From positions 58,415-122,414 of the forward strand of contig JAFUYO010000024.1 in assembly GCA_017470505.1 (NCBI GenBank): DNA of 64,000 nt. Direction: 5' to 3'. The notes under the pieces were generated by a model. The model worked only from the letters and a program-made list of their open reading frames with translations, was not told the DNA's origin and searched no databases. This DNA comes from Butyrivibrio sp. Its GTDB lineage: Bacteria > Bacillota > Clostridia > Lachnospirales > Lachnospiraceae. Of this stretch, positions 1-64,000 are shown one piece after another; within the stretch, counting starts at the first letter, position 1; the number at the start of each line of letters is the position of its first letter. Both the position numbers and the translations under genes were made by a program.

Positions 1-567
1 CTTGAAGAGTGAAAAGCTCTTCGTCGCGATAAACTTTGCAAGAAAGAGGGACAGAGGCGTCAGCACAACAACAACCAGGGCAATCCTGAAGTTTAAGTAG
101 AACATGAAAATAAGTGTTCCGATAATCGTGACTATCCCTGTAAAGAGCTGTGTAAAGCCCATGAGGAGCCCGTCGGCAAAGAGGTCGACATCAGAGATTA
201 TCCTGTTTACAATATCTCCCGTCTGCTTTGAGTCGAGATACTCAAAAGGCAGGATCTGGAGCCTTTCAAATGCGTCGCGCCTTACATCCCTCACAACCCT
301 GAAGGTTATGCGGTTGTTTACCGTGTTCATGATCCACTGGCAAAGAGCTATGACAAGGACGATCACGACTATCTCAAAAAGGATTGACATAACCTTTGTA
401 AAATCGACGTCCAAAGGCCCTATGATGCAGTCGATCGCATTACCTGCAAGGATCGGGACATAGAGTGACAAAAGAGCTGTCACCACAGCGAGTATCATCG
501 AGATGGCGATAAGATAATTGTACTTCCCGGCGTATCGGAGGACTTTTTTCAGAGTATTCTTTTTCAT
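1..567 (-). CDS. ABC exporter permease/ATPase subunit, N-terminal part (cut by window edge)
   Basis: Only the first 189 codons are inside the window. The translation starts MKKNTLKKVLRYAGKYNYL and shows the transmembrane half of a type IV (MsbA/BmrA-like) ABC exporter, including the intracellular-loop pattern FEYLDSKQTGDIVNRIISDV and several hydrophobic segments. The start codon overlaps the stop of the preceding exporter gene by 4 bases (ATGA), so the two are translationally coupled. It is probably the catalytically competent partner of the neighbour, whose nucleotide-binding domain has a degenerate Walker B motif. The ATPase domain lies outside the window, so this cannot be checked. The substrate is unknown. 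Confidence 0.9.
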   Translation of the reverse strand, partial: MKKNTLKKVLRYAGKYNYLIAISMILAVVTALLSLYVPILAGNAIDCIIGPLDVDFTKVMSILFEIVVIVLVIALCQWIMNTVNNRITFRVVRDVRRDAFERLQILPFEYLDSKQTGDIVNRIISDVDLFADGLLMGFTQLFTGIVTIIGTLIFMFYLNFRIALVVVVLTPLSLFLAKFIATKSFSLFK

Positions 568-2288
568 ACCGCGCCCTCCTTTTTGTACTGGGAATCGTAA
601 ATTTCCCTGTAGGTCTCGCAGCTGTCAAGGAGCTCATCACTTGTGCCTATTCCCTCGACCCTGCCGTCATCTAAAACAATTATCCTGTCGCAGTTAAGTA
701 CAGATGATGGCCGCTGCGAAACTATGAACGTGGTCGGAGGGTTGTCCATTTCGGAAATGGCTTCCCTCAGCTTTTTGTCAGTGAGGTAGTCGAGGGCCGA
801 TGCGCTGTCATCAAGGATCAGTATCTCAGGCTTTTTGACAAGTGCACGCGCGATAGTAAGGCGCTGCTTCTGCCCGCCCGAGAAATTCGTGCCTCCCTGG
901 GCAACCATCTCATCAAGGCCCTTCTGCTTGCCATCAACGATTTCTTTGGCCTGGGCTATCCTGAGCGCCTCATTTAACTCATCGTCAGTTGCCTCTTTCC
1001 TTCCCCACTTCAGATTATCCCTGATGGTCCCGTGGAAAAGAACTGCCTTCTGCGGAACAATCCCTATCCTCTCCCTCAGATCTTCAAGGCGGTACTCTCT
1101 GACGTCCACGCCGTCAATTAAAAGAGAACCCTCCCTCACATCGTAAAACCTAGGGATAAGGTTTATGAGAGTTGACTTTCCGCTTCCGGTGCCGCCTATA
1201 ACGCCGATCCTCTCGCCCCTCTTTATCCTGATCGAGAGGCCCTCCAAAGAGTCGGCGCTGCTTCCCTCATATCGCATTGAAACATTGTCAAAGACGATGT
1301 GGTCAGGTGTCTTTTTAAACGTGGTGACGCTCCCGTCCTTCATCGAGGACTTCATCTCTAATAGCTCCTCCACCCTGTTCCCCGAGGCGATTGCCTTGGT
1401 GACGGTCAGGATCAGGTTCGCGAACTTGATGAGTTCAACGAGTATCTGCGACATGTAGTTGTAGAGAGCTACAACCTGCCCCTGTGTGAGGTCTCCTGAA
1501 TTTACCAGAACTGCGCCGCGGTAAATGAGAAATGCGACAGAGAGATTGAGTATCCCGTAGGTCACCGGGTTCATCAGCGCGGTGACACTTCCCACAAAGC
1601 TCTGCAGCTTCATCTGCCGCTCGTTTTCTGATCCGAATCTCTCTTTTTCCTCACTTTCAAGGCCGAAAGCTCTTATGACTCTGACGCCTGAGTGATTCTC
1701 CCTTGTCAGGGCAAGGAGCTTATCGAGCCCGCGCTGTATCTCGCCGTACCTTGGAATGCTCCATCTCATTATGAGGTAGACCACCAGGAAAAGAAGTATT
1801 ATCGTCACAAGAAAAACAAGTGCCTGCCTGGCACTTATTGTAAAAGCCATGACCATCGCGCCGAACACCACAAAGGGCGAGCGCAGAAGGAGGCGTATTG
1901 TCAGGTTGACGCCCTGCTGGACCTGGTTTATGTCGCTGCTCATACGGGTTATCATGGCTGAAGTGCCAACCCTGTCGATGTCCGTGTACGAGAGCTTCTG
2001 TATGTTGTCAAAAAGAGCTCTCTTAACCCTTGCAGCAAACCCGGCCGCAGCCTTTGCCGCAAAAAACTGAGCCGTGACCGCACAGCCAAAGCCCACAAAA
2101 CACAGAAGTACCAGCAAGAGGCACATCTTTACGATGTACCCGCTGTCCTGCATTGCTATTCCCCTGTCGATCATCGATGCGATGACGAGAGGTACAAAGA
2201 GCTCAAAGGAGGCCTCGAGCAGCTTAAATAGAGGCCCCAGTATCGTTTCCTTTTTATAATCCTTTAAAAATATAAGTAGTTTTCTCAT
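564..2288 (-). CDS. ABC exporter subunit with degenerate catalytic site
   Basis: This is a half-transporter of 574 aa: an N-terminal membrane domain with about six helices (residues 1-310) and a C-terminal nucleotide-binding domain. Walker A GGTGSGKST, signature NFSGGQKQ and Walker B EILILDDSASALD are visible. The residue after the Walker B Asp is Asp rather than the catalytic Glu, which is typical of the inactive site in heterodimeric exporters such as BmrCD. It overlaps the next gene by four bases, which is probably the other half. Expected location is the cytoplasmic membrane. Drug, lipid or peptide export are all possible; nothing in the sequence fixes the substrate. Confidence 0.95.
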   Translation of the reverse strand: MRKLLIFLKDYKKETILGPLFKLLEASFELFVPLVIASMIDRGIAMQDSGYIVKMCLLLVLLCFVGFGCAVTAQFFAAKAAAGFAARVKRALFDNIQKLSYTDIDRVGTSAMITRMSSDINQVQQGVNLTIRLLLRSPFVVFGAMVMAFTISARQALVFLVTIILLFLVVYLIMRWSIPRYGEIQRGLDKLLALTRENHSGVRVIRAFGLESEEKERFGSENERQMKLQSFVGSVTALMNPVTYGILNLSVAFLIYRGAVLVNSGDLTQGQVVALYNYMSQILVELIKFANLILTVTKAIASGNRVEELLEMKSSMKDGSVTTFKKTPDHIVFDNVSMRYEGSSADSLEGLSIRIKRGERIGVIGGTGSGKSTLINLIPRFYDVREGSLLIDGVDVREYRLEDLRERIGIVPQKAVLFHGTIRDNLKWGRKEATDDELNEALRIAQAKEIVDGKQKGLDEMVAQGGTNFSGGQKQRLTIARALVKKPEILILDDSASALDYLTDKKLREAISEMDNPPTTFIVSQRPSSVLNCDRIIVLDDGRVEGIGTSDELLDSCETYREIYDSQYKKEGAV

Positions 2289-2293
2289 GTCCC

Positions 2294-3973
2294 TTAATAA
2301 TTGATTCTAAGTCCTTTCGGGTAATGGTTTTTGAGCATACCGGATGAGAGCTTCCCCCAGCCGATGCTGTAGCCGTCAACACACACAAGGCACCACCCCT
2401 TAGGCTCGCCCTTCTGCATGCCTGTCACATGCAGAGCTGTATCGCTCATATCACCGGAGAGCCTTATGCTCTGTCCGTTCAGATACTGTCTGATATATGG
2501 GGATGTGCTCTCGATGTCTACGGCTACCTTGCATGCGTCTTTGGATAGTGTAAGTGCAAGCGCGTGTCCCGGCTCAAATCGGTCCTTTTTGACAGTTCCG
2601 AGGTGAAGTCCCGGACGCAGGACTTTAAGTCCCTGTATATTTGGCATATCGGAGGGTGCAAGGTAGAGCTGATCTCCAAAGGTCAGGAACTCGCCTCTGA
2701 GTTTATCATTAAGTTTTCCCTGATCCTCATGTGCAGCGCTCTTTTCAGAATCTCCGTCATCCAAAACTCTTTCAGAAAACGTTTTCTCTGCGAATTCTCT
2801 AAAGAGTTTTACAACATCCTTAGGCGCCCTCTTAAACCTTCCTCCGGGCACATAGCTCTTTAGCCCCTCTCTGTCTGTTTCGCCATCGCGCCGAAGGACG
2901 CAGAGGAAATGCCCCTCTCCGCGAACCCTGTGCGGCCAGAGCCTCACGCTGTTCTCCACCTCGCATATTTTACGGAGGTGTTCATCACCTTCTGCGGCAT
3001 CTTTCTTTATCTCAGCCGGTTCTTCATCATCCGCCTTCATATCACAGGTATCAGATGCGCCGTCTGTGATAAACGCCCTTCTCCCGTGCTCCATGCCGCC
3101 GACGAGCCTTGTCTCTTCCGTGTGGAAATCGCTGTGACGCTTTAAGAATTTAAGTATATTTATCTCATTCTCCTCAGGTGAAAAGGTGCAGGTTGAGTAG
3201 ACGAGCCTTCCACCGGGAAGGAGCATCCCGGCGGCGTTTTCCAGGATCTCACTCTGCCTCTCTGCGCATATCTGAACGTTTCCCGGGCTCCACTCAGAAA
3301 AAGCCTGCTCGTTTTTCCGGAACATACCCTCGCCCGAGCAGGGAGCGTCCACGAGGATCTTGTCAAAGTACCCCTCAAAGACATCAGAAAGATGCCCTGA
3401 GTCCTCATTGAGGACCAGCGCATTTCTGATTCCCATTCTTTCAACATTTAAGGAGAGTATACGGCACCTGTCCCTGTTAATCTCATTGGTCACAAGGATT
3501 CCCTTACCCTTCATCCTGTCAGCAATCTGAGTGGTCTTCCCACCGGGAGATGCGCACAGATCAAGGACTCTCTCCCCAGGCTTCGGGTCAAGGAAAGAAA
3601 CAGGAGCCATTGCGCTTGGCTCCTGAATATAATACACCCCTGCCTCGTGATACGGATGCTTTCCGGGAGAAAGTTTTTCATCATAGTAAAAACCTCTCTT
3701 CTCCCAGGGCACCCGTGACTCCGACAGCCCGAAATGAATCTCGGGATCCTGAGAAGAAGAGCTATCTTCGCGCGCAGCTTCATCAAAGTTCTTTTCTTTC
3801 TCTGACTTTTTCAGAATAATATCTGATACCTTAAAAGCTTTCCCGGTCTTCAGCTCGTTTATTCTCAGTGCCGGGACTCTTTTGTCATCCTCATCAAATG
3901 CTCTTATGAATTCTTCATATTCGGCCTCATCTAAGAGGCCCTTCATTTTTTCTTTGAATTTTTCCGGAAGCAT
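2294..3973 (-). CDS. rsmF: RsmF/NOL1-NOP2-Sun family rRNA cytosine-C5 methyltransferase
   Basis: This 559-aa protein is predicted to methylate a cytosine in 16S rRNA using S-adenosylmethionine. The SAM-binding motif LCASPGGKT, the DAPCSGEGMFRK motif IV and the STCTFSPEENE motif VI are present, giving the two conserved cysteines of the family (nucleophile and release Cys). The C-terminal 250 residues form the RsmF-type extension, with a PUA-like end (GWCLVCVDGYSIGWGKLSSG). The gene lies between a lipoprotein gene and the ABC exporter with short gaps, so co-transcription is possible but a functional link is not evident. The exact rRNA position cannot be read from sequence. Confidence 0.93.
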   Translation of the reverse strand: MLPEKFKEKMKGLLDEAEYEEFIRAFDEDDKRVPALRINELKTGKAFKVSDIILKKSEKEKNFDEAAREDSSSSQDPEIHFGLSESRVPWEKRGFYYDEKLSPGKHPYHEAGVYYIQEPSAMAPVSFLDPKPGERVLDLCASPGGKTTQIADRMKGKGILVTNEINRDRCRILSLNVERMGIRNALVLNEDSGHLSDVFEGYFDKILVDAPCSGEGMFRKNEQAFSEWSPGNVQICAERQSEILENAAGMLLPGGRLVYSTCTFSPEENEINILKFLKRHSDFHTEETRLVGGMEHGRRAFITDGASDTCDMKADDEEPAEIKKDAAEGDEHLRKICEVENSVRLWPHRVRGEGHFLCVLRRDGETDREGLKSYVPGGRFKRAPKDVVKLFREFAEKTFSERVLDDGDSEKSAAHEDQGKLNDKLRGEFLTFGDQLYLAPSDMPNIQGLKVLRPGLHLGTVKKDRFEPGHALALTLSKDACKVAVDIESTSPYIRQYLNGQSIRLSGDMSDTALHVTGMQKGEPKGWCLVCVDGYSIGWGKLSSGMLKNHYPKGLRINY

Positions 3974-3995
3974 TCCTTTGTCCTCTCCGGTTCAC

Positions 3996-4880
3996 TCAGG
4001 CTCCGATATCAGCGCGATATGCGTTCACCTCTTCCTCGCTTAGCTCTGTTCCCTTGTAGGTTCCGTTGTTATCGAAGATGTAGAGCTGGCCGTTCTCATA
4101 GTAGTAATACACCTCGAGGTCTCCCGATATGATCTGGGTTCCTACTACCTCCTTGCCGTTTATGTCGGTGATTGTGACTTCGTGTGCTTCGTAGTCGGCA
4201 TAAGCGTGATTCTTTTTGTCGGCAAGGAACACATAGTCCTTTTCATAGGATCTGTAGAAGGCAGCAAGGATAATTCCGTTGCCGTTGTCGTCCTCCGCAT
4301 AAAAAGCGTAGTCAAAGAGCGGGAAGTAGTTGTCGAGGTCATCCACATACTCTCCATCCTGTACCGATACGATCTCATTCTCTTTGATGGTGCACGGGAT
4401 AACCGCAAACTGAAGGGGAGTGCCGTTGGGATCGTCGTAATTTGCCATGATGACAAAGCCCTTTCCGTTATATATATTGGCCTCGACAGATGCATAATAC
4501 ATATCGTCCTCAGTCGCCCAGTCGACGAGCTTTGTTGAGTTCTCGAACTGATAAACCTCCCAAAAGTAGTCATCCCTTGAAATTGCCTGAACATTCAGAA
4601 GCCCGTCCCTGACCTCGTAGCTGATCTTGTCATCAATCTCCTCATCAACAGGCTCTTCCTCAACAACCTCTTCTGTGACCTCCTCAGCAGGAAGCTCCCT
4701 CACAGTCTCTGTGGTTGTTACATCCCCGTTGATATTCTCCGTAGTCTTCTTATACTCTGTCGTCCCCTCATCTGTCGTTGTCGTAAACGTAAACTCCGAC
4801 GTAGAAGTCGACTCCGAGGAGCACCCCGCCATCGCCCCGACAATAAGTGCTGCCGTAACTACAAGTGATATTTTTTTCAT
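3996..4880 (-). CDS. Predicted lipoprotein, acidic, unknown function
   Basis: The 294-aa product starts MKKISLVVTAALIVGAMAGC, a clear lipoprotein signal with the lipidated Cys at residue 20. A Thr/Ser- and Glu-rich linker follows (residues 21-85, many TTT and EEV/EEP runs). The remaining 200 residues are rich in Tyr, Asp and aromatic residues and look like a beta-rich extracytoplasmic domain. I do not recognise a family. It has its own promoter (TTGCCA, 17-bp spacer, TATAAT) about 50 bp upstream, so it begins a transcript that may run on into the methyltransferase gene 22 bp downstream. Confidence 0.85.
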   Translation of the reverse strand: MKKISLVVTAALIVGAMAGCSSESTSTSEFTFTTTTDEGTTEYKKTTENINGDVTTTETVRELPAEEVTEEVVEEEPVDEEIDDKISYEVRDGLLNVQAISRDDYFWEVYQFENSTKLVDWATEDDMYYASVEANIYNGKGFVIMANYDDPNGTPLQFAVIPCTIKENEIVSVQDGEYVDDLDNYFPLFDYAFYAEDDNGNGIILAAFYRSYEKDYVFLADKKNHAYADYEAHEVTITDINGKEVVGTQIISGDLEVYYYYENGQLYIFDNNGTYKGTELSEEEVNAYRADIGA

Positions 4881-4928
4881 AATATAAATCCTCTCATAAA
4901 CTTTTTCTCTTTAACACTGTCATGTACT

Positions 4929-4957
4929 ATTATACGAACAGTCGGAAATCTTGGCAA
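4929..4957 (-). promoter_or_regulatory. Sigma-A type promoter of the lipoprotein gene
   Basis: Read on the minus strand, TTGCCA (4952-4957) and TATAAT (4929-4934) are separated by exactly 17 bp. The predicted start of transcription is near 4922, about 40 bp before the ATG at 4880. Confidence 0.75.
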
Positions 4958-5007
4958 ACCATCACAAGCCGGTTCATTTTTATTCATTGCAATTTGATTA
5001 TCGTACA

Positions 5008-5067
5008 GGGCTGAGCAAATGCATATCTGAAGCGGCATGCCGATTCAGATATACATTTGCTCAGCCC
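5008..5067. repeat. Long intergenic inverted repeat (24-bp arms)
   Basis: The two 24-nt arms (5008-5031 and 5044-5067) are complementary with one mismatch and flank a 12-nt loop that itself contains the palindrome GGCATGCC. There is no T-run after either arm, so it is not a standard intrinsic terminator. It lies between the 3' end of the DtxR-family gene and the lipoprotein promoter. It could be a bidirectional transcription barrier, an mRNA-stabilising hairpin or a small palindromic repeat unit. The arm core AGCAAATGCATAT recurs at 19816-19828. Confidence 0.8.
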
Positions 5068-5090
5068 GTCCTATATCCAATCCGCAACGC

Positions 5091-5122
5091 AAAAATGACC
5101 GGCCTTTCGGTCAGTCATTTTT
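5091..5122 (-). terminator. Intrinsic terminator of the DtxR-family gene
   Basis: On the minus strand a stem of about 14 bp (loop GAAA) overlaps the stop codon of the gene and ends in TTTTT. The flanking A-run makes it potentially bidirectional. Confidence 0.75.
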
Positions 5123-5482
5123 GTGATCCCTGATGTACTTCTTGATTCCCTTGAAGGTCTCAGGACTTATGATGTGCTCTATCCTGCAGGCATCGGTCTC
5201 AGCGATGTCCTCGTTTACTCCTGCTGTCATCATGAGGAACTTCGTCAGGTTCGTGTGCTTCTCGTAGACCGTTTTGGCGGTCTTAAGGCCCTCCTCGGTC
5301 AGCATCAGCTCCCCGTCATCCTCCATTGTTATGAGCCCGTTGTCCCTGAGTATCCCCACAGCTCTTGAGACACTGGGTCTTGAAAAGCCAAGCTCATTGG
5401 CAACGTCGATGGAGCGCACTGTTCCATTCTTCTTTTTCAGCAGATAGATGGTCTCGATATAGTCTTCTCCGGACTCGTGCAT
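5111..5482 (-). CDS. DtxR/MntR-family metal-dependent transcriptional regulator
   Basis: This 123-aa protein has the DtxR N-terminal winged helix (residues 1-60, ANELGFSRPSVSRAVGILRD as the HTH) followed by the metal-binding dimerisation domain (LMLTEEGLKTAKTVYEKH, then DACRIEHIISPETF). It lacks the C-terminal SH3-like domain of DtxR/IdeR, so the length fits MntR and related manganese or iron sensors. Cys at position three of DACRIEHI matches a metal-ligand position in DtxR-type sensors. No metal transporter is adjacent, so the regulon lies elsewhere. A 17-bp palindrome just upstream could be its own operator. Confidence 0.9.
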   Translation of the reverse strand: MHESGEDYIETIYLLKKKNGTVRSIDVANELGFSRPSVSRAVGILRDNGLITMEDDGELMLTEEGLKTAKTVYEKHTNLTKFLMMTAGVNEDIAETDACRIEHIISPETFKGIKKYIRDHKND

Positions 5483-5503
5483 ATCAACCTCCCAAATTTG
5501 ATT

Positions 5504-5520
5504 TTATACAATTAGTATAA
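5504..5520. promoter_or_regulatory. Palindrome upstream of the DtxR-family gene, candidate operator
   Basis: TTATACAATTAGTATAA is a perfect inverted repeat with 6-bp arms (centre AATTA), 22 bp upstream of the ATG at 5482 and overlapping the likely -10 region. DtxR-family repressors bind palindromes of this size, so autoregulation is a reasonable inference. Confidence 0.5.
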
Positions 5521-5533
5521 TGCAAAATTCTAT

Positions 5534-5824
5534 TTATTCAAAGTGAATTTTTTTATCAATACCAAGTGACCTGAAAACTGAGAGGATTTTTTCGGGTGTG
5601 TTCTTTATCTTGAGGTGCCCGTCCATCTTTTTAAAGGTGGCAACCACCTGCCTGACACCGGCTGAAGAGATGTACTCAAGTTCTTTTAAGTCAAACTCAA
5701 TGTTCTCAATATCCTTCCCGATATTCTTTATGACCTCATCAAGCTCGGATGCCGCCTGAGTGTCAAGCCATCCATCGAGCCTCAGCTCGGCGCAGTTACC
5801 TGTTATCTTCTTAATGATTTTCAT
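5534..5824 (-). CDS. STAS-domain anti-sigma factor antagonist
   Basis: This 96-aa single STAS domain resembles SpoIIAA/RsbV. The central FDLKELEYISSAGVRQVV segment carries the conserved phosphorylatable serine pair (SS before AGVR). By family knowledge, the dephosphorylated form captures an anti-sigma or anti-regulator ATPase and releases its target. It is the last gene of the long operon and lies 24 bp after a phosphatase/ATPase fusion gene, the natural enzyme pair for phosphorylating and dephosphorylating it. The controlled target (a sigma factor or another protein) is not encoded in this window. Confidence 0.9.
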   Translation of the reverse strand: MKIIKKITGNCAELRLDGWLDTQAASELDEVIKNIGKDIENIEFDLKELEYISSAGVRQVVATFKKMDGHLKIKNTPEKILSVFRSLGIDKKIHFE

Positions 5825-5848
5825 TGTCCCGCCCCTTCTTTCCTTTCA

Positions 5849-7849
5849 TCACCTGTTAAAAGTGACAGTGAGAATGTTCATTCCGTCTTCTCTCTTATAG
5901 CCTATCGAATCCGAGTATTTTCTCATGAGCGCGATACCCATGCCGCCCTTGTCAAGATTGTTAAACTCAGGAATCTCCCTGTTGTAGAACACCGGATCAA
6001 AGGCCACACCGTCATCTGAGAGTGTAAAGCTCACCTTCCCGGCATCCTCGCCGCAGTCAAATAAAATATGTTTCGCCTCTGAATATGATACTATATTACT
6101 GAACGCTTCTTCAAGGCACATGATCATGGTCTTAGCTCTTTCTTCGTCGCTGTTAAGCTCATAGACCTTCTCCTTTATCCTGCCAAACTCATTCATGTCG
6201 GGATAAAGCTCCAATGCCCCGGCCTTCTTTTCTCTGTGATAAATGACTGCGACACCTGTTATGTCATCAAACTGCTCGGCCTCACCCACAAAGCTGTCCA
6301 GATCCTTTATCACTTCACGGATTGCGCCTCCGGCAGCGCCATGTTCTCCATCACCCCCGCCTTTGACGAACCTCAAAAGCGCATCCATCAGCCTCTTTTC
6401 CCTGAACTGTTCGTCAGCGGCATCGATGGCCTCGGTGATACCGTCCGTATATATGAAAAGACCCTCTCCGTCTTTCAGCCTTATCTCGTACTCTGCCATA
6501 TCTGCGCATTCAAATATACCGATCGCAATCCCGGGGTCAACACTTATCTCACGGACATCGCTCCCAAACAAAACAGGCGGGTTGTGACCTGCATTTACAT
6601 ATCTGACAACTCCGCTTTGCGTGTCCAGAATCCCCACAAAAACCGTGGCAAACATGCACTCGGGATTTGATGCGTATATCTCATCGTTTACGGCATTGAC
6701 CGCACCTGAAAGAGTTTCTCCCGATCTTATCTTTTCCCTGAGACAGCTCCTTACCATCATCATGAAAAGCGCTGCCGAAACACCTTTGCCTGAGATGTCT
6801 CCAATCGCAAACATTACCCTGTTTTCATCGAGCCCAAAAAAGTCGTAGAAATCGCCTCCAACCTCCTTGGCAGGTCTCGAGTATCCCTCTATGTCGTACC
6901 CCTTGCCCGAAAAGGTCCTGCCCTCCGGAACGATCCCCGACTGTATCCTCCTTGCAATGTCGAGCTGTGTCTGAACCGATACCCGGTCAGCCGTCAGGTT
7001 TTCGATGTCGTAGACATACTGGTGGATGTCGGTTTCCATCTTGTTAAAAGAGTCCTCGATATCGCTGATCTCGTCCCTGAAGCTGCTTTTTGGTATCACT
7101 ATCCTGTTCTCTTTTCCCTCGATGAAATGATTCATCTTGCCTGAGAGAAGTATTATCGGTCTTGCAATGTGTACCCTGATAAGAGTGACGCTGATAAAAA
7201 ATGTGATGATAGCAACTATGGCTCCCATTATTACGATAGTCAGATAGTTGTACTTAAGGACCGAAATGATGAAATTGACATCGTAGTCAGCTCCAATCAG
7301 CGCCACTACATTGCCGCTTCCGTCTCTGACCCCCGTAACCCACATGCACACAAAGCCGTATTGGTTGTTCACGATCTGAAAATCGCTGTCTCCTTTTCCG
7401 GCAAGGACCTTCTTTTCGCAGTCGTACATCTTTCTCGACGTCTCCGTGCCGTAGCTGAAGTTTTTCTGAAGCATCTCATCATCCTCATCAGAAAGAGCTG
7501 ATGCCACAATGTAGCGCGTAGTTTTCTCATCCTCAAAGGTGTACAGGTACATGTATCTCAGCCCCGACCTCTTGCACAATTCCCTGAACCTCTTGTGCAG
7601 GTCTTCCCATTGCCCCTGCATATCTTTAATGTCACAGCCGTCTTCTTCAATCATGTCCTCGACGAGTTCAGACGCGCCAAGAAGAGCAGTCATAGCCATA
7701 TCACTGCTCTCCTGAATCGTATTCTTTATTATGAGTCTTCCATTAACGAGGACCGCGACGATCATTGCTAAAAGAAGTGCTCCAAGCTGTATCAGCGCAA
7801 TCTGTACCGTAATGGAAATCCTCGGTTTTTCCTTTACTTGCGTTCCCAT
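5849..7849 (-). CDS. Membrane SpoIIE-type PP2C phosphatase fused to an anti-sigma-type ATPase
   Basis: The 666-aa protein has a transmembrane helix near residues 12-35, an extracytoplasmic sensor region, a second helix (about 205-230), a HAMP linker, a SpoIIE/PP2C domain (KEVGGDFYDFF, GDISGKGVSAALF, FIYTDGITEA) and a C-terminal GHKL ATPase domain (EEAFSNIVSYS, GGMGIALMRK). Such proteins both dephosphorylate a STAS antagonist and carry a serine-kinase-like ATPase, so they act as bifunctional switches responding to an outside signal. The start overlaps the preceding gene by 16 bases. The STAS protein encoded directly downstream is the probable substrate. Confidence 0.93.
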   Translation of the reverse strand: MGTQVKEKPRISITVQIALIQLGALLLAMIVAVLVNGRLIIKNTIQESSDMAMTALLGASELVEDMIEEDGCDIKDMQGQWEDLHKRFRELCKRSGLRYMYLYTFEDEKTTRYIVASALSDEDDEMLQKNFSYGTETSRKMYDCEKKVLAGKGDSDFQIVNNQYGFVCMWVTGVRDGSGNVVALIGADYDVNFIISVLKYNYLTIVIMGAIVAIITFFISVTLIRVHIARPIILLSGKMNHFIEGKENRIVIPKSSFRDEISDIEDSFNKMETDIHQYVYDIENLTADRVSVQTQLDIARRIQSGIVPEGRTFSGKGYDIEGYSRPAKEVGGDFYDFFGLDENRVMFAIGDISGKGVSAALFMMMVRSCLREKIRSGETLSGAVNAVNDEIYASNPECMFATVFVGILDTQSGVVRYVNAGHNPPVLFGSDVREISVDPGIAIGIFECADMAEYEIRLKDGEGLFIYTDGITEAIDAADEQFREKRLMDALLRFVKGGGDGEHGAAGGAIREVIKDLDSFVGEAEQFDDITGVAVIYHREKKAGALELYPDMNEFGRIKEKVYELNSDEERAKTMIMCLEEAFSNIVSYSEAKHILFDCGEDAGKVSFTLSDDGVAFDPVFYNREIPEFNNLDKGGMGIALMRKYSDSIGYKREDGMNILTVTFNR

Positions 7850-8721
7850 GTCATCTTCCAGTTGATGTTGTTCTGATATTTTCGCTTTGACAGTTTCTCC
7901 TCAATTTCCTCTTTCCGGCTTATCGAAAGCATCGCCCCATCTTCCGAAACGGTAGCTTTAGAATCGCCAATTATATGCTTTCTTGCAGCGCACACCTTTC
8001 CAAGGTTGCTTAAGCTGTACTGCTTATCCAGGAGGCGCCGTAGTAGCGGCGAAATCGTCCTGTTCGCCTCTATCATCACGATCTGCCTGTACACATCAAC
8101 AAGGTCAATCCCGATCAGTTCCTCTGCAAATCCCTGGACAGCCGCCATTATGTATTTGGGGTCGTTTTTGCCAAGGCCGTAGAGGCACTCTATCAGAATA
8201 TCCTCGCCGCTTGCGCACACGAGTATTACAGACCTTATCTTCATGTTTTCATCGTAGGCAATTCCGCTCAGGTCCTCATCGAACCTTCCTATATCCGCCG
8301 CCTTAAGAGGGATGTTCTCCTCCTCCCAAAAGTCCGCAAGCTCCGAGAGCTGATACATCATCAGATCGCGCAGAGGATAGTAGCTGATACCCTCGAACTT
8401 CATCCCAAGGGACTTTTTGACTGCCTTTGACAAAAAGAGCTCCTTTAAGTTTACGCCGATAATGCTGTGGGAGTCCTGTATCTCATAGCCGGCAAAGCCC
8501 GTTATTTCCATAAGCTTTGAGTCCATCCCCGGGAAAAAGAAGGAAATATCTTCATACCCCAAAGAAGCAGCCACGCTCCCGGCAGCTTCAAAAAGCCCCC
8601 TTTCGTAATCCGAGTACAGGATCCTTACGCCTTTTTCACCGGTTGAAAGAACAAGCTCATTTCCATCATCATCAGAAATCAGGTAGTTTCCGTCTGAGAT
8701 AAGTGATCTTTTATAGCTCAT
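7834..8721 (-). CDS. Unknown protein, possible tandem-GNAT-like fold (A)
   Basis: I chose the start MSYKRSLISD because its ATG overlaps the upstream stop (ATGA) and a GGGGAGG ribosome site lies 8-9 bases before it; the frame stays open for ten more codons upstream. The product is 295 aa. It has the same two-part layout as the products at 12753 and 18905: an N-terminal half ending in a region like GYEDISFFFPG, then a second half with a strand-helix pattern like LSGIAYDENMKIRSVILV. I infer a divergent double-GNAT fold without an obvious acetyl-CoA loop, suggesting a binding rather than catalytic role. The similarity is weak and judged by eye. Confidence 0.75.
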   Translation of the reverse strand: MSYKRSLISDGNYLISDDDGNELVLSTGEKGVRILYSDYERGLFEAAGSVAASLGYEDISFFFPGMDSKLMEITGFAGYEIQDSHSIIGVNLKELFLSKAVKKSLGMKFEGISYYPLRDLMMYQLSELADFWEEENIPLKAADIGRFDEDLSGIAYDENMKIRSVILVCASGEDILIECLYGLGKNDPKYIMAAVQGFAEELIGIDLVDVYRQIVMIEANRTISPLLRRLLDKQYSLSNLGKVCAARKHIIGDSKATVSEDGAMLSISRKEEIEEKLSKRKYQNNINWKMTWERK

Positions 8722-9575
8722 GACCTGACCCTCCCCTTTTTGCTGATGCACAGAAAAGTAGCGTCTTCAGAAAGCTCGCACCCCTTAATAAATGTGGAGA
8801 GTTCTCTTTCCAAAAGACCTACAGTCTCTTCTGAGTCTGAGTTTCTGCTATTTTCAAAAGTGCTGACGAGATGCTCCCTGCCAAACATCTCACCCTTATC
8901 GGACCTTGCAAGCGTAACCCCGTCCGTGTACAAAAGAAGCTTATCGCCATCGGAGAGCTTAACCTCATAGCTTGTGTACTTAACTCCGCCTATTACGCCG
9001 ATGAGGTAGGATATCTTTTCCTCAGGGATCGGGACCACTTTGCCGTCATGCAAAAGAAGCGGCGGCTCGTGTCCTGCGTTTACCGCAACGAGTGTCCCTG
9101 TCGATATCTCATACTCGCCGTACCAGGCTGAGAGCGAGAGGTTATCGGTGTTCTCAAAGCACAGACTCTCATTCACGTTCCTGATCTTGTCAGCAATGTC
9201 ATCGTCTATCCACTGCTGCGAAGTCATATAGAGCTTGAACGCCACCATGAAAAGAGCTGCAGCAGTGCCTCCGTCAAAGATATCAGCGACGACGATCCCG
9301 ATGTGGTCGTTATCGAGTCTGTAGAAATCGTAGTAATCCCCTCCGAGCTGCCTTATCGCAACCATATCGGCATAGATGTCAAAATTCGGGATATCGGGGA
9401 AAGCGGGATAAACATTTGGCATGAGGTGAAACTTCATCCTCGTCGCCATACCAACTTCGCTTTTCAGGTGCTCGTTCTCTTCTTCAAGGGCCTTAATCCT
9501 GTCCCTCAGAGCTTCGTTTTCGCTCCTTATTCTATCTGCCTCTGTCCCGGCTTCTTTTTTAATATCGTTCTCCAT
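8718..9575 (-). CDS. Soluble SpoIIE-family PP2C phosphatase
   Basis: This 285-aa cytoplasmic protein has an N-terminal coiled coil (RIRSENEALRDRIKALEEEN, residues about 14-45) followed by a SpoIIE phosphatase domain: RQLGGDYYDFYRLD, VVADIFDGGTAAALF, AGHEPPLLL and LLYTDGVTLAR. The acidic metal-binding positions are kept, though the usual D-x-SGKG loop reads DIFDGG. It probably dephosphorylates a STAS-type antagonist. With the membrane phosphatase 3 kb downstream, it gives the operon two separate phosphatase inputs. The stop overlaps the next start (ATGA). Confidence 0.92.
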   Translation of the reverse strand: MENDIKKEAGTEADRIRSENEALRDRIKALEEENEHLKSEVGMATRMKFHLMPNVYPAFPDIPNFDIYADMVAIRQLGGDYYDFYRLDNDHIGIVVADIFDGGTAAALFMVAFKLYMTSQQWIDDDIADKIRNVNESLCFENTDNLSLSAWYGEYEISTGTLVAVNAGHEPPLLLHDGKVVPIPEEKISYLIGVIGGVKYTSYEVKLSDGDKLLLYTDGVTLARSDKGEMFGREHLVSTFENSRNSDSEETVGLLERELSTFIKGCELSEDATFLCISKKGRVRS

Positions 9576-9579
9576 AGAA

Positions 9580-10101
9580 TCACTCCTGCAAAAACAGTGA
9601 TGGAATAGTTTCCGCTTTTCTCTTCCCTTCGTTCACTTCCAGGAGCACATAGGCGTACTGGCTGACTACCTGGATGGCTGTGCCCATAGACAGGTCGATC
9701 CTCTCCTTCATGGCATCCTTGTCAACATCGAGTGTCATCTCGGTAGTGTGCCTGTAAATAAGGCTCCCGCCTGCCGGGTCGATTGCAAAGCAGCCCGCAA
9801 TGATGAAGGTATTAATTATGGAGACAGCTCCCATGAGTTCCGCAAGATTTTCGGCTACGAGATCGCTGCTAATCGTAACGAGATTTACAAAGAACTGCAT
9901 CTCATCATCATCGCTGCCCGGCATGAAAAAGAACTCTCCTCTTGCATCTTCGCCATCCTGGGCGAGGTCCTTCATGATGATCGAAAGGACCTTGGCGCCG
10001 CCTTCCTCTGTGAGAACTGCCGGGAAAAGCTCAGCGTTAAACTCCCCTTCAATCGCCTTGAGCACGCTCTCTCTGTCTTTTAATAGTTTTTCGGATTTCA
10101 T
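9580..10101 (-). CDS. YbjN-like (type III chaperone-like fold) protein
   Basis: I chose the ATG of MKSEKLLKDRES, preceded by AAAGGAGG at ideal spacing, rather than the ATG seven codons upstream. The product is 173 aa. The pattern EDARGEFFFMPGSDDDEMQF followed by an amphipathic helix and a small-residue strand (NTFIIAGCFAIDPAGGSLIY) resembles YbjN/CesT-like alpha-beta proteins, which often act as chaperones or adaptors for larger partners. It is encoded next to the 865-aa protein, so it could be a chaperone for one of the giant operon products. Family placement is tentative. Confidence 0.7.
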   Translation of the reverse strand: MKSEKLLKDRESVLKAIEGEFNAELFPAVLTEEGGAKVLSIIMKDLAQDGEDARGEFFFMPGSDDDEMQFFVNLVTISSDLVAENLAELMGAVSIINTFIIAGCFAIDPAGGSLIYRHTTEMTLDVDKDAMKERIDLSMGTAIQVVSQYAYVLLEVNEGKRKAETIPSLFLQE

Positions 10102-10112
10102 CTCTGCCTCCT

Positions 10113-12710
10113 TTATCCGCAAAGCTTCCTTACAATGTCTGAAGCCGTGGGTACATTCTTTGCCGCGTTGTATGAAAGGCCAAGTCCCTTTATCATCTCT
10201 ATGCCAAGTATGCCTTCCGGCCCTACCTGATTTGCTTTATCGAGGAGGTACTCAGCGTACTTTACTGCCGCTGCCCTGGCCGCATGATGCGGTGAATAGA
10301 AGCCGAGCCTTGATGCTATACGGTTTCTGACCTCCTGCCTGAGCTTTACCTGCTCCTTATCTGTCAAAAGTCTCCCGGATTTTTGCTCAACTCTCTGTTT
10401 GGCCGTATCGAACGCCCTGTCAACCTCATAGTAACTGTCGAAAAGAGCATCCTTCATCTTGCCTGAAAACGACTGTTCTATGGCCATTGACCCCACAGAT
10501 AATGCAAGTGCAGCTACTCCGGCCAGGGCGGAAATACCACATGTCACAACGGAAGCTGCAAACAATATCCCCGCAGTGGCGGTGAGTGCTGTACTCATGC
10601 CTGATGTAACTGACGTCGTGAGCTCTTTGTTTCCAAGCTCCACATTCATTTCAAGTATTCCCTTTTCGAACTTGTCAAGCTGCGCTCCGCCACGTCTCTT
10701 CATTTTTGCAATTGCAACTGCGTTTAAGCGATGATATCCGTTTCTGATATTCGTTCCGATCTGAAGCCCTGTTATCGCTGCGCTCGCGCCAACAACTCCT
10801 ACTACCGCTGCCTGACCCGTTACTATTTTAACTGCGGAATTTGTAAAATCGCCTACGCCGCTGATAAAGTTGGTGAGCTTCTGTGCGGTCGCCCCGGCTC
10901 CTACAAGAATACCGCCTGTTGAAGCAGTAATTTCAAGTCCCGACATGCTCTTTCCGCTGTTATAAAGGTTCATGGCAGTGACCACTCCGTTTACTACCGT
11001 TCCGATAGTTGCCAGTCCTGCGCCTGCTCCGCCAGTGATAAGCCCTAATGATTTAACATCTGCATCATTCATTTTAAAGAGCGAAACAGTGTGTTCATCG
11101 GTCATTCCGTTCTTTACTATAGTGGTCAGGCTGCTCAGATTAGTGGGTGTCGTCCCAGCAAATGCCTTGACAGTAGCCTTTGTTTCAGCGTATGACTTGC
11201 TCGTCTTCTCAAGAAGGTCTTCATCCTGAACCTCGCTTCCGTCTTTATTAAGAGGCACGGCATCGTCGTCCTCGAGCGGCTGCGGAACTCTGATGTGGTC
11301 CACCTGATTCACGATGTTCATGGAATCCGTGAGCTTACTCCAGTATATATATTCGCCCGAAAAACGTTTGTAGAACTTCAGCTTTGTGGGGATCATCTTT
11401 TTCTTGAACTCATCGACATCCAAAGTGAAGTTCTGTGAGTTTATAAAGCTGTCAATAGTAGGTTCTTTTCTCTGATCAGTCTGAACAAGATAGTACGCAA
11501 ACAGACGCTTTCTCCTGCTCATGGAAAAGAGCCTGTTAATAATGTCGGTCCTGTCTGCCATTACGCGGAACCAGCCACCGTTTCTGAAGTTCCTGGTAAT
11601 CCAGGTATCTATGCGGGATAGAGCTCTGACCTGTCTGTCAGTCAGATTGTCTTTCTCTGTCATAGAGTCTTCTCTTACCCGCGCCCTCTGAGCCTGCCCC
11701 TCTCCTATCTGGGCAATTTCCTCGGCGTGGCGCTCTATAAGCCCTGTCGTCTCGTTTTCAAAAGCCTCTGTCAGTCCTTCATTTTTAGCCTTGTCCCTGA
11801 GCATCATCTGGAGCCTTAATGATTTGTACTGCTCAATTATAAAGTAGTCCTCACCTGTGGGGTTATCAGTGCTTTCGGCAAAGATCTTTATATCCCTCTC
11901 ACATGTCTTAATAACATTCCACTTCTTCCTGATCTTCTCCTCATCGTCTGCCACAAAGTCATCGTCGATTCTCTTGCAGAACTCCCTGAAATACTTGGAA
12001 AAACGCCTCACATTATCCCTGGCAAAAGCTGTCTCCTGCCTGCTCGGCAACATGTTCTCATCATCATATACCACAGCTCCGTCAGAGGCAACAATGTACC
12101 CTGCAACCTGGTCGAGCCGGTGCCTGATATCCCTGGCGGCATTAAGCCTTTGCATATCAAGCGTATTCCCGGAGCTCTTGTTGTGGGTTACATACTGATC
12201 GCAGGCCTCATACAGCCTTAAAAACTGAGTATAGTTCTCATCGGAAAGTTCAAACCCTTCACCACTCTCTAATTTTTCGATAAGCTCATCGGACTGATTT
12301 ATCGTCTTTCTCAGATAGTTAAATGACTCGGACTGCTTACGGGTATTGATATTAAAGTCAGTAAACACTTCAAAAGAGTCATTGAGGTTTGCAAAACGGA
12401 ATTTATAATTTTTTTTGGACTTGTTCTGAAGGTCAGACTTCTGAAGGTCAGACTCAGACAATATAATCTTATTATCTTCAGAATCGATTGAGAGATTTAC
12501 AAGACTCTGACGCTCTTTCTTATTTTTCTTAAGGTCAAAGGAATTCAGCTCATCTTGAGAATCAAATGAGCTGTTAGCATTGCCCTCATTGAATTTGTTA
12601 ACTGATATAAACTCTGTACTTTTAGAGTGCTGAATCACGGCGGTGTCAATAACGCCGTCCAAAAGATTACTGCTTTTCTTATTTACATTTTTCAGATTGT
12701 GATCAAACAT
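10113..12710 (-). CDS. 865-aa protein with Gly/Ala-rich hydrophobic core, unknown function
   Basis: I do not recognise a family. Residues 1-115 are low complexity (Ser, Asn, Lys, Asp) and include a short tandem repeat, SDLQKSDLQ. Residues 120-510 are predicted to be helical and highly charged. From about residue 545 to 745 there are several Gly/Ala/Val-rich hydrophobic stretches (GAGLATIGTVVNGVV, GILVGAGATA, VVGVVGASAAITGLQIG, GISALAGVAALALSVG), like glycine-zipper or pore-forming helices. The last 120 residues are helical and basic. There is no signal peptide. It is encoded between the YbjN-like protein and a GNAT-like protein, so membrane insertion of a regulated effector is an attractive but unproved idea. 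Confidence 0.85.
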   Translation of the reverse strand: MFDHNLKNVNKKSSNLLDGVIDTAVIQHSKSTEFISVNKFNEGNANSSFDSQDELNSFDLKKNKKERQSLVNLSIDSEDNKIILSESDLQKSDLQNKSKKNYKFRFANLNDSFEVFTDFNINTRKQSESFNYLRKTINQSDELIEKLESGEGFELSDENYTQFLRLYEACDQYVTHNKSSGNTLDMQRLNAARDIRHRLDQVAGYIVASDGAVVYDDENMLPSRQETAFARDNVRRFSKYFREFCKRIDDDFVADDEEKIRKKWNVIKTCERDIKIFAESTDNPTGEDYFIIEQYKSLRLQMMLRDKAKNEGLTEAFENETTGLIERHAEEIAQIGEGQAQRARVREDSMTEKDNLTDRQVRALSRIDTWITRNFRNGGWFRVMADRTDIINRLFSMSRRKRLFAYYLVQTDQRKEPTIDSFINSQNFTLDVDEFKKKMIPTKLKFYKRFSGEYIYWSKLTDSMNIVNQVDHIRVPQPLEDDDAVPLNKDGSEVQDEDLLEKTSKSYAETKATVKAFAGTTPTNLSSLTTIVKNGMTDEHTVSLFKMNDADVKSLGLITGGAGAGLATIGTVVNGVVTAMNLYNSGKSMSGLEITASTGGILVGAGATAQKLTNFISGVGDFTNSAVKIVTGQAAVVGVVGASAAITGLQIGTNIRNGYHRLNAVAIAKMKRRGGAQLDKFEKGILEMNVELGNKELTTSVTSGMSTALTATAGILFAASVVTCGISALAGVAALALSVGSMAIEQSFSGKMKDALFDSYYEVDRAFDTAKQRVEQKSGRLLTDKEQVKLRQEVRNRIASRLGFYSPHHAARAAAVKYAEYLLDKANQVGPEGILGIEMIKGLGLSYNAAKNVPTASDIVRKLCG

Positions 12711-12752
12711 ATGCCGCCCTTTCCGCCAAACGAAGCTTCGGCAGAATAATCA

Positions 12753-13604
12753 TTAAATATTTAAGTATTTGACAAGAAGCGTGGCTCCTTCTGCTCCCGG
12801 ATATGGATATTTCATGAGTATCCACCTCTTTAGAGGGTTATTATTTTCAATCACATATTTATACGAATATACCATATTCTTTGACAACAGATCACATACA
12901 AAAACTGCCATTTTTTCCAGAATGTTTTCATTCGGAGCGATAGTCTTACTGACTACAAGCCTTCTGCCTTCCCTCAAAATTATGATAGCGCCGCAAAAGT
13001 CCCCCTTGGACTCATAGAGGACAGAGAAATTTTTGTCTGCCATGTCAAACGCATGTATGCTTCCAAGTCCAAGGCTCTTCGCGGCATTTTCAAGGTCGCT
13101 GCCGGTAAAGCCTTTGAGAGCGCCTACAAAGGGCCTCGCCGTAGCAACTTCCATCTCATCCTGAAGCAGAAACCCCGACGCTATCTGCTTCCCTCTTATG
13201 ATAAGCGGGGCGGTATCTGATCTCTTTTCATCAAATCCGTGGGACAAAAGAAATTCTGACATCCTCGCCCTGTCTGAATCTGCCGGGGAAATCAGATCGT
13301 TATAGACAAGTGCCGTGACTTTTCTTTTGCCTTCCCTTGCCGCAAGTTCAAACAGGATTTTCAGCATATTGCTGCCAAATAAGCTGTTTCGTCTCTCATC
13401 TGCGACATATATCCAGAGAAGTTCAAATGCATCCTCCGAAACCTTAACCTGAAGAAAAGCTTTTTCCTTACCACTTTCCCTCGTATCAGCTAAATAGCCG
13501 CCGATATTTCTGATGTTTTTCTCCCTGCCCCGGGAGATTACATATCCCGGAGCAAGGTGGGAGAAATTCATTAACAGATTGTCACTTATCTCTTCAAAAT
13601 ACAT
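12753..13604 (-). CDS. Unknown protein, possible tandem-GNAT-like fold (B)
   Basis: This 283-aa protein has an N-terminal half with a GNAT-like order: a strand ending FELLWIYVADERRNSLFGSN, a helix with AAREGKRKVTALVYNDL, then FLLSHGFDEKRSDTAPLI. This resembles acetyltransferase motifs A and B, but the acetyl-CoA loop (Q/RxxGxG/A) is not convincing. The second half (FSVLYESKGDFCGAIIILREG) repeats the fold. It sits 7 bp after the kinase-like ORF and shares overall design with the products at 18905 and 7834. It is likely a degenerate acetyltransferase-fold binding protein of this operon. Confidence 0.75.
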   Translation of the reverse strand: MYFEEISDNLLMNFSHLAPGYVISRGREKNIRNIGGYLADTRESGKEKAFLQVKVSEDAFELLWIYVADERRNSLFGSNMLKILFELAAREGKRKVTALVYNDLISPADSDRARMSEFLLSHGFDEKRSDTAPLIIRGKQIASGFLLQDEMEVATARPFVGALKGFTGSDLENAAKSLGLGSIHAFDMADKNFSVLYESKGDFCGAIIILREGRRLVVSKTIAPNENILEKMAVFVCDLLSKNMVYSYKYVIENNNPLKRWILMKYPYPGAEGATLLVKYLNI

Positions 13605-13610
13605 ATTTTA

Positions 13611-14846
13611 TCAGCTTACCTTTTTCTTCTCTTCTTCTATTCTCTTATCGAGCTCGCCATCTTGAAATAACCCGGAATAGAGGTAACTGACATTTTCAAG
13701 ATCCTTAGTTTGCTGTCTTCTCCGGCTGTTCATATTCTGATTATTGACCTTTTCCATCAGTGCTTTAACTGCACGGAGAGCTCTCAGATCATCGCTCTGT
13801 TTAAAACGGACTGTCTCAGAGGTAATTACGGTTCCCGAATTAACCTTAAGCTCGTTTGTCACAACTTCCATATCAACGCGCTGCTCGCCATCATCATCAA
13901 CGATATCATCGTCATCATCATTATCATTATTCTGAAGCGCTCTTATATTCTCCTGTATATACTTTACCCGCTCCATAAATGCAGACAGTTCATCGCTCTC
14001 AACGATATCACCGAGCATGACAGCAGCGTTTTCACGTGTTATGGAAAAAATCATGTTGATAAAAGAGGAAGGAAGACCCTTTAGCACCTCATTGTCAAGC
14101 GGCCTTAAATGTCTGAAGCCTTCGGCCATATCCTCAGGTTTTAAAAGTCCCCAACACATATCATTGTCAATTGCACGCAGGGCGGTTATGGTATTCGTCT
14201 TTTCGTCTTTGAGCACATGGAAATTGCCAAAGTGACGATCTGTATGGCCTATCAGATAGTCGAAAACCTGTAGTACGAGGCTCTGTTTTATTGCTTCTGT
14301 AGAATACGAGGGCACGTTATCTTTTTGTTTTTCCACAATATCGAATATTTCCTCTCCGCCGCTGTCTTCCATGAGATTGCCCTTTACCAGCTCATCTCCG
14401 ATTTTGACCGTCGCTGTCCTTGATGCTGATACCATGTGACCGATCCCCATGAGCTGTGCAAACCTGCTGGTGGCAACATGTCTGTTGCTTAGGTTTCTTC
14501 CGGGTCTTATCTTGGCGCTCCTGTTATAGTACCTGGAGCCCGGATCATCACCAAAGCAGTTATCCCTCTTGTACAGCAGCATATTTAGTGAGATAAAGTA
14601 TTGTCCGGCCTTTAAGGTATCTTTTTTGAATATTTCATTGATACTGTCCTGATATACACGTGCTGAAAATAATGCGTTCTTTGCAACAAGAGACATTATT
14701 TCATCGGCAGCATCGATACTGCTGTAAGTTTTGCCGCTCTTTTTGTCTTCTTTTCCGATTTTCTCCCTGATTTCCGCTATTTTCTCCGAGAGTTCTCTGT
14801 AACTGTCATAATCGGTATCAGGGGACTTTAAAAAGCGCTTTCCCAC
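13611..14846 (-). CDS. PI3/4-kinase-like domain ORF (C-terminal part of a split giant protein)
   Basis: The 411-aa ORF from a GTG contains a kinase C-lobe of the PI3/4-kinase, HipA and actin-fragmin-kinase type: DYLIGHTDRHFGNF provides the catalytic Asp and Asn, and LRAIDNDMCWG is the metal-binding DxD/DFG-like segment. SASRTATVKIGDELVKGNLM resembles the hinge region. No good ribosome site precedes the GTG. The same frame is open for another 42 codons up to a TGA and continues as the 1295-aa ORF, so this is probably the end of one 1749-aa protein. The N-lobe (TIFFRKEDFAP, with the likely ATP lysine) lies between the TGA and this GTG and is lost if translation starts here. Confidence 0.75.
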   Translation of the reverse strand: MGKRFLKSPDTDYDSYRELSEKIAEIREKIGKEDKKSGKTYSSIDAADEIMSLVAKNALFSARVYQDSINEIFKKDTLKAGQYFISLNMLLYKRDNCFGDDPGSRYYNRSAKIRPGRNLSNRHVATSRFAQLMGIGHMVSASRTATVKIGDELVKGNLMEDSGGEEIFDIVEKQKDNVPSYSTEAIKQSLVLQVFDYLIGHTDRHFGNFHVLKDEKTNTITALRAIDNDMCWGLLKPEDMAEGFRHLRPLDNEVLKGLPSSFINMIFSITRENAAVMLGDIVESDELSAFMERVKYIQENIRALQNNDNDDDDDIVDDDGEQRVDMEVVTNELKVNSGTVITSETVRFKQSDDLRALRAVKALMEKVNNQNMNSRRRQQTKDLENVSYLYSGLFQDGELDKRIEEEKKKVS

Positions 14847-14972
14847 CTCTTCAAGGCTAAGTGCCAGGGATTTATCCTTTACTTCTCCAAAAACCTGCTT
14901 TGCAGTATCATTAATTGAATCCTCAACTTTTTCCTTTGGTGCAAAGTCCTCTTTTCTGAAAAAGATGGTCTT

Positions 14973-14975
14973 TCA
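14973..14975 (-). other. In-frame TGA separating two halves of a 1749-codon reading frame
   Basis: The minus-strand codon order is ATC AAA AGT AAG GAA ACC TGA AAG ACC ATC TTT. Upstream 1295 and downstream 453 codons are open in the same frame. A GGA (Gly) at this position would give KETGKTIFFRKED, a normal-looking kinase glycine-loop strand, one base away from what is seen. Confidence 0.9.
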
Positions 14976-17900
14976 GGTTTCCTTACTTTTGATCATTGAA
15001 ATATCAGAGAGGTTTGCTCCGGTCTTTTTAAGTGTTACTCCCTCCTTATTTGTATCATAGAATTCAGCCCTTGTGAATTTAAGAACCTCCATCCACTTTG
15101 GTTCTTCGCCGCCGGCTTCCTTTTTCTGTGACATGAGTTCAAAATAATCAGCTGCCTTCTGGGGAAACATCTCCCTGTCAGCCCTGCACCTTGCAATGGT
15201 GGCATCAAGGCTGTCCTTAAGCGCTTTAAACTCGGCGGGAAAAGCTTTTGTTTTATTCTCTATTGCTTCCTTAATACTGTTTAAGTTGTTTTCAATTTCT
15301 GTATAGCATATTGTGACCAGATTGCAGGTCCCATCTATTATTTGCCTTGCGTTCTTTGTTCCGGGCGCAGGCACGGTAGTATAGAGCATAACCGCCTGAA
15401 GCTTATTGATGGACTCCTGAAGGCTGCCTGTCTTATTCTTAAGAGCTCCCTTTAAGTTTTTGGTGAGCGTATCCGACTTGCTCAGTTCTTCAAAGAATTC
15501 GCTTCCGAGCGTAAAGCTCTCCCTGTACCTGTTTTGCTGGATCTTATCAATCGCCCTCATCCTTACGGCTTCATCTGATTCACCCCTGTTTTTATCAATG
15601 AGTTTTCTCTTTTCATCAAGTACACTCTTAAGATCAGTGTTTGGAGTAAAGTCAGGTTTTTGCGCATTATCAAGAAACTCCCGGCTGTTTCCGCCGTAGT
15701 AATTTTTGGCAGTCTTTAAGAATTCGATCCTTGCCTTTATGGTTGCAAGGTCTGTATCAGTAAGTACCCTGTCCTGAACCTTCGTCTCATAGAACGAGAG
15801 CATTTCATCCGCGCCGCTCCCAAGGTCAGAGAGCTGCCGAAGTTCAAATGATTTTTTGTCAAACAGTTTCTCATAGCTGTCAAAATTAAAGTCACCCGGG
15901 TTAAATGAAAGAATCTTTTCAAAGACCGACTCTATCCGGCTTACAGTCTTTTTCATGTCTTCTTTCTTATCATCTTTTGTATCTACTTTGAAAAGTGCGT
16001 CAAGCTCTTTTGCAGCTTCGTTTTCCTTGAGGTATTCTTTATAATCCTCGTCGTACTTGTTTACCTTCTCCTTCAGTTCATCTTCATTTCCATACTTTTC
16101 CGTAAATACTTTAAAATCGTAGGCAGCCGCCTCTTCCTTGTAAAGACGTGTGAAGTCAGTGTCCATATTTACAGACTCATACACAAGGTTTTCCTTATCA
16201 ATAACTCTTGTAGTAATATCAATCTGAGTAAATGCAAGACGATTCCTCACATTTAAATAATTTTCCTGTTCCTCATTCAAAAGCCCCAGTTCTTGCTGTG
16301 ATTCATATGTAAGATCAGAAACATCAGTAGCGGCTTCTTTGTTTATTCCACCACACATATCTTCAAGTGAAACCGTATGCCTGTATTTAGTGCTGTTCCC
16401 CTGTGTCAATCCCTGAACACGTCCCGATATATATGCCTGTGCAAAGCTTTTTAAAATATGAGTATTTCTGTAGATCTCATCAGCTTTACTGCCTACTCTT
16501 CTAAGCCTTTCCTCTTTGCTTAGTTCCTGCTCATTCGGAAACAGAATCTCAAATGCATCATCTCCCAATTCTGTTGCAAGCATTCTTATATTATTGCCGA
16601 TTTTTTCGCAGTTAGCCAGCCAGACTGCCTTAACGGCTTTCCTGGTAAAACCGGTGAAGAATTTATTCAAATCCTTCATCTCATAGTCCTCAGGCTTTAC
16701 ATCCATGTATTCCCTATAGAATTCCAGCCAGAACTTAATATGATCCTTTTTAGCAGCTTTTGGGTCCTCTTTTGAACCGGGCTTATCCGATTTATGCCCT
16801 GCGTAAAGCTTTAAGAGCCTGATCGTATCCTTTTCGCTTCTGCCGGCCAGAAAGTCCCCTCCTTCTCTTGGGAGACTGCCATAGGAAAACCCTTTACTGA
16901 ATTCCTCGGGGTGTTCTTTTATGTACTTCGTTGCTATATTGTCTCCAGCGGCTTTAGCTGCAAGAATCTTGTCGTTTTGTGCTGCCAGGTAGTCTGCAAT
17001 AAATGCATTTGTCTGATACTCTGCCATTTTTTGCCTGACAAGCCCCTTCGGCAGTTCGTTGTCGACGCCTCCCAGCAATTTCCGGGTATTTCCAATAGTC
17101 TCCTCTCTGTCATTATGTTCTTTTGTTATCTGCTTAAGGCACTTCTTGTAGAAATCATTCATATTCTTACACGGAAGCGCGGTATAATCTTCTCTGCCGA
17201 ACTTTAATCTTTCATTAATAAAGAAACTATCCCATTTATCAAAACTCTTTTCGTAATTTTGTACACCATCTCTTTTTGAATCAACTTTGAAAAATTCAGT
17301 AAATGTGTATAACACATTACGGATCTCATTGAAAGCTACAATCTTAGCCCGCAGCTTAATAAGCTCACTATCCTTAAACTTCTTTCCACTAATCAGTGCC
17401 TTGGCAATAAGAGTCTGCACTTTGTCAGCTTTTCTTGCCAGATTCATGTTGTGGTCATAGTTTTCCAATATTTCCCTGTAGCTTCCAAATTTGAACAGAT
17501 TTATATCGATACTCTTAAAATCACTTATTTCCTTATCCAGGTCCTTAAGATCCGGTTCCTTGTATGATTTATCCAGTTCCTCGAGGGTGTACGTGCTGTT
17601 GGAAATAATCTCCTTGCCCTTTTTGACAAGCAGCTCTCTCCCCTTCGGAATCTGGTCATAGAGATCAGTGGCAGTCTCATCAGTTTTCTTATGATAGTCA
17701 GAAAGAAGTTTTTTCCTCTTTTCTTCGCTTTCCTCTATCTCTTTGGCATTTTTCTCATATTCTCTGCTTAGAGAGCCTTTCAGCTCAGGAACTGCCATTT
17801 TGTCTAGAGCTTTCTGCGTGGCACCTCCCACCTTCATAAGGTGCACTCCGGCATAGTACGAATTCAATAAGAGCTTTGCAACTTCCTTCCGGTCTTCTGT

Positions 17901-18860
17901 TGCATTCTCATCCACATCAATGGAAAGTTCATCGTTATAGTGCTCCCGGTAGTACTTATTGTTAATCAGCTCTTTCCTTGCAACATAATAGCAGGCCACA
18001 GCGCGGAGCATCTCTAATCTCTTTGTGACCTCGGCAAAAACAGAGTTTTCCCCTTCTTCCTTACTTTTAAGGCTCTCCGCATAATCGGGGTTTTCGCTAA
18101 GTAACCTGTCATAGGCGCCGACCATTCCCGTGATCTTTTCCAGCTTCTCGCTGTTCTTTGCGATGTCCTTGTCATTTTCAAGAGATATCTTTGATACGTC
18201 AGCCTTAAGGAGGGTGGCCGTTATCTTATCAAGTGCTGCCACTCTGTCCTGCGCTGTAGCTTCAATTTCATTTGTGCCGGAATAAAGTGTTACAAGCTCA
18301 GCATTAACTTCTTCATCATCAGTTTCCATAAAGTAAGACAGATCTCTTGCATTTTCCAGGGAGAGCCTTTTATTATCAGAGGCAGCCTCAGCGGCCCTGT
18401 CATAATACTTTTTGGTTGCAGTCTCTGCCGCTTTACCCAGAGCAGAATAATACTGTGCCTTCTTAAACAGGCGTGACCTCTTGTTCTTGATCTTGGCTGC
18501 CCTCTGATTGAGGTCAAGGTTTTTGCTGCGACCTTTGTACTCGCCAAGGAGAGCGCTCTTTGAAGGGAGGGTTGATACCTTAAACTTTTTGATCGATTTG
18601 GATACACCTACATACTGTTTAAATTCCTCCGCCCTCTGCTCGCTCTTGTTCAGATAGGCGCTCAGGTCCAGCTGTTTAACGGCTTCCTTGTTTTCAAGGA
18701 GATCGTCATTTTGTTTATCTCCCTCTTTGATTTCCTCAAGCGGGTTCTCCTTAAGCGCAAACTGCGGCCTTAACAGGTCCTCTTTTTCTTTCAGTATCTG
18801 CGGCTGCTCAAATACCTGTTTATTCTGATTCAACTCGTCAAGCTTTTCTTTTTGCAGCAT
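14973..18860 (-). CDS. Giant helical protein, N-terminal part of a split kinase-containing polypeptide
   Basis: This is a 1295-aa ORF with a strong GGAGGG ribosome site. The sequence is almost entirely charged and helical (many Lys/Glu/Asp, coiled-coil stretches), with no signal peptide or membrane segment. I recognise no domain in it. Its last residues (KKTGANLSDISMIKSKET) look like the first strands of a kinase N-lobe, which continue in frame beyond the terminal TGA into the 411-aa kinase-like ORF. It is the second gene of the long operon, 44 bp after a GNAT-like gene. Size and composition suggest a scaffold or effector; function is unknown. Confidence 0.85.
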   Translation of the reverse strand: MLQKEKLDELNQNKQVFEQPQILKEKEDLLRPQFALKENPLEEIKEGDKQNDDLLENKEAVKQLDLSAYLNKSEQRAEEFKQYVGVSKSIKKFKVSTLPSKSALLGEYKGRSKNLDLNQRAAKIKNKRSRLFKKAQYYSALGKAAETATKKYYDRAAEAASDNKRLSLENARDLSYFMETDDEEVNAELVTLYSGTNEIEATAQDRVAALDKITATLLKADVSKISLENDKDIAKNSEKLEKITGMVGAYDRLLSENPDYAESLKSKEEGENSVFAEVTKRLEMLRAVACYYVARKELINNKYYREHYNDELSIDVDENATEDRKEVAKLLLNSYYAGVHLMKVGGATQKALDKMAVPELKGSLSREYEKNAKEIEESEEKRKKLLSDYHKKTDETATDLYDQIPKGRELLVKKGKEIISNSTYTLEELDKSYKEPDLKDLDKEISDFKSIDINLFKFGSYREILENYDHNMNLARKADKVQTLIAKALISGKKFKDSELIKLRAKIVAFNEIRNVLYTFTEFFKVDSKRDGVQNYEKSFDKWDSFFINERLKFGREDYTALPCKNMNDFYKKCLKQITKEHNDREETIGNTRKLLGGVDNELPKGLVRQKMAEYQTNAFIADYLAAQNDKILAAKAAGDNIATKYIKEHPEEFSKGFSYGSLPREGGDFLAGRSEKDTIRLLKLYAGHKSDKPGSKEDPKAAKKDHIKFWLEFYREYMDVKPEDYEMKDLNKFFTGFTRKAVKAVWLANCEKIGNNIRMLATELGDDAFEILFPNEQELSKEERLRRVGSKADEIYRNTHILKSFAQAYISGRVQGLTQGNSTKYRHTVSLEDMCGGINKEAATDVSDLTYESQQELGLLNEEQENYLNVRNRLAFTQIDITTRVIDKENLVYESVNMDTDFTRLYKEEAAAYDFKVFTEKYGNEDELKEKVNKYDEDYKEYLKENEAAKELDALFKVDTKDDKKEDMKKTVSRIESVFEKILSFNPGDFNFDSYEKLFDKKSFELRQLSDLGSGADEMLSFYETKVQDRVLTDTDLATIKARIEFLKTAKNYYGGNSREFLDNAQKPDFTPNTDLKSVLDEKRKLIDKNRGESDEAVRMRAIDKIQQNRYRESFTLGSEFFEELSKSDTLTKNLKGALKNKTGSLQESINKLQAVMLYTTVPAPGTKNARQIIDGTCNLVTICYTEIENNLNSIKEAIENKTKAFPAEFKALKDSLDATIARCRADREMFPQKAADYFELMSQKKEAGGEEPKWMEVLKFTRAEFYDTNKEGVTLKKTGANLSDISMIKSKET

Positions 18861-18904
18861 AGCGTACCCTCCTCGTCTTATAAATGATTGCAGTTCAAAA
18901 TATA

Positions 18905-19744
18905 TTATGGCATAAAGAACTGAACTACTGCCTCTGAGTGTATATTTGCCCTATCGCCCGTAAGCTCATCCATAAGTTTTTTGTGTTCGTCAGACAGCGG
19001 AGAAAAAAGAATCTGAACATCTTCGAAGATTTTCTCCCTGACAGCTTCCGCCGCAGTGATGATAAGGTCCAGCATCACCGGGTAGGCTTCTTCACCAAAC
19101 ACCCGCAGATGATCCAAATTTATTCCGTTTTTGTCTGTGTCTGCCAGCAGAGCTCCCTTCACCTTGCCCATATCGGATAAATACACAAAGCTTAAGTCTT
19201 CATCGTAGTAGTCCCTCGGAGCCAAAGGAAGGTAATAACCCTCTTCATCATCTGCATCCAGCTCTTTCATCTTTTTTTCGTATAAGTTCCACTGAGTGTG
19301 CGAGATGTCTTTTAAGGGAACTATGTCAGAGACTGCCTCTTTTTGCGGAATATCGATATCAGATAAACTGATGCTGTAGACCTTGGTCGTCGCTTCTTCA
19401 AAAGTGACAAAGCCGCAGCTGTCCAAAAGCTCATACACTCCGTCTCCCAGCGGTTCCCTGGCATGGACGCAGGAAATCATTTCTGCCTGCCCTGCAGCGG
19501 CATATTCCTTGAGAGCTTTTATAAGTTCGCTCCCTGCTCCCTTCATCCTGTAGCCCTCTGCCACATATATGTAGGTTATGACAAGGCTCGCCTCCTCATC
19601 AATGAGAGCGGCAAGAACTCCACAGGCTGTATCGGTATCCTCATCTATCGCACCGAGAAACAGATCGTTGTACTTAAGGACGTCTCTTGGGATCGTCTCC
19701 AAGAACATTCTCTCATTTTCTCTGGTGAGCTGTACAATTTTCAT
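18905..19744 (-). CDS. Tandem GNAT-fold protein (C), first gene of the partner-switching operon
   Basis: This 279-aa protein has the clearest GNAT domain of the three: EASLVITYIYVAEGYRMKGAGSELIKAL includes the RxxGxG/A acetyl-CoA loop (RMKGAG), followed by AEMISCVHAREP and LLDSCGFVTFE. A second, degenerate GNAT half occupies residues 150-279 (LSFVYLSDMGKVKGALLADT). It may therefore be an active N-acetyltransferase or a binding protein. It is the promoter-proximal gene, with GGAGG about 15 bases before the ATG, and its promoter carries the motif shared with the kinase/FHA operon. Confidence 0.8.
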   Translation of the reverse strand: MKIVQLTRENERMFLETIPRDVLKYNDLFLGAIDEDTDTACGVLAALIDEEASLVITYIYVAEGYRMKGAGSELIKALKEYAAAGQAEMISCVHAREPLGDGVYELLDSCGFVTFEEATTKVYSISLSDIDIPQKEAVSDIVPLKDISHTQWNLYEKKMKELDADDEEGYYLPLAPRDYYDEDLSFVYLSDMGKVKGALLADTDKNGINLDHLRVFGEEAYPVMLDLIITAAEAVREKIFEDVQILFSPLSDEHKKLMDELTGDRANIHSEAVVQFFMP

Positions 19745-19838
19745 TTAAAAGTCTTATCCTCCCAAGTCAGGTTTAGAAACTGCAGTAAATTACTTGCTAT
19801 TTGCTATAGTTTCTTAGCAAATGCATATAGATTCAGTA

Positions 19839-19856
19839 TACCACAATTCTAATTCT
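19839..19856 (-). promoter_or_regulatory. Operon promoter core shared with the 40.3-kb promoter
   Basis: On the minus strand the sequence AGAATTAGAATTGTGGTATA leads into TATACT (19835-19840), giving an extended -10 (TGnTATACT) without an obvious -35. An almost identical core, TTAGAATTGTGGTACA, precedes the operon starting at 40235. Confidence 0.65.
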
Positions 19857-19911
19857 GCCCCCTATATTCTTTATACGAATAATCGTTCCCCACCCGGCAC
19901 TGAAAAAGTGC

Positions 19912-19949
19912 AAAAAAAGAAGTTATCCCTTTATGTGGGATAACTTCTT
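19912..19949 (-). terminator. Intrinsic terminator of rny
   Basis: A perfect 13-bp stem (AAGAAGTTATCCC and its complement) with a 7-nt loop is followed by a T-run on the minus strand, 14 bp after the rny stop codon. Confidence 0.93.
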
Positions 19950-19963
19950 CTTAAATATGGCAA

Positions 19964-21508
19964 TTACTTTGCTATATCTGTAGCTCTGGACTCTCTTATG
20001 ATATTGACCTTGATCTGTCCGGGATATTCCATCTCGTCCTCGATCTTGCGGGCAATGTCTCGAGCCATAATGACCATATCTTCGTCTGAAACCTGCTCAG
20101 GAACAACCATTACTCTGACTTCTCTGCCGGCCTGAATAGCAAAGGAGTGATCAACGCCCTTAAAGCTGTTGGTGATATCTTCGAGTTCTTTTAATCGTGA
20201 TGTGTAAGTTTCAAGTGTCTCTCTTCTCGCACCTGGTCTTGCCGATGAGATAGTATCGGCAGCCTGTACCAGAACTGCTATGAGAGACTGCGGCTCTACG
20301 TCGCCGTGATGAGCCTCAACTGCGTTTATAACTACCTGAGATTCCTTGTACTTCCTGCAGATATCTACGCCGAGCTGAATGTGTGAGCCCTCAAGCTCAT
20401 GGTCTACAGCCTTGCCGATATCATGAAGAAGACCTGCTCTCTTTGCAACACGCACATCAAGTCCAAGCTCTGATGCCATAAGTCCGCAGAGCTGTGCAAC
20501 TTCTACGGAGTGCTTCAGACAGTTCTGTCCGTAGCTGGTTCTGAACATCATGCGTCCAAGGATCTTGACAACCTCGGGATGAAGTCCGTGAACACCTGCC
20601 TCAATGGCAGCGTTCTCACCCTCTTCCTTGATCTTGGCGGCAACTTCCTTCTGTGCCTTCTCGACCATCTCTTCGATCCTGGCCGGATGGATACGTCCAT
20701 CCACTATCAGTTTCTCGAGTGCTATACGTGCAACCTCTCTCCTGATAGGATCAAATCCGGAGATAACTACTGCCTCCGGTGTGTCATCAATGATGAGATC
20801 AACGCCCGTCATGGTCTCGAGAGTCCTGATGTTGCGGCCCTCTCTTCCGATGATACGTCCCTTCATCTCGTCATTGGGGAGCTGTACTACAGAGATTGTA
20901 GTCTCGGATACGTGGTCTGCTGCGCATCTCTGAATGGCGCCTACGACGATCTCCTTAGCTCTCTTGTCTGCTTCTTCCTTTGCCTCAGCCTCCATGTTCT
21001 TGATCATGATGGCTGATTCATGTTTCACATCATCTTCTACGATCTTTAAAAGATACTCTTTTGCCTGCTCGGAGGTTAAGCCAGAGATTTTTTCAAGTTC
21101 CTGTAGTCTCTGTTCGTTTAGTTTCGCAACCTCTTCACTCTTCCTGTTTAAGTTCTCTTCACGGGCACTTAAACTCTGCTCTCTTCTCTCGATCGTTTCT
21201 GATCGTTTCTCGACATTTTCCTCTTTCTGCTGGATGCGTCTCTCAGCGCGCTGCAGCTCATTCCTGCGGTCCTTGACCTCTTTCTCAAGGTCATTCCTGG
21301 TCTTTAAGGATTCCTCCTTGACCTCAAGGAGCTTCTCGCGCTTGGTCTCTTCAGCGGTCTTGAGTGCTTCGTCGATAATCTTTCTTGCCCTCTCCTCTGC
21401 GCTGCCTATCTTCCCATCCGAAACCTTCTTGTGATAGTTGGATGCCAAAGCCCAGGTAACAGCAGCTGTGATGACAAGAGTTGCTACTACTGCAATAACA
21501 GTGATCAT
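19964..21508 (-). CDS. rny: Ribonuclease Y
   Basis: This 514-aa membrane-anchored endoribonuclease starts mRNA decay. It shows the N-terminal anchor ([20 protein letters not shown]), a long coiled coil (residues 35-200), a KH domain ([20 protein letters not shown]) and the HD domain with [14 protein letters not shown]. Length and motif order match the family exactly. A strong ribosome site (AAGGAGGTG) precedes the ATG, and a consensus promoter lies about 120 bp upstream. It is a single-gene transcript ended by its own terminator. Confidence 0.98.
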
Positions 21509-21603
21509 TACAGGAGCACCTCCTTATTCAATTTTCATTGTACAATATTGTGTATAGTTAGCTAAAAAAAAGCGCACTAATATACAAAACTACAACATGT
21601 TAA

Positions 21604-21632
21604 TTTTACCTTTTAAATAAGGTGGTGTCAAT
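21604..21632 (-). promoter_or_regulatory. Sigma-A promoter of rny
   Basis: TTGACA (21627-21632), a 17-bp spacer and TAAAAT (21604-21609) are read on the minus strand. The outermost base of the -35 box is the first base of the 20-bp direct repeat copy, so the repeat abuts this promoter. Confidence 0.8.
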
Positions 21633-21651
21633 TGTTTATTACAGGACCTTC
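21632..21651. repeat. 20-bp direct repeat, copy 1
   Basis: ATTGTTTATTACAGGACCTT is identical and in the same orientation at 32557-32576. The two copies bound about 10.9 kb of accessory genes. This copy lies between rny and a broken acetyltransferase gene, whereas the other covers the 3' end of an ABC ATPase gene. Confidence 0.9.
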
Positions 21652-21673
21652 CGTTCCGTATTGCTATATTTGA

Positions 21674-22189
21674 TCATTGTCTCAACTCATCAATAAACCG
21701 GTATCCCTTTGGAAGATAAAAACCTTTCTCCATTTCCTCCGGCATTGGATGAGATAACTCCTCGTCATTTCTGTAATCCAGCGCAGTCTTATTCCTGAGG
21801 AACCCCTTGTGGTTATAAAAACCTACTGCCCCGGGATGGGTGTGCAAAAATGGATTAAGGCCATCTTTTTGGATGTCTTCCCCAAGATTCTTAACTACCT
21901 CCCAGCCAATTCCAAGACCCTGATAGTCAGGATCCACGGCCACATTCTGGATATATGCTTCCTCAACGCCATCTGTTATAGCTCTTGCGACCCCGATCAG
22001 TTTTTTCCCATCATAGGCAAATGATACATAGTCACTTAAATCAAAAAGGAATTTGGTTCTATCCACCTTTTCCTTAGTGATCTCAATTACCTCATTTCTC
22101 TTTCTTCCGAAAGCACCTGAGAGTACCTCTGTGACTCTCTCATAATCTATTCCTGATCTGTCGGATGTATAGAAAAGATCAAGGTCTGC
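21674..22189 (-). pseudogene. GNAT acetyltransferase lacking a normal start
   Basis: The frame reads as a GNAT enzyme of about 170 aa: YTSDRSGIDYERVTEVLSGA at the N-terminus, then IQNVAVDPDYQGLGIGWEVV with the acetyl-CoA loop (QGLGIG), and GAVGFYNHKGF. No ATG, GTG or TTG exists in frame at the homologous N-terminus. The only available start is a GTG at 22066 (VDRTKFL), which would give 130 aa and drop the first strand and helix. The upstream sequence merges into the tail of the OppF-like fragment. It is therefore probably a truncated relic, though the shorter form could still fold. Confidence 0.7.
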
Positions 22190-22632
22190 CTTTTTACTTT
22201 CCTTATCGGGTTTTGCACATAATGTCCTCCGCCAAAATCATGAAGAGGCGGCACACCTTCTTTTTTGTCCGCCGTAGCATATGGGCAGCGGCTTGCAAAT
22301 TTGCAGCCTGCAGGGATATCAACAGGGCTTGGAATATCACCCTCAAGAAGTGATCTTTCCCTTGAATTCTCTACAATGGGATCCGCCACCGGGATAGCCG
22401 ACAGAAGTCCCCCGGTAACGGGAAAAGACCTCTCTTCTCCATTTTCATATATAGCTGTAAGGGAAGCTTTCTTTGGCACCTTTCTGGTATATTCAAAGCT
22501 TTCAATCAAAGGCTCAAATCCTATCTGCTTTATTTCTTTTTCAAGATAAGAAGCCACCTCTTTTTCTTTATCTGTTCCACTGGGTCTGGAAAAGCTGATT
22601 GAAGAAAGACGTTCATATATTTTCAGCGACAT
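22147..22632 (-). pseudogene. Chimeric relic: M28-type peptidase N-terminus fused to OppF C-terminus
   Basis: The 161-aa ORF begins as a metallopeptidase (SFSRPSGTDKEKEVASYLEK, about residues 1-76). It then switches abruptly to the C-terminal tail of an oligopeptide ABC transporter ATPase (LLSAIPVADPIVE, LLEGDIPSPVDIPAGCKF, SRCPYATADKK, GGHYVQNPIRK). Neither part contains catalytic motifs: there are no peptidase metal ligands and no Walker A or B. The junction near 22400 most simply reflects a deletion that joined two formerly separate genes in frame. It still has a promoter-like region upstream. A functional fusion is unlikely. Confidence 0.8.
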
Positions 22633-22687
22633 TCTGTTTTCCCCCTTGCCTTTTACTGATTGCTATTATGCCTTTAGCACAATATGT

Positions 22688-22710
22688 TGTAAAACACACA
22701 TATCTTATAG
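22688..22710 (-). promoter_or_regulatory. Repeated promoter/operator motif, copy 1
   Basis: On the minus strand CTATAAGATATGTGTG plus TTTTACA matches 27696-27718 at 21 of 23 positions. TATAAG may serve as the -10; an AT-rich -35-like hexamer sits 19 bp upstream in both copies. This copy lies upstream of the peptidase/OppF relic. Confidence 0.55.
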
Positions 22711-22750
22711 TAGGATATAAGCTTTTTTTATCAATCATTTTTTCGTGGAC

Positions 22751-22793
22751 AAAAAAGCCTCCGGATACAGGTTGATTCCCTGTCTCCGGGGGC
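22751..22793 (-). terminator. Terminator of the second ABC exporter operon
   Basis: A stem of about 15 bp (GCCCCCGGAGACAGG with CCTGTATCCGGAGGC) is followed by TTTTTTG on the minus strand, 17 bp after the last exporter stop. Confidence 0.9.
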
Positions 22794-22809
22794 AATGCAG
22801 CGCCGTATT

Positions 22810-24591
22810 CTATTCGAACTGACTTGCGTAAAGCCTGTAATAAACACCTTTTCTTTCCATAAGAGAATCGTGATTTCCCTGCTCTACCACATCTCCATGC
22901 TCCATAACAAGGATATTATCGGCATTTCTTATGGTCGAAAGTCTGTGAGCTATGATAAAGCAGGTTTTTCCAATCATAAGATTTCTCATGGCTGCCTGCA
23001 CTTTCCTCTCAGTAGCTGTATCTACATTACTTGTGGCCTCATCAAGTATCAGCATGCTGGTGTCATACAGCATCGCCCTCGCAATAGTGATCAGCTGCTT
23101 CTGACCCTTACTGATATTGCCGCCATCCTCTCCTATCACTGTGTTGTAGCCCTTTGGCAGTCTCATAATATAGTTGTGGATATGAGCTGCCTTTGCCGCT
23201 TCTGTGACCTCATCCATTGTGGCATTTTCTTTTCCGTAGGCTATATTGTCAAAAATAGTTCCGCTAAATACCCAGGTATCCTGCAGAACCATTGAATAGT
23301 TCTTTCGAAGGCTCTCCATTGTATATTGCTTTGAATCCTTCCCATCCACCAGGATACTGCCTTTTTGCGGATCGTAAAAGCGCATGAGCAGGTTGATTAT
23401 AGTGGTCTTACCTGCCCCTGTGTGTCCGACTATAGCTACCGTTTCACCGGGGCTTGCCTTCATGTTAAAGTCATTTATGATGGTTTTATTCTTCAGATAG
23501 CCAAACTCCACATCCCTGACTTCAACAAGCCCCTCTGCTTCTTTCAAAGTAATGGCATCCTCTTTGTCTTTTACCTCTTCTGCTTCATCAAGAAGCTGGA
23601 AGACTCGCTCTGCTGCTGCAAGAGCACTGAAGATTTCATTTACTATGTTGGAAATTTCATTAATCGGTCCGCTAAACTTCCTGCTATAGAGGATAAAGCT
23701 GGATATCTGCCCCAGCCCAACAATGCCATTCATATAAAGCAGCGCGCCTCCAAGTCCAATGGCTGAAAGACCAATGTTGTTGATCAGTCCAACCGTTGGT
23801 CCCATGGTCATACCAAGACCATCAGCGTCACGATATGCTTCGGCAGCATTCCTATTGATTTCCTCAAACCTCTCACAGACATAATCCTCGTGGGCATAGG
23901 ACAAAATTGTCTTCTGCCCGGTGAACATCTCTTCCGCAAAGCCGTTCATCTCACCGTAAGCAAGGCTTCTGACTCTGTAAAGTGGTCTGGTCTTTTTACT
24001 CATATATCTTGTAAAAAGAACTGACACAGGAATTGTAAATGCCATGCACAAAACAAGTGGCGCCGATATGTAACACATCATGGCGAAACTTCCGGCCACC
24101 GTCACAATACTTGTAAGGATCTGTACCACATCGGATGATAAACTGGTGCTCACCACATCAATATCGTAGGAAACGCGGCTTATAATGTCTCCTGCAAAGT
24201 GCTTATCAAAATAGCTTACCGGAAGTTCCATGAGCTTATTAAAGACATCCTGTCTCATGTTCCGCGCTACATATCTGCTGACACGCATCATTCCAATATT
24301 TACAAAAAAGCTAAGGATATTGCTTCCGACATATACAAGAAGCATTAAAATCCCATAGTGGATCACAAGACCAAGGTCGACATTCCCGGCACCTCTGCCG
24401 GCTTCAGTTATGGCTTTCCCTGCAAAATCAGGTCCTAAAAGATTTCCTATATTGCTGGCAAAAGCGCTAAGGAGCAAAATAAGTACAATAAAGATATATC
24501 GAAACATGTACCTTAACAGTCGTATTAAGGTCTTTTTGGTATTCTTAGGTTTTTGTTTTTCTCTACCTCTATCTCCGGGTCCGGGCATCAT
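22810..24591 (-). CDS. ABC exporter, catalytically complete subunit
   Basis: This 593-aa half-transporter has six helices (residues 25-330) followed by the ATPase domain. Walker A is GHTGAGKTT, the signature is the variant NISKGQKQ, and Walker B is SMLILDEATSNVD, with the catalytic Glu present. It follows the other half-transporter by 8 bp. The neighbour has DD in place of DE, so the pair fits a heterodimeric exporter with one active site. Two adjacent ATG codons could start it; the second has better spacing from AAGGAG. Substrate unknown. Confidence 0.95.
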   Translation of the reverse strand: MMPGPGDRGREKQKPKNTKKTLIRLLRYMFRYIFIVLILLLSAFASNIGNLLGPDFAGKAITEAGRGAGNVDLGLVIHYGILMLLVYVGSNILSFFVNIGMMRVSRYVARNMRQDVFNKLMELPVSYFDKHFAGDIISRVSYDIDVVSTSLSSDVVQILTSIVTVAGSFAMMCYISAPLVLCMAFTIPVSVLFTRYMSKKTRPLYRVRSLAYGEMNGFAEEMFTGQKTILSYAHEDYVCERFEEINRNAAEAYRDADGLGMTMGPTVGLINNIGLSAIGLGGALLYMNGIVGLGQISSFILYSRKFSGPINEISNIVNEIFSALAAAERVFQLLDEAEEVKDKEDAITLKEAEGLVEVRDVEFGYLKNKTIINDFNMKASPGETVAIVGHTGAGKTTIINLLMRFYDPQKGSILVDGKDSKQYTMESLRKNYSMVLQDTWVFSGTIFDNIAYGKENATMDEVTEAAKAAHIHNYIMRLPKGYNTVIGEDGGNISKGQKQLITIARAMLYDTSMLILDEATSNVDTATERKVQAAMRNLMIGKTCFIIAHRLSTIRNADNILVMEHGDVVEQGNHDSLMERKGVYYRLYASQFE

Positions 24592-24599
24592 AAACTCCT

Positions 24600-26336
24600 T
24601 TATGTAGTCTGCATCTCATAAGTCTCTCTATACGCGCTGCAGCTCTCCATAAGCTGCTTATGAGTTCCAAGTCCAATGCATCTTCCGTTATCCATCACCA
24701 TTATCTTGTCCATTCCCATAACGCTGCTGACTCTCTGCGCTATCAGTATCAAAGTGCTTTCTTTGTGATTTTCTTTTATCGCCCTTCGCATGGCCGCATC
24801 CGTCTTATAGTCAAGAGCGCTTGAGCTGTCGTCAAGGATAATTATCTGCGGACTTCCTGCCAGAGCTCTTGCCACCAGCAGTCTTTGCTTTTGTCCGCCT
24901 GATAAATTGGCGCCCTTTATATCGGCCTGATATTCAAGCCCCTTATCAGGAGCATTTATATATTCATCCGCCAGAGCATCCTTTATGGCCCTGTCTATCT
25001 GTTCTTTTGAGACTTTTCTTCCAAAATCGATATTGTTATAAAGGGAGTCCTTGAATATCATGTCATTCTGGAACACAGCACCGAATTTAGATCTAAGTTC
25101 ATCTTTTTCAAAAGAGGCAACATTCTTTCCATCAATTCTTATGCTCCCTTCATCAGGATCATAGAATCTCATGAGCAGGTTTATTACGGTAGTCTTGCCA
25201 CAACCGGTCGGGCCTATTATTCCAAGACTCTCTCCCTTTTTAAGTGAAAAACTCACATTATCGAGTGCCTTTTCTCTTTTGCCTCCTGCAAACCCATCAT
25301 CAGTCTTAAATTCCTTTCCATAAGAAAAGCTCACATTTTTAAAGCTGATGAAATCATCACTCTCTGCAGGCTCATCCTCTGTCATTATCCATTCATCACT
25401 TCCATGTAGAACTTCGTCAATTCTGTCTCCGCTGGCACTTGCTTTTGAGAGGCTCATGAATATTCGGTTAAGCCCCATCACTCCCATGGTTATCATATTG
25501 AAATATGTCAGAAAAGCGAGGATGATCCCCGGCTGCATGAGGCCGTCATCAACTCTTTTTGCACCTAATATTACAACCAGGGTAAGACCAACGTTAAGGC
25601 AAAGCTGCATAAACGGTCCCGGGATTGCCATAACAGTTCCCGCCGTTATGTCACTTTTGGCCATCTGTTCGTTGGCTTTCGAAAATCTTCGCTTCTCATA
25701 ATCAGTTTTACTTAGAGCCTTTACGACGCGGATTCCTGTTATGTTTTCTCTCATGATACGAACTACCGTATCAAGCCTTTGCTGAACTTTGGTGTATATG
25801 GGAATTCCTTTTAAAGAAACAATAAGAACAATTCCAATAAGAAAAGGGAGCATCACGATAAGGATCATGGCAAGATTGAAATCCATGAAAAGCGTCATGA
25901 TAACTCCTCCAAAAAGCATCATAGGAGCCCTTACGCACAGACTTTGCAACTGCTGAACCGCAGACTGAACATTATAGCTGTCTGATGTCATTCGGCTGAT
26001 AAGGCTCGGAAGGGTAAATTCATCAAAACTGTCACCTGAAAGATTCGCGGTCTTTTTAAAGAGATCTCCCCTTACATCATAGCTCACCTTGTGAGCATTA
26101 TAGATTGCTTTTCTGTTGGCCATTACATTAAACTGTCTGCAAAAAACAGAAGCAGCAAACATAAACATTCCCCAAATGACCACCTGTAAAAGATCTTTTG
26201 ATGGAACCACATAATCTATCATATACTCAAGAATATATGGAAGTGAAAGCTCAGACATTGTTCCGATGAGCTTTATAAAAACAGCCGCAAAAACAGCCAC
26301 TCTGTACTTTTTCATATACCTGAATATCAGTTTCAT
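24600..26336 (-). CDS. ABC exporter subunit with degenerate catalytic site
   Basis: I set the start at MKLIFRYMKKYRVAVF; the frame is open 21 codons further upstream from a TTG, but that segment runs through a terminator hairpin. The product is 578 aa, with a membrane domain and an ATPase domain containing GPTGCGKTT, NLSGGQKQ and Walker B IIILDDSSSALD. The Asp instead of Glu predicts a non-hydrolysing site. It is the partner of the exporter subunit encoded immediately downstream. The same degenerate/complete arrangement is suggested at 1-2288 in this window. Confidence 0.93.
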   Translation of the reverse strand: MKLIFRYMKKYRVAVFAAVFIKLIGTMSELSLPYILEYMIDYVVPSKDLLQVVIWGMFMFAASVFCRQFNVMANRKAIYNAHKVSYDVRGDLFKKTANLSGDSFDEFTLPSLISRMTSDSYNVQSAVQQLQSLCVRAPMMLFGGVIMTLFMDFNLAMILIVMLPFLIGIVLIVSLKGIPIYTKVQQRLDTVVRIMRENITGIRVVKALSKTDYEKRRFSKANEQMAKSDITAGTVMAIPGPFMQLCLNVGLTLVVILGAKRVDDGLMQPGIILAFLTYFNMITMGVMGLNRIFMSLSKASASGDRIDEVLHGSDEWIMTEDEPAESDDFISFKNVSFSYGKEFKTDDGFAGGKREKALDNVSFSLKKGESLGIIGPTGCGKTTVINLLMRFYDPDEGSIRIDGKNVASFEKDELRSKFGAVFQNDMIFKDSLYNNIDFGRKVSKEQIDRAIKDALADEYINAPDKGLEYQADIKGANLSGGQKQRLLVARALAGSPQIIILDDSSSALDYKTDAAMRRAIKENHKESTLILIAQRVSSVMGMDKIMVMDNGRCIGLGTHKQLMESCSAYRETYEMQTT

Positions 26337-26358
26337 CTTGCACCCCAATACCAATATT

Positions 26359-26391
26359 ATGCCTTCTTGAACAGAATATTCAAGAAGGCAT
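26359..26391 (-). terminator. Hairpin after the glutathionyl-hydroquinone-reductase-like gene
   Basis: A perfect 13-bp inverted repeat (ATGCCTTCTTGAA and complement, 7-nt loop) starts a few bases after the stop codon. The following sequence is AT-rich but lacks a clean T-run, so some read-through into the exporter genes is possible. Confidence 0.7.
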
Positions 26392-26395
26392 TTTA

Positions 26396-27631
26396 TCAAG
26401 CGTTCTTTAATTTTCCCTTTATAGGATTGACTGTCACATCAAATTCAGGCCTGTAGTTAGTAGGTTCTCTGTCATCCCAGGATGGTGAATTCCAAATAGT
26501 TTCAGAAATCTCTGACTGATAGTCCTCAGGAGTTTCTCCTTCAGGGTGCTTTAAGAAAAGATTGTCGGGATCTGCTGAAAGCTTAGCTCTTTCATGATCT
26601 GTCTTCCAGATCTCTTCAAAAGGAATGAGCGGAACAATTCTGGCTTCATATCCCTTGAAAAATCCTCTGTCACCTCCAATGCCACGTCCTTCTCTAAAGA
26701 ATGTGTACTTGGCAAATGTAGGAACAGAGTACAGCTCTCTGATATAGCCCCAGATATTTTTGTATTCGGTGATTCTCTTTTTCATTGGTCCGATTGATCT
26801 AAAGTATCCGGTCTCCCATCTTACAAGAGATACGTATGCTCTGATATCTGAGTCAGTGATATAATCGCCAAAGATAAATCGGTTCGTCTCAAGTCTCTTA
26901 TCAAGCTTTTCCAATGAATCGAAGAAATCTTCATATCCTTCGTTATAAGCTTCCCATGATACACCAAATGCCATGCGGTAATGACCGTTGTTAATATGCG
27001 GGAAAAGCCAGTCATTAAATTCATCAATTTCTTTTCTATACTTCTTCGGATAGAGATCAGGTGCATCTACAGGCTGGAACTTTCTGAACTGAACCTCAAT
27101 GTAGTTGGAAAGTCTGTGGTAATCGTTGTTTACAGCCTTTTTCTCTTTGATATCTACAAAAGTCGGAGTAGTTGCTCTGCCCTTATAGTCAGGATTAGCA
27201 TTTTTATAAAACTCTGACAGGAAGTGTACACCTGTTATAGGATCCTTATAATCTTTCTGGTCAGCAAAGCCATGACCATAGACATTAGTCTGTCCGGAAT
27301 GGCTTGTAGTCTGATCTTTGATCACATCCTGAAGGCCTAAAAGATCTCTTGCAATAACAGGTCTGTTTGACCAGTTGCAGCCATGTGCCCAGTAGATTGC
27401 ATATCTTCCATCCTCGGCCTTAAACTCTCCTTCTTTATCTCCAAATGGAACAATAAAGGAATTGGGCTGTCTGACAAATACACCTCTCTCATTAGTTTCA
27501 TCGCGCTGCTCATTTGGTCTTGGTGCAAGGCCACCGGCCTTCCTTGCAAACTCTTCAGCCAGCTCATCTGTATATCCGTTATCTTCCTGCTTCGGCTGGT
27601 TCGAATAATTAACTGTGCAACTATTACTCAT
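26396..27631 (-). CDS. Glutathionyl-hydroquinone reductase-like (ECM4/YqjG family) protein
   Basis: This 411-aa protein has the thioredoxin-fold N-half with AIYWAHGCNWSNRPVIARDLLGL. The Cys-x-Trp replaces the CPWA active site of Xi-class glutathione transferases. DITDSDIRAYVSLVRW-type helices of the C-terminal GST domain follow (FIFGDYITDSDIRAYVSLVR). Family enzymes reduce glutathionyl-hydroquinones. Glutathione is usually absent in obligately anaerobic Clostridia, so the real thiol or substrate may differ. It is monocistronic with its own promoter motif and hairpin terminator. The gene looks like an acquired function. Confidence 0.87.
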   Translation of the reverse strand: MSNSCTVNYSNQPKQEDNGYTDELAEEFARKAGGLAPRPNEQRDETNERGVFVRQPNSFIVPFGDKEGEFKAEDGRYAIYWAHGCNWSNRPVIARDLLGLQDVIKDQTTSHSGQTNVYGHGFADQKDYKDPITGVHFLSEFYKNANPDYKGRATTPTFVDIKEKKAVNNDYHRLSNYIEVQFRKFQPVDAPDLYPKKYRKEIDEFNDWLFPHINNGHYRMAFGVSWEAYNEGYEDFFDSLEKLDKRLETNRFIFGDYITDSDIRAYVSLVRWETGYFRSIGPMKKRITEYKNIWGYIRELYSVPTFAKYTFFREGRGIGGDRGFFKGYEARIVPLIPFEEIWKTDHERAKLSADPDNLFLKHPEGETPEDYQSEISETIWNSPSWDDREPTNYRPEFDVTVNPIKGKLKNA

Positions 27632-27695
27632 TTTACGCTCCTCCTTATATGTCTCGTTTCTGTATTGTTTAAATGCTAATACGATAAGGGGAGTC

Positions 27696-27718
27696 TGTAA
27701 AACACACTAATCTTATAG
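27696..27718 (-). promoter_or_regulatory. Repeated promoter/operator motif, copy 2
   Basis: CTATAAGATTAGTGTG plus TTTTACA on the minus strand, 65 bp upstream of the reductase-like gene. It matches copy 1 at 22688 with two mismatches in 23 bp, indicating shared control or duplication of the promoter. Confidence 0.55.
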
Positions 27719-27773
27719 CAAAATATTAATTTTTCTTATGACGCTGAAAAGTCACCACTATTTTACCCACTAT

Positions 27774-27875
27774 TTACCCGTCATACGACATTCCGGGATT
27801 TAATATACATCTGTCATCAAAGGCCCTTTTAATGTTTTTCATTAGCCTCATCTGAAAGCAGGATCTTCCGCACAT
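27774..27875 (-). pseudogene. C-terminal remnant of a GlcD-type FAD-linked 2-hydroxyacid oxidase
   Basis: Immediately after the LarA-like gene, one frame reads FQMRLMKNIKRAFDDRCILNP then GMSYDG and a stop. The pattern LMKxIKxAFDxxxILNPG is the characteristic end of GlcD/D-lactate dehydrogenase flavoproteins. Only about 33 residues remain and there is no plausible independent gene. It suggests the operon once ended with a 2-hydroxyacid oxidase gene. The call rests on a short motif. Confidence 0.5.
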
Positions 27876-27894
27876 ACTGTTAATTTCTTTATTC

Positions 27895-29175
27895 TCAGTC
27901 CTTCCCCCTGACCATGGGTACCACAGATCCGCCGTAGGGAATAACATAAACCTTCTTATCCGTAAAATTTACACCCTTCACGAACTCAGATACATCCGTA
28001 TAAGCCTCCATTCCCATTGGCCCTGTTGTATCCCCGTCAATGGTGGTGAGGATTCTGCACTCACCCTTCCTCAGGTTCTCGACAGTCAGGTAAAAGATAA
28101 ATCCGCCGATGGTGAAGTCTGCTCGAAGAGCCTCATCAAGTCTGCCTTCCTTGAGGGGCGTAAGCCAGGCTGTGTAGTCGGGAGCTCCGCACCCCTCGGG
28201 GCACTTGCAGAGCCAGAGCATCTGTCCGCCTTCCTTCATGGCTCTCATTCCGTTGAGCATGCCCTTGCAGCCCTGGTACAGGTTCATATCCTTTGGCGCT
28301 CCGCCACTGCTGGCAAGAACAATGTCAGCTTCCTCATCGATCCACTTCTCGTAACATTTCTTTTGGAAAAGACAGCTCTCCTTCCAAGCTTCGTACAGAT
28401 CTCCGCCAAAGAGTCCGCTGAACTTCCCACTTGTTGCAACAACGATATTGATTCCAAAAGTAACATCCACCAAAGCCGCCGCTTCATTCATATCCTCATT
28501 GATAGGATTGTTTTCCAAAAGAGCACATCCAACCCTGGGGTCAGAATGAGCAATTCCCGGATCAAGCGCCCTCTGATGATTCTGTCTGATAGTCTCTCTT
28601 GAAGCAACTCCGGGCAGGATGTTTTTTCTTCCGCCGCCAAAGCCTGCCATCATGTGGTGCACGGTTCCGCCAACCACGATAACTTTCCTGCCAACAATCA
28701 AGGGATTGACGCGGACATCAGTGCCTCTTGAAGTCTTACCGACAAGCACGTTTTCACCATCACAGTCATGATCCACAACCTTAACATTCCGGTACATATA
28801 TGAACCGGAGATGATCTCTTTCTCCTGCTCCGTAGACTTCCTGTGCGTTCCGAGCGCAATAAGCACGCAGATATTCTCAAAAGGAACCTGGCAGGTCTCA
28901 TGAAGATAGTGCCCAAGCAGAGTTATGATATCTCCCTGATGCATCCAGCTCCTGGTGATATCTGATACAACTATAGTGATTTCATCCGCTGCTGAAATCT
29001 TCTTTCGAAGCGGCGCAGAAGCAATCGCTCCATCCTCTACGCAAGTCCTGAAAGCCTCGCTGACATTCTCAATCTCAGGCATCGGAGCCGGGTTCAAAAA
29101 TTCAATCGATCTTGCCCCTTTGATTTCAATATTCACCATTTCAGTTCCATATTTCATCTTAACGATCTGATCCAT
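27895..29175 (-). CDS. larA: LarA-family nickel-pincer 2-hydroxyacid racemase/epimerase
   Basis: This 426-aa protein has the LarA signature residues: SDITR (substrate-binding Asp and Arg), ALGTHR, HHMMAGFGGGRKNILPG (His and the Lys that carries the pyridinium-dithiocarboxylate nickel cofactor), NHQRALD and NLYQGCKG (Gln, Lys). Family members racemise lactate or other 2-hydroxyacids. It is the last gene of a tryptophan-T-box-controlled ECF transporter operon, so an aromatic hydroxyacid such as indolelactate is a better guess than lactate; this is inference. The cofactor genes larB, larC and larE are not in the window. Confidence 0.9.
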   Translation of the reverse strand: MDQIVKMKYGTEMVNIEIKGARSIEFLNPAPMPEIENVSEAFRTCVEDGAIASAPLRKKISAADEITIVVSDITRSWMHQGDIITLLGHYLHETCQVPFENICVLIALGTHRKSTEQEKEIISGSYMYRNVKVVDHDCDGENVLVGKTSRGTDVRVNPLIVGRKVIVVGGTVHHMMAGFGGGRKNILPGVASRETIRQNHQRALDPGIAHSDPRVGCALLENNPINEDMNEAAALVDVTFGINIVVATSGKFSGLFGGDLYEAWKESCLFQKKCYEKWIDEEADIVLASSGGAPKDMNLYQGCKGMLNGMRAMKEGGQMLWLCKCPEGCGAPDYTAWLTPLKEGRLDEALRADFTIGGFIFYLTVENLRKGECRILTTIDGDTTGPMGMEAYTDVSEFVKGVNFTDKKVYVIPYGGSVVPMVRGKD

Positions 29176-29184
29176 AATTTACTC

Positions 29185-29958
29185 TCACTTAGGAATTGTT
29201 TTTAATACAACTGTTGCCACAATCAGCACCACCAGCACCAGCACGGTGACCATATCCCTTGCGGCAAACGGATACTCTTTGTAGCCGCTCTTATATCCTC
29301 TTAGCTCAAATCCTCTCATCTCAGCAGACATCGCAGATACGTCTACCTTCTTGAGACTCGAAACCAGGAGAGGTACGCACAACGGCGCAATCAGCCCAAG
29401 CTTCCTGAATATATTCCTGGTATCAAAATCCACACCCCTGGCCTTCTGCGCATCCTGAATATCATGAAATTCAGTCGCAAATATTGGCACAAACCTAAAA
29501 GCCGTGGTCACAATAAACGCATATCTGTAAGGCAGATGGAGCCTCTTAACCAGCGCATTGCACAGGTCGTTCATTCGTGTAATCGCAAAGAGCAGCATCA
29601 GTGGAAGCATAGCTGCAATAACCCTGAGCGACAGTAGAAGCGCGCTCTTAAGGCCGCCTGTCGTAAACAGCACCACGCCACCAATAACCAGAAGGGGACT
29701 TCCGTCTCTTACGAAAAGGAGCTGTATCACGAACATAATAAGTCCCAGGATCATCAGGTTTCCGGTGAGCAAAACAGCTCTTTTAAAAAGACCCGCTGTG
29801 GCAGATATCAGGATCATCACCACGATAAACAAAGCTTCCGCAAAAACATTCTCACAAAGTATAGCAGCTATTCCATACATAAAAGCCGCAGCAAGCTTGG
29901 TCACGGGATTGAGCCTGTGAAGGAAGCTGTCTCCCGGTACATAATTAAGCAGATTCAT
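29185..29958 (-). CDS. ecfT: ECF transporter transmembrane component EcfT
   Basis: This 257-aa membrane protein with about five to six helices has the EcfT coupling motifs Ala-Arg-Gly (QKARGVDFDTRN) and SAEMRGFELRGYKSGY, which dock on the two ATPases. It overlaps the ATPase gene before it by four bases. It couples ATP hydrolysis to the substrate-specific S component encoded at the head of the operon. Confidence 0.95.
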   Translation of the reverse strand: MNLLNYVPGDSFLHRLNPVTKLAAAFMYGIAAILCENVFAEALFIVVMILISATAGLFKRAVLLTGNLMILGLIMFVIQLLFVRDGSPLLVIGGVVLFTTGGLKSALLLSLRVIAAMLPLMLLFAITRMNDLCNALVKRLHLPYRYAFIVTTAFRFVPIFATEFHDIQDAQKARGVDFDTRNIFRKLGLIAPLCVPLLVSSLKKVDVSAMSAEMRGFELRGYKSGYKEYPFAARDMVTVLVLVVLIVATVVLKTIPK

Positions 29959-30773
29959 AGCGCCCCTCCCTTCCCTACTCTTCCTCGAAGGGCATCGAGC
30001 ATCTCTTCAATAGTAAACACATCCTTAAACTCATCGCCAAAGCGAAGCGCCAGCTCAGGAATCTGGGCCGGAAGTACTCTGGCCTTTTTAAGGACATCGA
30101 CGTTTTTCATCATTTCTTTTGTATGGCCCTGTCCCAGAATCTCGCCGTGATTGAGCACAATGACACTCTTTGCGTAGGACTGAACCAGTTCCATATCATG
30201 GCTGACCATGAGGGCGGTAACGCCCTTTTCCTCATTGAGCCTTGTCACATAGTCCATGATGCGGATGCACTCAAGGTAGTCAAGTCCCGTTGTGGGCTCA
30301 TCAAGAATAAGCAGCTCCGGTTCACAGGCTATAACACCTGCAAGAGCAATTCTCTGCCTCTCTCCACGGCTTCTTGAAAACGGGAACCACTCTGGATCAA
30401 GTTTAAAGGTCTCAAGGACCTGCTCTGTGCGCTCCTTGATCCTATCCTCAGTCCACCCCTGCGCCTTCATTGAAAAGGCTACCTCATCCTTTACGGTGTT
30501 TTCGCAGATCTGTCTGTCGGGATTCTGGAAAAGAAATCCACAGCCCCTGGCAAGCGTACTCGAAGGGGTCTTTAAAGTGTCTTTTCCACCCAGATAAACG
30601 CGGCCACCAGTGGGATGCAAAAGTCCGTTGGTAAGGCGGCTGATAGTGCTCTTACCTGCACCGTTGGCACCGATCAGCGCCACAAAATCTCCCTTCGCGA
30701 TGTGGAAGCTTATATCTTTTAAAATAGGTCTTTTCTCGGAGTATCCAAAACTGACATTTTCAAAACGTATCAT
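29955..30773 (-). CDS. ECF transporter ATP-binding subunit
   Basis: This 272-aa ATPase has Walker A GANGAGKST, signature SRGERQR (variant), Walker B LLILDEPTTGLD and the ECF-type C-terminal extension. It overlaps both neighbours by four bases, so the operon is translationally coupled. It forms the heterodimeric motor with the next ATPase. The variant signature (SRGE instead of SGGQ) is common for one of the two ECF ATPases. Confidence 0.94.
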   Translation of the reverse strand: MIRFENVSFGYSEKRPILKDISFHIAKGDFVALIGANGAGKSTISRLTNGLLHPTGGRVYLGGKDTLKTPSSTLARGCGFLFQNPDRQICENTVKDEVAFSMKAQGWTEDRIKERTEQVLETFKLDPEWFPFSRSRGERQRIALAGVIACEPELLILDEPTTGLDYLECIRIMDYVTRLNEEKGVTALMVSHDMELVQSYAKSVIVLNHGEILGQGHTKEMMKNVDVLKKARVLPAQIPELALRFGDEFKDVFTIEEMLDALRGRVGKGGAL

Positions 30774-31609
30774 TTAAGGATCCTCCTGACCATCTTTTCT
30801 GCATCATCCACAGTAAGTGTAACCTCACCGTCATATATCTTTTCCCTGATAAGGTCTGCTGAGAGCTCGGTTACTCTGGGCACATTTATGCCAAGGTCCT
30901 TGAAGGTATCAATGGATGCTGCCATATCTCTCGGAGTTCCGTAAAAGGCGATCTTGCCTTTGTCCAGAACCATCATATGTTTAACATACTCGCAAAGGAG
31001 CATGATCTTTTGCTCAACAATGATTACAGTGATACCCTTCTCTTTGTTAAGGGCTGTAAGTATCTTAAAGATCTCTCTGCTGCTCTCAGGATCCAGCTCA
31101 CCCGTAGGCTCATCAAGAACTATTACTTCCGGCTCAAGAGCAAGCATTGATGCTATGGCAACCTTCTGTTTCTGGCCGCCGGAAAGGCCCTCTATCTCGC
31201 GGTCACGAAGGTCCTCAATTCCAAGTTCGCGCAGGACTCTGTCTATGCGCACCCCAACCTCTTCGTGAGGAACGCCGAAGTTCTCCAAGCCAAAGAGTAT
31301 CTCATCCTCCACAACCGAAGCCACCATCTGTGAATCAATATCCTGAAAGACCTCTCCGACCTTTCTCGCAAATTCCTCTGCCGGGTGCTCTGCAGTATCA
31401 ACTCCGTCAATTGTTACTGCGCCATAAAAATCCCCCTTGATCTTCTGGGGAATAATTCCGTTCAGCGCAAAGGTAAACGTAGTTTTACCGGCACCTGAAG
31501 CGCCGGTAATTCCTACGAAATCTCCGTCTGCAATCTCGATGTTAATGTCATCAAGAGCTGCAACCTTACTATCCTTATAGACAAAACCTAAATTCTTAAC
31601 TGAAATCAT
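30770..31609 (-). CDS. ECF transporter ATP-binding subunit
   Basis: This 279-aa ATPase has Walker A GASGAGKTT, signature LSGGQKQK and Walker B VIVLDEPTGELD, with DIDSQMVASVVEDEILFG typical of the ECF Q-helix region. It is the second half of the ECF motor. The ATG overlaps the S-component stop by four bases. Confidence 0.94.
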   Translation of the reverse strand: MISVKNLGFVYKDSKVAALDDINIEIADGDFVGITGASGAGKTTFTFALNGIIPQKIKGDFYGAVTIDGVDTAEHPAEEFARKVGEVFQDIDSQMVASVVEDEILFGLENFGVPHEEVGVRIDRVLRELGIEDLRDREIEGLSGGQKQKVAIASMLALEPEVIVLDEPTGELDPESSREIFKILTALNKEKGITVIIVEQKIMLLCEYVKHMMVLDKGKIAFYGTPRDMAASIDTFKDLGINVPRVTELSADLIREKIYDGEVTLTVDDAEKMVRRILK

Positions 31610-32166
31610 TCTTCTTCCTTATTTCCCATAACTTTATTAACCGGAATGCTGAGTACTGTAACGATAACCATGTTAAGAAGTGCTGTCACAATGGTTACAA
31701 TAGCCATGCTCACGAACTGTGCGGCCGGCATTGGCTTAGCATAAGTAAGTGCTGCAAGACCAACAAATGCAAATCCTGAAATGAGTGTTGCCAAGAATGT
31801 GCAGACAACAGGCTTAACATACTTGGGAAGCGCAAGCCTGATAAGCAGGCACATAGCGATTGCTCCAACTGTCTCAGATACAAGTCCAAGCCATGGCATC
31901 GATGTTCCAATCTGTGAGATTGCGCCTGAAATAAGACCGATTGCTGCTGCCTCTTTAAGGTTAGGCCTTATGATGAAAATAGCCAGGCAGTATGTTGCAA
32001 TCAGGAAGTTAGGGTGCATGTTACCAAGTGCGATAACTCCCGCAAACATACGAAGTACGATGCCTACTGCCATCATAACTCCAACCAGGATGAGGTTTCT
32101 CGTGTCAGCAAGTCCCTTCTTTTCCTCAACCAATACTTCTCTTTTTGTTGTGCTCTGTACGTCCAT
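31606..32166 (-). CDS. ECF S component, predicted tryptophan transporter (TrpP-like)
   Basis: This 186-aa protein with about five helices is the substrate-binding subunit of the ECF system. The region GNMHPNFLIATYCLAIFIIR and IGLISGAISQIG resembles the TrpP (YhaG) pattern. Directly upstream is a T-box leader whose specifier triplet reads UGG, so expression should rise when tRNA-Trp is uncharged. Together these indicate uptake of tryptophan or a close relative. It heads a five-gene coupled operon (S, A, A, T, larA). Confidence 0.85.
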   Translation of the reverse strand: MDVQSTTKREVLVEEKKGLADTRNLILVGVMMAVGIVLRMFAGVIALGNMHPNFLIATYCLAIFIIRPNLKEAAAIGLISGAISQIGTSMPWLGLVSETVGAIAMCLLIRLALPKYVKPVVCTFLATLISGFAFVGLAALTYAKPMPAAQFVSMAIVTIVTALLNMVIVTVLSIPVNKVMGNKEEE

Positions 32167-32229
32167 TTTTAATCCTCCTTGCCGTCATAGCGGCCAATAA
32201 AATGTTGCAGTACAGGGAGCGCTTTTTTG

Positions 32230-32500
32230 AAATAAAAAAACTGTCCCTGTATGAAGTTTCATACAAGGACAGGACTGTTATCCTGCGGTGCCACCTTGCT
32301 TATCGGAAGATCCGATCTCTCATGAGAAAGCCAACACTTTCTCTACTCTGTAACGGGAGTTCCCGTCGAATACTACTTGGGTTATCGCCCTTTCGCTTCG
32401 CCCTCAAAAGTCCATTCCTTCATCCATCCACTGCATCCTCTCACCACCGGATACTCTCTGTGAGCTTCTCAAATGAAGTACTCTTCTTTCTCATTGGTTT
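32230..32500 (-). promoter_or_regulatory. T-box riboswitch, tRNA-Trp specific
   Basis: The minus strand carries the conserved T-box AAGGTGGCACCGC (32285-32297). A GAGTA (AGTA-box) element lies near the 5' end, GGTGGTGAGAGGATG follows in stem I, and the specifier-loop context GAATGGAC puts UGG at 32412-32414. It ends in an intrinsic terminator (32241-32272, about 14-bp stem, then T7). Uncharged tRNA-Trp would favour the antiterminator and allow expression of the ECF/larA operon. Confidence 0.9.
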
Positions 32501-32505
32501 AGCAA

Positions 32506-32534
32506 ATTGTAGCACTAAAGTGAATTCGAGTCAA
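32506..32534 (-). promoter_or_regulatory. Promoter of the T-box leader
   Basis: TTGACT (32529-32534), a 17-bp spacer and TACAAT (32506-32511) on the minus strand place the transcript start near 32499, just before stem I of the T-box. Confidence 0.85.
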
Positions 32535-32556
32535 CTCATTTTAAAAAGAGATATCC

Positions 32557-32576
32557 ATTGTTTATTACAGGACCTT
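32557..32576. repeat. 20-bp direct repeat, copy 2
   Basis: This copy is identical to 21632-21651. It covers the last four codons, counting the stop (Lys-Val-Leu-stop), of the amino-acid ABC ATPase gene plus eight downstream bases. A repeat at the 3' end of a gene is a common footprint of site-specific integration, but no recombinase gene is present. Confidence 0.9.
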
Positions 32577-33302
32577 GGACAAAAATTCCTGAAGGCGCTT
32601 GCTCTGCGGGTTTTCGAAGAATTCTTCAGGGGTGTTCTCCTCGAGGATCTGACCTTCATCAAAAAACAGAACCTTCGTTGCGACCTCTCTCGCAAACCCC
32701 ATCTCGTGGGTGACAACAACCATTGTCATCCCTGCGTTTGCAAGCTTTTTCATGACATCCAGAACTTCCCCGACCATCTCCGGGTCAAGGGCGGATGTGG
32801 GCTCATCAAACAGCATTACCTCCGGGTTCATGCAAAGGCTCCTTACAATCGCTATCCTCTGCTTCTGTCCGCCGGATAAAGATGCCGGGTAGACGTCAGC
32901 CTTATCAACAAGATTGACCCTCTTAAGAAGACCGTATGCTGCATTTTCAGCTTCTTTTTCATTCATTATCCCAAGCTTGACAGGTGCAAGAGTAATGTTC
33001 TTCATGACCGTCAGGTTGTTGAAGAGATTGAAGTTCTGGAACACCATGCCCATGCGCTGCCTGACTTTGTTGATGTCAATGCCCTTTGCGGTTATATCCT
33101 CTCCGTCAAAAATGATATTCCCGGATGTGGGTCTCTCAAGGAGGTTGAGGCACCTAAGGAAGGTGCTCTTCCCCGAGCCAGAGGGGCCGACTATAACTAT
33201 CTTCTCGCCCTTGTTGATCTCGTAGTCAATTCCTGTTAAAACCTTGTTTACTGATCCGTCCGGATCGATAAATTCTTTGCACAGATTCTTAACGGTTATC
33301 AC
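32565..33302 (-). CDS. Amino-acid ABC importer ATPase (GlnQ/ArtP-like)
   Basis: I start translation at GTG ([11 protein letters not shown]), which has AAAGGAG upstream and overlaps the permease stop by 14 bp; a TTG ten codons earlier is less likely. The 245-aa ATPase has [17 protein letters not shown] and [14 protein letters not shown], with the polar-amino-acid family ending ([18 protein letters not shown]). It energises the permease and binding protein encoded upstream. Arginine-box-like operators control the operon, suggesting basic amino acids as substrate. The 20-bp direct repeat overlaps its stop codon. Confidence 0.95.
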
Positions 33303-33975
33303 TCTTACGCATTCTCCTTTCAAGCTTTCCAAGGAGCATGGAGAGCACTTTTATTATCACAAAATAAATGACTGCCGCGCCGATAAGGGGCATGAAGGCA
33401 TCGTAGGTCCTTGAAGCGACCTGGTTAGCAACACGGGTTAAGTCTGATAAAGACACATATCCCACGATTGCAGTCTCCTTGATAAGAGTTATAAACTCAT
33501 TGCCAAGAGGCGGTATCACATTCTTTACTGCCTGGGGCAGAATGATATAGCGGTAGGTCTGGAATGTAGAGAGTCCAAGACTCCTCCCCGCCTCGCGCTG
33601 GCCTTTATCGACAGCAAGTATTCCTCCGCGGACAATCTCCGAGACGTACGCCCCCGAATTGATACCGAACGAGAGCGATGCGACAAGGACTCCGTTGTTG
33701 GATGAAGCCATTATGATAAACCACATGATAAGGAGCTGCAGCACACTGGGTGTTCCCCTTATCACATCGATATAGGCTGTTGCTATGTAGGTAAATACTG
33801 TTGGCTTTCCCTCTTCAGTTGTCGAGAGCTTCATAAGTGCGATAACGGTTCCTATGATGATACCAAGGATTCCCGCAAAAAGCGCAATCTCAAGTGTTAT
33901 TCCGACACCGGACAGGTACAGCTTCCACCTGTCGCCTGTTATAAAAGCCGCTTCAAAACGTTCACTTAAAGTCAT
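33289..33975 (-). CDS. Polar amino-acid ABC importer permease
   Basis: This 228-aa HisM/GlnP-type permease has five helices and the EAA loop ([20 protein letters not shown]) that docks on the ATPase. [18 protein letters not shown] is the typical family region. It is 10 bp downstream of the binding-protein gene and overlaps the ATPase gene. A single permease gene implies a homodimeric channel. Confidence 0.95.
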
Positions 33976-33985
33976 TTACTTTGAA

Positions 33986-34834
33986 TTACTCCTCAATATA
34001 TTCTGCGACGAGACTGTCGTATGTTCCGTCCTCTTTGAGTTCTTTTAATGCGCTGTTGATCTTGTCTGCAAGATCCGTATTGCCTTTAGGAAGTGCAATG
34101 GCATAGAACTCAGGCTCAAAATCAAAGTCAGTTCCGGGAAGAACCGTAACCTTGTCAGGGAACTGAGCGCCAAATACTTCTGCGGGGTTCTTGTCAACTA
34201 TTACACAGTCAACTCTTCCGTTGTTCAGATCGTTAACGGCATCAACAGCCTTGTTGTATGCTGAAACCTCAACTCCGGCAATCTCGTCTGCGATAAATTC
34301 GCCTGTGGTTCCGAGCTGAACACCGATCTTTTTGTTCTCGAGGTCAGCAGCTGTTGCAATTGCAGAGTCCTTGGGAACGATAACGGCCTGTACAGCCTCA
34401 TAGTATGAATCAGAGAAATCAACCATCTTCTGTCTCTCCTCAGTAACTGTCATGCCGGCGATAGCAACATCAATTTTGCTCCCTATGGAAGATACAAGAG
34501 AATCAAACTCCATGTCCTGAATCTCAACATCGTATCCGATCTTCTCTCCGACAGCCTTGATAAGTGCCATGTCGAAGCCGTCAGGGTTTCCGTCATCACC
34601 TACGAATTCAAAAGGCGGGAATGCAGCATTTGTCCCAACTCTGAGCGTGCCGCCCTCACTATCATCTGCGCTCTCATCAGCGCTCTCGCCGTTGTTTTCT
34701 GCGGCGTTTTCGCCTGCTGCGCTCTCATCGGCGGCCTCGCCCGCACCTGACTCAGAAGCAGCGCTTCCGCATCCTGTGATAAGTGCACCTGTCATAACTG
34801 CTGACAAAACTAAAGCCATAATTTTCTTTTTCAT
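33986..34834 (-). CDS. Amino-acid substrate-binding lipoprotein
   Basis: This 282-aa SBP_bac_3 family lipoprotein has a signal with the lipidated Cys22 (LITGC) and a long Ala/Glu/Ser/Asp linker (residues 23-62). The binding domain includes RVGTNAAFPPFEFVGDDG, DMEFDSLVSSIGSKIDVAIAG and GRVDCVIVDKNPAEV. The extended acidic linker is longer than usual and may help it reach across the cell wall. It is the first gene of the three-gene importer operon, behind two ArgR-like boxes. Confidence 0.95.
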   Translation of the reverse strand: MKKKIMALVLSAVMTGALITGCGSAASESGAGEAADESAAGENAAENNGESADESADDSEGGTLRVGTNAAFPPFEFVGDDGNPDGFDMALIKAVGEKIGYDVEIQDMEFDSLVSSIGSKIDVAIAGMTVTEERQKMVDFSDSYYEAVQAVIVPKDSAIATAADLENKKIGVQLGTTGEFIADEIAGVEVSAYNKAVDAVNDLNNGRVDCVIVDKNPAEVFGAQFPDKVTVLPGTDFDFEPEFYAIALPKGNTDLADKINSALKELKEDGTYDSLVAEYIEE

Positions 34835-34847
34835 AATATCCTCCTTT

Positions 34848-34865
34848 TATGCATAATTATGCATA
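34848..34865. promoter_or_regulatory. ArgR-box-like palindrome 1
   Basis: TATGCATAATTATGCATA is a perfect 18-bp palindrome matching the ARG-box form (TGnAT, AT centre, ATnCA). It lies between the predicted transcription start and the binding-protein ATG. Confidence 0.65.
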
Positions 34866-34867
34866 TT

Positions 34868-34885
34868 TATACATATCAATGTATA
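34868..34885. promoter_or_regulatory. ArgR-box-like palindrome 2
   Basis: TATACATATCAATGTATA is an 18-bp inverted repeat (7-bp perfect arms), two bases from palindrome 1 and touching the -10 box. Paired 18-bp boxes with a 2-3 bp gap are the classic ArgR arrangement. Confidence 0.6.
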
Positions 34886-34913
34886 CTATAGCAGTGTCAT
34901 TAAAATTAGTCAA
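34885..34913 (-). promoter_or_regulatory. Promoter of the amino-acid importer operon
   Basis: TTGACT (34908-34913), a 17-bp spacer and TATAGT (34885-34890) on the minus strand. The paired palindromes begin at the -10 and extend downstream, a position suited to repression. Confidence 0.8.
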
Positions 34914-34978
34914 CTATTAATTTATTATCCAATCAGACACCCAAAATTCATCGGTTCAGCCATTAAGGGCCATTACAA

Positions 34979-36253
34979 TCAAGGAACTACTTTTATAAAG
35001 TGTATACCGCTCGCCGACATGTAGGTTTTAATACTCGAATTGTCATACATTACATAGCTGATAACGCCTTTATTGCCCGAACTGGAAAAGACTTCAATTT
35101 CTCTCCCGGTTGAATCTGTTGTCATGATGTGATAGCTGTCATTATCCACATAGTACGTGATAAGCATCTTCATGCCATCTCCAAGGTCGTAGAAAAGGAT
35201 ACTCGGATCAGAGCCTGTTAATTCATTGGGATATTCCAGGGCAAGCTCCATCACATCACGTGCACCGCACTCTTCAAAGAGAGATTCATATGTAATCCCC
35301 AGAAGCGGATATTCGTCCGTCCGGGATGGTTTTACGTTAGTCCCAAGTACAGAGTATCCGTCAAAATATGCTGCCGAGCATGAATAATCCACCTGATCTG
35401 CAGGATAAAACACAACCGTCATCCCGCCATTGGCAGGAGTATAGTTAACAAGCCTGTCCCCCATATCAAGAAGATTCCCGTCGCCTCTTACATCGGTGCC
35501 GTTTGCTCTTCCATAGGATATCATGCTCTCCCTGTCCCAATCCGCTATGCTTTTCCCAAAAACCTTGTATCCATAGGCACTTCGAACTGTTTCATATAGT
35601 TTCATTGCCCCGGCATGGCTTCCCCTGACCTCTTCAAAGTTATTAAGGGTAAGACCATCATACGCGTTCACATCATCTTGCATATTGTTTTGCTTATTAT
35701 CCTCTTCATCTGACTTTCTTTCTTCGTCTGTAAAAGAGTTTTCAGATTCGTCATCAGCTTTCTTGTCATCTGCATCCTTTTTCTGCAGATCGGGAACTTC
35801 ATCGCCTTTATCCTCTATTACCTTTTTAAGGTAATCCATGATTTCGTTATAAAAATCATCAGGCTGCGGTAATCCGTTTGTCTCTTCCCGATATGTTCCA
35901 TCACTGATTCTGTTTCTGATCTCCTCAATTAAAAGATCGTGACTTGGCTCACCAAAGGCGGCATCAAAGTATACAAACATGTCGATAGCCTCCAGTGGAG
36001 CATTTTTACGCGCATAAGCTTCTCCGATAAGTTCATACAGCCCAGGATTTTTGGGATCTATTTTCCATGCATCCTCAAAGGCAGCAAGCGCCCTCTCATA
36101 ATCGCCATCATCGAGATATGTCTGCCCGAGATCGAGCAGCCTGTTAAATCTGCCTGCCCTTCCGCGTATTGCAATTACTCCCACAATGCTGATGATAAGC
36201 GTTATTACAACTATAACAATTGTAGTGATGATCCATCTTTTTCTGTTATTCAT
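34979..36253 (-). CDS. Membrane-anchored TPR protein of the kinase/FHA operon
   Basis: This 424-aa protein has a strong N-terminal membrane helix (WIITTIVIVVITLIISIVGVIA) and TPR-like repeats (residues about 38-100, DDGDYERALAAFEDAWKIDP). A highly acidic, Lys/Asp/Glu-rich linker (about 155-200) and a C-terminal globular domain of about 200 aa follow (AYFDGYSVLGTNVKPSRTDE). It is the last gene of the operon, 15 bp after a 47-aa membrane protein. Topology suggests the TPR and C-terminal regions lie outside the membrane. A kinase substrate or sensor role is inferred from context only. Confidence 0.8.
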   Translation of the reverse strand: MNNRKRWIITTIVIVVITLIISIVGVIAIRGRAGRFNRLLDLGQTYLDDGDYERALAAFEDAWKIDPKNPGLYELIGEAYARKNAPLEAIDMFVYFDAAFGEPSHDLLIEEIRNRISDGTYREETNGLPQPDDFYNEIMDYLKKVIEDKGDEVPDLQKKDADDKKADDESENSFTDEERKSDEEDNKQNNMQDDVNAYDGLTLNNFEEVRGSHAGAMKLYETVRSAYGYKVFGKSIADWDRESMISYGRANGTDVRGDGNLLDMGDRLVNYTPANGGMTVVFYPADQVDYSCSAAYFDGYSVLGTNVKPSRTDEYPLLGITYESLFEECGARDVMELALEYPNELTGSDPSILFYDLGDGMKMLITYYVDNDSYHIMTTDSTGREIEVFSSSGNKGVISYVMYDNSSIKTYMSASGIHFIKVVP

Positions 36254-36268
36254 AATCTGCTCTCGTTA

Positions 36269-36412
36269 TCAGAGTTTTTCCAGCTCTTTGATCAGTTTTT
36301 CTTCCTGTTTTTTAAAATAAAGATGTAGCGTTACCTGCAGTACAAGGGATGCCAGGACAAAAAAAGCACCCACTGCCACCAGTATTGTTCCAAGCGAAAC
36401 AGTTATTATCAT
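36269..36412 (-). CDS. Small single-pass membrane protein (47 aa)
   Basis: The short frame starts MIITVSLGTILVAVGAFFVL, continues with more hydrophobic residues to about residue 31, and ends in a charged tail (FKKQEEKLIKELEKL). The ATG comes one base after the kinase stop codon and is preceded by GGGAGGGTG, so it is well placed for translation. One membrane helix plus a short amphipathic cytoplasmic tail suggest a regulatory micro-subunit of the neighbouring kinase or TPR protein. Confidence 0.75.
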   Translation of the reverse strand: MIITVSLGTILVAVGAFFVLASLVLQVTLHLYFKKQEEKLIKELEKL

Positions 36413-36413
36413 G

Positions 36414-38531
36414 TCACCCTCCCAGCCATCCGGCTTTTAAAAGCTCAGCATACAATCCCGAAAGATTTTCCATTCCCGGATCGACGTGACCATTCCCAGA
36501 AAGAGCGTCATAGAGCTCTTTTGCTTTGAGATAGCTTTCTTCAAAAGCGCGATAATCCCTTTCGGAATTATCCACACCGCTCTGAACTGAGAGCTCCAAA
36601 TATGCCCTGTCAGCATAAATACGATAATCTTCACCGTATCTTTTCTGCATTTCATCAAGGAGCTTCTTTCCCTCATCATACATTCCAAACTCACGACAGA
36701 TACTGACCATGTTTTCCCAGGTGTCGAACATGGCGTTTCCGTCATTTGCATATTGTTTCATCTCCTCCAAAGCAGTCGAGGCATCCGAAACTTCTCCGGA
36801 AAAGCCCGCTTTATCAATAAGTGCCTGAAAACGGTACTGATATATCTGTTCTTTATAAGATGTATGAGACAGCTCGCCAAGTGCACTGTCTGTCAGTTCA
36901 ATGCGCTTTTCAATCGAATCGGATGACAGAGGCCCGTCAGAGAGTATCTTTATCATATAGGAATACGCTCTGTACTTCATGTAGTCGTCATCAGCTAAAG
37001 AAACCGCTTTTTCGAAAGATTTATAAGCTGTATCAGTATCGCCGGATAAAAGAGCCACCTCTCCCCTTGTGTATTCGATTGACTCACTGACATAGTCCTT
37101 CCCTGCAGTCTCATCAAGAAGCGCCTGCGCCTCACCGGTTCTTCCAAGAGAGGCCAGAATTACCGCCTTTTCTTCTATTATCACAGGATTATCCGGCCAG
37201 AGAAGCTCTCCCTTCTCAATTGTACGACAGGCCTCGTCAGTCTCTCCGATCTCACGGTAGCTCCTTGCTGCTATCAGATACAGATTACCTGTATCTGCAT
37301 CATTTTCCACATAAGGAAGTGCTATTTCATTGAGGTATTGCAGGGCTTCTTCATATTTTCCCTGTTCATACAAAAACTCTGCCTTTTGGATGTACGCTTC
37401 AGGTCTTGTCTGGTATATTTTTACAGCTGTGTTCACTGCCGTATTAACACCATTTTCATCACCTGCTCTCCGAAAATCAGCCGCCTCTTCCACTGCAGTA
37501 AGATACGCACTGTCTTTCTCCTGTCCAATCCTCAAAATGCCTGCAAAAATCATTCCGACTCCGAGCAAAGCAAACGCAATAAGGGAAATACGAATCATCC
37601 CCTGCCTGCGGCGAAGTCTTTTTATTTCATCCGTGTCGCGATAGACATTATCAAGTGCTTTGATGAGCTCTTCGGCATCCTGAAACCTGTCTTCAGGCCT
37701 GTTTGCCATGCACTTCATGATAATGCGTGAAAAAGGCAAAAGGAGCCTGTTTCCACTTAGCTCCCCTACGTCTCTCTGGATTCCGTCAAGCGGTCCTACG
37801 GGTTTCACTCCCGTTATGGCGTGATACATAGTGGCGCCAAGGCTGTAAATATCGGACCTGGAGTCGACACTTGGGACAAAAAAATCCGTATTCTCATCAT
37901 ATGTGCTGCTCCTCTGCCATTTTTCACGAAGCATCATCGCTTCCATAACCTGTTCGGGAGAGGCATACGGCTCAGTATAGCCGATGAGAGATTCCTCGCG
38001 ACCATCAATTAGCGAAGACACATTGAAATCTATAAGACATACGTCTTTTATATAATTGCCATCAGGTCCCTTGCGCTTTTGCGTAAGCATCACATTGTCA
38101 GGCTTGATATCCCTGTGGCATATAGGCGGATCTGCGGAATGTAGTATTCTTAAGGCCTCTGCAAGTTCTTTGAACAGCCTCAGGCACTCATCCTGTGAAA
38201 ATCCATTTTCCAGCATTCCTCTGCCGCCCGATAACATTTTTCCAAGCGACTCACCATCCACAAATTCCATGATTGTATAGGCCTTATCACGTATCTGTAT
38301 GAAACTATAGACTTGTGGAAGATATGTAGACTTTACATTTTTTAAAAGATCTATTTCCCTGCGCGCGTTATCAAGTCCGATGCTGTCACCCAGTATCTCT
38401 TTGACAACAACATTTTGTCTGCGGGAATCATCATATGACTTGTAGACTATTCCACCTCCGCCCCGACCGAGCAATTCGCCGAGCGGATACAGTGAATCTA
38501 TACTGTTAATTTCCTGAGTTGTCTTTACCAT
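36414..38531 (-). CDS. Transmembrane Ser/Thr protein kinase with TPR domain
   Basis: I use the second ATG (MVKTTQEINSIDSLYPLGEL), which has AAAGAGG upstream. The product is 705 aa. The kinase domain (about residues 10-290) has LLGRGGGGIVYKSY, the ATP Lys in VVVKEI, catalytic ICHRDIKPDNVML and LIDFNVSS, where DFN replaces DFG; SPEQ replaces the APE motif. One membrane helix (ISLIAFALLGVGMIFAGIL) is followed by about 350 residues of TPR repeats, outside in the usual topology. It should phosphorylate partners read by the FHA protein encoded just before it. Confidence 0.93.
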   Translation of the reverse strand: MVKTTQEINSIDSLYPLGELLGRGGGGIVYKSYDDSRRQNVVVKEILGDSIGLDNARREIDLLKNVKSTYLPQVYSFIQIRDKAYTIMEFVDGESLGKMLSGGRGMLENGFSQDECLRLFKELAEALRILHSADPPICHRDIKPDNVMLTQKRKGPDGNYIKDVCLIDFNVSSLIDGREESLIGYTEPYASPEQVMEAMMLREKWQRSSTYDENTDFFVPSVDSRSDIYSLGATMYHAITGVKPVGPLDGIQRDVGELSGNRLLLPFSRIIMKCMANRPEDRFQDAEELIKALDNVYRDTDEIKRLRRRQGMIRISLIAFALLGVGMIFAGILRIGQEKDSAYLTAVEEAADFRRAGDENGVNTAVNTAVKIYQTRPEAYIQKAEFLYEQGKYEEALQYLNEIALPYVENDADTGNLYLIAARSYREIGETDEACRTIEKGELLWPDNPVIIEEKAVILASLGRTGEAQALLDETAGKDYVSESIEYTRGEVALLSGDTDTAYKSFEKAVSLADDDYMKYRAYSYMIKILSDGPLSSDSIEKRIELTDSALGELSHTSYKEQIYQYRFQALIDKAGFSGEVSDASTALEEMKQYANDGNAMFDTWENMVSICREFGMYDEGKKLLDEMQKRYGEDYRIYADRAYLELSVQSGVDNSERDYRAFEESYLKAKELYDALSGNGHVDPGMENLSGLYAELLKAGWLGG

Positions 38532-39039
38532 GAGCCTCTTTGTATGCAAGAATATCAACTTTAAAATCTGTTTCGCCGAGCCTTAATACTATTTCATCCT
38601 CCGGGAAGAGCTCCATCACTTTATCAATGAGTTTGCCATTTAAGTAGGTGCCGTTTGTTGAATTGTAATCTTTCAGGAAAAACCGTTCCTCTTTAACACT
38701 TATACAGCAATGTCTCATGGAGATAGCATCATCACAGTCAAGTACGAGTTCGCACGTAGAACCTGTTCCAATGTCCACATTATCATCGTGTCCAAATCCC
38801 TGATAGACCTTTTTGGGATTATTCAGGGGGATAAGTGTAACAATAACATCGCCTCTCTTTAGCTCATTCGTCCCGCCATCATCTGTCTTCTCTTTGTTTT
38901 TCCTTTTCTTAAGTGCCTCTGCAGCCGGAACAATAAACGAAGAAAAAATCGGAGCAACAACAGTGGCTATGGCAACTAGAACAGCCCATGTCCATTTGGC
39001 TGCTCCCGAAGAAAATATACTGTCTAAAAATTCCTGCAT
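38506..39039 (-). CDS. Membrane-anchored FHA-domain protein
   Basis: This 177-aa protein has an N-terminal membrane helix (WAVLVAIATVVAPIFSSFIV), a basic linker and an FHA domain (about residues 78-165) with SMRHCCI and NSTNGTYLNG, the phospho-Thr-binding Ser-x-x-His and Asn-Gly loops. The first FHA loop reads GTGSTCE without the usual Gly-Arg. It overlaps the kinase gene by 26 bases. It is expected to recognise phosphothreonine made by the adjacent kinase and tether the partner at the membrane. Confidence 0.92.
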   Translation of the reverse strand: MQEFLDSIFSSGAAKWTWAVLVAIATVVAPIFSSFIVPAAEALKKRKNKEKTDDGGTNELKRGDVIVTLIPLNNPKKVYQGFGHDDNVDIGTGSTCELVLDCDDAISMRHCCISVKEERFFLKDYNSTNGTYLNGKLIDKVMELFPEDEIVLRLGETDFKVDILAYKEAHGKDNSGN

Positions 39040-39056
39040 AAGGCCCCTCTCCCGTT

Positions 39057-40235
39057 TTAAATCGGCAGATTATTTATTCTGCCGGAAAGCTCTTTAACGC
39101 TGCACGAAAGAGCACTGAGTCTGTCCTTGATATAAGCCTTTTTTGCCTCATCATCATCCTTACCAAGCAACGGGCTGACAGACAAAAGAGTCGCCCGTAC
39201 ATAAAAAGCATTCCTCACAACATCCAGATATTCATTTAGTCTGCTCTCGTCACCGGTTCCAAAATATGATTCCAGCATAATCCTCTTAATTCTGGAAATA
39301 CGTTCGCCATCAAGTCCCCAGGACTTTATGGCAAATTGCGGGTTTTTGGCAAGAAGTACATCATGATTCAGATAATTCCCTATAAGATCATATATAGGAT
39401 GTCCTACTCCCATCCTGTCAAGGTCTATCAGTACAAGCTCACCTTCCTGATCAACAATGATATTGCCTTCATGATAGTCACTGTGAACAAGAGTGTTGCG
39501 ATCCACTATGGAACGGAAAAAGTCTTTTATCATTTCTACATCAGCCCCGGAAGCAAGTTGCCTCTCTTCAACGATTTTAAGATCACCAAGCATTCTCTCC
39601 GTGATCCTCTCAAACGTATTTGAGTCATCTTTGGAACTATGAAGTTTTTTAAGCAGAAGTCCCATCTTCAGAGCATAATCATCAAGCTTGTCAGGATTAT
39701 CGTTAATGGTCCACCCGAGATTCTTCCCATCAAGTCTTTCAAAAATGATTCCATAGCCCTCATCGGCCTTGACCATTTCATAAGCCTTTGCACATCTTAT
39801 ACCGCAGTTGCTCACGGTACGTATATTGCGATACCATTTCCGAATCTGAAGCTCATCAGCATTTCTGTATATTTTCAGGATTCTGTCATCATCAAGAGCA
39901 TAAACCGTACCTTCAGCTCCTCCTCCCAGCCTTTCAAGTCCTTCGGAAGTAAAGCTCTTAAGCGGTTCTCCTATTATGCTAATCCTGGTGATACCCTCCC
40001 CATCGCTGCCTGGCGTTTTATCAGCTGAAAGAGTTATAATACGCGTACCGTGTGGTCCCGTTTTTTTCGTATCATCATCTGTTGTTTCTTTTTTTAAGGC
40101 TGAGGGATTACAAAAAGGGCACTCATAATACTTCTCAAGTGAAAATGTATGTCCATTCGAACATACAGCAAGCGCATTTGGCAATACTTTTACATTATTT
40201 TTATTATTTTCGGTCTTCTTTTTCTTAAAGAACAT
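39057..40235 (-). CDS. Zinc-ribbon plus APH-fold kinase protein
   Basis: This 392-aa protein has an N-terminal treble-clef-like motif (CSNGHTFSLEKYYECPFC, two Cys plus CPFC) and a Thr-rich linker. A kinase of the aminoglycoside-phosphotransferase fold follows (about 85-392): LGGGAEGTVYALDDDRILKI, catalytic VHSDYHEGNIIVD and metal-binding LVLIDLDRMGVGHPIYDL. No antibiotic-resistance context exists; such kinases also act on proteins or small molecules. It is the first gene of the kinase/FHA operon. The promoter core shared with the giant-protein operon lies about 45 bp upstream. Confidence 0.85.
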   Translation of the reverse strand: MFFKKKKTENNKNNVKVLPNALAVCSNGHTFSLEKYYECPFCNPSALKKETTDDDTKKTGPHGTRIITLSADKTPGSDGEGITRISIIGEPLKSFTSEGLERLGGGAEGTVYALDDDRILKIYRNADELQIRKWYRNIRTVSNCGIRCAKAYEMVKADEGYGIIFERLDGKNLGWTINDNPDKLDDYALKMGLLLKKLHSSKDDSNTFERITERMLGDLKIVEERQLASGADVEMIKDFFRSIVDRNTLVHSDYHEGNIIVDQEGELVLIDLDRMGVGHPIYDLIGNYLNHDVLLAKNPQFAIKSWGLDGERISRIKRIMLESYFGTGDESRLNEYLDVVRNAFYVRATLLSVSPLLGKDDDEAKKAYIKDRLSALSCSVKELSGRINNLPI

Positions 40236-40277
40236 ACATCTTCTCCCAATAATAAATATTCATAATAACGTAAATAA

Positions 40278-40300
40278 ATTGTACCACAATTCTAAATTCG
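40278..40300 (-). promoter_or_regulatory. Operon promoter core shared with the 19.8-kb promoter
   Basis: On the minus strand CGAATTTAGAATTGTGGTAC leads into TACAAT (40278-40283), an extended -10 (TGnTACAAT). The TTAGAATTGTGGTA stretch is identical to that before the partner-switching operon. No clear -35. Confidence 0.65.
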
Positions 40301-40301
40301 A

Positions 40302-40340
40302 AAAAACCTAAGAGTCTCCCCCGGAGTGGTAGTTCTACTT
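40302..40340 (-). terminator. Probable terminator after xseB
   Basis: An interrupted stem (CTAAAAGT with ACTCTTAG outside, CTCC/GGAG inside) is followed by GTTTTTTC on the minus strand, just after the xseB stop. Confidence 0.6.
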
Positions 40341-40348
40341 TTAGTTCC

Positions 40349-40573
40349 TTAGTCAGCCTCTCCGTTTATGATTTGAAGCTGTTTCTCAACACCCTGAAGA
40401 TGCTCTTTGCACTTTGCAGCAAGCTCACACCCTTCCTTGTAAAGGGCAATTGATTCTTCGAGCGTGATAACCTTATCTGAGAGCTTTGAGTTTATCTCAT
40501 CAAGCTTTGCTAGCGCTTCATCTACATTGAATTCATTATTTTCAGTTTTTGCTTTTATCTTGTTTTCGCTCAC
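40349..40573 (-). CDS. xseB: Exodeoxyribonuclease VII small subunit
   Basis: This 74-aa protein from a GTG start (preceded by GAAGGAG) has the XseB core FNVDEALAKLDEINSKL and ITLEESIALYKEGCELAAKC. Several small subunits bind each XseA to form the ssDNA exonuclease. It follows xseA by 65 bp, the normal order. Confidence 0.97.
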   Translation of the reverse strand: MSENKIKAKTENNEFNVDEALAKLDEINSKLSDKVITLEESIALYKEGCELAAKCKEHLQGVEKQLQIINGEAD

Positions 40574-40638
40574 TTTTTAACTCCTTCTCATTTGTTGTTA
40601 CTCTAAATACAGCCGGAAGCGTCTAGCTCCAATAATAG

Positions 40639-42147
40639 TTACACCTGGCTGTCCTCTGCAGTATCCTCGACTCTCGTCCTGAGAAGTCCGTCGTGGATAC
40701 GTATGTCAACCCTGTCGCCGGCATTCACATCCTGCACGCTTACAACCGGGCGCTCGTCCTTTGTTATATATCCGAATCCGCTGACCAGCTTGGCTGTCGG
40801 GGACAGGCCGTGAAGCCTTGTGACAAGTATCTTAAACCTGTTCATCCTGTCATCAAAGACAAGGTCCATCTGGGGCCTCATTCTCTCCAAAAGAACGGAT
40901 AACCTCTCTCTTCTCTCCTTCAAAAGCCGCACCGGATCAAAGCTGTCAAGCCTTGCCTTTTTGGTCTGAAGCAGCAGCTCTTTCTGTCTGAGGTTGTTCT
41001 TCATGTTGTCATCGATGGACTTCTTCAGTTGGTCAATCCTCTGAATGGTCGTCATGATATCGGGAATAGTCTCCTCAGCTGCCTCGGTGGGCGTTGCCAC
41101 GCGTTTGTCCGAGACATAGTCTATGAGTGACCAGTTGCCCTCATGTCCGACCGCCGAAACTATCGGAGTTGCTGCTGCAAATACAGCCCTTGCAATCGCC
41201 TCGTCGTTGTAGGCAATAAGTTCCTCGTCCGAGCCTCCGCCCCTTCCTACGATGATGGTGTCAAGTCCCATGGTATCGAGTGCCCTGATACCTTCCACGA
41301 TTGTCCTGACAGCGTTCTGCCCCTGGACGTTGACATGGTAGAGTATCAGCTCAACAAAGGGGTTACGCTTCCTCGATACCTTCTCGATATCCTTTCTTGC
41401 CTGACCATTTTTGGAAGTAACTATCCCAACCCTTTTGGGAAATTTAGGGATGGGCTTTTTGTGAGCAATGTCAAATAGTCCCTCCTCTTCAAGCTTCCTT
41501 TTGAGCTGCAGATATTTAAGGCGGGCCTCGCCTGCACCCATCTCCTCAATCTCTCTGACTTCGAGGTTATACTTGCCCTGCTTCTCAAAAATCCTGAGCC
41601 TGCCTGCAATTGCAACCTTCTTGCCGGATTCAAATTCAAAGTGAAGGGCATAGTCCGCAACAGACGCCCACAGCACACACGGTAAAAGCGCATTTTCATC
41701 CTTGATATGAAAATAATAGTTGCCGTTATTCCTGCCACTGAAATTCGTTATCTCACCCTTGACGCATATATTCTTAAATTCGGGAAGACTCTGAACCGTA
41801 TCGGAAATAAGGGCATTGACCTCCGTTACGGTCTTGTAAGCCCTGTATCTGGGATCCTCCGCCAAATCTTCAGAGGAAGAAGCGGGGATACTTTCTCCGC
41901 CCCCAAAAGGTAAACCGTCATCCCAAAACCCATCGGAAATTGATAACTCACTGTTCTTTTTTGCCGTCCTTTTTGCACCGGCGCGTGCTCCTGCACCGCC
42001 GCTGCCATCATCGCCGTCCTCATACCATCTTCTGAGTGCGTCGTTCAATTCCGTGCAGTACCACTTTTTGATATTCGGATTCCATCTGGCTCCCGCAGCC
42101 TTCGCCCTGTCCTTCTCCGCATAGGGAACATTCAAAATTATACTCAT
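40639..42147 (-). CDS. xseA: Exodeoxyribonuclease VII large subunit with N-terminal DUF5710 domain
   Basis: This 502-aa protein is about 90-100 residues longer than the usual XseA because of an N-terminal DUF5710-like module: LNVPYAEKDRAKAAGARWNP and IKKWYC (residues 4-45). The OB-fold domain follows (VKGEITNFSGRNNGNYYFHI), then the catalytic domain (IIVGRGGGSDEELIAYNDE, SAVGHEGNWSLIDYVSDKRV) and a coiled-coil C-terminus that binds XseB. DUF5710 occurs in plasmid primases and nucleic-acid enzymes, so it may help DNA loading. The ATG has AAAGAGG upstream and is the sensible start. Confidence 0.96.
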   Translation of the reverse strand: MSIILNVPYAEKDRAKAAGARWNPNIKKWYCTELNDALRRWYEDGDDGSGGAGARAGAKRTAKKNSELSISDGFWDDGLPFGGGESIPASSSEDLAEDPRYRAYKTVTEVNALISDTVQSLPEFKNICVKGEITNFSGRNNGNYYFHIKDENALLPCVLWASVADYALHFEFESGKKVAIAGRLRIFEKQGKYNLEVREIEEMGAGEARLKYLQLKRKLEEEGLFDIAHKKPIPKFPKRVGIVTSKNGQARKDIEKVSRKRNPFVELILYHVNVQGQNAVRTIVEGIRALDTMGLDTIIVGRGGGSDEELIAYNDEAIARAVFAAATPIVSAVGHEGNWSLIDYVSDKRVATPTEAAEETIPDIMTTIQRIDQLKKSIDDNMKNNLRQKELLLQTKKARLDSFDPVRLLKERRERLSVLLERMRPQMDLVFDDRMNRFKILVTRLHGLSPTAKLVSGFGYITKDERPVVSVQDVNAGDRVDIRIHDGLLRTRVEDTAEDSQV

Positions 42148-42197
42148 GACAACCTCTTTGATATTGCAGCATCACCCGAACCATCAAATCGTTCAGA

Positions 42198-42815
42198 TTA
42201 ACTATAATTATCATCCATGGCTCTTTTTATGAGGGACATACCAAAGCCCCTCCTCATAAGAAAAGCAATTAACTTCTGCTTTTCTTTAAAATCACACGTC
42301 TGTGGGTCGTAGTGCTTTTTTAAAAGGAGAGCTCTGACCTGATCATACTCTGCATCACCGTCATCGTCAGAATAAAGCTCCTCGACAATCGGAAGCAGTA
42401 TATCCCTATCAATCCCCTTCCCTGTGAGGTCCTGAATGATGCGGTTTTTGGACCTCATCGACATATGATAGGTTATGTAATCCCTTGCATACCTCTCATC
42501 GTCAAGGTATCTGTAGGATTTGACATATTCAATTGCTTCATTAATGCACTCACCCGGGTACATTCCTTCTGAGAGCTTGTCGCGCAACTGCCTCTCCGTG
42601 TAGTCCTTCTTTTGCAGAAGGTTCATCGCGCGCAATTTCGCTCTCTTAGGGAGCAGTACTGTCGTGATGTCAGCATATATCATATCGCTGAGCTCTTCCC
42701 CCACTCTTATACAGTAATCCTTTATTTCACCCTTGTACAGAAGAAAAGAAAACTCTCCGTCAAGGTATATCTTCGCTCTCTTCTTATCAAATTCAGTTAT
42801 ATCTGTTACTACCAT
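42198..42815 (-). CDS. recX: RecX-family regulator of RecA
   Basis: This 205-aa protein has the three-helix repeats of RecX (RAMNLLQKKDYTERQLRDKL, YVKSYRYLDDERYARDYITY, FLMRRGFGMSLIKRAMDD). It limits RecA filament growth. It is 165 bp downstream of recA but separated from it by a strong terminator, so its transcription must rely on read-through or a separate start. Confidence 0.95.
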   Translation of the reverse strand: MVVTDITEFDKKRAKIYLDGEFSFLLYKGEIKDYCIRVGEELSDMIYADITTVLLPKRAKLRAMNLLQKKDYTERQLRDKLSEGMYPGECINEAIEYVKSYRYLDDERYARDYITYHMSMRSKNRIIQDLTGKGIDRDILLPIVEELYSDDDGDAEYDQVRALLLKKHYDPQTCDFKEKQKLIAFLMRRGFGMSLIKRAMDDNYS

Positions 42816-42855
42816 TTACTCCCCCTGTCACATGATCAAACTGCCGGATAAAGCC

Positions 42856-42892
42856 AAAAATCCCCCGGCAGTATTATCTGCCACCGGGGGAT
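42856..42892 (-). terminator. Intrinsic terminator after recA
   Basis: An 8-bp GC-rich stem (TCCCCCGG and CCGGGGGA) with an inner TGGCAG/CTGCC pairing is followed by TTTTTGG on the minus strand, about 90 bp after recA and before recX. Confidence 0.93.
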
Positions 42893-42917
42893 AGGTTATA
42901 AAAATGACGGATGCGAT

Positions 42918-42957
42918 TGCAAAACGCCAGACGTTCTAATAATGCAGGCAATCGCCG
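42918..42957 (-). repeat. Inverted repeat in the recA 3' UTR
   Basis: GCGATTGC and GCAATCGC form an 8-bp stem around a 24-nt loop between the recA stop and the terminator, with a smaller hairpin (GAAGC/GCTTC) closer to recA. Perhaps an mRNA 3' structure; no family recognised. Confidence 0.45.
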
Positions 42958-42980
42958 CTACTTGAAGCATACAAGCTTCC

Positions 42981-44072
42981 TTACTCAGTCTTAGCGGCCT
43001 TGCTCTTTTTGGCCGTGGCTGCTGCATCGGATACCTCTGCTGCATCCGGAGTATTGACAGCAGGAATCTCCCCGTCAACAGGAAGATTATAGTGTGCCCT
43101 CACCTTGTTGTTGATCTCAGCAAAGACCTGAGGGTTGTTCTCAAGATACAACTTGGCATTCTCACGGCCCTGTCCTATCTTCTCACCGTTGTACTGATAC
43201 CAGGCGCCTGACTTGTTGACGATGTCAACACCTGCAGCAAGGTCAAGCACATCTCCGGTCATAGAGATTCCCTTGCCGAACATGATATCAAACTCTGCCT
43301 CCTTGAAAGGAGGAGCAATCTTGTTCTTGACAACCTTGACCCTGGTCCTGTTACCGATGTTCTCACCGTTCTGCTTGATAGCCTCGATCCTGCGCACATC
43401 CATGCGAACTGATGAGTAGAATTTGAGCGCACGTCCGCCTGTGGTGGTCTCAGGATTGCCGAACATGATGCCGACCTTCTCACGAAGCTGGTTGATGAAT
43501 ACAACAGTGCAGTTGGACTTGCTGATAACAGCTGTGAGCTTACGAAGTGCCTGCGACATGAGCCTGGCCTGAAGTCCCACATGAGAGTCGCCCATATCTC
43601 CGTCGATCTCGGCCTTGGGCACGAGAGCAGCAACCGAGTCTACAACTACGATATCGATAGCCCCGGATCTGACCATGGTCTCTGTGATCTCAAGAGCCTG
43701 CTCACCGCTGTCGGGCTGCGAGATGTAGAGATTGTCTATATCAACACCTATATTCTTGGCATAAACAGGGTCGAGAGCGTGCTCAGCATCGATAAAGCCT
43801 GCAATTCCGCCTCTCTTCTGAACCTCAGCGATCATGTGAAGTGTGACCGTTGTCTTACCACTCGACTCAGGACCATAGATCTCGACAATCCTGCCCTTGG
43901 GAATTCCTCCGAGTCCAAGCGCAATGTCAAGACTGAGTGATCCTGTAGGTATAGTCTCTATATTCATCGTGTCTGCCGAATCACCGAGCTTCATGACAGC
44001 ACCCTTGCCGAACGCCTTCTCGATCTGTCCAAGTGCTGCCTCAAGTGCCTTCTGTTTATCTTCTCTTTCCAT
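42981..44072 (-). CDS. recA: Recombinase RecA
   Basis: This 363-aa protein has Walker [10 protein letters not shown], Walker [13 protein letters not shown], the MAW signature [20 protein letters not shown] with [20 protein letters not shown], and an Ala/Lys-rich C-terminus. It polymerises on ssDNA for homologous recombination and triggers LexA self-cleavage. The ATG has AAGGAG 8 bases upstream. Two SOS boxes flank its promoter. Confidence 0.99.
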
Positions 44073-44107
44073 ACATTTTCTCCTTAATTCACATAATTTC
44101 TATTTGT

Positions 44108-44119
44108 GAACATCCGTTC
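44108..44119. promoter_or_regulatory. LexA (SOS) box 2 of recA
   Basis: GAACATCCGTTC is a perfect GAAC-N4-GTTC Gram-positive SOS box between the promoter and the recA start codon. Confidence 0.85.
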
Positions 44120-44133
44120 GTTCTTATAAGTAT

Positions 44134-44162
44134 AATATAAAACGAATGTTCGACCGTGTCAA
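44134..44162 (-). promoter_or_regulatory. recA promoter with LexA box 1 in the spacer
   Basis: TTGACA (44157-44162), a 17-bp spacer and TATATT (44134-44139). The spacer contains CGAACATTCGTTT, an SOS box with one mismatch (44140-44151), so LexA would block RNA polymerase directly. Confidence 0.85.
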
Positions 44163-44248
44163 CTTATATTTTTACTTTTTCCAAAAAAATGAATTTCCGG
44201 CAGAAACGCCAGATGCAAGTAACTTGCAGATCCCCAAAAAACATACAC

Positions 44249-44275
44249 AAGTCACCGCCCCAAAAGCGGTGACTT
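44249..44275 (-). terminator. Hairpin, possible second terminator before recA
   Basis: A perfect 10-bp stem (AAGTCACCGC, 7-nt loop) is followed at a short distance by a T-rich stretch on the minus strand (TGTGTATGTTTTTT). It would back up the hairpin nearer the J-domain gene. Confidence 0.6.
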
Positions 44276-44315
44276 GGATATAGTACCACATATTCACCTA
44301 CATGTCAAAAACAAT

Positions 44316-44344
44316 GACATCCCGAATGAAGCATTCAAGATGTC
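44316..44344 (-). terminator. Terminator of the J-domain protein gene
   Basis: GACATC/GATGTC and GAATG/CATTC form a stacked stem with a 3-nt loop, followed by ATTGTTTTT on the minus strand, 17 bp after the stop codon. Confidence 0.75.
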
Positions 44345-44360
44345 CGGATGTCTGCAAAAA

Positions 44361-44897
44361 TCATGCTTTCATACTGATGTCGTACCGTCTGCAGAGCACG
44401 CTGTACTCCTGGTTGATCAGTTGAACCATATATGAGTCTCCGCTGATATTGTCGGGATGGAACATCTTCATCAGATCCTTGTATCTCTTCTTAAGTGTCA
44501 GAGGCGAATTGACTCCCCTGAACAAAAGATCCAGGGCGTCATACTCGTCCTCTCTCTGATATGCTTTCTCCCTCTCGAGCCTTATAAATTCGCTCTCAAG
44601 CTTCTTTTTGTCAGCGTTGAGCTGCTCAAATCCGTTGTTGAGGATTCTCAGTCTCTGATCAAAAAGAGCCTTGTCATTGTTGAGTTTCTTGGTGGCTGTC
44701 TCAAGCCGCCTCTCAGTCTGGTCACAGCGGTCCTTAAAAGCCCTCTCGTCCCTCTCGAGCTTCGAGTACTTCTCGGAAAGTGCACTCTCCTGGTTCTCAA
44801 GCCTTACACTCTCCTTGAAGAGCCAGATTCTGAGCTGCGAGAGCTCATCCTCAGTCCCGCTCAAAATTATCTGTTCCAAATTTCTTTTTTCTTCCAT
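44361..44897 (-). CDS. Coiled-coil protein with C-terminal J domain
   Basis: This 178-aa protein has a long coiled coil (residues about 15-120, many Leu/Glu/Lys heptads) followed by a C-terminal J-like domain (LTLKKRYKDLMKMFHPDNIS) with the HPD tripeptide that stimulates DnaK ATPase. A J domain at the C-terminus with no Gly/Phe or zinc region makes it a specialised type III co-chaperone. It is not linked to dnaK here. The client is unknown. Confidence 0.85.
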   Translation of the reverse strand: MEEKRNLEQIILSGTEDELSQLRIWLFKESVRLENQESALSEKYSKLERDERAFKDRCDQTERRLETATKKLNNDKALFDQRLRILNNGFEQLNADKKKLESEFIRLEREKAYQREDEYDALDLLFRGVNSPLTLKKRYKDLMKMFHPDNISGDSYMVQLINQEYSVLCRRYDISMKA

Positions 44898-44925
44898 AAG
44901 GGTCCCCCACCTTCTGGATAAACCG

Positions 44926-45360
44926 TCACTTCTCCCCGTCTTTTTCGTCTTTTTCAGTCGTTTCTTCCTTGGCTTCTTTATCGGGAAAAGCGATATCTAC
45001 TGCTGCATCATCCTCCATGATCTCCTCGTCCTTATTTTTGAAACGGTCCATTACATCGGGAACAAGATCAAGGATCTTGGTAACCGCATCCTGGTTCTTG
45101 ATATTTACAAGCTTGGTGGAACCGTTCTTGATTATAAGGACAGCGCTCGGTGACATCTTGGCACCAAAGCCCCCGCATCCTCCTGTCTTTTTGTCGGCAC
45201 TTGAGGAGCCGGCACCAACTCCGAATGAAACATCAACAAGCGGAAGTATGATCGTATCTCCTATCTGTGTAGGCTCACCGACCACCGTCTTGGTTGAAAG
45301 TATTGAATTCATTCCATTTAGTAAAGAACTGACAACCCCGCTAAAATTGCCTTCTGCCAT
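44926..45360 (-). CDS. GerW (YtfJ) family protein
   Basis: This 144-aa protein has the GerW features: VSSLLNGMNSILSTKTVVGEP at the N-terminus, IILPLVDVSFGVGAGSS, the Gly-rich GGCGGFGAKMSPSAVLII motif, and an acidic C-terminal tail (KEETTEKDEKDGEK). The family acts in spore germination in bacilli but also occurs in non-sporulating Firmicutes. It follows the DUF2953 gene, a conserved pairing. Confidence 0.92.
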   Translation of the reverse strand: MAEGNFSGVVSSLLNGMNSILSTKTVVGEPTQIGDTIILPLVDVSFGVGAGSSSADKKTGGCGGFGAKMSPSAVLIIKNGSTKLVNIKNQDAVTKILDLVPDVMDRFKNKDEEIMEDDAAVDIAFPDKEAKEETTEKDEKDGEK

Positions 45361-45382
45361 AATATCCTCCCGGTGACGAAAG

Positions 45383-46525
45383 TCACTTTTTCATTATCTT
45401 TTTGAATCTTCGAATAGTCTTTTTCACATCTTTGTTGAAGTAAACGATTGCTGCGCAGTACAGTATCGTAAATACCGTTATATGTCCCTTTATGTGAACA
45501 TCCGCGTAAACACTCTTATTCTCAAAGTCCGGCGAAAACGCTATCTTCCATTTTCTCCTGATGAAAGGAAGTACTGCTCCGTAGGCACCAAGAATCTGCG
45601 CTGTGACCGCCGGATCGCCCGTTCCAAGCCTTATTACAGCCTTTATTCTGTCGGGCAGGATCATATTCAGGATCACAATGAGCTTCTTTTTAACCAGGTC
45701 AAAAGCCCTTTTGAAAATATCATTCTCCAGAGTTGATTTAACCATATCTATTTTACCACAAACTCTAGATATTGTATATGAGATTTTTTCAAACACATTT
45801 ATTGGTGTCTCTATAATCATTCTGAAGCTGTCGATTATCTTCCAGAGATAATCGAGGAAAGACGTGTATTCATCGTCATCTTCCGTGGCTTTGTCTTCTT
45901 TTTTTTCTTCCGGGACGGATCCTACCCGAACCTCAGACTCATCCTCAGACTCATTCTCAGAAGCTTTTTCTGCGCATTCCTTTATATCTGCCTTGTTTTC
46001 GTCCTCCTGCTGCCCTTTCTCTTCGCCCGCACTACCTTCTCTGTCCTTTTTTTCCTCTACACCATCTGCACTCTCGGTGCCTGACTTATCTTTATCATCT
46101 ATCTCATCTTTGCTGTCTGAATTTTCTTTTTTGTCATTTTTTTCTGCCTTATCTTCTTTATCGTCTTTTTCTACTTTACCGCCAGTTTTCCTTTTCTTCC
46201 TATCAGGCTTATCTGCAGTTTCATCCTCCCCCGGCTTTTCCTTGCGTGGAAGAATCTTTATCCCGAACACCTTCAGCGTAAACTGCTTATCCCGGGGAAA
46301 AGAGATCTTCCCCCTTACCACAAACCACAGCCACGAAAAACCTGCCGACAGATCAAGGCTGTTCACATCAAAGCCCTTGTCGAGGTCAGTCTCAGGGACA
46401 AGGGCGTCTGCTCTGTACCTTATCGGGACGAATAAAACAAGTAGCAAAAGAACAAGCACCACCGCCAGGATGACAAGCAGCACTATCCCTGTTATTTTCA
46501 AAATTGTGAGGACATATGTCACCAT
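45383..46525 (-). CDS. DUF2953-domain membrane protein
   Basis: This 380-aa protein has an N-terminal membrane helix (ITGIVLLVILAVVLVLLLLVLF), a beta-rich segment (DLSAGFSWLWFVVRGKISFP) and a long low-complexity Lys/Glu/Asp/Ser linker (residues about 100-215). The DUF2953 core follows (RLGTGDPAVTAQILGAYGAV). Family members are usually shorter, so the charged insert is unusual. It is generally found next to gerW in Clostridia; function unknown. Confidence 0.88.
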   Translation of the reverse strand: MVTYVLTILKITGIVLLVILAVVLVLLLLVLFVPIRYRADALVPETDLDKGFDVNSLDLSAGFSWLWFVVRGKISFPRDKQFTLKVFGIKILPRKEKPGEDETADKPDRKKRKTGGKVEKDDKEDKAEKNDKKENSDSKDEIDDKDKSGTESADGVEEKKDREGSAGEEKGQQEDENKADIKECAEKASENESEDESEVRVGSVPEEKKEDKATEDDDEYTSFLDYLWKIIDSFRMIIETPINVFEKISYTISRVCGKIDMVKSTLENDIFKRAFDLVKKKLIVILNMILPDRIKAVIRLGTGDPAVTAQILGAYGAVLPFIRRKWKIAFSPDFENKSVYADVHIKGHITVFTILYCAAIVYFNKDVKKTIRRFKKIMKK

Positions 46526-46568
46526 CAGAATCTAAAACCACCTATGTAAAAAAATGAAGTACATATGA

Positions 46569-46964
46569 TTATGCATTGCTCCCTGCAATCCCGGAGTTTA
46601 AAAAGTCCAGGATTCTCCCGTCAAAGCCGGCCCTGCTCGCATCCTCCGTCATGCGCACGACAAGCTTTAGCGCCTCCTCGTGACCGGATGCGATTCCGTA
46701 TATATATGCAGGATTGTCTTCATAGTAGGGCTGCTGCAGCAGCTGACTGTTCATGATGTCAAGCTGGTCTGACTTGGCCATTGCGCGCATTATGCAGTAA
46801 ATCGCGGGCTGCCTTTTCCCATGGAAGAGCCGCCACTTTACAAGTGTCCGGTGCTTTATGGAATCTCCCCAGTACAGATCTTTATTAAACTTAACAGTTC
46901 CCTTTCTTCTCATGCCAGACTGCTGCTCCCCCCAAAAAATTTCGTCATCAATGCTCTGCCACAC
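46569..46964 (-). CDS. Hypothetical protein, 131 aa
   Basis: I do not recognise a family. The frame starts at GTG (WQSIDDEIFWGEQ) with no good ribosome site; an ATG 17 codons in (MRRKGTVKFNKDLYWG) is an alternative. It contains basic and aromatic stretches (KHRTLVKWRLFHGKRQPAIY) and a helical C-terminal half with no membrane segment. It follows the hybrid kinase gene closely, so it may belong to the same transcript. Confidence 0.65.
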   Translation of the reverse strand: MWQSIDDEIFWGEQQSGMRRKGTVKFNKDLYWGDSIKHRTLVKWRLFHGKRQPAIYCIMRAMAKSDQLDIMNSQLLQQPYYEDNPAYIYGIASGHEEALKLVVRMTEDASRAGFDGRILDFLNSGIAGSNA

Positions 46965-46977
46965 AAAAAGGGTAATA

Positions 46978-49641
46978 TCACGACGAAAGCCTTATAAGCT
47001 CCTCTTTCAAAACCGACATATTGAGCGGCTTTACAAGGTAGGCATCCATGCCGGACTTGATCCCCCTGTCACAGTCTTCCGCAAAAGCATTGGCCGAAAG
47101 TCCCAAAATGGTTATTTCCTTCTGATATCCGCATTCAAGATTACGAATGGCCATGGTAGCCTCATAGCCATTCATCACAGGCATCTGAGCATCCATAAGA
47201 ACAACATCTATCTGTCCCTTGGCCATATGTCTGATCTTGTCAACGGCTTCAGCGCCGTCATATGCAGTATCAGTCTCTGCTCCCACAGCTTCCAGAAGCT
47301 CTGTGGCAAGCTCGGAATTCAGCTCATTATCATCAACCACGAGAAACCGCTTTCCTTTGAAGGGGTCAATATTTTCACTTATCTTAGACTCTTCGTCGCT
47401 CTTTTCATTTTCAGGCTCTTCAGTAACTTTAAACTGAAAATAAAGCGTTATCTCAGTTCCCTCATTCGGTGCGCTCTTACACTCTATGGTGCCATTCATA
47501 AGGTCGACCAGGTTCTTGACAATGGAAAGACCCAGTCCCGATCCATAAAATCCTGCCTCTGTGGTATTTCTCTCCCTCTCAAACGCATCAAACAGATTTT
47601 TCTGAAACTCGGACGACATACCTACCCCGTCGTCCCTTACCACTATCTCAAAAGAGGAGTAGCCCTTATTCGGGGCCACCTTTCCCTCTTTTAAGGAAAA
47701 CTGTATATGCCCGCCCTCGGGAGTGTACATGAGAGCATTCTTGAGGATATTGATCAGTATCTCCTCCATTTTGGCAATATCAAATACTGCGCTCTTATGC
47801 TTTATATCAGTGTCAAAGGTAAGGCTCTGGTTCTTGTTTTCAGCCATGGGATAAGCGAATGATTTAAGGCTCTCCAGAAGACTATTGAACTCTTCCTCTT
47901 TTTCATCGAGGTACTCCTGACTGTTTTCAAGCCGGACCAGATTCAGGGCATTGTTGCATAGATCAAGCATCACCTTGGCAGATCTGCTTATCTTATCAAG
48001 GTAATCCGAGACCTTGCCGGGCTCATCAAGATGTGCTCCAACAAGCGCCTGATAGCCCAGAATCGCATTGAGCGGTGTCCTTAAGTCATGGGACATATTG
48101 GACAAAAACCTGTTCTTGGCATCACTTGCCTGTTCAGCCTCTTTCAGAAGGGACTGCAAGAGTTCGTTTTTGTGCTTTTCTTCAAGAACCGCTTCATCCG
48201 TATTGGTAACGCCCAAAATAAATCTGTCTACAGCACTTCTATCGCCGATCCTGGCAAAATAGAGTCTGAAGTAATGCACTTTTTCAGGAGATGAGCACAT
48301 ACATATATTGAGCTCGAAATAATTATGATCGGACAGACGTCTCTTTATGTTTTCAGGCGATATTCCATCAAAAAAAGTATTCTTATCATCCGGAAGGACA
48401 TATCTTTCGCCCAGCTCTTTGAAAATTCTGTCCATGTCCTTCTCTCGCTCTATAAAAGCCCTGAACTGTCTCGCAAAGCCATCAGCACGGATCACCTCGA
48501 TAAGGTTTTTGGACAAAAAGCAGGAGAAAACGCCCATGTATGCAAGGCTCAGTCCCTCGGTATTCTCATAGTTAAAGCGTGCCTGATCCCTGATGCTCTC
48601 AGCCTGAACGGCCATTGCCGCATCGCTTCGGTTAAAGCAGCGAAGTATCAGATCGGCGATAAGCCCCAGAAATACACCATCTGTCTCCGACCATTTGCTC
48701 ACAAATCTTCCGCGGCAGAAAGAGACCACAGACATATTCTCATTTACCTTAAGCCCGTCATCAGTGTACTCCAGTGCCTGCTCAAAGCCGTTTTTCTTAA
48801 AAAAGGAATACATTGCCGGAGCATAGAGCTGCATTCTCTCTACATCATTGATGATAAACAGGCCGTCTTCATGGAAGCTCTCGTAATAGTAATCCCTGTT
48901 TATATAGTAATCGGATCTGTTCCTTAGGTCTTTGCATTTCCCGTAAATCAGGTATATCACATGGTTTTTTCCGTCATCAAAAAACACTGCCTGAAGCTGA
49001 AAAGCATGCATGACAGACTCCAAAAGATCCATCCTCTCATTCTTATTGGCAGCTTCATATCTGGACAGAAAATGGTTTACGACCATGAGCTTTTTGTATT
49101 TCAAAAAAGCCTTTGAATCGGTGATGATGCTGCCATTACCGTAAATGTACTGGTAATGAAGGTCGGGATAATATATTATGTATCTGTCTCCGCCCTTGTC
49201 CCTGGCAAGATCTGTCATCTTAACGACCAGGTCGTAGAGATCGTCATAGTTCTCAACATCCAGAGGATATGAAGCTATCCCGATGGAACATGAAAGCTTT
49301 ATGCCTTTCTGACTAAGGACAGGGCTTTCCTCTGAAATTCTCTTTATTCCAAATTTCACAGGCCTGACAAAGCTTCTCATCTGATCCTTGTATTCAAGAT
49401 TCTCTATCGCAAAGAGAAACTTATCATCTGAAATTCTGCCGCGCCTGATTCCGGGGCCCAGGACCCTGCCAAGAAGATTATCGGCATCGTCCATGATCTT
49501 CTCTGCAATTTCGTCTCCGTGCTGCCTTCGTATACTGTCAAAGCCATCAATCTCCACAATGGCTGCCATACAGGCATCCACCTTGTGATTGTCAATAAGG
49601 TCTTTCAGGTAACCGGTAATTTCATTATATCCTTCCACCAT
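46978..49641 (-). CDS. Hybrid histidine kinase with degenerate GGDEF domain and receiver
   Basis: This is an 887-aa protein. Residues 1-165 fold like GGDEF (AAIVEIDGFDSIRRQHGDEI, KLSCSIGIASYP), but the active-site loop reads GRISDDKF, so diguanylate cyclase activity is unlikely. A long uncharacterised region and a PAS-like segment follow. Then come HisKA (FLSNMSHDLRTPLNAILGYQ, around residue 520), HATPase (NILKNALMYTPEGG, GSGLGLSIVKNLV) and a C-terminal receiver (VVDDNELN, VLMDAQMPVMNG). No membrane helix is seen, so it is probably cytoplasmic. It is divergent from the HD-GYP gene. Confidence 0.93.
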   Translation of the reverse strand: MVEGYNEITGYLKDLIDNHKVDACMAAIVEIDGFDSIRRQHGDEIAEKIMDDADNLLGRVLGPGIRRGRISDDKFLFAIENLEYKDQMRSFVRPVKFGIKRISEESPVLSQKGIKLSCSIGIASYPLDVENYDDLYDLVVKMTDLARDKGGDRYIIYYPDLHYQYIYGNGSIITDSKAFLKYKKLMVVNHFLSRYEAANKNERMDLLESVMHAFQLQAVFFDDGKNHVIYLIYGKCKDLRNRSDYYINRDYYYESFHEDGLFIINDVERMQLYAPAMYSFFKKNGFEQALEYTDDGLKVNENMSVVSFCRGRFVSKWSETDGVFLGLIADLILRCFNRSDAAMAVQAESIRDQARFNYENTEGLSLAYMGVFSCFLSKNLIEVIRADGFARQFRAFIEREKDMDRIFKELGERYVLPDDKNTFFDGISPENIKRRLSDHNYFELNICMCSSPEKVHYFRLYFARIGDRSAVDRFILGVTNTDEAVLEEKHKNELLQSLLKEAEQASDAKNRFLSNMSHDLRTPLNAILGYQALVGAHLDEPGKVSDYLDKISRSAKVMLDLCNNALNLVRLENSQEYLDEKEEEFNSLLESLKSFAYPMAENKNQSLTFDTDIKHKSAVFDIAKMEEILINILKNALMYTPEGGHIQFSLKEGKVAPNKGYSSFEIVVRDDGVGMSSEFQKNLFDAFERERNTTEAGFYGSGLGLSIVKNLVDLMNGTIECKSAPNEGTEITLYFQFKVTEEPENEKSDEESKISENIDPFKGKRFLVVDDNELNSELATELLEAVGAETDTAYDGAEAVDKIRHMAKGQIDVVLMDAQMPVMNGYEATMAIRNLECGYQKEITILGLSANAFAEDCDRGIKSGMDAYLVKPLNMSVLKEELIRLSS

Positions 49642-49768
49642 ACAATTCCCGCCTTATCTTTAACACAAAAACCCTGAAACAGTTTTCCACACTATACTAT
49701 TTTTTATGATATCCAAAATCATTTAATCATTCAAGTCAAAGAGATTAGTATGTACCCGATATCCATGT

Positions 49769-49774
49769 TATAAT
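49769..49774 (+). promoter_or_regulatory. Extended -10 promoter of the HD-GYP gene
   Basis: TGTTATAAT (TGn-TATAAT) on the plus strand, 49 bp before the ATG, with GGAGG upstream of the start. The -35 is weak, as expected for an extended -10 promoter. Confidence 0.65.
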
Positions 49775-49822
49775 GTACAATATGTCTGTGAATACATGAA
49801 TCATCGGAGGATTTGAAAACAA

Positions 49823-50884
49823 ATGAAGGTTGTCGCAAGAATGGAATTAAAGCCCGGTATGATCACGGCTGAAGATGTCCTCAACTACAAGAACGAGATC
49901 ATCGTAAATGCCAATACCAAGATAACCGATACCATAATCGAGAAGCTCGCCAGGCAGTCCATCATGGTCGTCCCTATCAAGGAGGACATTGACTTCGCCA
50001 CAACTCATTTTGAAAAAGTCCGCTTAAGCGAGGGCTTCAAGCAGTTTGAAAATACCTATAAGATCTATTTCCCCGTTTACAAAAACCTTGTCATGAGCGC
50101 AGTAACCAACAGGACTCCTATCAAAATGGAACAGCTCATGCAGGTATATAACAATATAATCGTCTGCGCAAAGAGCGGTGAGCTCCTCCTTGATTACCTC
50201 TACAATATGCTCCCCGGCGAGGACGACATGACGCATGCCCACTGCCTGAACTCTGCCCTTATCGCCGGAGTTTTCGGGACATGGCTCGGGCTTTCCAACT
50301 CGGATATCACTCTTCTCATAGAGTGCGCCTTTCTCTACGATATCGGCAAGCTCAGCATCCCCTACCAGATCCTGTGGAAGCCTGAGCGCCTGACTTCTGA
50401 GGAGTACAGGCTCGTCATGAGGCACACAACCATAGGTCACGACTTTTTAAAGAGCTACGGCTCCTTTGACCAGCACATTCTAAACGCAACTCTCCAACAC
50501 CACGAGAGGTGTGACGGCTCAGGCTACCCCAAGGCCCTCATAGCAAACGAGATTGATCAGTTCGCCAAGTACATCGCGATCATCGACACGTACGAGGCCA
50601 TGACATCTCCCAGGAGCTACAGGCAGAAGCTCAATCCCTTCCAGATCATCGCAAACTACGAGCACGAGGGCTTTGTAAAATACGACTACAACGCCATCAA
50701 ATCAATCCTCTCACATATTGCAAACTCCCAGCTCGGCTTCAACGTCCAGCTCAACAGCGGCGCAATAGGTGAAGTCATTCTCATCAACGAAAAGGCTCTC
50801 TCCCGCCCCCTTGTCAAGATGAACGACAACTCCCTGATCGACCTCTCAGCGAACAAGCAGCTCGGCATAGTCGCGGTATTCTGA
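49823..50884 (+). CDS. HD-GYP domain protein with altered HD motif
   Basis: This 353-aa protein has an unknown N-terminal domain (residues 1-120) and an HD-GYP domain (about 130-290) with AHCLNSALIAG, ATLQHHERCDGSGYPKALI and AIIDTYEAMTSPRSYRQ. The HD dyad reads FLYDIGK instead of LLHDIGK, so one metal-binding His is replaced by Tyr. Cyclic-di-GMP hydrolysis may be weakened or lost. It is the only plus-strand gene in the window, divergent from the hybrid kinase with degenerate GGDEF. Confidence 0.93.
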   Translation: MKVVARMELKPGMITAEDVLNYKNEIIVNANTKITDTIIEKLARQSIMVVPIKEDIDFATTHFEKVRLSEGFKQFENTYKIYFPVYKNLVMSAVTNRTPIKMEQLMQVYNNIIVCAKSGELLLDYLYNMLPGEDDMTHAHCLNSALIAGVFGTWLGLSNSDITLLIECAFLYDIGKLSIPYQILWKPERLTSEEYRLVMRHTTIGHDFLKSYGSFDQHILNATLQHHERCDGSGYPKALIANEIDQFAKYIAIIDTYEAMTSPRSYRQKLNPFQIIANYEHEGFVKYDYNAIKSILSHIANSQLGFNVQLNSGAIGEVILINEKALSRPLVKMNDNSLIDLSANKQLGIVAVF

Positions 50885-50895
50885 TACCTCTGTTC

Positions 50896-52335
50896 TCATT
50901 CTGCGCCGAAATACGCATCAAAGATCCTCTTGGCAATCGGCACGGCAAAGCTTCCGCCGCTTCCGGCATTCTCAACTATTATCGTCACACAGATCTGAGG
51001 GTCATCCGCCGGAGCAAAGCCCGTAAACCAGGCGTGCGAGTCGCTTGATGAGGTGTTAAACTCAGCGGATCCTGTCTTTCCTGCCGCCGTGTAGGACAGG
51101 CCCTTTAATCTGCTCGCAGTTCCCGATTCAACAACGTCTACCATCATCCCTGTCAGTATGTCTGCCTGCTGAGCGCTCATAAGTCTCTTGTAGCTGCCGG
51201 GTGAATAGCTCTTTACGCTCTTTCCGTCCGCGCTGACGATCCCGCTTATGACGTAGGGCTTCATGAGCATTCCGCCGTTTGCGACGGCGCTCGTTATCAT
51301 GTTCAGATGCATCGGCGTTATGCTCGTTGCGCCCTGCCCGATTGAGAGCTGCATGACATCGCCTACAGAAGTGCTCTCATCGACAGACGCAGAGCTCTTT
51401 GAGTAGAGAAGGTCAACAGGCAGCTCTTTTCCGAAGAGGAGCTGGTCAAGAGTCCGGGAAAAGACCTTTCTGCTTAGTCCCACTCCTATATTTGCAAAAG
51501 AGGAGTTGCAGCTCTTTGCAAAGGACTTGGTAAAATCAAGGCTACCATGGGTCTCACCGTGATAGCAGGAAATCCTCTCATCGTCCACCGAAAAATTTCC
51601 CGAGCAGGTAAAGCGGTAGTTCTCAAAGTCCTGCGGGTGCTCCTTGATATAGGCGAGGGATGTGACTATCTTGAAGGTCGACCCCGGAGGATAAAGCCCC
51701 TGCGTCGCCCTGTTGAGAAGCTTGGCATCCGTCGACTTATCGGCCAGAAGGCTGTCCCACTCCGCCTCGATGTTTGCGGGCTCAAAGTCCGGCTTTGACA
51801 CCATGGCAAGTATCTCCCCGGTCCTTGGATTTGTCACAACAATAGCTCCCTTCCTTGCGGAGAGCGCATTGTATGAAACCTCCTGCAAGTTTACATCGAG
51901 AGTTGTCACGCAGTTGTCTCCGGGGTATTTATCGCCTTTTGTATCCAGTGCAACCTTGTCGCTTAAGTCGATACTCGTGTTTATCAGATAGTAGTAGGCA
52001 AGTGACTCGATCCCCGCCTTGCCGTTTACCGAGTACCCGACCACGTGGGCAAACTCCTTGCCGTAGGGGTATCTTCTGACATCCTTGCCGTCATCGCCAG
52101 CCTCGGAGTATGCAAGCACCTCTCCATCTCTTGATAAAATGCTGCCCCTCCTGTTCTGCTTTAGCAGGATCTGCTGCCTCGTGTTGTAGCTGTTATCCAT
52201 CAAAACCTGCCTGTTGGTATATGAGTAACAGGCGATGTAGCCAAGCATCAAGCAGAAAAGAGCAGCGTAAAACACTGACAGAATGACTATCGGATATGAA
52301 CGTATTCTTTTCTTCTTATTTCCTTCCCTCTGCAT
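50896..52335 (-). CDS. Penicillin-binding protein 2 (class B, PbpA/FtsI-like transpeptidase)
   Basis: This 479-aa protein has an N-terminal membrane helix (YPIVILSVFYAALFCLMLGY), a short dimerisation region and a transpeptidase domain. The active-site serine is in PPGSTFKIVTS (SxxK), with KSCNSSF (SxN) and AGKTGSAEF (KTG). It cross-links peptidoglycan outside the membrane. It directly follows the FtsW/RodA/SpoVE-family gene with no gap, the standard glycosyltransferase/transpeptidase pair. Confidence 0.96.
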   Translation of the reverse strand: MQREGNKKKRIRSYPIVILSVFYAALFCLMLGYIACYSYTNRQVLMDNSYNTRQQILLKQNRRGSILSRDGEVLAYSEAGDDGKDVRRYPYGKEFAHVVGYSVNGKAGIESLAYYYLINTSIDLSDKVALDTKGDKYPGDNCVTTLDVNLQEVSYNALSARKGAIVVTNPRTGEILAMVSKPDFEPANIEAEWDSLLADKSTDAKLLNRATQGLYPPGSTFKIVTSLAYIKEHPQDFENYRFTCSGNFSVDDERISCYHGETHGSLDFTKSFAKSCNSSFANIGVGLSRKVFSRTLDQLLFGKELPVDLLYSKSSASVDESTSVGDVMQLSIGQGATSITPMHLNMITSAVANGGMLMKPYVISGIVSADGKSVKSYSPGSYKRLMSAQQADILTGMMVDVVESGTASRLKGLSYTAAGKTGSAEFNTSSSDSHAWFTGFAPADDPQICVTIIVENAGSGGSFAVPIAKRIFDAYFGAE

Positions 52336-53676
52336 TTATCCTTTCCTCTTCTTGCGCCTCTCCATCGCCTCAAACCTCTCATCGGTCCTTATCATGCACA
52401 CGCCCTCGACTATCATCATCATGACAATGGTCACAAGTACAGACGTCCCTCCGTAGCTGACAAGAGGGAGGGTCACGCCTGTAAGAGGTATGAACTTGGA
52501 GCCTCCTCCGATCGTCAGAAACGTCTGGAAGATGAAGCTGACTCCAACTCCGCAGCTCAGGAGCCTGTAGTACCTGTCCTTAATAAAATAGCCCTCGTAC
52601 ATTATCATCAAAAAGGTGCTCACACAGATGAGCGCCATCAGCACTGCGAATATAACACCCATCTCCTCCGCAATCGCAGAAAAGATGAAGTCCCGCTCAA
52701 CATAGGGAATTGACCTTGGCGAGCCCCCGTAGAGTCCGAGGCCGAACCAGCCACCCGAGCTTATCCCGAAGAGCGACTGCGAAAGCTGATAGCCGGATGA
52801 CGCAATGTCGCCAAAAGGGTCGAGCCACGCCTGTACCCTGACCCTGACATGGGAAAAAAGCCTGTAGGATATGACAGACGCCAGCACCCCAAAAAACAGG
52901 CCAAGTGCAAGATAGCCTATGTTCTCTGTCGATATGTAGATGAGCGCCAGGTATATTACAAAAAATATCAGCGCACTTCCAAGGTCCTTGGACAAAACAA
53001 GTATTATGACGTGGACTGCTGCCGCAAGGGATGCAAAGAAAAGCTGCCATATATTTCGGGCCTTAGTCATCGCCCCCGCCATAAAAAAGAGGAACAGTAT
53101 CTTTACCGCCTCCGAGGGCTGGAAGGTTATCCCCGCAAGCGTGTAGGTTATCTTGGAGCCGTTGGTCGCAGCGCCGTAAATAAGTACCGCACCAATAGAG
53201 ACAACTCCTACTGCAGCATAGATCCAGGTAAACTTTTTGAGGAACTCAAACCTGAAAATGATCTCCGGGACAAAGAAACCAATCACAAAGGATGCGGTGA
53301 CTATAAAGAACTGCTTTACTGCCCTGTCATAGGAGAGTCTTGTGAGCATCACCATCCCGATCATGAGGAGCATACAGGTATTGTTGATGATGAGTCTGTT
53401 GCCCTCGGGATAGATTGACGAAAAAAGGAGAAGTACAAAGACAAAGATAATTATCTGGAAGGCAAAGAAGAACAGATATACCGCCTCTCCACTCCGAGCT
53501 ATTATCTGGATAAAGCACGATATCTGGACCGCAAACATGCAGAGTATCTGCCCCATATAGATGCCCTTTCGCTTCTTTTCGGTGCTGTACTTAAAGGCAA
53601 GAAAAGAGAGCCCCACATAACAGAGCATGAAAAAGTCTATAACATATTTGGATATTTCTGTTACGTATAATTCCAT
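52336..53676 (-). CDS. FtsW/RodA/SpoVE-family peptidoglycan glycosyltransferase
   Basis: This 446-aa SEDS protein has about ten helices and the family motifs FQPSEAVKILFLFFMAGAM, LVLSKDLGSALIFF, YQLSQSLFGISSGGWFGLGL, ERDFIFSAIAEEMG and GVTLPLVSYGGTS. It polymerises lipid II with its partner PBP2 encoded next. The amino-terminal four helices are extended relative to RodA. Whether it serves elongation, division or sporulation cannot be told from sequence. Confidence 0.95.
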   Translation of the reverse strand: MELYVTEISKYVIDFFMLCYVGLSFLAFKYSTEKKRKGIYMGQILCMFAVQISCFIQIIARSGEAVYLFFFAFQIIIFVFVLLLFSSIYPEGNRLIINNTCMLLMIGMVMLTRLSYDRAVKQFFIVTASFVIGFFVPEIIFRFEFLKKFTWIYAAVGVVSIGAVLIYGAATNGSKITYTLAGITFQPSEAVKILFLFFMAGAMTKARNIWQLFFASLAAAVHVIILVLSKDLGSALIFFVIYLALIYISTENIGYLALGLFFGVLASVISYRLFSHVRVRVQAWLDPFGDIASSGYQLSQSLFGISSGGWFGLGLYGGSPRSIPYVERDFIFSAIAEEMGVIFAVLMALICVSTFLMIMYEGYFIKDRYYRLLSCGVGVSFIFQTFLTIGGGSKFIPLTGVTLPLVSYGGTSVLVTIVMMMIVEGVCMIRTDERFEAMERRKKRKG

Positions 53677-53681
53677 TTATT

Positions 53682-56066
53682 CTACTCTACTCCGCGCTTA
53701 AAGTAAGCAGTTGTATACTCTTTGTCCTTAAAAATCCCTGATGCATCTGAAGGCTCTCTATAAGCCCTCCTGACATAATAATCAAGGATAGCTTCACATA
53801 GAATTCTGTCCTCTATGGTAAAATCAGCTCTTACACTGTCAAAAACGCCATCTTCAAAAAGCCGTTCCACCTTGTCAAACCTCTTGTGAAGCGATGTAGC
53901 ATGCGCATTCCAGATGATATTGTAACATTCTCTGCAGTTTATCGTGACAGGAAGGTTATTGTTCATCCTGTCTGTTATCTGCAGCTGTTCGGTATGAATC
54001 TGCCCTGTCTTTCCACTGCATCTGTCCGTCGTCTTTTTGATGCAGCCTGCGCTTATCATCATCGGAAGATGTCCGTAAACATTGTAGGTAAGAGGGATCC
54101 TGACTTTCTCTTTTACGGCTCCTGCCATTTTGGCAGCCTCCTGAAGGCTCAGCTCGTAAGGGATGTTCACAGAATCGATCAAAAAGCTTTTTCCGGGTTC
54201 ACTCATGTCAAGAAGTTCAAAAAGCGCCTCGCTGTTCCAGGTGTAAATGCCGTAGTCAAGCGCTGTCCTGCAGGCGCGCCCTATGTTCTTAAGGATTCCA
54301 AGCTGCTCGAGATTCCGTACAAGTACGCCGCAAAAGCCTGTGCCTTCGAGATTATCCTTAATCTCACGAATTTCGTCCGCACCGGATGTCACATCCTCTT
54401 TGACGCTCTCTGCAGCTCTGAGAGCCTTCTCAGGCCCTCCCTTTATTTCCTCTCTTGTCACATACGGGAGCGCAACAAAAAACTCTGCGCCTGAGCCTTT
54501 AACCCTGTCAAAGGTCTCTTTCCCTTTTTCAGACTTTAGGAGCGATAAAAACGCGTCGCTGTCCAGGTAGACCCTTTTTATGGCAGTGCCTTCGCCCGCC
54601 TTGTTAAGTACAGCTTCGAACTGCGCGACAGTTGTAGCGAGGACGTGAAGGGGGACAGCTTTTCCGTGCCTGCCGGCGTCTTCCTTCCAGCCTATTTGTT
54701 CTTTGTAATAAGTATCAGATTTTTCTTCTGACACGACTTTTTTCCCAACTGTTTCTTCTGAGCCTTCCCCAAGGACAGAGCTGTCCATCCTGCTAACAAG
54801 CCTTCTCCTTAGGTCATTGAGCTCACTTACCGCAATAAATATGCCCTTTCCCGAGCCCTTGTCATCTATTTCTATATCTATCTTTTCAGCTTCGTAGGCT
54901 GTATCTCCGAGCTTACCAAGCTGCTTTTTAACTGCATCCTCATCCATCGGGCGCTTTGACGCCTCCTGTACAACACCTCCGTACTCCTCAGCGTAAAAGA
55001 CATCTCCGTCTATTGTGACGGTCATGGTTAGTTTCGCTCTTTCTCCTGCTGTGAGGCTGCAGTATACGTCGCACTTTTCCTTCAGCTTTGAAGTCAGATA
55101 CTTCTGCCTTACATCTGACAGGACCTTCTCAGATGTCGGATTGTAGGCAGGTGAAGATATCGTAACCATCGTTCTGTCGTTGTGTCTGTGATAATACCCC
55201 TCGCTGATATCAGTCCTCTGATAGAGGCTCTTTAATATCTCCATGTCTTCTTTTGACACAGAGTATTCGGCGTTTGGATCAGCGTAGAACCTGTCTATAT
55301 ACTTCCTGTAAAGAGCAGTGACTCCTGCTGAGTACTCAGCTTTTTTCATCCTGCCCTCTATCTTAAAGGAATCGATTCCGCCCCTTATGAGCTCTGGAAT
55401 GATACTAAGTGTGTTCATATCCCTGAGGCTCAGGATGTACTGATCAGGAGCCCCCTTCCCCGCTCTGTAGGCAAGCCTGCACGGCTGGGCGCACCTTCCG
55501 CGGTTTCCGCTCCTTCCGCCAACGACACTCGAAAAGAGGCACGCCCCCGAATAGCAGTAGCACATCGCGCCATGGATAAAGGCCTCAACCTCTATGTCCG
55601 CCTCTCTCCTGATAGCGCTCATCTCCATTAGAGATAACTCCCTTGCGGGCACAACCCTGCAAAAGCCCCTCTCCTTTAAGAGCCCGGCCCCGTACACGCC
55701 GGTCACAGTCATCTGCGTGCTGGCATGGAGCTCTATCCCGGGAAATTCATCCCTTATGAGCCTTGCTACTCCCAGGTCCTGAACTATCACTCCGTCGAGC
55801 TTTTTCTCCGCAAAGGGGAGCATAAAGTCATAGACCTCGCTAAACTCTTTCTCTTTGATGAGGGTGTTGACCGTCATATAGATCTTTTTCCGGTGGAGAT
55901 GGGCATAGACAATAGCGTCAAGGAGCTGCTGCTGATCAAAATTGTCAGCATAGGCCCTCGCGCCAAATTTGGAACCCCCGAGATAAACGGCGTCCGCTCC
56001 CGCATTGAATGCGCCCACCATTGTTTCATATCCGCCTGCCGGCGATAGCAATTCAACTTTTTTCAT
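53682..56066 (-). CDS. U32 family peptidase (RlhA-like) with C-terminal DUF3656 region
   Basis: This 794-aa protein starts with the U32 core (ELLSPAGGYETMVGAFNAGA, DAVYLGGSKFGARAYADNF) and the family signature EAFIHGAMCYCYSGACLFSS, then RGRCAQPCRLAY with conserved Cys. The C-terminal half contains the DUF3656-like insert and a last domain with NCRECYNIIWNA. Related proteins modify rRNA (RlhA hydroxylation) or act in prephenate-dependent chemistry, so true peptidase activity is doubtful. It is five base pairs from the SEDS gene. Confidence 0.93.
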   Translation of the reverse strand: MKKVELLSPAGGYETMVGAFNAGADAVYLGGSKFGARAYADNFDQQQLLDAIVYAHLHRKKIYMTVNTLIKEKEFSEVYDFMLPFAEKKLDGVIVQDLGVARLIRDEFPGIELHASTQMTVTGVYGAGLLKERGFCRVVPARELSLMEMSAIRREADIEVEAFIHGAMCYCYSGACLFSSVVGGRSGNRGRCAQPCRLAYRAGKGAPDQYILSLRDMNTLSIIPELIRGGIDSFKIEGRMKKAEYSAGVTALYRKYIDRFYADPNAEYSVSKEDMEILKSLYQRTDISEGYYHRHNDRTMVTISSPAYNPTSEKVLSDVRQKYLTSKLKEKCDVYCSLTAGERAKLTMTVTIDGDVFYAEEYGGVVQEASKRPMDEDAVKKQLGKLGDTAYEAEKIDIEIDDKGSGKGIFIAVSELNDLRRRLVSRMDSSVLGEGSEETVGKKVVSEEKSDTYYKEQIGWKEDAGRHGKAVPLHVLATTVAQFEAVLNKAGEGTAIKRVYLDSDAFLSLLKSEKGKETFDRVKGSGAEFFVALPYVTREEIKGGPEKALRAAESVKEDVTSGADEIREIKDNLEGTGFCGVLVRNLEQLGILKNIGRACRTALDYGIYTWNSEALFELLDMSEPGKSFLIDSVNIPYELSLQEAAKMAGAVKEKVRIPLTYNVYGHLPMMISAGCIKKTTDRCSGKTGQIHTEQLQITDRMNNNLPVTINCRECYNIIWNAHATSLHKRFDKVERLFEDGVFDSVRADFTIEDRILCEAILDYYVRRAYREPSDASGIFKDKEYTTAYFKRGVE

Positions 56067-56078
56067 GTCTGTATATGT

Positions 56079-56104
56079 AAAAAGGCTGTCTGATGACAGC
56101 CTTT
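56079..56104 (-). terminator. Intrinsic terminator after zapA
   Basis: A perfect 10-bp stem (AAAGGCTGTC, 4-nt loop) with a T-run on the minus strand, located immediately after the zapA stop and just before the U32 gene. Confidence 0.9.
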
Positions 56105-56108
56105 AAGA

Positions 56109-56522
56109 TCACTTTCTGTTACCGTTTCCCTTCATCTGCGTCTCAAGCTGTATTATCTTCTTGGAAGACTCATCCAGCTTGGACTGAAGGCTCTTGCCAT
56201 TCTTTTCCATGTTCTCAAGCTTGATCTGGGTTGCGATAAGCTCGTGCTTGAGGTCGTAGAGCTCTTTTTCCTTGTCGGAGAGCTGCTCTTCCATGAGTTC
56301 AATCTGCTTCCTGGCCTTGAAGTAGTCGTCAGCAATATTGAGCTGCATCAGAACATTCTGAGTATCTATGGGCTGTCTCCTGAAGCCGTCGATCTTGTTG
56401 TATTCAGAGATCTTGTTGTTGATATATGATGCTACCTTCTGCAGATATTCCTCACTCTCATATCCGCTGAGGGTAAAAACCTTCCCTCCAATTATAACTT
56501 CGGTATCTGTCTTGGATGCCAT
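56109..56522 (-). CDS. zapA: Cell division protein ZapA
   Basis: I use the ATG of MASKTDTEVIIGGKVFTLSG, preceded by GGGGAG; a GTG five codons earlier overlaps that ribosome site. The 137-aa protein has the ZapA head (YEYLQKVASYINNKI-like region) and a long C-terminal coiled coil (ELMEEQLSDKEKELYDLKHE). It bundles FtsZ filaments. The coiled coil is longer than in the typical 90-100 aa ZapA. Confidence 0.9.
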   Translation of the reverse strand: MASKTDTEVIIGGKVFTLSGYESEEYLQKVASYINNKISEYNKIDGFRRQPIDTQNVLMQLNIADDYFKARKQIELMEEQLSDKEKELYDLKHELIATQIKLENMEKNGKSLQSKLDESSKKIIQLETQMKGNGNRK

Positions 56523-56577
56523 AATAAATCTCCCCACGCTCTAGGCATTATAAATAATCAAAACACTATATGTAGTA

Positions 56578-57609
56578 TTATATACTCCCACTATCGGGCA
56601 TTTCAAGCCCTAAATGATGATATGCGCTATCCGTTACAACCCTGCCCCGCGGCGTCCTGTTTATGAACCCGTTCTTGATAAGATAGGGCTCATAGACGTC
56701 CTCTATCGTCCCGGCATCTTCGCCTATTGCAGCTGCGAGTGTATCAAGTCCCACAGGGCCTCCTCCGAACTTCTCGATCATTGTCACAAGGAGGTTCCTG
56801 TCGGTGTGATCAAGCCCCATCTTGTCGACATCCATGAGGTCAAGGGCGGTGTTGGCCACTTCCTCGGTTATCCTGCCGTCAAATCTGACCTGGGCAAAGT
56901 CTCTCACTCTCTTTAGTATCCTGTTCGCAAGTCTCGGCGTTCCGCGGCTCCTTCTGGCCATCTCAACAGCGCCCTTTTTGTCAACCTCAACTCCGAGGAC
57001 TCCTGCGGACTGCATGATTATGCTGCAGAGCTCGTCAATCTCGTAAAACTCCATCCTGTGTATCATTCCGAACCTGTCGCGGAGAGGTGCTGATAACATT
57101 CCTGCCCTTGTGGTCGCGCCTATAAGCGTAAAGTGCGGAAGGTCAAGCCTTATGGACCTGGCTGTCGGGCCCTTGCCGATCATGATGTCGATCGCATAAT
57201 CCTCCATTGCGGGGTACAAGACCTCCTCAACCTGTCTGTTGAGGCGGTGTATCTCATCCACAAAAAGAACATCCCCCTCCTGCAGGTTATTGAGGATTGC
57301 CGCCATATCTCCCGGCTTTTCGATCGCAGGTCCCGATGTTATCTTGATGTTGACGCCCATCTCAGAAGCTATGATCGATGAGAGCGTCGTCTTTCCAAGT
57401 CCGGGAGGACCGTAAAACAGGAGGTGATCCAGGCTGTCTCCCCTCTGCTTTGCGGCCTCGATGTAGATTTTGAGGCTCTCCTTTATCTTTTTCTGACCGA
57501 TATATTTATCCAGCGACTTTGGGCGAAGGGAGCCTTCTATCTTTACGTCCTCCGCATTAAGCTCTGCGTCAATCCCCCTTGCCGAAGTCGCGATCTTTCT
57601 TTTTTCCAT
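56578..57609 (-). CDS. ruvB: Holliday junction branch-migration ATPase RuvB
   Basis: This 343-aa protein has Walker [10 protein letters not shown], Walker [12 protein letters not shown], sensor [11 protein letters not shown], the arginine finger region [13 protein letters not shown] and the winged-helix tail ([18 protein letters not shown]). It drives branch migration with RuvA, which is encoded just upstream. No LexA box was found upstream. Confidence 0.99.
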
Positions 57610-57662
57610 GTACTAACCCTTTCACACATCATCCGATACGCATGACTCTGCTTCGTTTCCAT

Positions 57663-58286
57663 CTATCGCAGCATCTCTTTGAGTGCGAGCTTCAGCAGCA
57701 TCTCCGTATCGCCTGCTGCCTCCTCATTGCTCTTTATTATCTTTCTGACTGCCTTCATCGAGTCTGTCGAGTTGTAGCCGAGTGCAACAAGTGCAGCCAC
57801 CGCCTCATCCCTGGCAGATGCCATATTACCGGACAGATCGTCTGCTGAGACTAAAGCCGAGCGCCCAAGCATGTCATCCTCAGTGACTTTGAGCTTGTCG
57901 CGCAGCTCAAGCGTTATCCTCTCGGCTGTCTTTTTGCCGACGCCGGGGGCTTTGCTGATGGAAGCAGAGTCACCGCTCATGATCGCGAATCTCAGATCAT
58001 CCGGCGTCATTACAGAGAGGATGGACAGCCCCCCCTTAGGTCCTATTCCGTTTACGGTTATCAGCATCTTAAAGAGCGTCAGCTCATCCTTTGAGAGGAA
58101 CCCGTAAAGAGTAAAAGAGTCCTCCTTGACGGATGTGTAAGTGTAGAGTTTTACCGCCTCGCCGATCCCTGGCATCCTGTCCATGGTAGAGCCTGAGATA
58201 AACACATTCATCCCGACTCCGCCGACATCGACAACCGCAAGCCCCTCTTCAATTGTCTCTAAAATCCCGTTAACATATGCTATCAT
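57663..58286 (-). CDS. ruvA: Holliday junction DNA helicase subunit RuvA
   Basis: This 207-aa protein has the OB-fold N-terminus (MIAYVNGILETIEEGLAVVD), paired helix-hairpin-helix motifs (LITVNGIGPKGGLSILS, SISKAPGVGKKTAERITLEL) and the domain III RuvB-binding tail (DEAVAALVALGYN). Normal length. It lies in the conserved ruvA-ruvB order. Confidence 0.99.
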   Translation of the reverse strand: MIAYVNGILETIEEGLAVVDVGGVGMNVFISGSTMDRMPGIGEAVKLYTYTSVKEDSFTLYGFLSKDELTLFKMLITVNGIGPKGGLSILSVMTPDDLRFAIMSGDSASISKAPGVGKKTAERITLELRDKLKVTEDDMLGRSALVSADDLSGNMASARDEAVAALVALGYNSTDSMKAVRKIIKSNEEAAGDTEMLLKLALKEMLR

Positions 58287-58329
58287 TGCTCTTACCTCTA
58301 TCCATGATCCTTAGGAGAATCTTAAGTTT

Positions 58330-59220
58330 TCATAATCTGCTTTTATCAGCAAACTCTGTCATAGCAGAGAGGATCTCCCCCATCTCCTTTACCGAGTCAA
58401 ATATCACATCCGGCTTAACCTCAGATGCGGGCACATCCGAGATCCTGCACTCGCCGGTCAGGACCAGGATCCCCATCGCTCCGTTCTTTACGCCTGTCGC
58501 AACATCCGTGTATATCCTGTCACCCACGAATGCAATCCTGCTCCTGTCTGCTTTCGTTGCATCCACTACCATGTCCACGGTCTCCTTAAAGGGCTTTCCG
58601 ACAAATGTTGGTTTTACGCCTGTAGACCGTTCTATAAAAGCGCACATCGCGCCGCAGTCCGGAATAAAGCCCCCGGGAACCGGGCAGTTAATGTCGAGGT
58701 GGGTCGCGAGAAACTCTGCCCCCTTCATGATGTAGACGCAGGCGTTTGAGAGCTTGGTGTAGTCTATCGTCTTATCAAATGCCACAACCACAATGTCAGG
58801 AACTTTTTCGCAGAAGGCGCTTTTTTTGGCCATCTCTATGTCCCTGTCAGATACAAAAAGATCTATCCCAGCCCTCTCAAAGCTCTCTGTCAGCTCAGGA
58901 GTTCCCAACAGGTAGACCGTTTTTTGCGGGTACATGCTCTTAAGGTAGCGGATCATAACATCGCCGCTTGTCATTATCATGTCCCTTGTGATGTGGCAGT
59001 TCATCTTTGCGAGCTTTTCAATGTAGTTATCAGATGATACGGATGAGTTGTTGGTAAAAAAGATATATCTTTTACCGGCTCTTTTGGCAGCAGAGAGAAA
59101 GTCAGGCGCCCCGTCAAGAACAGTATCCCCCAGATAAAAGGTCCCGTCCATATCAAGGACAAAGAGATCCGTGTTCTTAAGGATATGCTCTTTTTTCTGC
59201 CTGCTCATAAGTTCATCCAT
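58330..59220 (-). CDS. HAD-IIA (NagD-like) sugar phosphatase
   Basis: This 296-aa HAD hydrolase has the nucleophile motif DLFVLDMDGTFYLGD (FVLDMDGT), FFTNNSSVSSDNY, and the acidic motif AFVGDRIYTDVATGVKNG. The C2-type cap between motifs II and III places it in the NagD/AraL subgroup, which dephosphorylates phosphorylated sugars or pyridoxal phosphate. The substrate cannot be assigned. It is downstream of the potassium channel gene. Confidence 0.94.
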   Translation of the reverse strand: MDELMSRQKKEHILKNTDLFVLDMDGTFYLGDTVLDGAPDFLSAAKRAGKRYIFFTNNSSVSSDNYIEKLAKMNCHITRDMIMTSGDVMIRYLKSMYPQKTVYLLGTPELTESFERAGIDLFVSDRDIEMAKKSAFCEKVPDIVVVAFDKTIDYTKLSNACVYIMKGAEFLATHLDINCPVPGGFIPDCGAMCAFIERSTGVKPTFVGKPFKETVDMVVDATKADRSRIAFVGDRIYTDVATGVKNGAMGILVLTGECRISDVPASEVKPDVIFDSVKEMGEILSAMTEFADKSRL

Positions 59221-59241
59221 AAACTTATCTCCAAATGTTTT

Positions 59242-60501
59242 TTATAAGAACGACCTTTCCTCCTGTGACAGCTTCAGGTTTTCGTTCTTTAAGTGCTTGC
59301 CGTACAATAGCACTGTATCGCCAGCCCTCAGTATCAGGTTCCCCCGCGGGATGATTGCTTTTCCGCGGCGCCTTATCATGAAGATAAAGCTCTGGCGGGA
59401 TATGTCGAGGTCCTTTATCGCAACTCCGTTCCAGGAGTGGCCCTCGCCTATGGTTATCTCCTTGAGATCAATCGGCTGTATGTCCTTGACTTTCTCCGAG
59501 CACATTACTACGATGTCACCCTGCTTCAGAACCGCGTCGCCCCTCGGAATAATGGTGTCCTTGTTTCTCTGGATGGCAACGATCATGACGTCCTTGGGAA
59601 GGCCTATCTCCGTTATCTTTTTGGCGGTCCACTTATCGTTCTCAGAGAGCCTTACCCTGATGAAGTGGATGTTCTCCTCCTCGGCGTAGTCTCCGATAGT
59701 CTTGAGCTTCTGGTACTGCTCAACGAAGCCTGCGGAAATAATACCCGTCGGAATCGCGACCATGCCGACTCCCAGAAAGCTTATGACAATCCCCAGTATC
59801 TTGCCCATTATGGTGACCGGGTAGATATCGCCGTACCCGACAGTAAGCAGCGTCGATGCGGACCACCAGATACCTGAGAAGGCGTTTTGGAAAACCTCGG
59901 GCTGCGCCTCATGCTCAACCGAGTACATGCACAAACTCGATGCCATCATCAGTATCAGGATGATGAATACTGACGCAAGGAGCTGCTGGGACTTGGATAC
60001 GATGATCTCGGTTATTACATTCAGTTGGTCATAGTAGGAGTTGATCCTGAAGAGTCTCAGGATCCTTGCCACCCGGAACAGTCTGAACACCGCGCTTCCC
60101 ATGGGGAAAAACACAGGCAGATAGTATGGCAGAAACGATAACAGGTCTACAATCCCCGAAAATGAGAATATATACTTGAGCATAGCCTTCCAGGTCGGCA
60201 GCTTGGGATACTGAAAAGGCGATGCAAACAGGCGGAGAAAATAGTCCACTGCAAAGAAAAATACAGTGACCGCCTCAATAGTAAGGAGGAGCGACCTGTA
60301 GTGCTCCTCCATGTAATCAAAAGTAATTGCGAAGGCAGCAAAGAGGTTTAAGAAGAGCGCGATAATGCTTAAGATGTCATAGAATCTGTTGACAGGCTCA
60401 TCAACGACTCCTGTCGAAACCATGTTGAAGACCTTTGCCCTCAACCTGTTAACATCAATCTCAAAACTGCTCCCCTTCTTGCCGTCCTTCGATGTTGTCA
60501 T
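59242..60501 (-). CDS. Voltage-gated-type K+ channel with RCK/TrkA-C domains
   Basis: This 419-aa protein has six membrane helices, an S4-like segment with regularly spaced arginines (FRLFRVARILRLFRINSYYD), the selectivity filter TVGYGD and, in the cytoplasm, two TrkA-C-like domains (about residues 270-340 and 350-415). Each domain carries a repeated pattern (TIIPRGDAVLKQGDIVVMCS, AIIPRGNLILRAGDTVLLYG). Duplicated ligand-binding TrkA-C domains on a Kv-type pore are an uncommon combination and suggest gating by a nucleotide such as c-di-AMP. Its stop overlaps the helicase gene start region. Confidence 0.93.
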   Translation of the reverse strand: MTTSKDGKKGSSFEIDVNRLRAKVFNMVSTGVVDEPVNRFYDILSIIALFLNLFAAFAITFDYMEEHYRSLLLTIEAVTVFFFAVDYFLRLFASPFQYPKLPTWKAMLKYIFSFSGIVDLLSFLPYYLPVFFPMGSAVFRLFRVARILRLFRINSYYDQLNVITEIIVSKSQQLLASVFIILILMMASSLCMYSVEHEAQPEVFQNAFSGIWWSASTLLTVGYGDIYPVTIMGKILGIVISFLGVGMVAIPTGIISAGFVEQYQKLKTIGDYAEEENIHFIRVRLSENDKWTAKKITEIGLPKDVMIVAIQRNKDTIIPRGDAVLKQGDIVVMCSEKVKDIQPIDLKEITIGEGHSWNGVAIKDLDISRQSFIFMIRRRGKAIIPRGNLILRAGDTVLLYGKHLKNENLKLSQEERSFL

Positions 60502-62471
60502 TTCTTCTCCCTGTTTTTGCGCTTTCCAAAGCTCTCCATAACAAGGTCACTCATGTCCTGGAGATAATCAAGACTCCTCTTTTTGTTCTGCGCTTTGAGA
60601 CTCTTTCTCTCGGATTTTGAAAGATTCTGAGTGTCCGAATCTCTCATCTCCTCGCCGACATACCACGCCCTGGTTGAGCCCTCGCCCTTTATATTGATGC
60701 GCCCGACATTTTCAAAGGCATCCGCAGGCCTTGATCTGAAGCTCTTTTTGGGCTTTTGGGGCTCACTTTTTGATGCGTCATCTTTCTTTGAAGATGTTTT
60801 CTTATAGATTGCCTTGAGCTCATCAAGGTTTCCTATCCCGGTATCAAAGCTCTTTTTCTTAACAGGCTCCTTGTCTGATCTGCGCTTTTTATCTGATTTT
60901 ACCTTCTTGTCAGACTTAAGAGTTCCATCTTCCCCTGGCTTATCATCGTCCCTGAACTTTTTGATCTCCGCCCTGATAAACTCATCTTCGAGGCGGTTTT
61001 TCTTTTTGCCCTTTTTCTTCTTATCCTTGCCCGCTTTGTCCTTAGAGTCGACATCTCCGCGTTTTTTAAGTCTCTCGCCGCTCTTTCTGTAGCGCTCTCT
61101 CTTGGACTCCTTCTTTTCAAAGAGGTCAAGATCCTTGATATCATCGCCCATCTTGAGCTTCATAAAACCTGCAGCGAGCTGCTCTGCAGTGTACTCGCCC
61201 TCTTCCACCTTGCGGCTTACGAACTCAAGTGTATGCGAGATGTCTCCGCTCTCTATGATGTCTATGACCTCGGCGAAAACCTTCTGGGACTTGGCTCTTG
61301 TGATCTCCCTGGCTCCGGGAACCTTTCTCTCCTCAATCCTGGTGTGGCACACCTTCTCGATCTCGCGGAGCTTGTACATCTCCTTGCCCCCTACGAGGGT
61401 AAAGGATTTGCCGCTCCTACCGGCTCTGCCGGTCCTGCCGATCCTGTGAACGTAGTACTCGATATCCTCGGGAATATCATAGTTAAAAACAGCCTCAACG
61501 CCGCTCACATCGATTCCTCGTGCGGCGACATCGGTCGCGATCAGGATGTTGATCCTGCCGCTTCTAAAGAGGTTCATCACAGTATCTCTCTGATTCTGCG
61601 AGAGGTCCCCGTGTAGTCCGTCGCAGAGATACCCCTTGGCCTTCAGGCTCTCTGTGAGCTTGTCGACCATTCTCTTGGTGTTGCAGAAAATGAGGCTCCT
61701 TGCGGGATCGTAATAATCCATGAGCCTTGTGAGCACCTCTTCCTTCATCTTCTGTGGTACTCTGTAATACGCCTGCTCGATTGACGCAACAGTGATTTCT
61801 CTCGGAGTCATCCTGATAAACTCGGCGTCATTCTGGTATTTTCTGGTTATCTGCAAAATAGGCTCGGGCATTGTTGCCGAGAAAAGAGCTGTCTGCCTGT
61901 TTTCAGGCATCCCCTGAAGGATCGTCTCAATGTCATCGCGAAAGCCCATGTCCAGCATCTCATCTGCCTCATCGAGGATCAGGATTTTCACATCAGAGAG
62001 CTTCATGGTGTGCCTTCTCATGTGGTCCATAACTCTTCCGGGCGTACCGACAACTATCTGAACGCCCGATGAAAGAGCCCGTATCTGCCTCGATATGTCC
62101 TGTCCGCCGTAAACTGCAAGGACCCTGATTCCCGACATATACTTGGCAAAATCCCTGATGTCTTCAGCAGCCTGCATTGCAAGCTCCCTTGTAGGGCACA
62201 GGATAACCGCCTGAAGGTGCCTGTTTGACGGGTCGATCTTCTGCAGGATTGGGATCCCGAATGCCGCCGTCTTGCCGGTTCCTGTCTGGGCCTGTCCGAT
62301 GATGTCTCTTCCCTCCATCATCACAGGGATCGCAGCCTCCTGGATGGGCGACATATACTCAAATCCCATCTCTGTAACTGCTCTTATGATTCTCTCATCA
62401 AGTCCGGAGTCCGGGTAGCTTACCTTTCCCTCTCCGTCGCTTATCTTTCCAAAATCTGTATCTTTCTTCAT
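60498..62471 (-). CDS. DEAD-box RNA helicase with long basic C-terminal tail
   Basis: This 657-aa protein has the full helicase core: AQTGTGKTAAFG, PTRELAMQ, TPGRVMDH, LDEADEMLDMG, FSATMP and IHRIGRTGRAG (HRIGRTGR). It resembles CshA/DeaD. From about residue 440 the protein is Lys/Asp/Glu-rich (RDDDKPGEDGTLKSDKKVKS) and disordered, probably for RNA binding or degradosome contacts. It overlaps the potassium channel gene by four bases. Confidence 0.95.
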   Translation of the reverse strand: MKKDTDFGKISDGEGKVSYPDSGLDERIIRAVTEMGFEYMSPIQEAAIPVMMEGRDIIGQAQTGTGKTAAFGIPILQKIDPSNRHLQAVILCPTRELAMQAAEDIRDFAKYMSGIRVLAVYGGQDISRQIRALSSGVQIVVGTPGRVMDHMRRHTMKLSDVKILILDEADEMLDMGFRDDIETILQGMPENRQTALFSATMPEPILQITRKYQNDAEFIRMTPREITVASIEQAYYRVPQKMKEEVLTRLMDYYDPARSLIFCNTKRMVDKLTESLKAKGYLCDGLHGDLSQNQRDTVMNLFRSGRINILIATDVAARGIDVSGVEAVFNYDIPEDIEYYVHRIGRTGRAGRSGKSFTLVGGKEMYKLREIEKVCHTRIEERKVPGAREITRAKSQKVFAEVIDIIESGDISHTLEFVSRKVEEGEYTAEQLAAGFMKLKMGDDIKDLDLFEKKESKRERYRKSGERLKKRGDVDSKDKAGKDKKKKGKKKNRLEDEFIRAEIKKFRDDDKPGEDGTLKSDKKVKSDKKRRSDKEPVKKKSFDTGIGNLDELKAIYKKTSSKKDDASKSEPQKPKKSFRSRPADAFENVGRINIKGEGSTRAWYVGEEMRDSDTQNLSKSERKSLKAQNKKRSLDYLQDMSDLVMESFGKRKNREKK

Positions 62472-62505
62472 AAAACTCCTAAAAACATATCCCTCTAAAT
62501 CTTTT

Positions 62506-63048
62506 TCAGAACGGTCCGCTCATGACATCCTTGTTCTTGATAAGGTAGTCTGCAAGTGACACAATGGTGAGAACAAGCGCTATCCACTTGATCACCTGCG
62601 TGATGAGAGGAAGCGGTGCGATCTCCGGATTGGCGATCATGAGGATCACCATGATCATCTGGAAGGTTGTCTTGAACTTGCCCCAGTAGCTTGCGGCGAT
62701 AACTCTTCCGTTGTCCGCAGCGATGAGCCTGAAGCCGCTGATGATAAACTCTCTGGCAATGATGACAATTACTATCCACGCCTCTATCCTGTCCAGCTCA
62801 ATTAACCCTATCATTGCGCTGCAGACAAGGAGCTTGTCAGCCAGAGGATCCATGAATTTCCCAAAGTCCGTAACGAGGTTGTACTTCCTTGCAATCTTGC
62901 CGTCAAGCAGGTCTGTCAGCGATGCAACGATGAAAATTGCTAGTGCCACCCACTTAAATGCGGGGTTCATCGCATCATTTAAAAGAAAGAAAACAAAGAA
63001 AGGTATCAGTACTACTCTGCATACAGTAAGCTTATTCGGTAAATTCAT
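62506..63048 (-). CDS. pgsA: CDP-diacylglycerol-glycerol-3-phosphate phosphatidyltransferase
   Basis: This 180-aa membrane enzyme has the CDP-alcohol phosphotransferase motif DLLDGKIARKYNLVTDFGKF then MDPLADK. It makes phosphatidylglycerol phosphate. It overlaps the rimO reading frame end by 17 bp, the typical Firmicute rimO-pgsA arrangement, and lies upstream of the helicase. Confidence 0.97.
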   Translation of the reverse strand: MNLPNKLTVCRVVLIPFFVFFLLNDAMNPAFKWVALAIFIVASLTDLLDGKIARKYNLVTDFGKFMDPLADKLLVCSAMIGLIELDRIEAWIVIVIIAREFIISGFRLIAADNGRVIAASYWGKFKTTFQMIMVILMIANPEIAPLPLITQVIKWIALVLTIVSLADYLIKNKDVMSGPF

Positions 63049-64000
63049 CTCTCAGCTCTCCTATCAAATCGTATTCGTTTGAACCTGTGACAAGCACCTT
63101 TACATAGTCGCCTGTCATGAGCTCTCTCTTTACTCCTGTTATAAAAAGATATCCGTCGATATCAGGAGCATCCTTGTAAGTCCTGCCCACGTAGGTCAGT
63201 GTGTCGGACTCATTATCGTCAATCCGTCCCTCTATGACAGCCAAAAGCTCTCTTCCTACCATCCTGCCGGCAGCTTCAAATGCAATTTCCTGCTGAAGAC
63301 GCATGAGCTTGTTGCGCCTTGCCTTCTTGGTCCTCTCACTTACCTGGTCCGGCATTGTCGCAGCAGGAGTATCCTCCTCCTGAGAGTAGGTAAATACTCC
63401 GAGCCTGTCAAACTTAAGATCCCTTACGAGCTCATAGGTCTGTCTGTGATCTTTGGCGCTCTCACCCGGAAAACCGCTTATCAGCGTCGTCCTGATGCAG
63501 ACATCGGGGATATTCTCCCTTAGCTTTTGTACGAGCTGCCTTATCTCTTTGTTGCTTGTCTTTCTCCCCATGCGCCTTAGTACTTCATCCGAACCTGACT
63601 GGATAGGGATATCGAGATAGTGGCATATCTTCGGCTCGCTCCTGATGCAGTCTATGAGTTCATCCGTTATCTCCTCGGGATAACAGTAGAGGACTCTTAT
63701 CCACCGCAGCTTCTCAATCTCACATAATCTGTGAAGGAGCTCAGGCAGGCGCTTCTTTCCATAGAGATCGACGCCGTAGAGCGTAGTCTCCTGTGCGACA
63801 ACCAGAAGCTCAGTGACCCCGTTTTCTGCAAGGTCACCGGCCTCCCTTAAAAGATCCTCCATCGGGATGCTGCGGTATCTTCCGCGGACCCTGGGGATGA
63901 TGCAGTAGGTACAGTGCTTGTCGCACCCCTCGGCAATCTTGAGGTAATTGTAGAGCCCTCCTGTCGTCAGGATTCTCTTTTGCCCTCCGACAGGCGCCTT
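63032..64000 (-). CDS. rimO: Ribosomal protein S12 methylthiotransferase RimO (cut by window end)
   Basis: The frame runs to the window edge, so at least 322 codons are seen and the N-terminal part is missing. The radical-SAM cluster CDKHCTYCIIPRVRGRYRS (CxxxCxxC), the core (VVAQETTLYGVDLYGKKRLP, GFPGESAKDHRQTYELV) and the C-terminal TRAM domain (AVIEGRIDDNESDTLTYVGR) are present. It attaches a methylthio group to Asp of ribosomal protein S12. The internal ATG at 63862 is not the true start because motif residues precede it. Confidence 0.96.
   Translation of the reverse strand, partial: KAPVGGQKRILTTGGLYNYLKIAEGCDKHCTYCIIPRVRGRYRSIPMEDLLREAGDLAENGVTELLVVAQETTLYGVDLYGKKRLPELLHRLCEIEKLRWIRVLYCYPEEITDELIDCIRSEPKICHYLDIPIQSGSDEVLRRMGRKTSNKEIRQLVQKLRENIPDVCIRTTLISGFPGESAKDHRQTYELVRDLKFDRLGVFTYSQEEDTPAATMPDQVSERTKKARRNKLMRLQQEIAFEAAGRMVGRELLAVIEGRIDDNESDTLTYVGRTYKDAPDIDGYLFITGVKRELMTGDYVKVLVTGSNEYDLIGELRDEFTE

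What the first reader, a model, noticed from the sequence alone, without database searches (positions are those of the whole stretch)
5534..19744. Ten-gene operon joining a partner-switching module to giant helical, hydrophobic-core and kinase-like proteins
All genes lie on one strand with tiny gaps or ATGA overlaps. The promoter is near 19840 and there is no internal terminator. The operon contains the three parts of a partner switch (STAS antagonist, SpoIIE phosphatase fused to an anti-sigma-type ATPase with HAMP and membrane sensor, and a second SpoIIE phosphatase). It also encodes large proteins not known from such systems: 865 aa with glycine-zipper-like helices, 1295 aa helical, a PI3/4-kinase-like domain and three GNAT-like proteins. 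No sigma factor is present. The switch may therefore control the activity of the giant proteins directly, perhaps as an inducible effector or stress assembly. The system is not one I can name.
Basis: partly seen in the sequence, partly recalled or inferred. Interest (0 to 1): 0.85.

Follow-up and report, generated by a model that had tools for sequence, protein, structure and literature searches.

The report
Remote effector operon for bacterial nanosyringe
This gene cluster in a gut-type bacterium most likely makes large proteins, with their own loading helper and an on-off switch, for a phage-tail-like injection machine encoded elsewhere in the same genome, which suggests how such machines get exchangeable, separately controlled payloads.

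Summary
The ten-ORF minus-strand unit is real and most likely an unlinked effector operon of an extracellular contractile injection system (eCIS). The same genome carries an eCIS on contig C39. Among 397 family genomes the 865-aa family occurs in 10, of which 9 have the eCIS marker Pvc16_N; the 1295-aa family occurs in 8, all with it; the marker occurs in 39. In genome G041 relatives of most of these genes sit beside or inside an eCIS cluster. The 865-aa family has a polar leader, a helical body, hydrophobic C-terminal helices and, in some members, extra N-terminal heads. A small partner with a type III secretion chaperone fold directly follows it in 39 of the 41 loci that hold its 3' end. STAS and SpoIIE genes lie near eCIS markers more often than scatter predicts. 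The 1295- and 411-aa ORFs look like one effector gene split by an in-frame TGA; G041 encodes them fused. Secretion and the switch's target are inferred. A same-genus genome lacks both eCIS marker and operon.

The parts
18905..19744 (-). 279-aa GNAT-family protein, upstream partner of the 1295/411 effector
   Evidence: Acetyltransf_1 E 1e-8; homologue lies directly before the fused helical-kinase effector in G041
14973..18860 (-). 1295-aa helical carrier half of an effector, with a polar N-terminal leader
   Evidence: homologues in 8 of 397 family genomes, all Pvc16_N-positive, the weakest at E 4.6e-5; Q+N 20% and polar 62% in the first 60 residues
14973..14975 (-). single in-frame TGA between carrier and kinase halves; frame open for 42 codons beyond it
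   Evidence: one fused ORF in G041 and, for the last part of the carrier, in an own-genome paralogue on contig C41
13611..14846 (-). 411-aa HipA/PI3-4-kinase-like domain, enzyme half of the same effector
   Evidence: weak PI3_PI4_kinase and HipA_C hits; D196, D203-R204-H205, N208 and D227-N228-D229 conserved in 85-100% of 26 aligned rows, two of which repeat another row
12753..13604 (-). 283-aa GNAT-like protein, upstream partner of the 865-aa effector
   Evidence: a GNAT-like gene is the previous same-strand gene in 22 of 46 loci of the family; alignment A6; this protein itself has no Pfam hit at E 0.01
10113..12710 (-). 865-aa effector/cargo: disordered leader 1-99, helical body about 100-470, low-confidence middle, hydrophobic helical C-terminus
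   Evidence: alignments A1 and A4, model m9f959761acf4, co-occurrence with eCIS marker
9580..10122 (-). 180-aa YbjN-like protein with type III secretion chaperone fold: proposed loading chaperone of the 865-aa effector
8718..9575 (-). 285-aa SpoIIE-type phosphatase with N-terminal coiled-coil-like stretch
   Evidence: PF07228 E 5.4e-35; 52% identical homologue in L030
7834..8751 (-). 305-aa protein of the switch group, GNAT-like only by eye
   Evidence: no convincing family; homologues beside SpoIIE/STAS in L029 and L030 and beside SpoIIE in G307
5849..7849 (-). 666-aa membrane sensor (by eye) with SpoIIE phosphatase and RsbW/SpoIIAB-like ATPase domains
   Evidence: PF07228 E 1e-43, PF13581 E 1.2e-13; sub-cut-off SiaA and SpoIIAB matches
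5534..5824 (-). 96-aa STAS antagonist protein
   Evidence: PF01740 E 9.5e-11; TIGR00377 ant_ant_sig below cut-off; 54% identical in L030
19770..19963 (-). intergenic region with RNase Y terminator-like hairpin and promoter-like TATACT
   Evidence: read by eye; not listed by the scan

Best explanation
The operon is a chromosomally unlinked effector (cargo) operon of the eCIS encoded on contig C39 of the same genome. It makes two large cargoes. Cargo 1 is the 1295-aa helical carrier with its kinase domain, now split by one in-frame stop. Cargo 2 is the 865-aa protein with a disordered polar leader, a helical body and hydrophobic C-terminal helices. The 180-aa YbjN-like protein holds cargo 2 in a loadable state, as type III secretion chaperones do for theirs, and the GNAT-like proteins are cargo-specific partners, either modifying enzymes or adaptors. 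The AAA ATPase of the C39 locus would thread the cargo by its leader into the tube, and the hydrophobic helices would help it cross or disrupt the target membrane. The STAS, SpoIIE-ATPase and SpoIIE genes form a partner switch that sets when the effectors are made or loaded. Shown: gene content, co-occurrence with an eCIS marker, linkage in relatives, and the predicted chaperone fold. Inferred: loading, secretion, enzyme activity, target and switch output.
For: Own-genome eCIS: Pvc16_N E 9.5e-26, sheath E 1.1e-16, tube gp19, DUF4280, gp25, Phage_base_V and AAA. Co-occurrence: 865-family 9 of 10 against 30 of 387, Fisher p 3e-9; 1295-family 8 of 8 against 31 of 389, p 4e-9. Rosetta locus G041: GNAT, fused 1295+411 homologue, GNAT, fused helical-protease protein, SpoIIE, YbjN-like, 865-family, GNAT genes, then an eCIS cluster with STAS and HATPase-type genes, a few other genes lying between. 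G307: eCIS genes, 1295-homologue, GNAT, several SpoIIE proteins, 305-homologue and a protein 28% identical to the SpoIIE-HATPase protein over residues 279-662. In G196 and G016 the 865-homologue follows the eCIS AAA ATPase gene. Chaperone pairing and fold. Polar leader: Q 12.6% in 37 cargoes against 2.3% in 199 other ORFs, p 1.5e-17, like the 50-70 aa disordered loading signals of PVC payloads (PMC11495950, passages). Extra N-terminal heads in longer members, read by eye as cysteine-protease-like or lipase-like (sub-threshold Pfam support in 2 of 5 proteins tried). STAS within 25 kb of Pvc16_N in 11 of 39 eCIS genomes (1.8 expected), SpoIIE in 13 of 39 (2.0 expected). A same-genus genome without the marker has RNase Y and DtxR side by side with no operon.
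Against: No experiment shows secretion. 30 of 39 Pvc16_N-positive genomes gave no 865-family match, so it is one lineage's payload, not a core part. One 865-positive genome (G023) has no Pvc16_N hit, though it is only 60% complete. The genomes are related, so the Fisher values overstate independence. The kinase family is wider than eCIS: 10 of its 46 positive genomes are Pvc16_N-positive. A YbjN-family protein has this fold without evidence of a secretion role (PMC5398634, search listing). The cargo model gave only weak fold matches. The GNAT-like partners are not all enzyme-competent: 14 of 24 carry any [RQK]xxGx[GA] motif in the first 130 residues, some at unlikely places. Heads of three of the five long members tried gave no relevant Pfam hit, and two heads searched against PDB sequences gave nothing. 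The split kinase half lacks a clear ribosome-binding site, by eye, so cargo 1 may be dead.
Confidence: 0.8

Rival explanations
1. The partner switch is a cell-internal stress or regulatory circuit whose direct clients are the giant proteins; nothing is exported.
For: No SigB/F/G hit above cut-off in the 84%-complete genome, so the switch output may be a protein other than a sigma factor; the switch genes are contiguous with the 865-aa gene in L030 and L029.
Against: Giant-protein families track the eCIS marker, carry polar leaders and, in some members, extra heads, pair with a secretion-chaperone fold, and often show no switch genes nearby.
Confidence: 0.08
2. The proteins are exported effectors of another system (for example a type VII-like system), and the link with eCIS reflects shared ecology.
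For: The operon is unlinked to the eCIS in this genome; a type VII toxin with a membrane-depolarizing C-terminus is known (EsxX, PMC12744356, search listing). A type VII system was not searched for.
Against: In G041, G307, G196 and G016 the homologues lie inside or next to the eCIS cluster; 7 of 46 loci hold the eCIS AAA ATPase near the gene, two of them being the G016 and G196 contigs again.
Confidence: 0.08
3. The operon is an anti-phage defence or abortive-infection unit with a kinase toxin.
For: Kinase ORF weakly matches PADLOC PDC-M03A models, E 5.6e-6 over about 35 residues.
Against: None of the other nine proteins matches PADLOC at E 0.01; tblastn of the 865-aa protein finds nothing in 50,697 phage records; linkage is with eCIS.
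Confidence: 0.03
4. The 1295/411 interruption is functional: the stop is bypassed or the halves are made separately, so that carrier and enzyme levels are tuned.
For: The own eCIS locus shows the same arrangement: a 989-aa helical ORF and a 477-aa protease-like ORF in one frame with a single TAA. Among same-frame pairs of open stretches of 200 or more codons in the window and L014-L074, cases with 40 or more open codons before the next start that are not antisense to a longer ORF were only these two and the AAA gene of G196, the latter seen in L016 and again in L073, the same contig.
Against: G041 has both halves in one ORF; the stops differ (TGA, TAA); the genome is a draft, and nonsense decay of effectors is the simpler reading.
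Confidence: 0.12

Closest known systems
eCIS payload systems (PVC/Afp type; Pvc15-dependent loading)
   Same: Phage-tail-like particle genes, AAA ATPase, Pvc16_N, disordered N-terminal leader on payloads (PMC11495950, passages)
   Different: Payload operon is unlinked, carries a type III secretion chaperone-fold partner and its own partner switch; the payload family has no significant match in Pfam, NCBIfam, PHROGs or PDB sequences
Type III secretion class I chaperones and YbjN/DR_1245
   Same: Same predicted fold, gene next to its presumed client
   Different: No type III system was looked for here; sequence similarity is below Pfam's cut-off in the window member (YbjN E 0.0017); 10 of 22 members match YbjN at E 0.1 or better
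T6SS Eag chaperones with membrane-domain effectors
   Same: Small cognate protein for an effector with hydrophobic helices (PMC7773334, abstract)
   Different: Different injection machine; Eag clients have N-terminal membrane domains, here the hydrophobic helices are C-terminal; which part of the cargo is bound here is unknown
Tme, tape-measure-related CIS effector of Streptomyces davawensis
   Same: Large CIS effector with hydrophobic and disordered regions plus an enzyme domain (PMC11126660, passages)
   Different: Enzyme domain is C-terminal and DUF4157 is present in Tme; here extra heads are N-terminal and Pfam found no DUF4157 in the proteins scanned
RbaVWY partner switch controlling the gene transfer agent RcGTA
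   Same: Partner switch governing a phage-like particle, no cognate sigma factor found (PMC3999984, abstract)
   Different: Different particle; here switch genes are physically inside the payload operon and near the eCIS cluster

Membership tests
eCIS effector (cargo) | genome encodes a contractile injection system | tested here: met
eCIS effector (cargo) | family co-occurs with eCIS across genomes | tested here: met
   9 of 10 and 8 of 8 positive genomes carry Pvc16_N, against 39 of 397 overall, 38 of them over the cut-off
eCIS effector (cargo) | encoded next to eCIS structural genes | tested here: inconclusive
   not so in this genome; so for homologues in G041, G307, G196, G016
eCIS effector (cargo) | disordered N-terminal loading leader | tested here: met
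   residues 1-99 pLDDT under 50; leader composition; loading function itself untested
eCIS effector (cargo) | present in particles and delivered to target cells | not testable with these tools
   needs experiment
Type III secretion chaperone-like (YbjN superfamily) | alpha-beta chaperone fold | tested here: met
Type III secretion chaperone-like (YbjN superfamily) | sequence above family cut-off | tested here: not met
   YbjN 19.0 bits against 22; CesT_Tir_1 15.2 against 27
Type III secretion chaperone-like (YbjN superfamily) | binds its cognate effector | not testable with these tools
Partner switch (Rsb/SpoIIA type) | STAS antagonist, ATPase kinase and PPM phosphatase present | tested here: met
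Partner switch (Rsb/SpoIIA type) | cognate SigB/F/G-type sigma factor | tested here: inconclusive
   none above cut-off, but the genome is 84% complete and 6 sub-cut-off hits exist; a sigma-free output remains possible
HipA/PI3-4-kinase-like | conserved catalytic DRHxxN and DND motifs | tested here: met
HipA/PI3-4-kinase-like | above Pfam cut-off | tested here: not met
   PI3_PI4_kinase 18.1 bits against 27.1; HipA_C 14.7 against 30.5
Known defence system (PADLOC) | matching system genes | tested here: not met
   only the kinase ORF matches, weakly

The most novel reading that the evidence does not exclude
A Gram-positive eCIS draws interchangeable, enzyme-headed cargoes from several unlinked chromosomal operons, each cargo pre-bound by a type III-type secretion chaperone and a GNAT-fold partner, with loading or deployment gated by sigma-independent partner switches present both near the eCIS cluster and in the remote operon.
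Probability: 0.4. Interest if true: 0.85.

Novelty: new variant of a known kind. Interest (0 to 1): 0.74.

Why it matters
To my knowledge, how eCIS particles choose payloads and what controls them is little known, especially in gut Firmicutes. If this is right, payload genes must be sought genome-wide and not only beside the structural genes; the chaperone-fold gene gives a simple tag for finding them; and partner switching becomes a testable controller of these particles. The loading idea can be tested directly by pull-down and particle proteomics in cultured Butyrivibrio-type strains.

Tried and rejected

Literature limits: no paper joining this effector family, YbjN/CesT-type chaperones or partner switches with eCIS was seen in searches. 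Only listed rows were looked at (25 of 222, 20 of 30, 0 of 0, 10 of 56, 7 of 7, 6 of 22, 8 of 45 and 1 of 1 in that order), and the library holds open-licence papers only. In two eCIS papers (PMC8213781, PMC11297309) a term search gave no YbjN and, in the first, no STAS domain or GNAT. Statements on DUF4280 being PAAR-like, on SiaABC, on FtsE-like genes and on class I type III chaperone features are recalled.

Counting choices: of 46 loci, 5 were set aside for the chaperone count because the effector gene runs off the contig (L034, L051, L064, L066, L067). In one search, 26 rows include the window twice (as L121) and the G041 kinase twice (L122, L155). In one search two of the 11 STAS matches (G357, G104) and the own C39:93876 match run over an in-frame stop, and one of the 39 genomes (G163) has a Pvc16_N match below the cut-off.
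Full report
The observation. Window 5534-19744 holds ten consecutive minus-strand ORFs of 279, 1295, 411, 283, 865, 180, 285, 305, 666 and 96 aa with short gaps or overlaps. Pfam confirms STAS, two SpoIIE phosphatases, an RsbW/SpoIIAB-like ATPase domain and one GNAT protein; the kinase, YbjN and second GNAT matches are sub-threshold, and the 865-, 1295- and 305-aa proteins have no convincing family. RNase Y lies upstream and a DtxR-type regulator downstream.

The largest gap, 126 bases between the 1295- and 411-aa ORFs, is not a usual gene boundary. Both lie in one frame with a single TGA between them, and the frame stays open for 42 codons beyond it. In genome G041 the 1295-type helical region and the kinase are one 1084-aa ORF, and a paralogue on contig C41 of the same genome joins the last part of the 1295-aa protein (query residues 1142-1287) with the kinase in one 983-aa ORF. 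The own eCIS locus holds a second such case: a 989-aa helical ORF and a 477-aa protease-like ORF in one frame with a single TAA. I read both as interrupted effector genes; a programmed bypass is possible but not shown.

What it is. A search of the own genome found Pvc16_N and a tail sheath gene on contig C39. The region around them encodes tail tube, DUF4280, gp25, Phage_base_V spike-type and AAA proteins, a weak Baseplate_J match, plus a STAS gene and a HATPase gene. At its ends lie SpoIIE phosphatases, a GNAT-like protein and the split helical/protease effector. Two paralogues of the 865-aa protein sit on contigs C33 and C49, each with a YbjN-like gene and one or two GNAT-like genes; these contigs have no STAS or SpoIIE match.

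Co-occurrence. In 397 genomes of the family, the 865-family profile matched 10, the Pvc16_N model 39 (38 over its cut-off) and the 1295-aa protein 8. Nine of the 10 and all eight are Pvc16_N-positive (Fisher p 3e-9 and 4e-9; without the own genome 3e-8 and 4e-8). The exception, G023, is 60% complete. The genomes are related, so these values overstate independence. The kinase alone is broader: 46 of 397 at E 0.001, of which 10 are Pvc16_N-positive; at E 1e-15 it is 8 genomes, 6 of them positive.

Linkage. G041 places, in order and with a few other genes between, a GNAT-279 homologue, the fused 1295+411 homologue, a GNAT-like protein, a 2413-aa fused helical-protease protein, a SpoIIE phosphatase, a YbjN-like gene, an 865-family gene, two GNAT-like genes, and an eCIS cluster, fetched as far as its STAS and HATPase-type genes (Pvc16 87%, sheath 85% identical to the own eCIS). 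No relative of the 305-aa or of the fused SpoIIE-HATPase protein was the best match there. G307 places a 1295-homologue, GNAT, several SpoIIE proteins, a 305-aa homologue (32%) and a SpoIIE-HATPase-like protein (28% over residues 279-662) beside eCIS genes. G196 and G016 have the 865-homologue directly after the eCIS AAA ATPase gene.

Across 46 named loci, mostly Lachnospiraceae and Butyrivibrio metagenome assemblies, 5 are cut inside the gene. Of the other 41, 39 have the YbjN-like gene directly downstream, one upstream (L031) and one none (L032). A GNAT-like gene is the previous same-strand gene in 22 of 46. Seven of 46 hold a homologue of the eCIS AAA ATPase nearby, not counting a generic AAA match in L029; two of the seven (L067, L073) are the G016 and G196 contigs again. 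Ten of 46 show a SpoIIE phosphatase or stand-alone STAS (L029, L030, L035, L037, L039, L047, L050, L053, L057, L058).

The same site in relatives. L030, whose RNase Y is 98% identical, has RNase Y, GNAT (21%), 865-family (1375 aa, 29% identical over residues 124-865), YbjN-like (48%), SpoIIE285 (52%), 305 (39%), SpoIIE-HATPase (43%), STAS (54%), rsmF (56%) and ABC transporter (77%), in this order, without matches to the 279/1295/411 genes or DtxR. L035 has RNase Y, DtxR, GNAT, 865-family, YbjN-like and SpoIIE285 up to the contig end. In G207, a same-genus genome of 100% completeness without Pvc16_N, RNase Y is followed by DtxR (90%) after about 130 bases. The operon is therefore an accessory unit at a conserved site, and its effectors differ far more than RNase Y does.

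The effector. Aligned members share a region corresponding to residues 121-865. Longer members carry extra N-terminal stretches. Those of L030 and L070 look cysteine-protease-like and those of L050, L053, L055, L057, L061, L064 and L066 look lipase-like, by eye. Of five long members scanned, Pfam gives sub-threshold support for two only (L070 Peptidase_C39 E 0.042, L050 Lipase_3 E 0.086) and none relevant for L030, L053 and L036. The first 60 residues are rich in Q and other polar residues (Q 12.6% in 37 cargoes against 2.3% in 199 other ORFs, p 1.5e-17; hel1295 has Q+N 20%). The AlphaFold2 model has mean pLDDT 64: residues 1-99 disordered, a mostly confident helical body at about 100-470, a low-confidence stretch at 473-645, and a helical C-terminus whose hydrophobic part is again low (711-736). 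PVC payloads carry 50-70 aa disordered loading signals that act with the AAA ATPase Pvc15 (PMC11495950, passages).

The switch. All three components are present, but no SigB/F/G homologue passes its cut-off in the 84%-complete genome. In 39 eCIS-marker-positive genomes a STAS gene lies within 25 kb of Pvc16_N in 11 (1.8 expected if scattered), ten of them at 17.4-20.5 kb, and a SpoIIE gene in 13 (2.0 expected); short contigs make these lower bounds. A partner switch for which no sigma factor was found controls the phage-like gene transfer agent of Rhodobacter (PMC3999984, abstract). I take this as a model: the membrane phosphatase-kinase and the second phosphatase set the phosphorylation of STAS, which then acts on an unknown target that controls production or loading. 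This is inference, with confidence about 0.5 for effector control of some kind and less for a direct, sigma-free output.

Verdict. A real, accessory effector operon, conserved in part in relatives, of an eCIS: a new variant of a known kind. Confidence 0.8 for eCIS cargo.

Noticed in passing
window 32262-32503, minus strand: T-box leader (Rfam RF00230, 121 bits) upstream of a small membrane protein gene (31606-32166) followed by ABC transporter-type genes.
   Followed up: no
window 22147-22632, minus strand: 161-aa ORF whose start looks like a peptidase (by eye) and whose middle matches oligo_HPY of peptide transporters: probably a remnant or chimera.
   Followed up: no
window 36414-40235, minus strand: Ser/Thr-kinase-like, FHA-like and second kinase-like genes next to each other (by eye).
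   Followed up: no
G000 contig C52 36861-41371, about 17-22 kb before the window start on the same contig: Two more ORFs with the same HipA/PI3K-like kinase motif (625 and 675 aa) and a GNAT-like gene.
   Followed up: partly
L016 around 8320 (G196 contig C33): The eCIS AAA ATPase gene is split by one in-frame TAA in this genome, while the G016 homologue is one 710-aa ORF.
   Followed up: no
L030 against window: RNase Y is 98% identical between the two genomes while the effector at the same site is 29% identical: strong diversification or allele exchange at the operon.
   Followed up: partly
G000 C39:93876-94166: Another STAS-like match beyond the upstream end of the eCIS cluster; it runs over one TAA, which may be just the end of its own ORF.
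   Followed up: no
L014, L015, L041, L048, L056, L058 and others: A membrane protein of about 350 aa, seven-helix-like by eye, recurs beside the GNAT and effector genes; role unknown.
   Followed up: no
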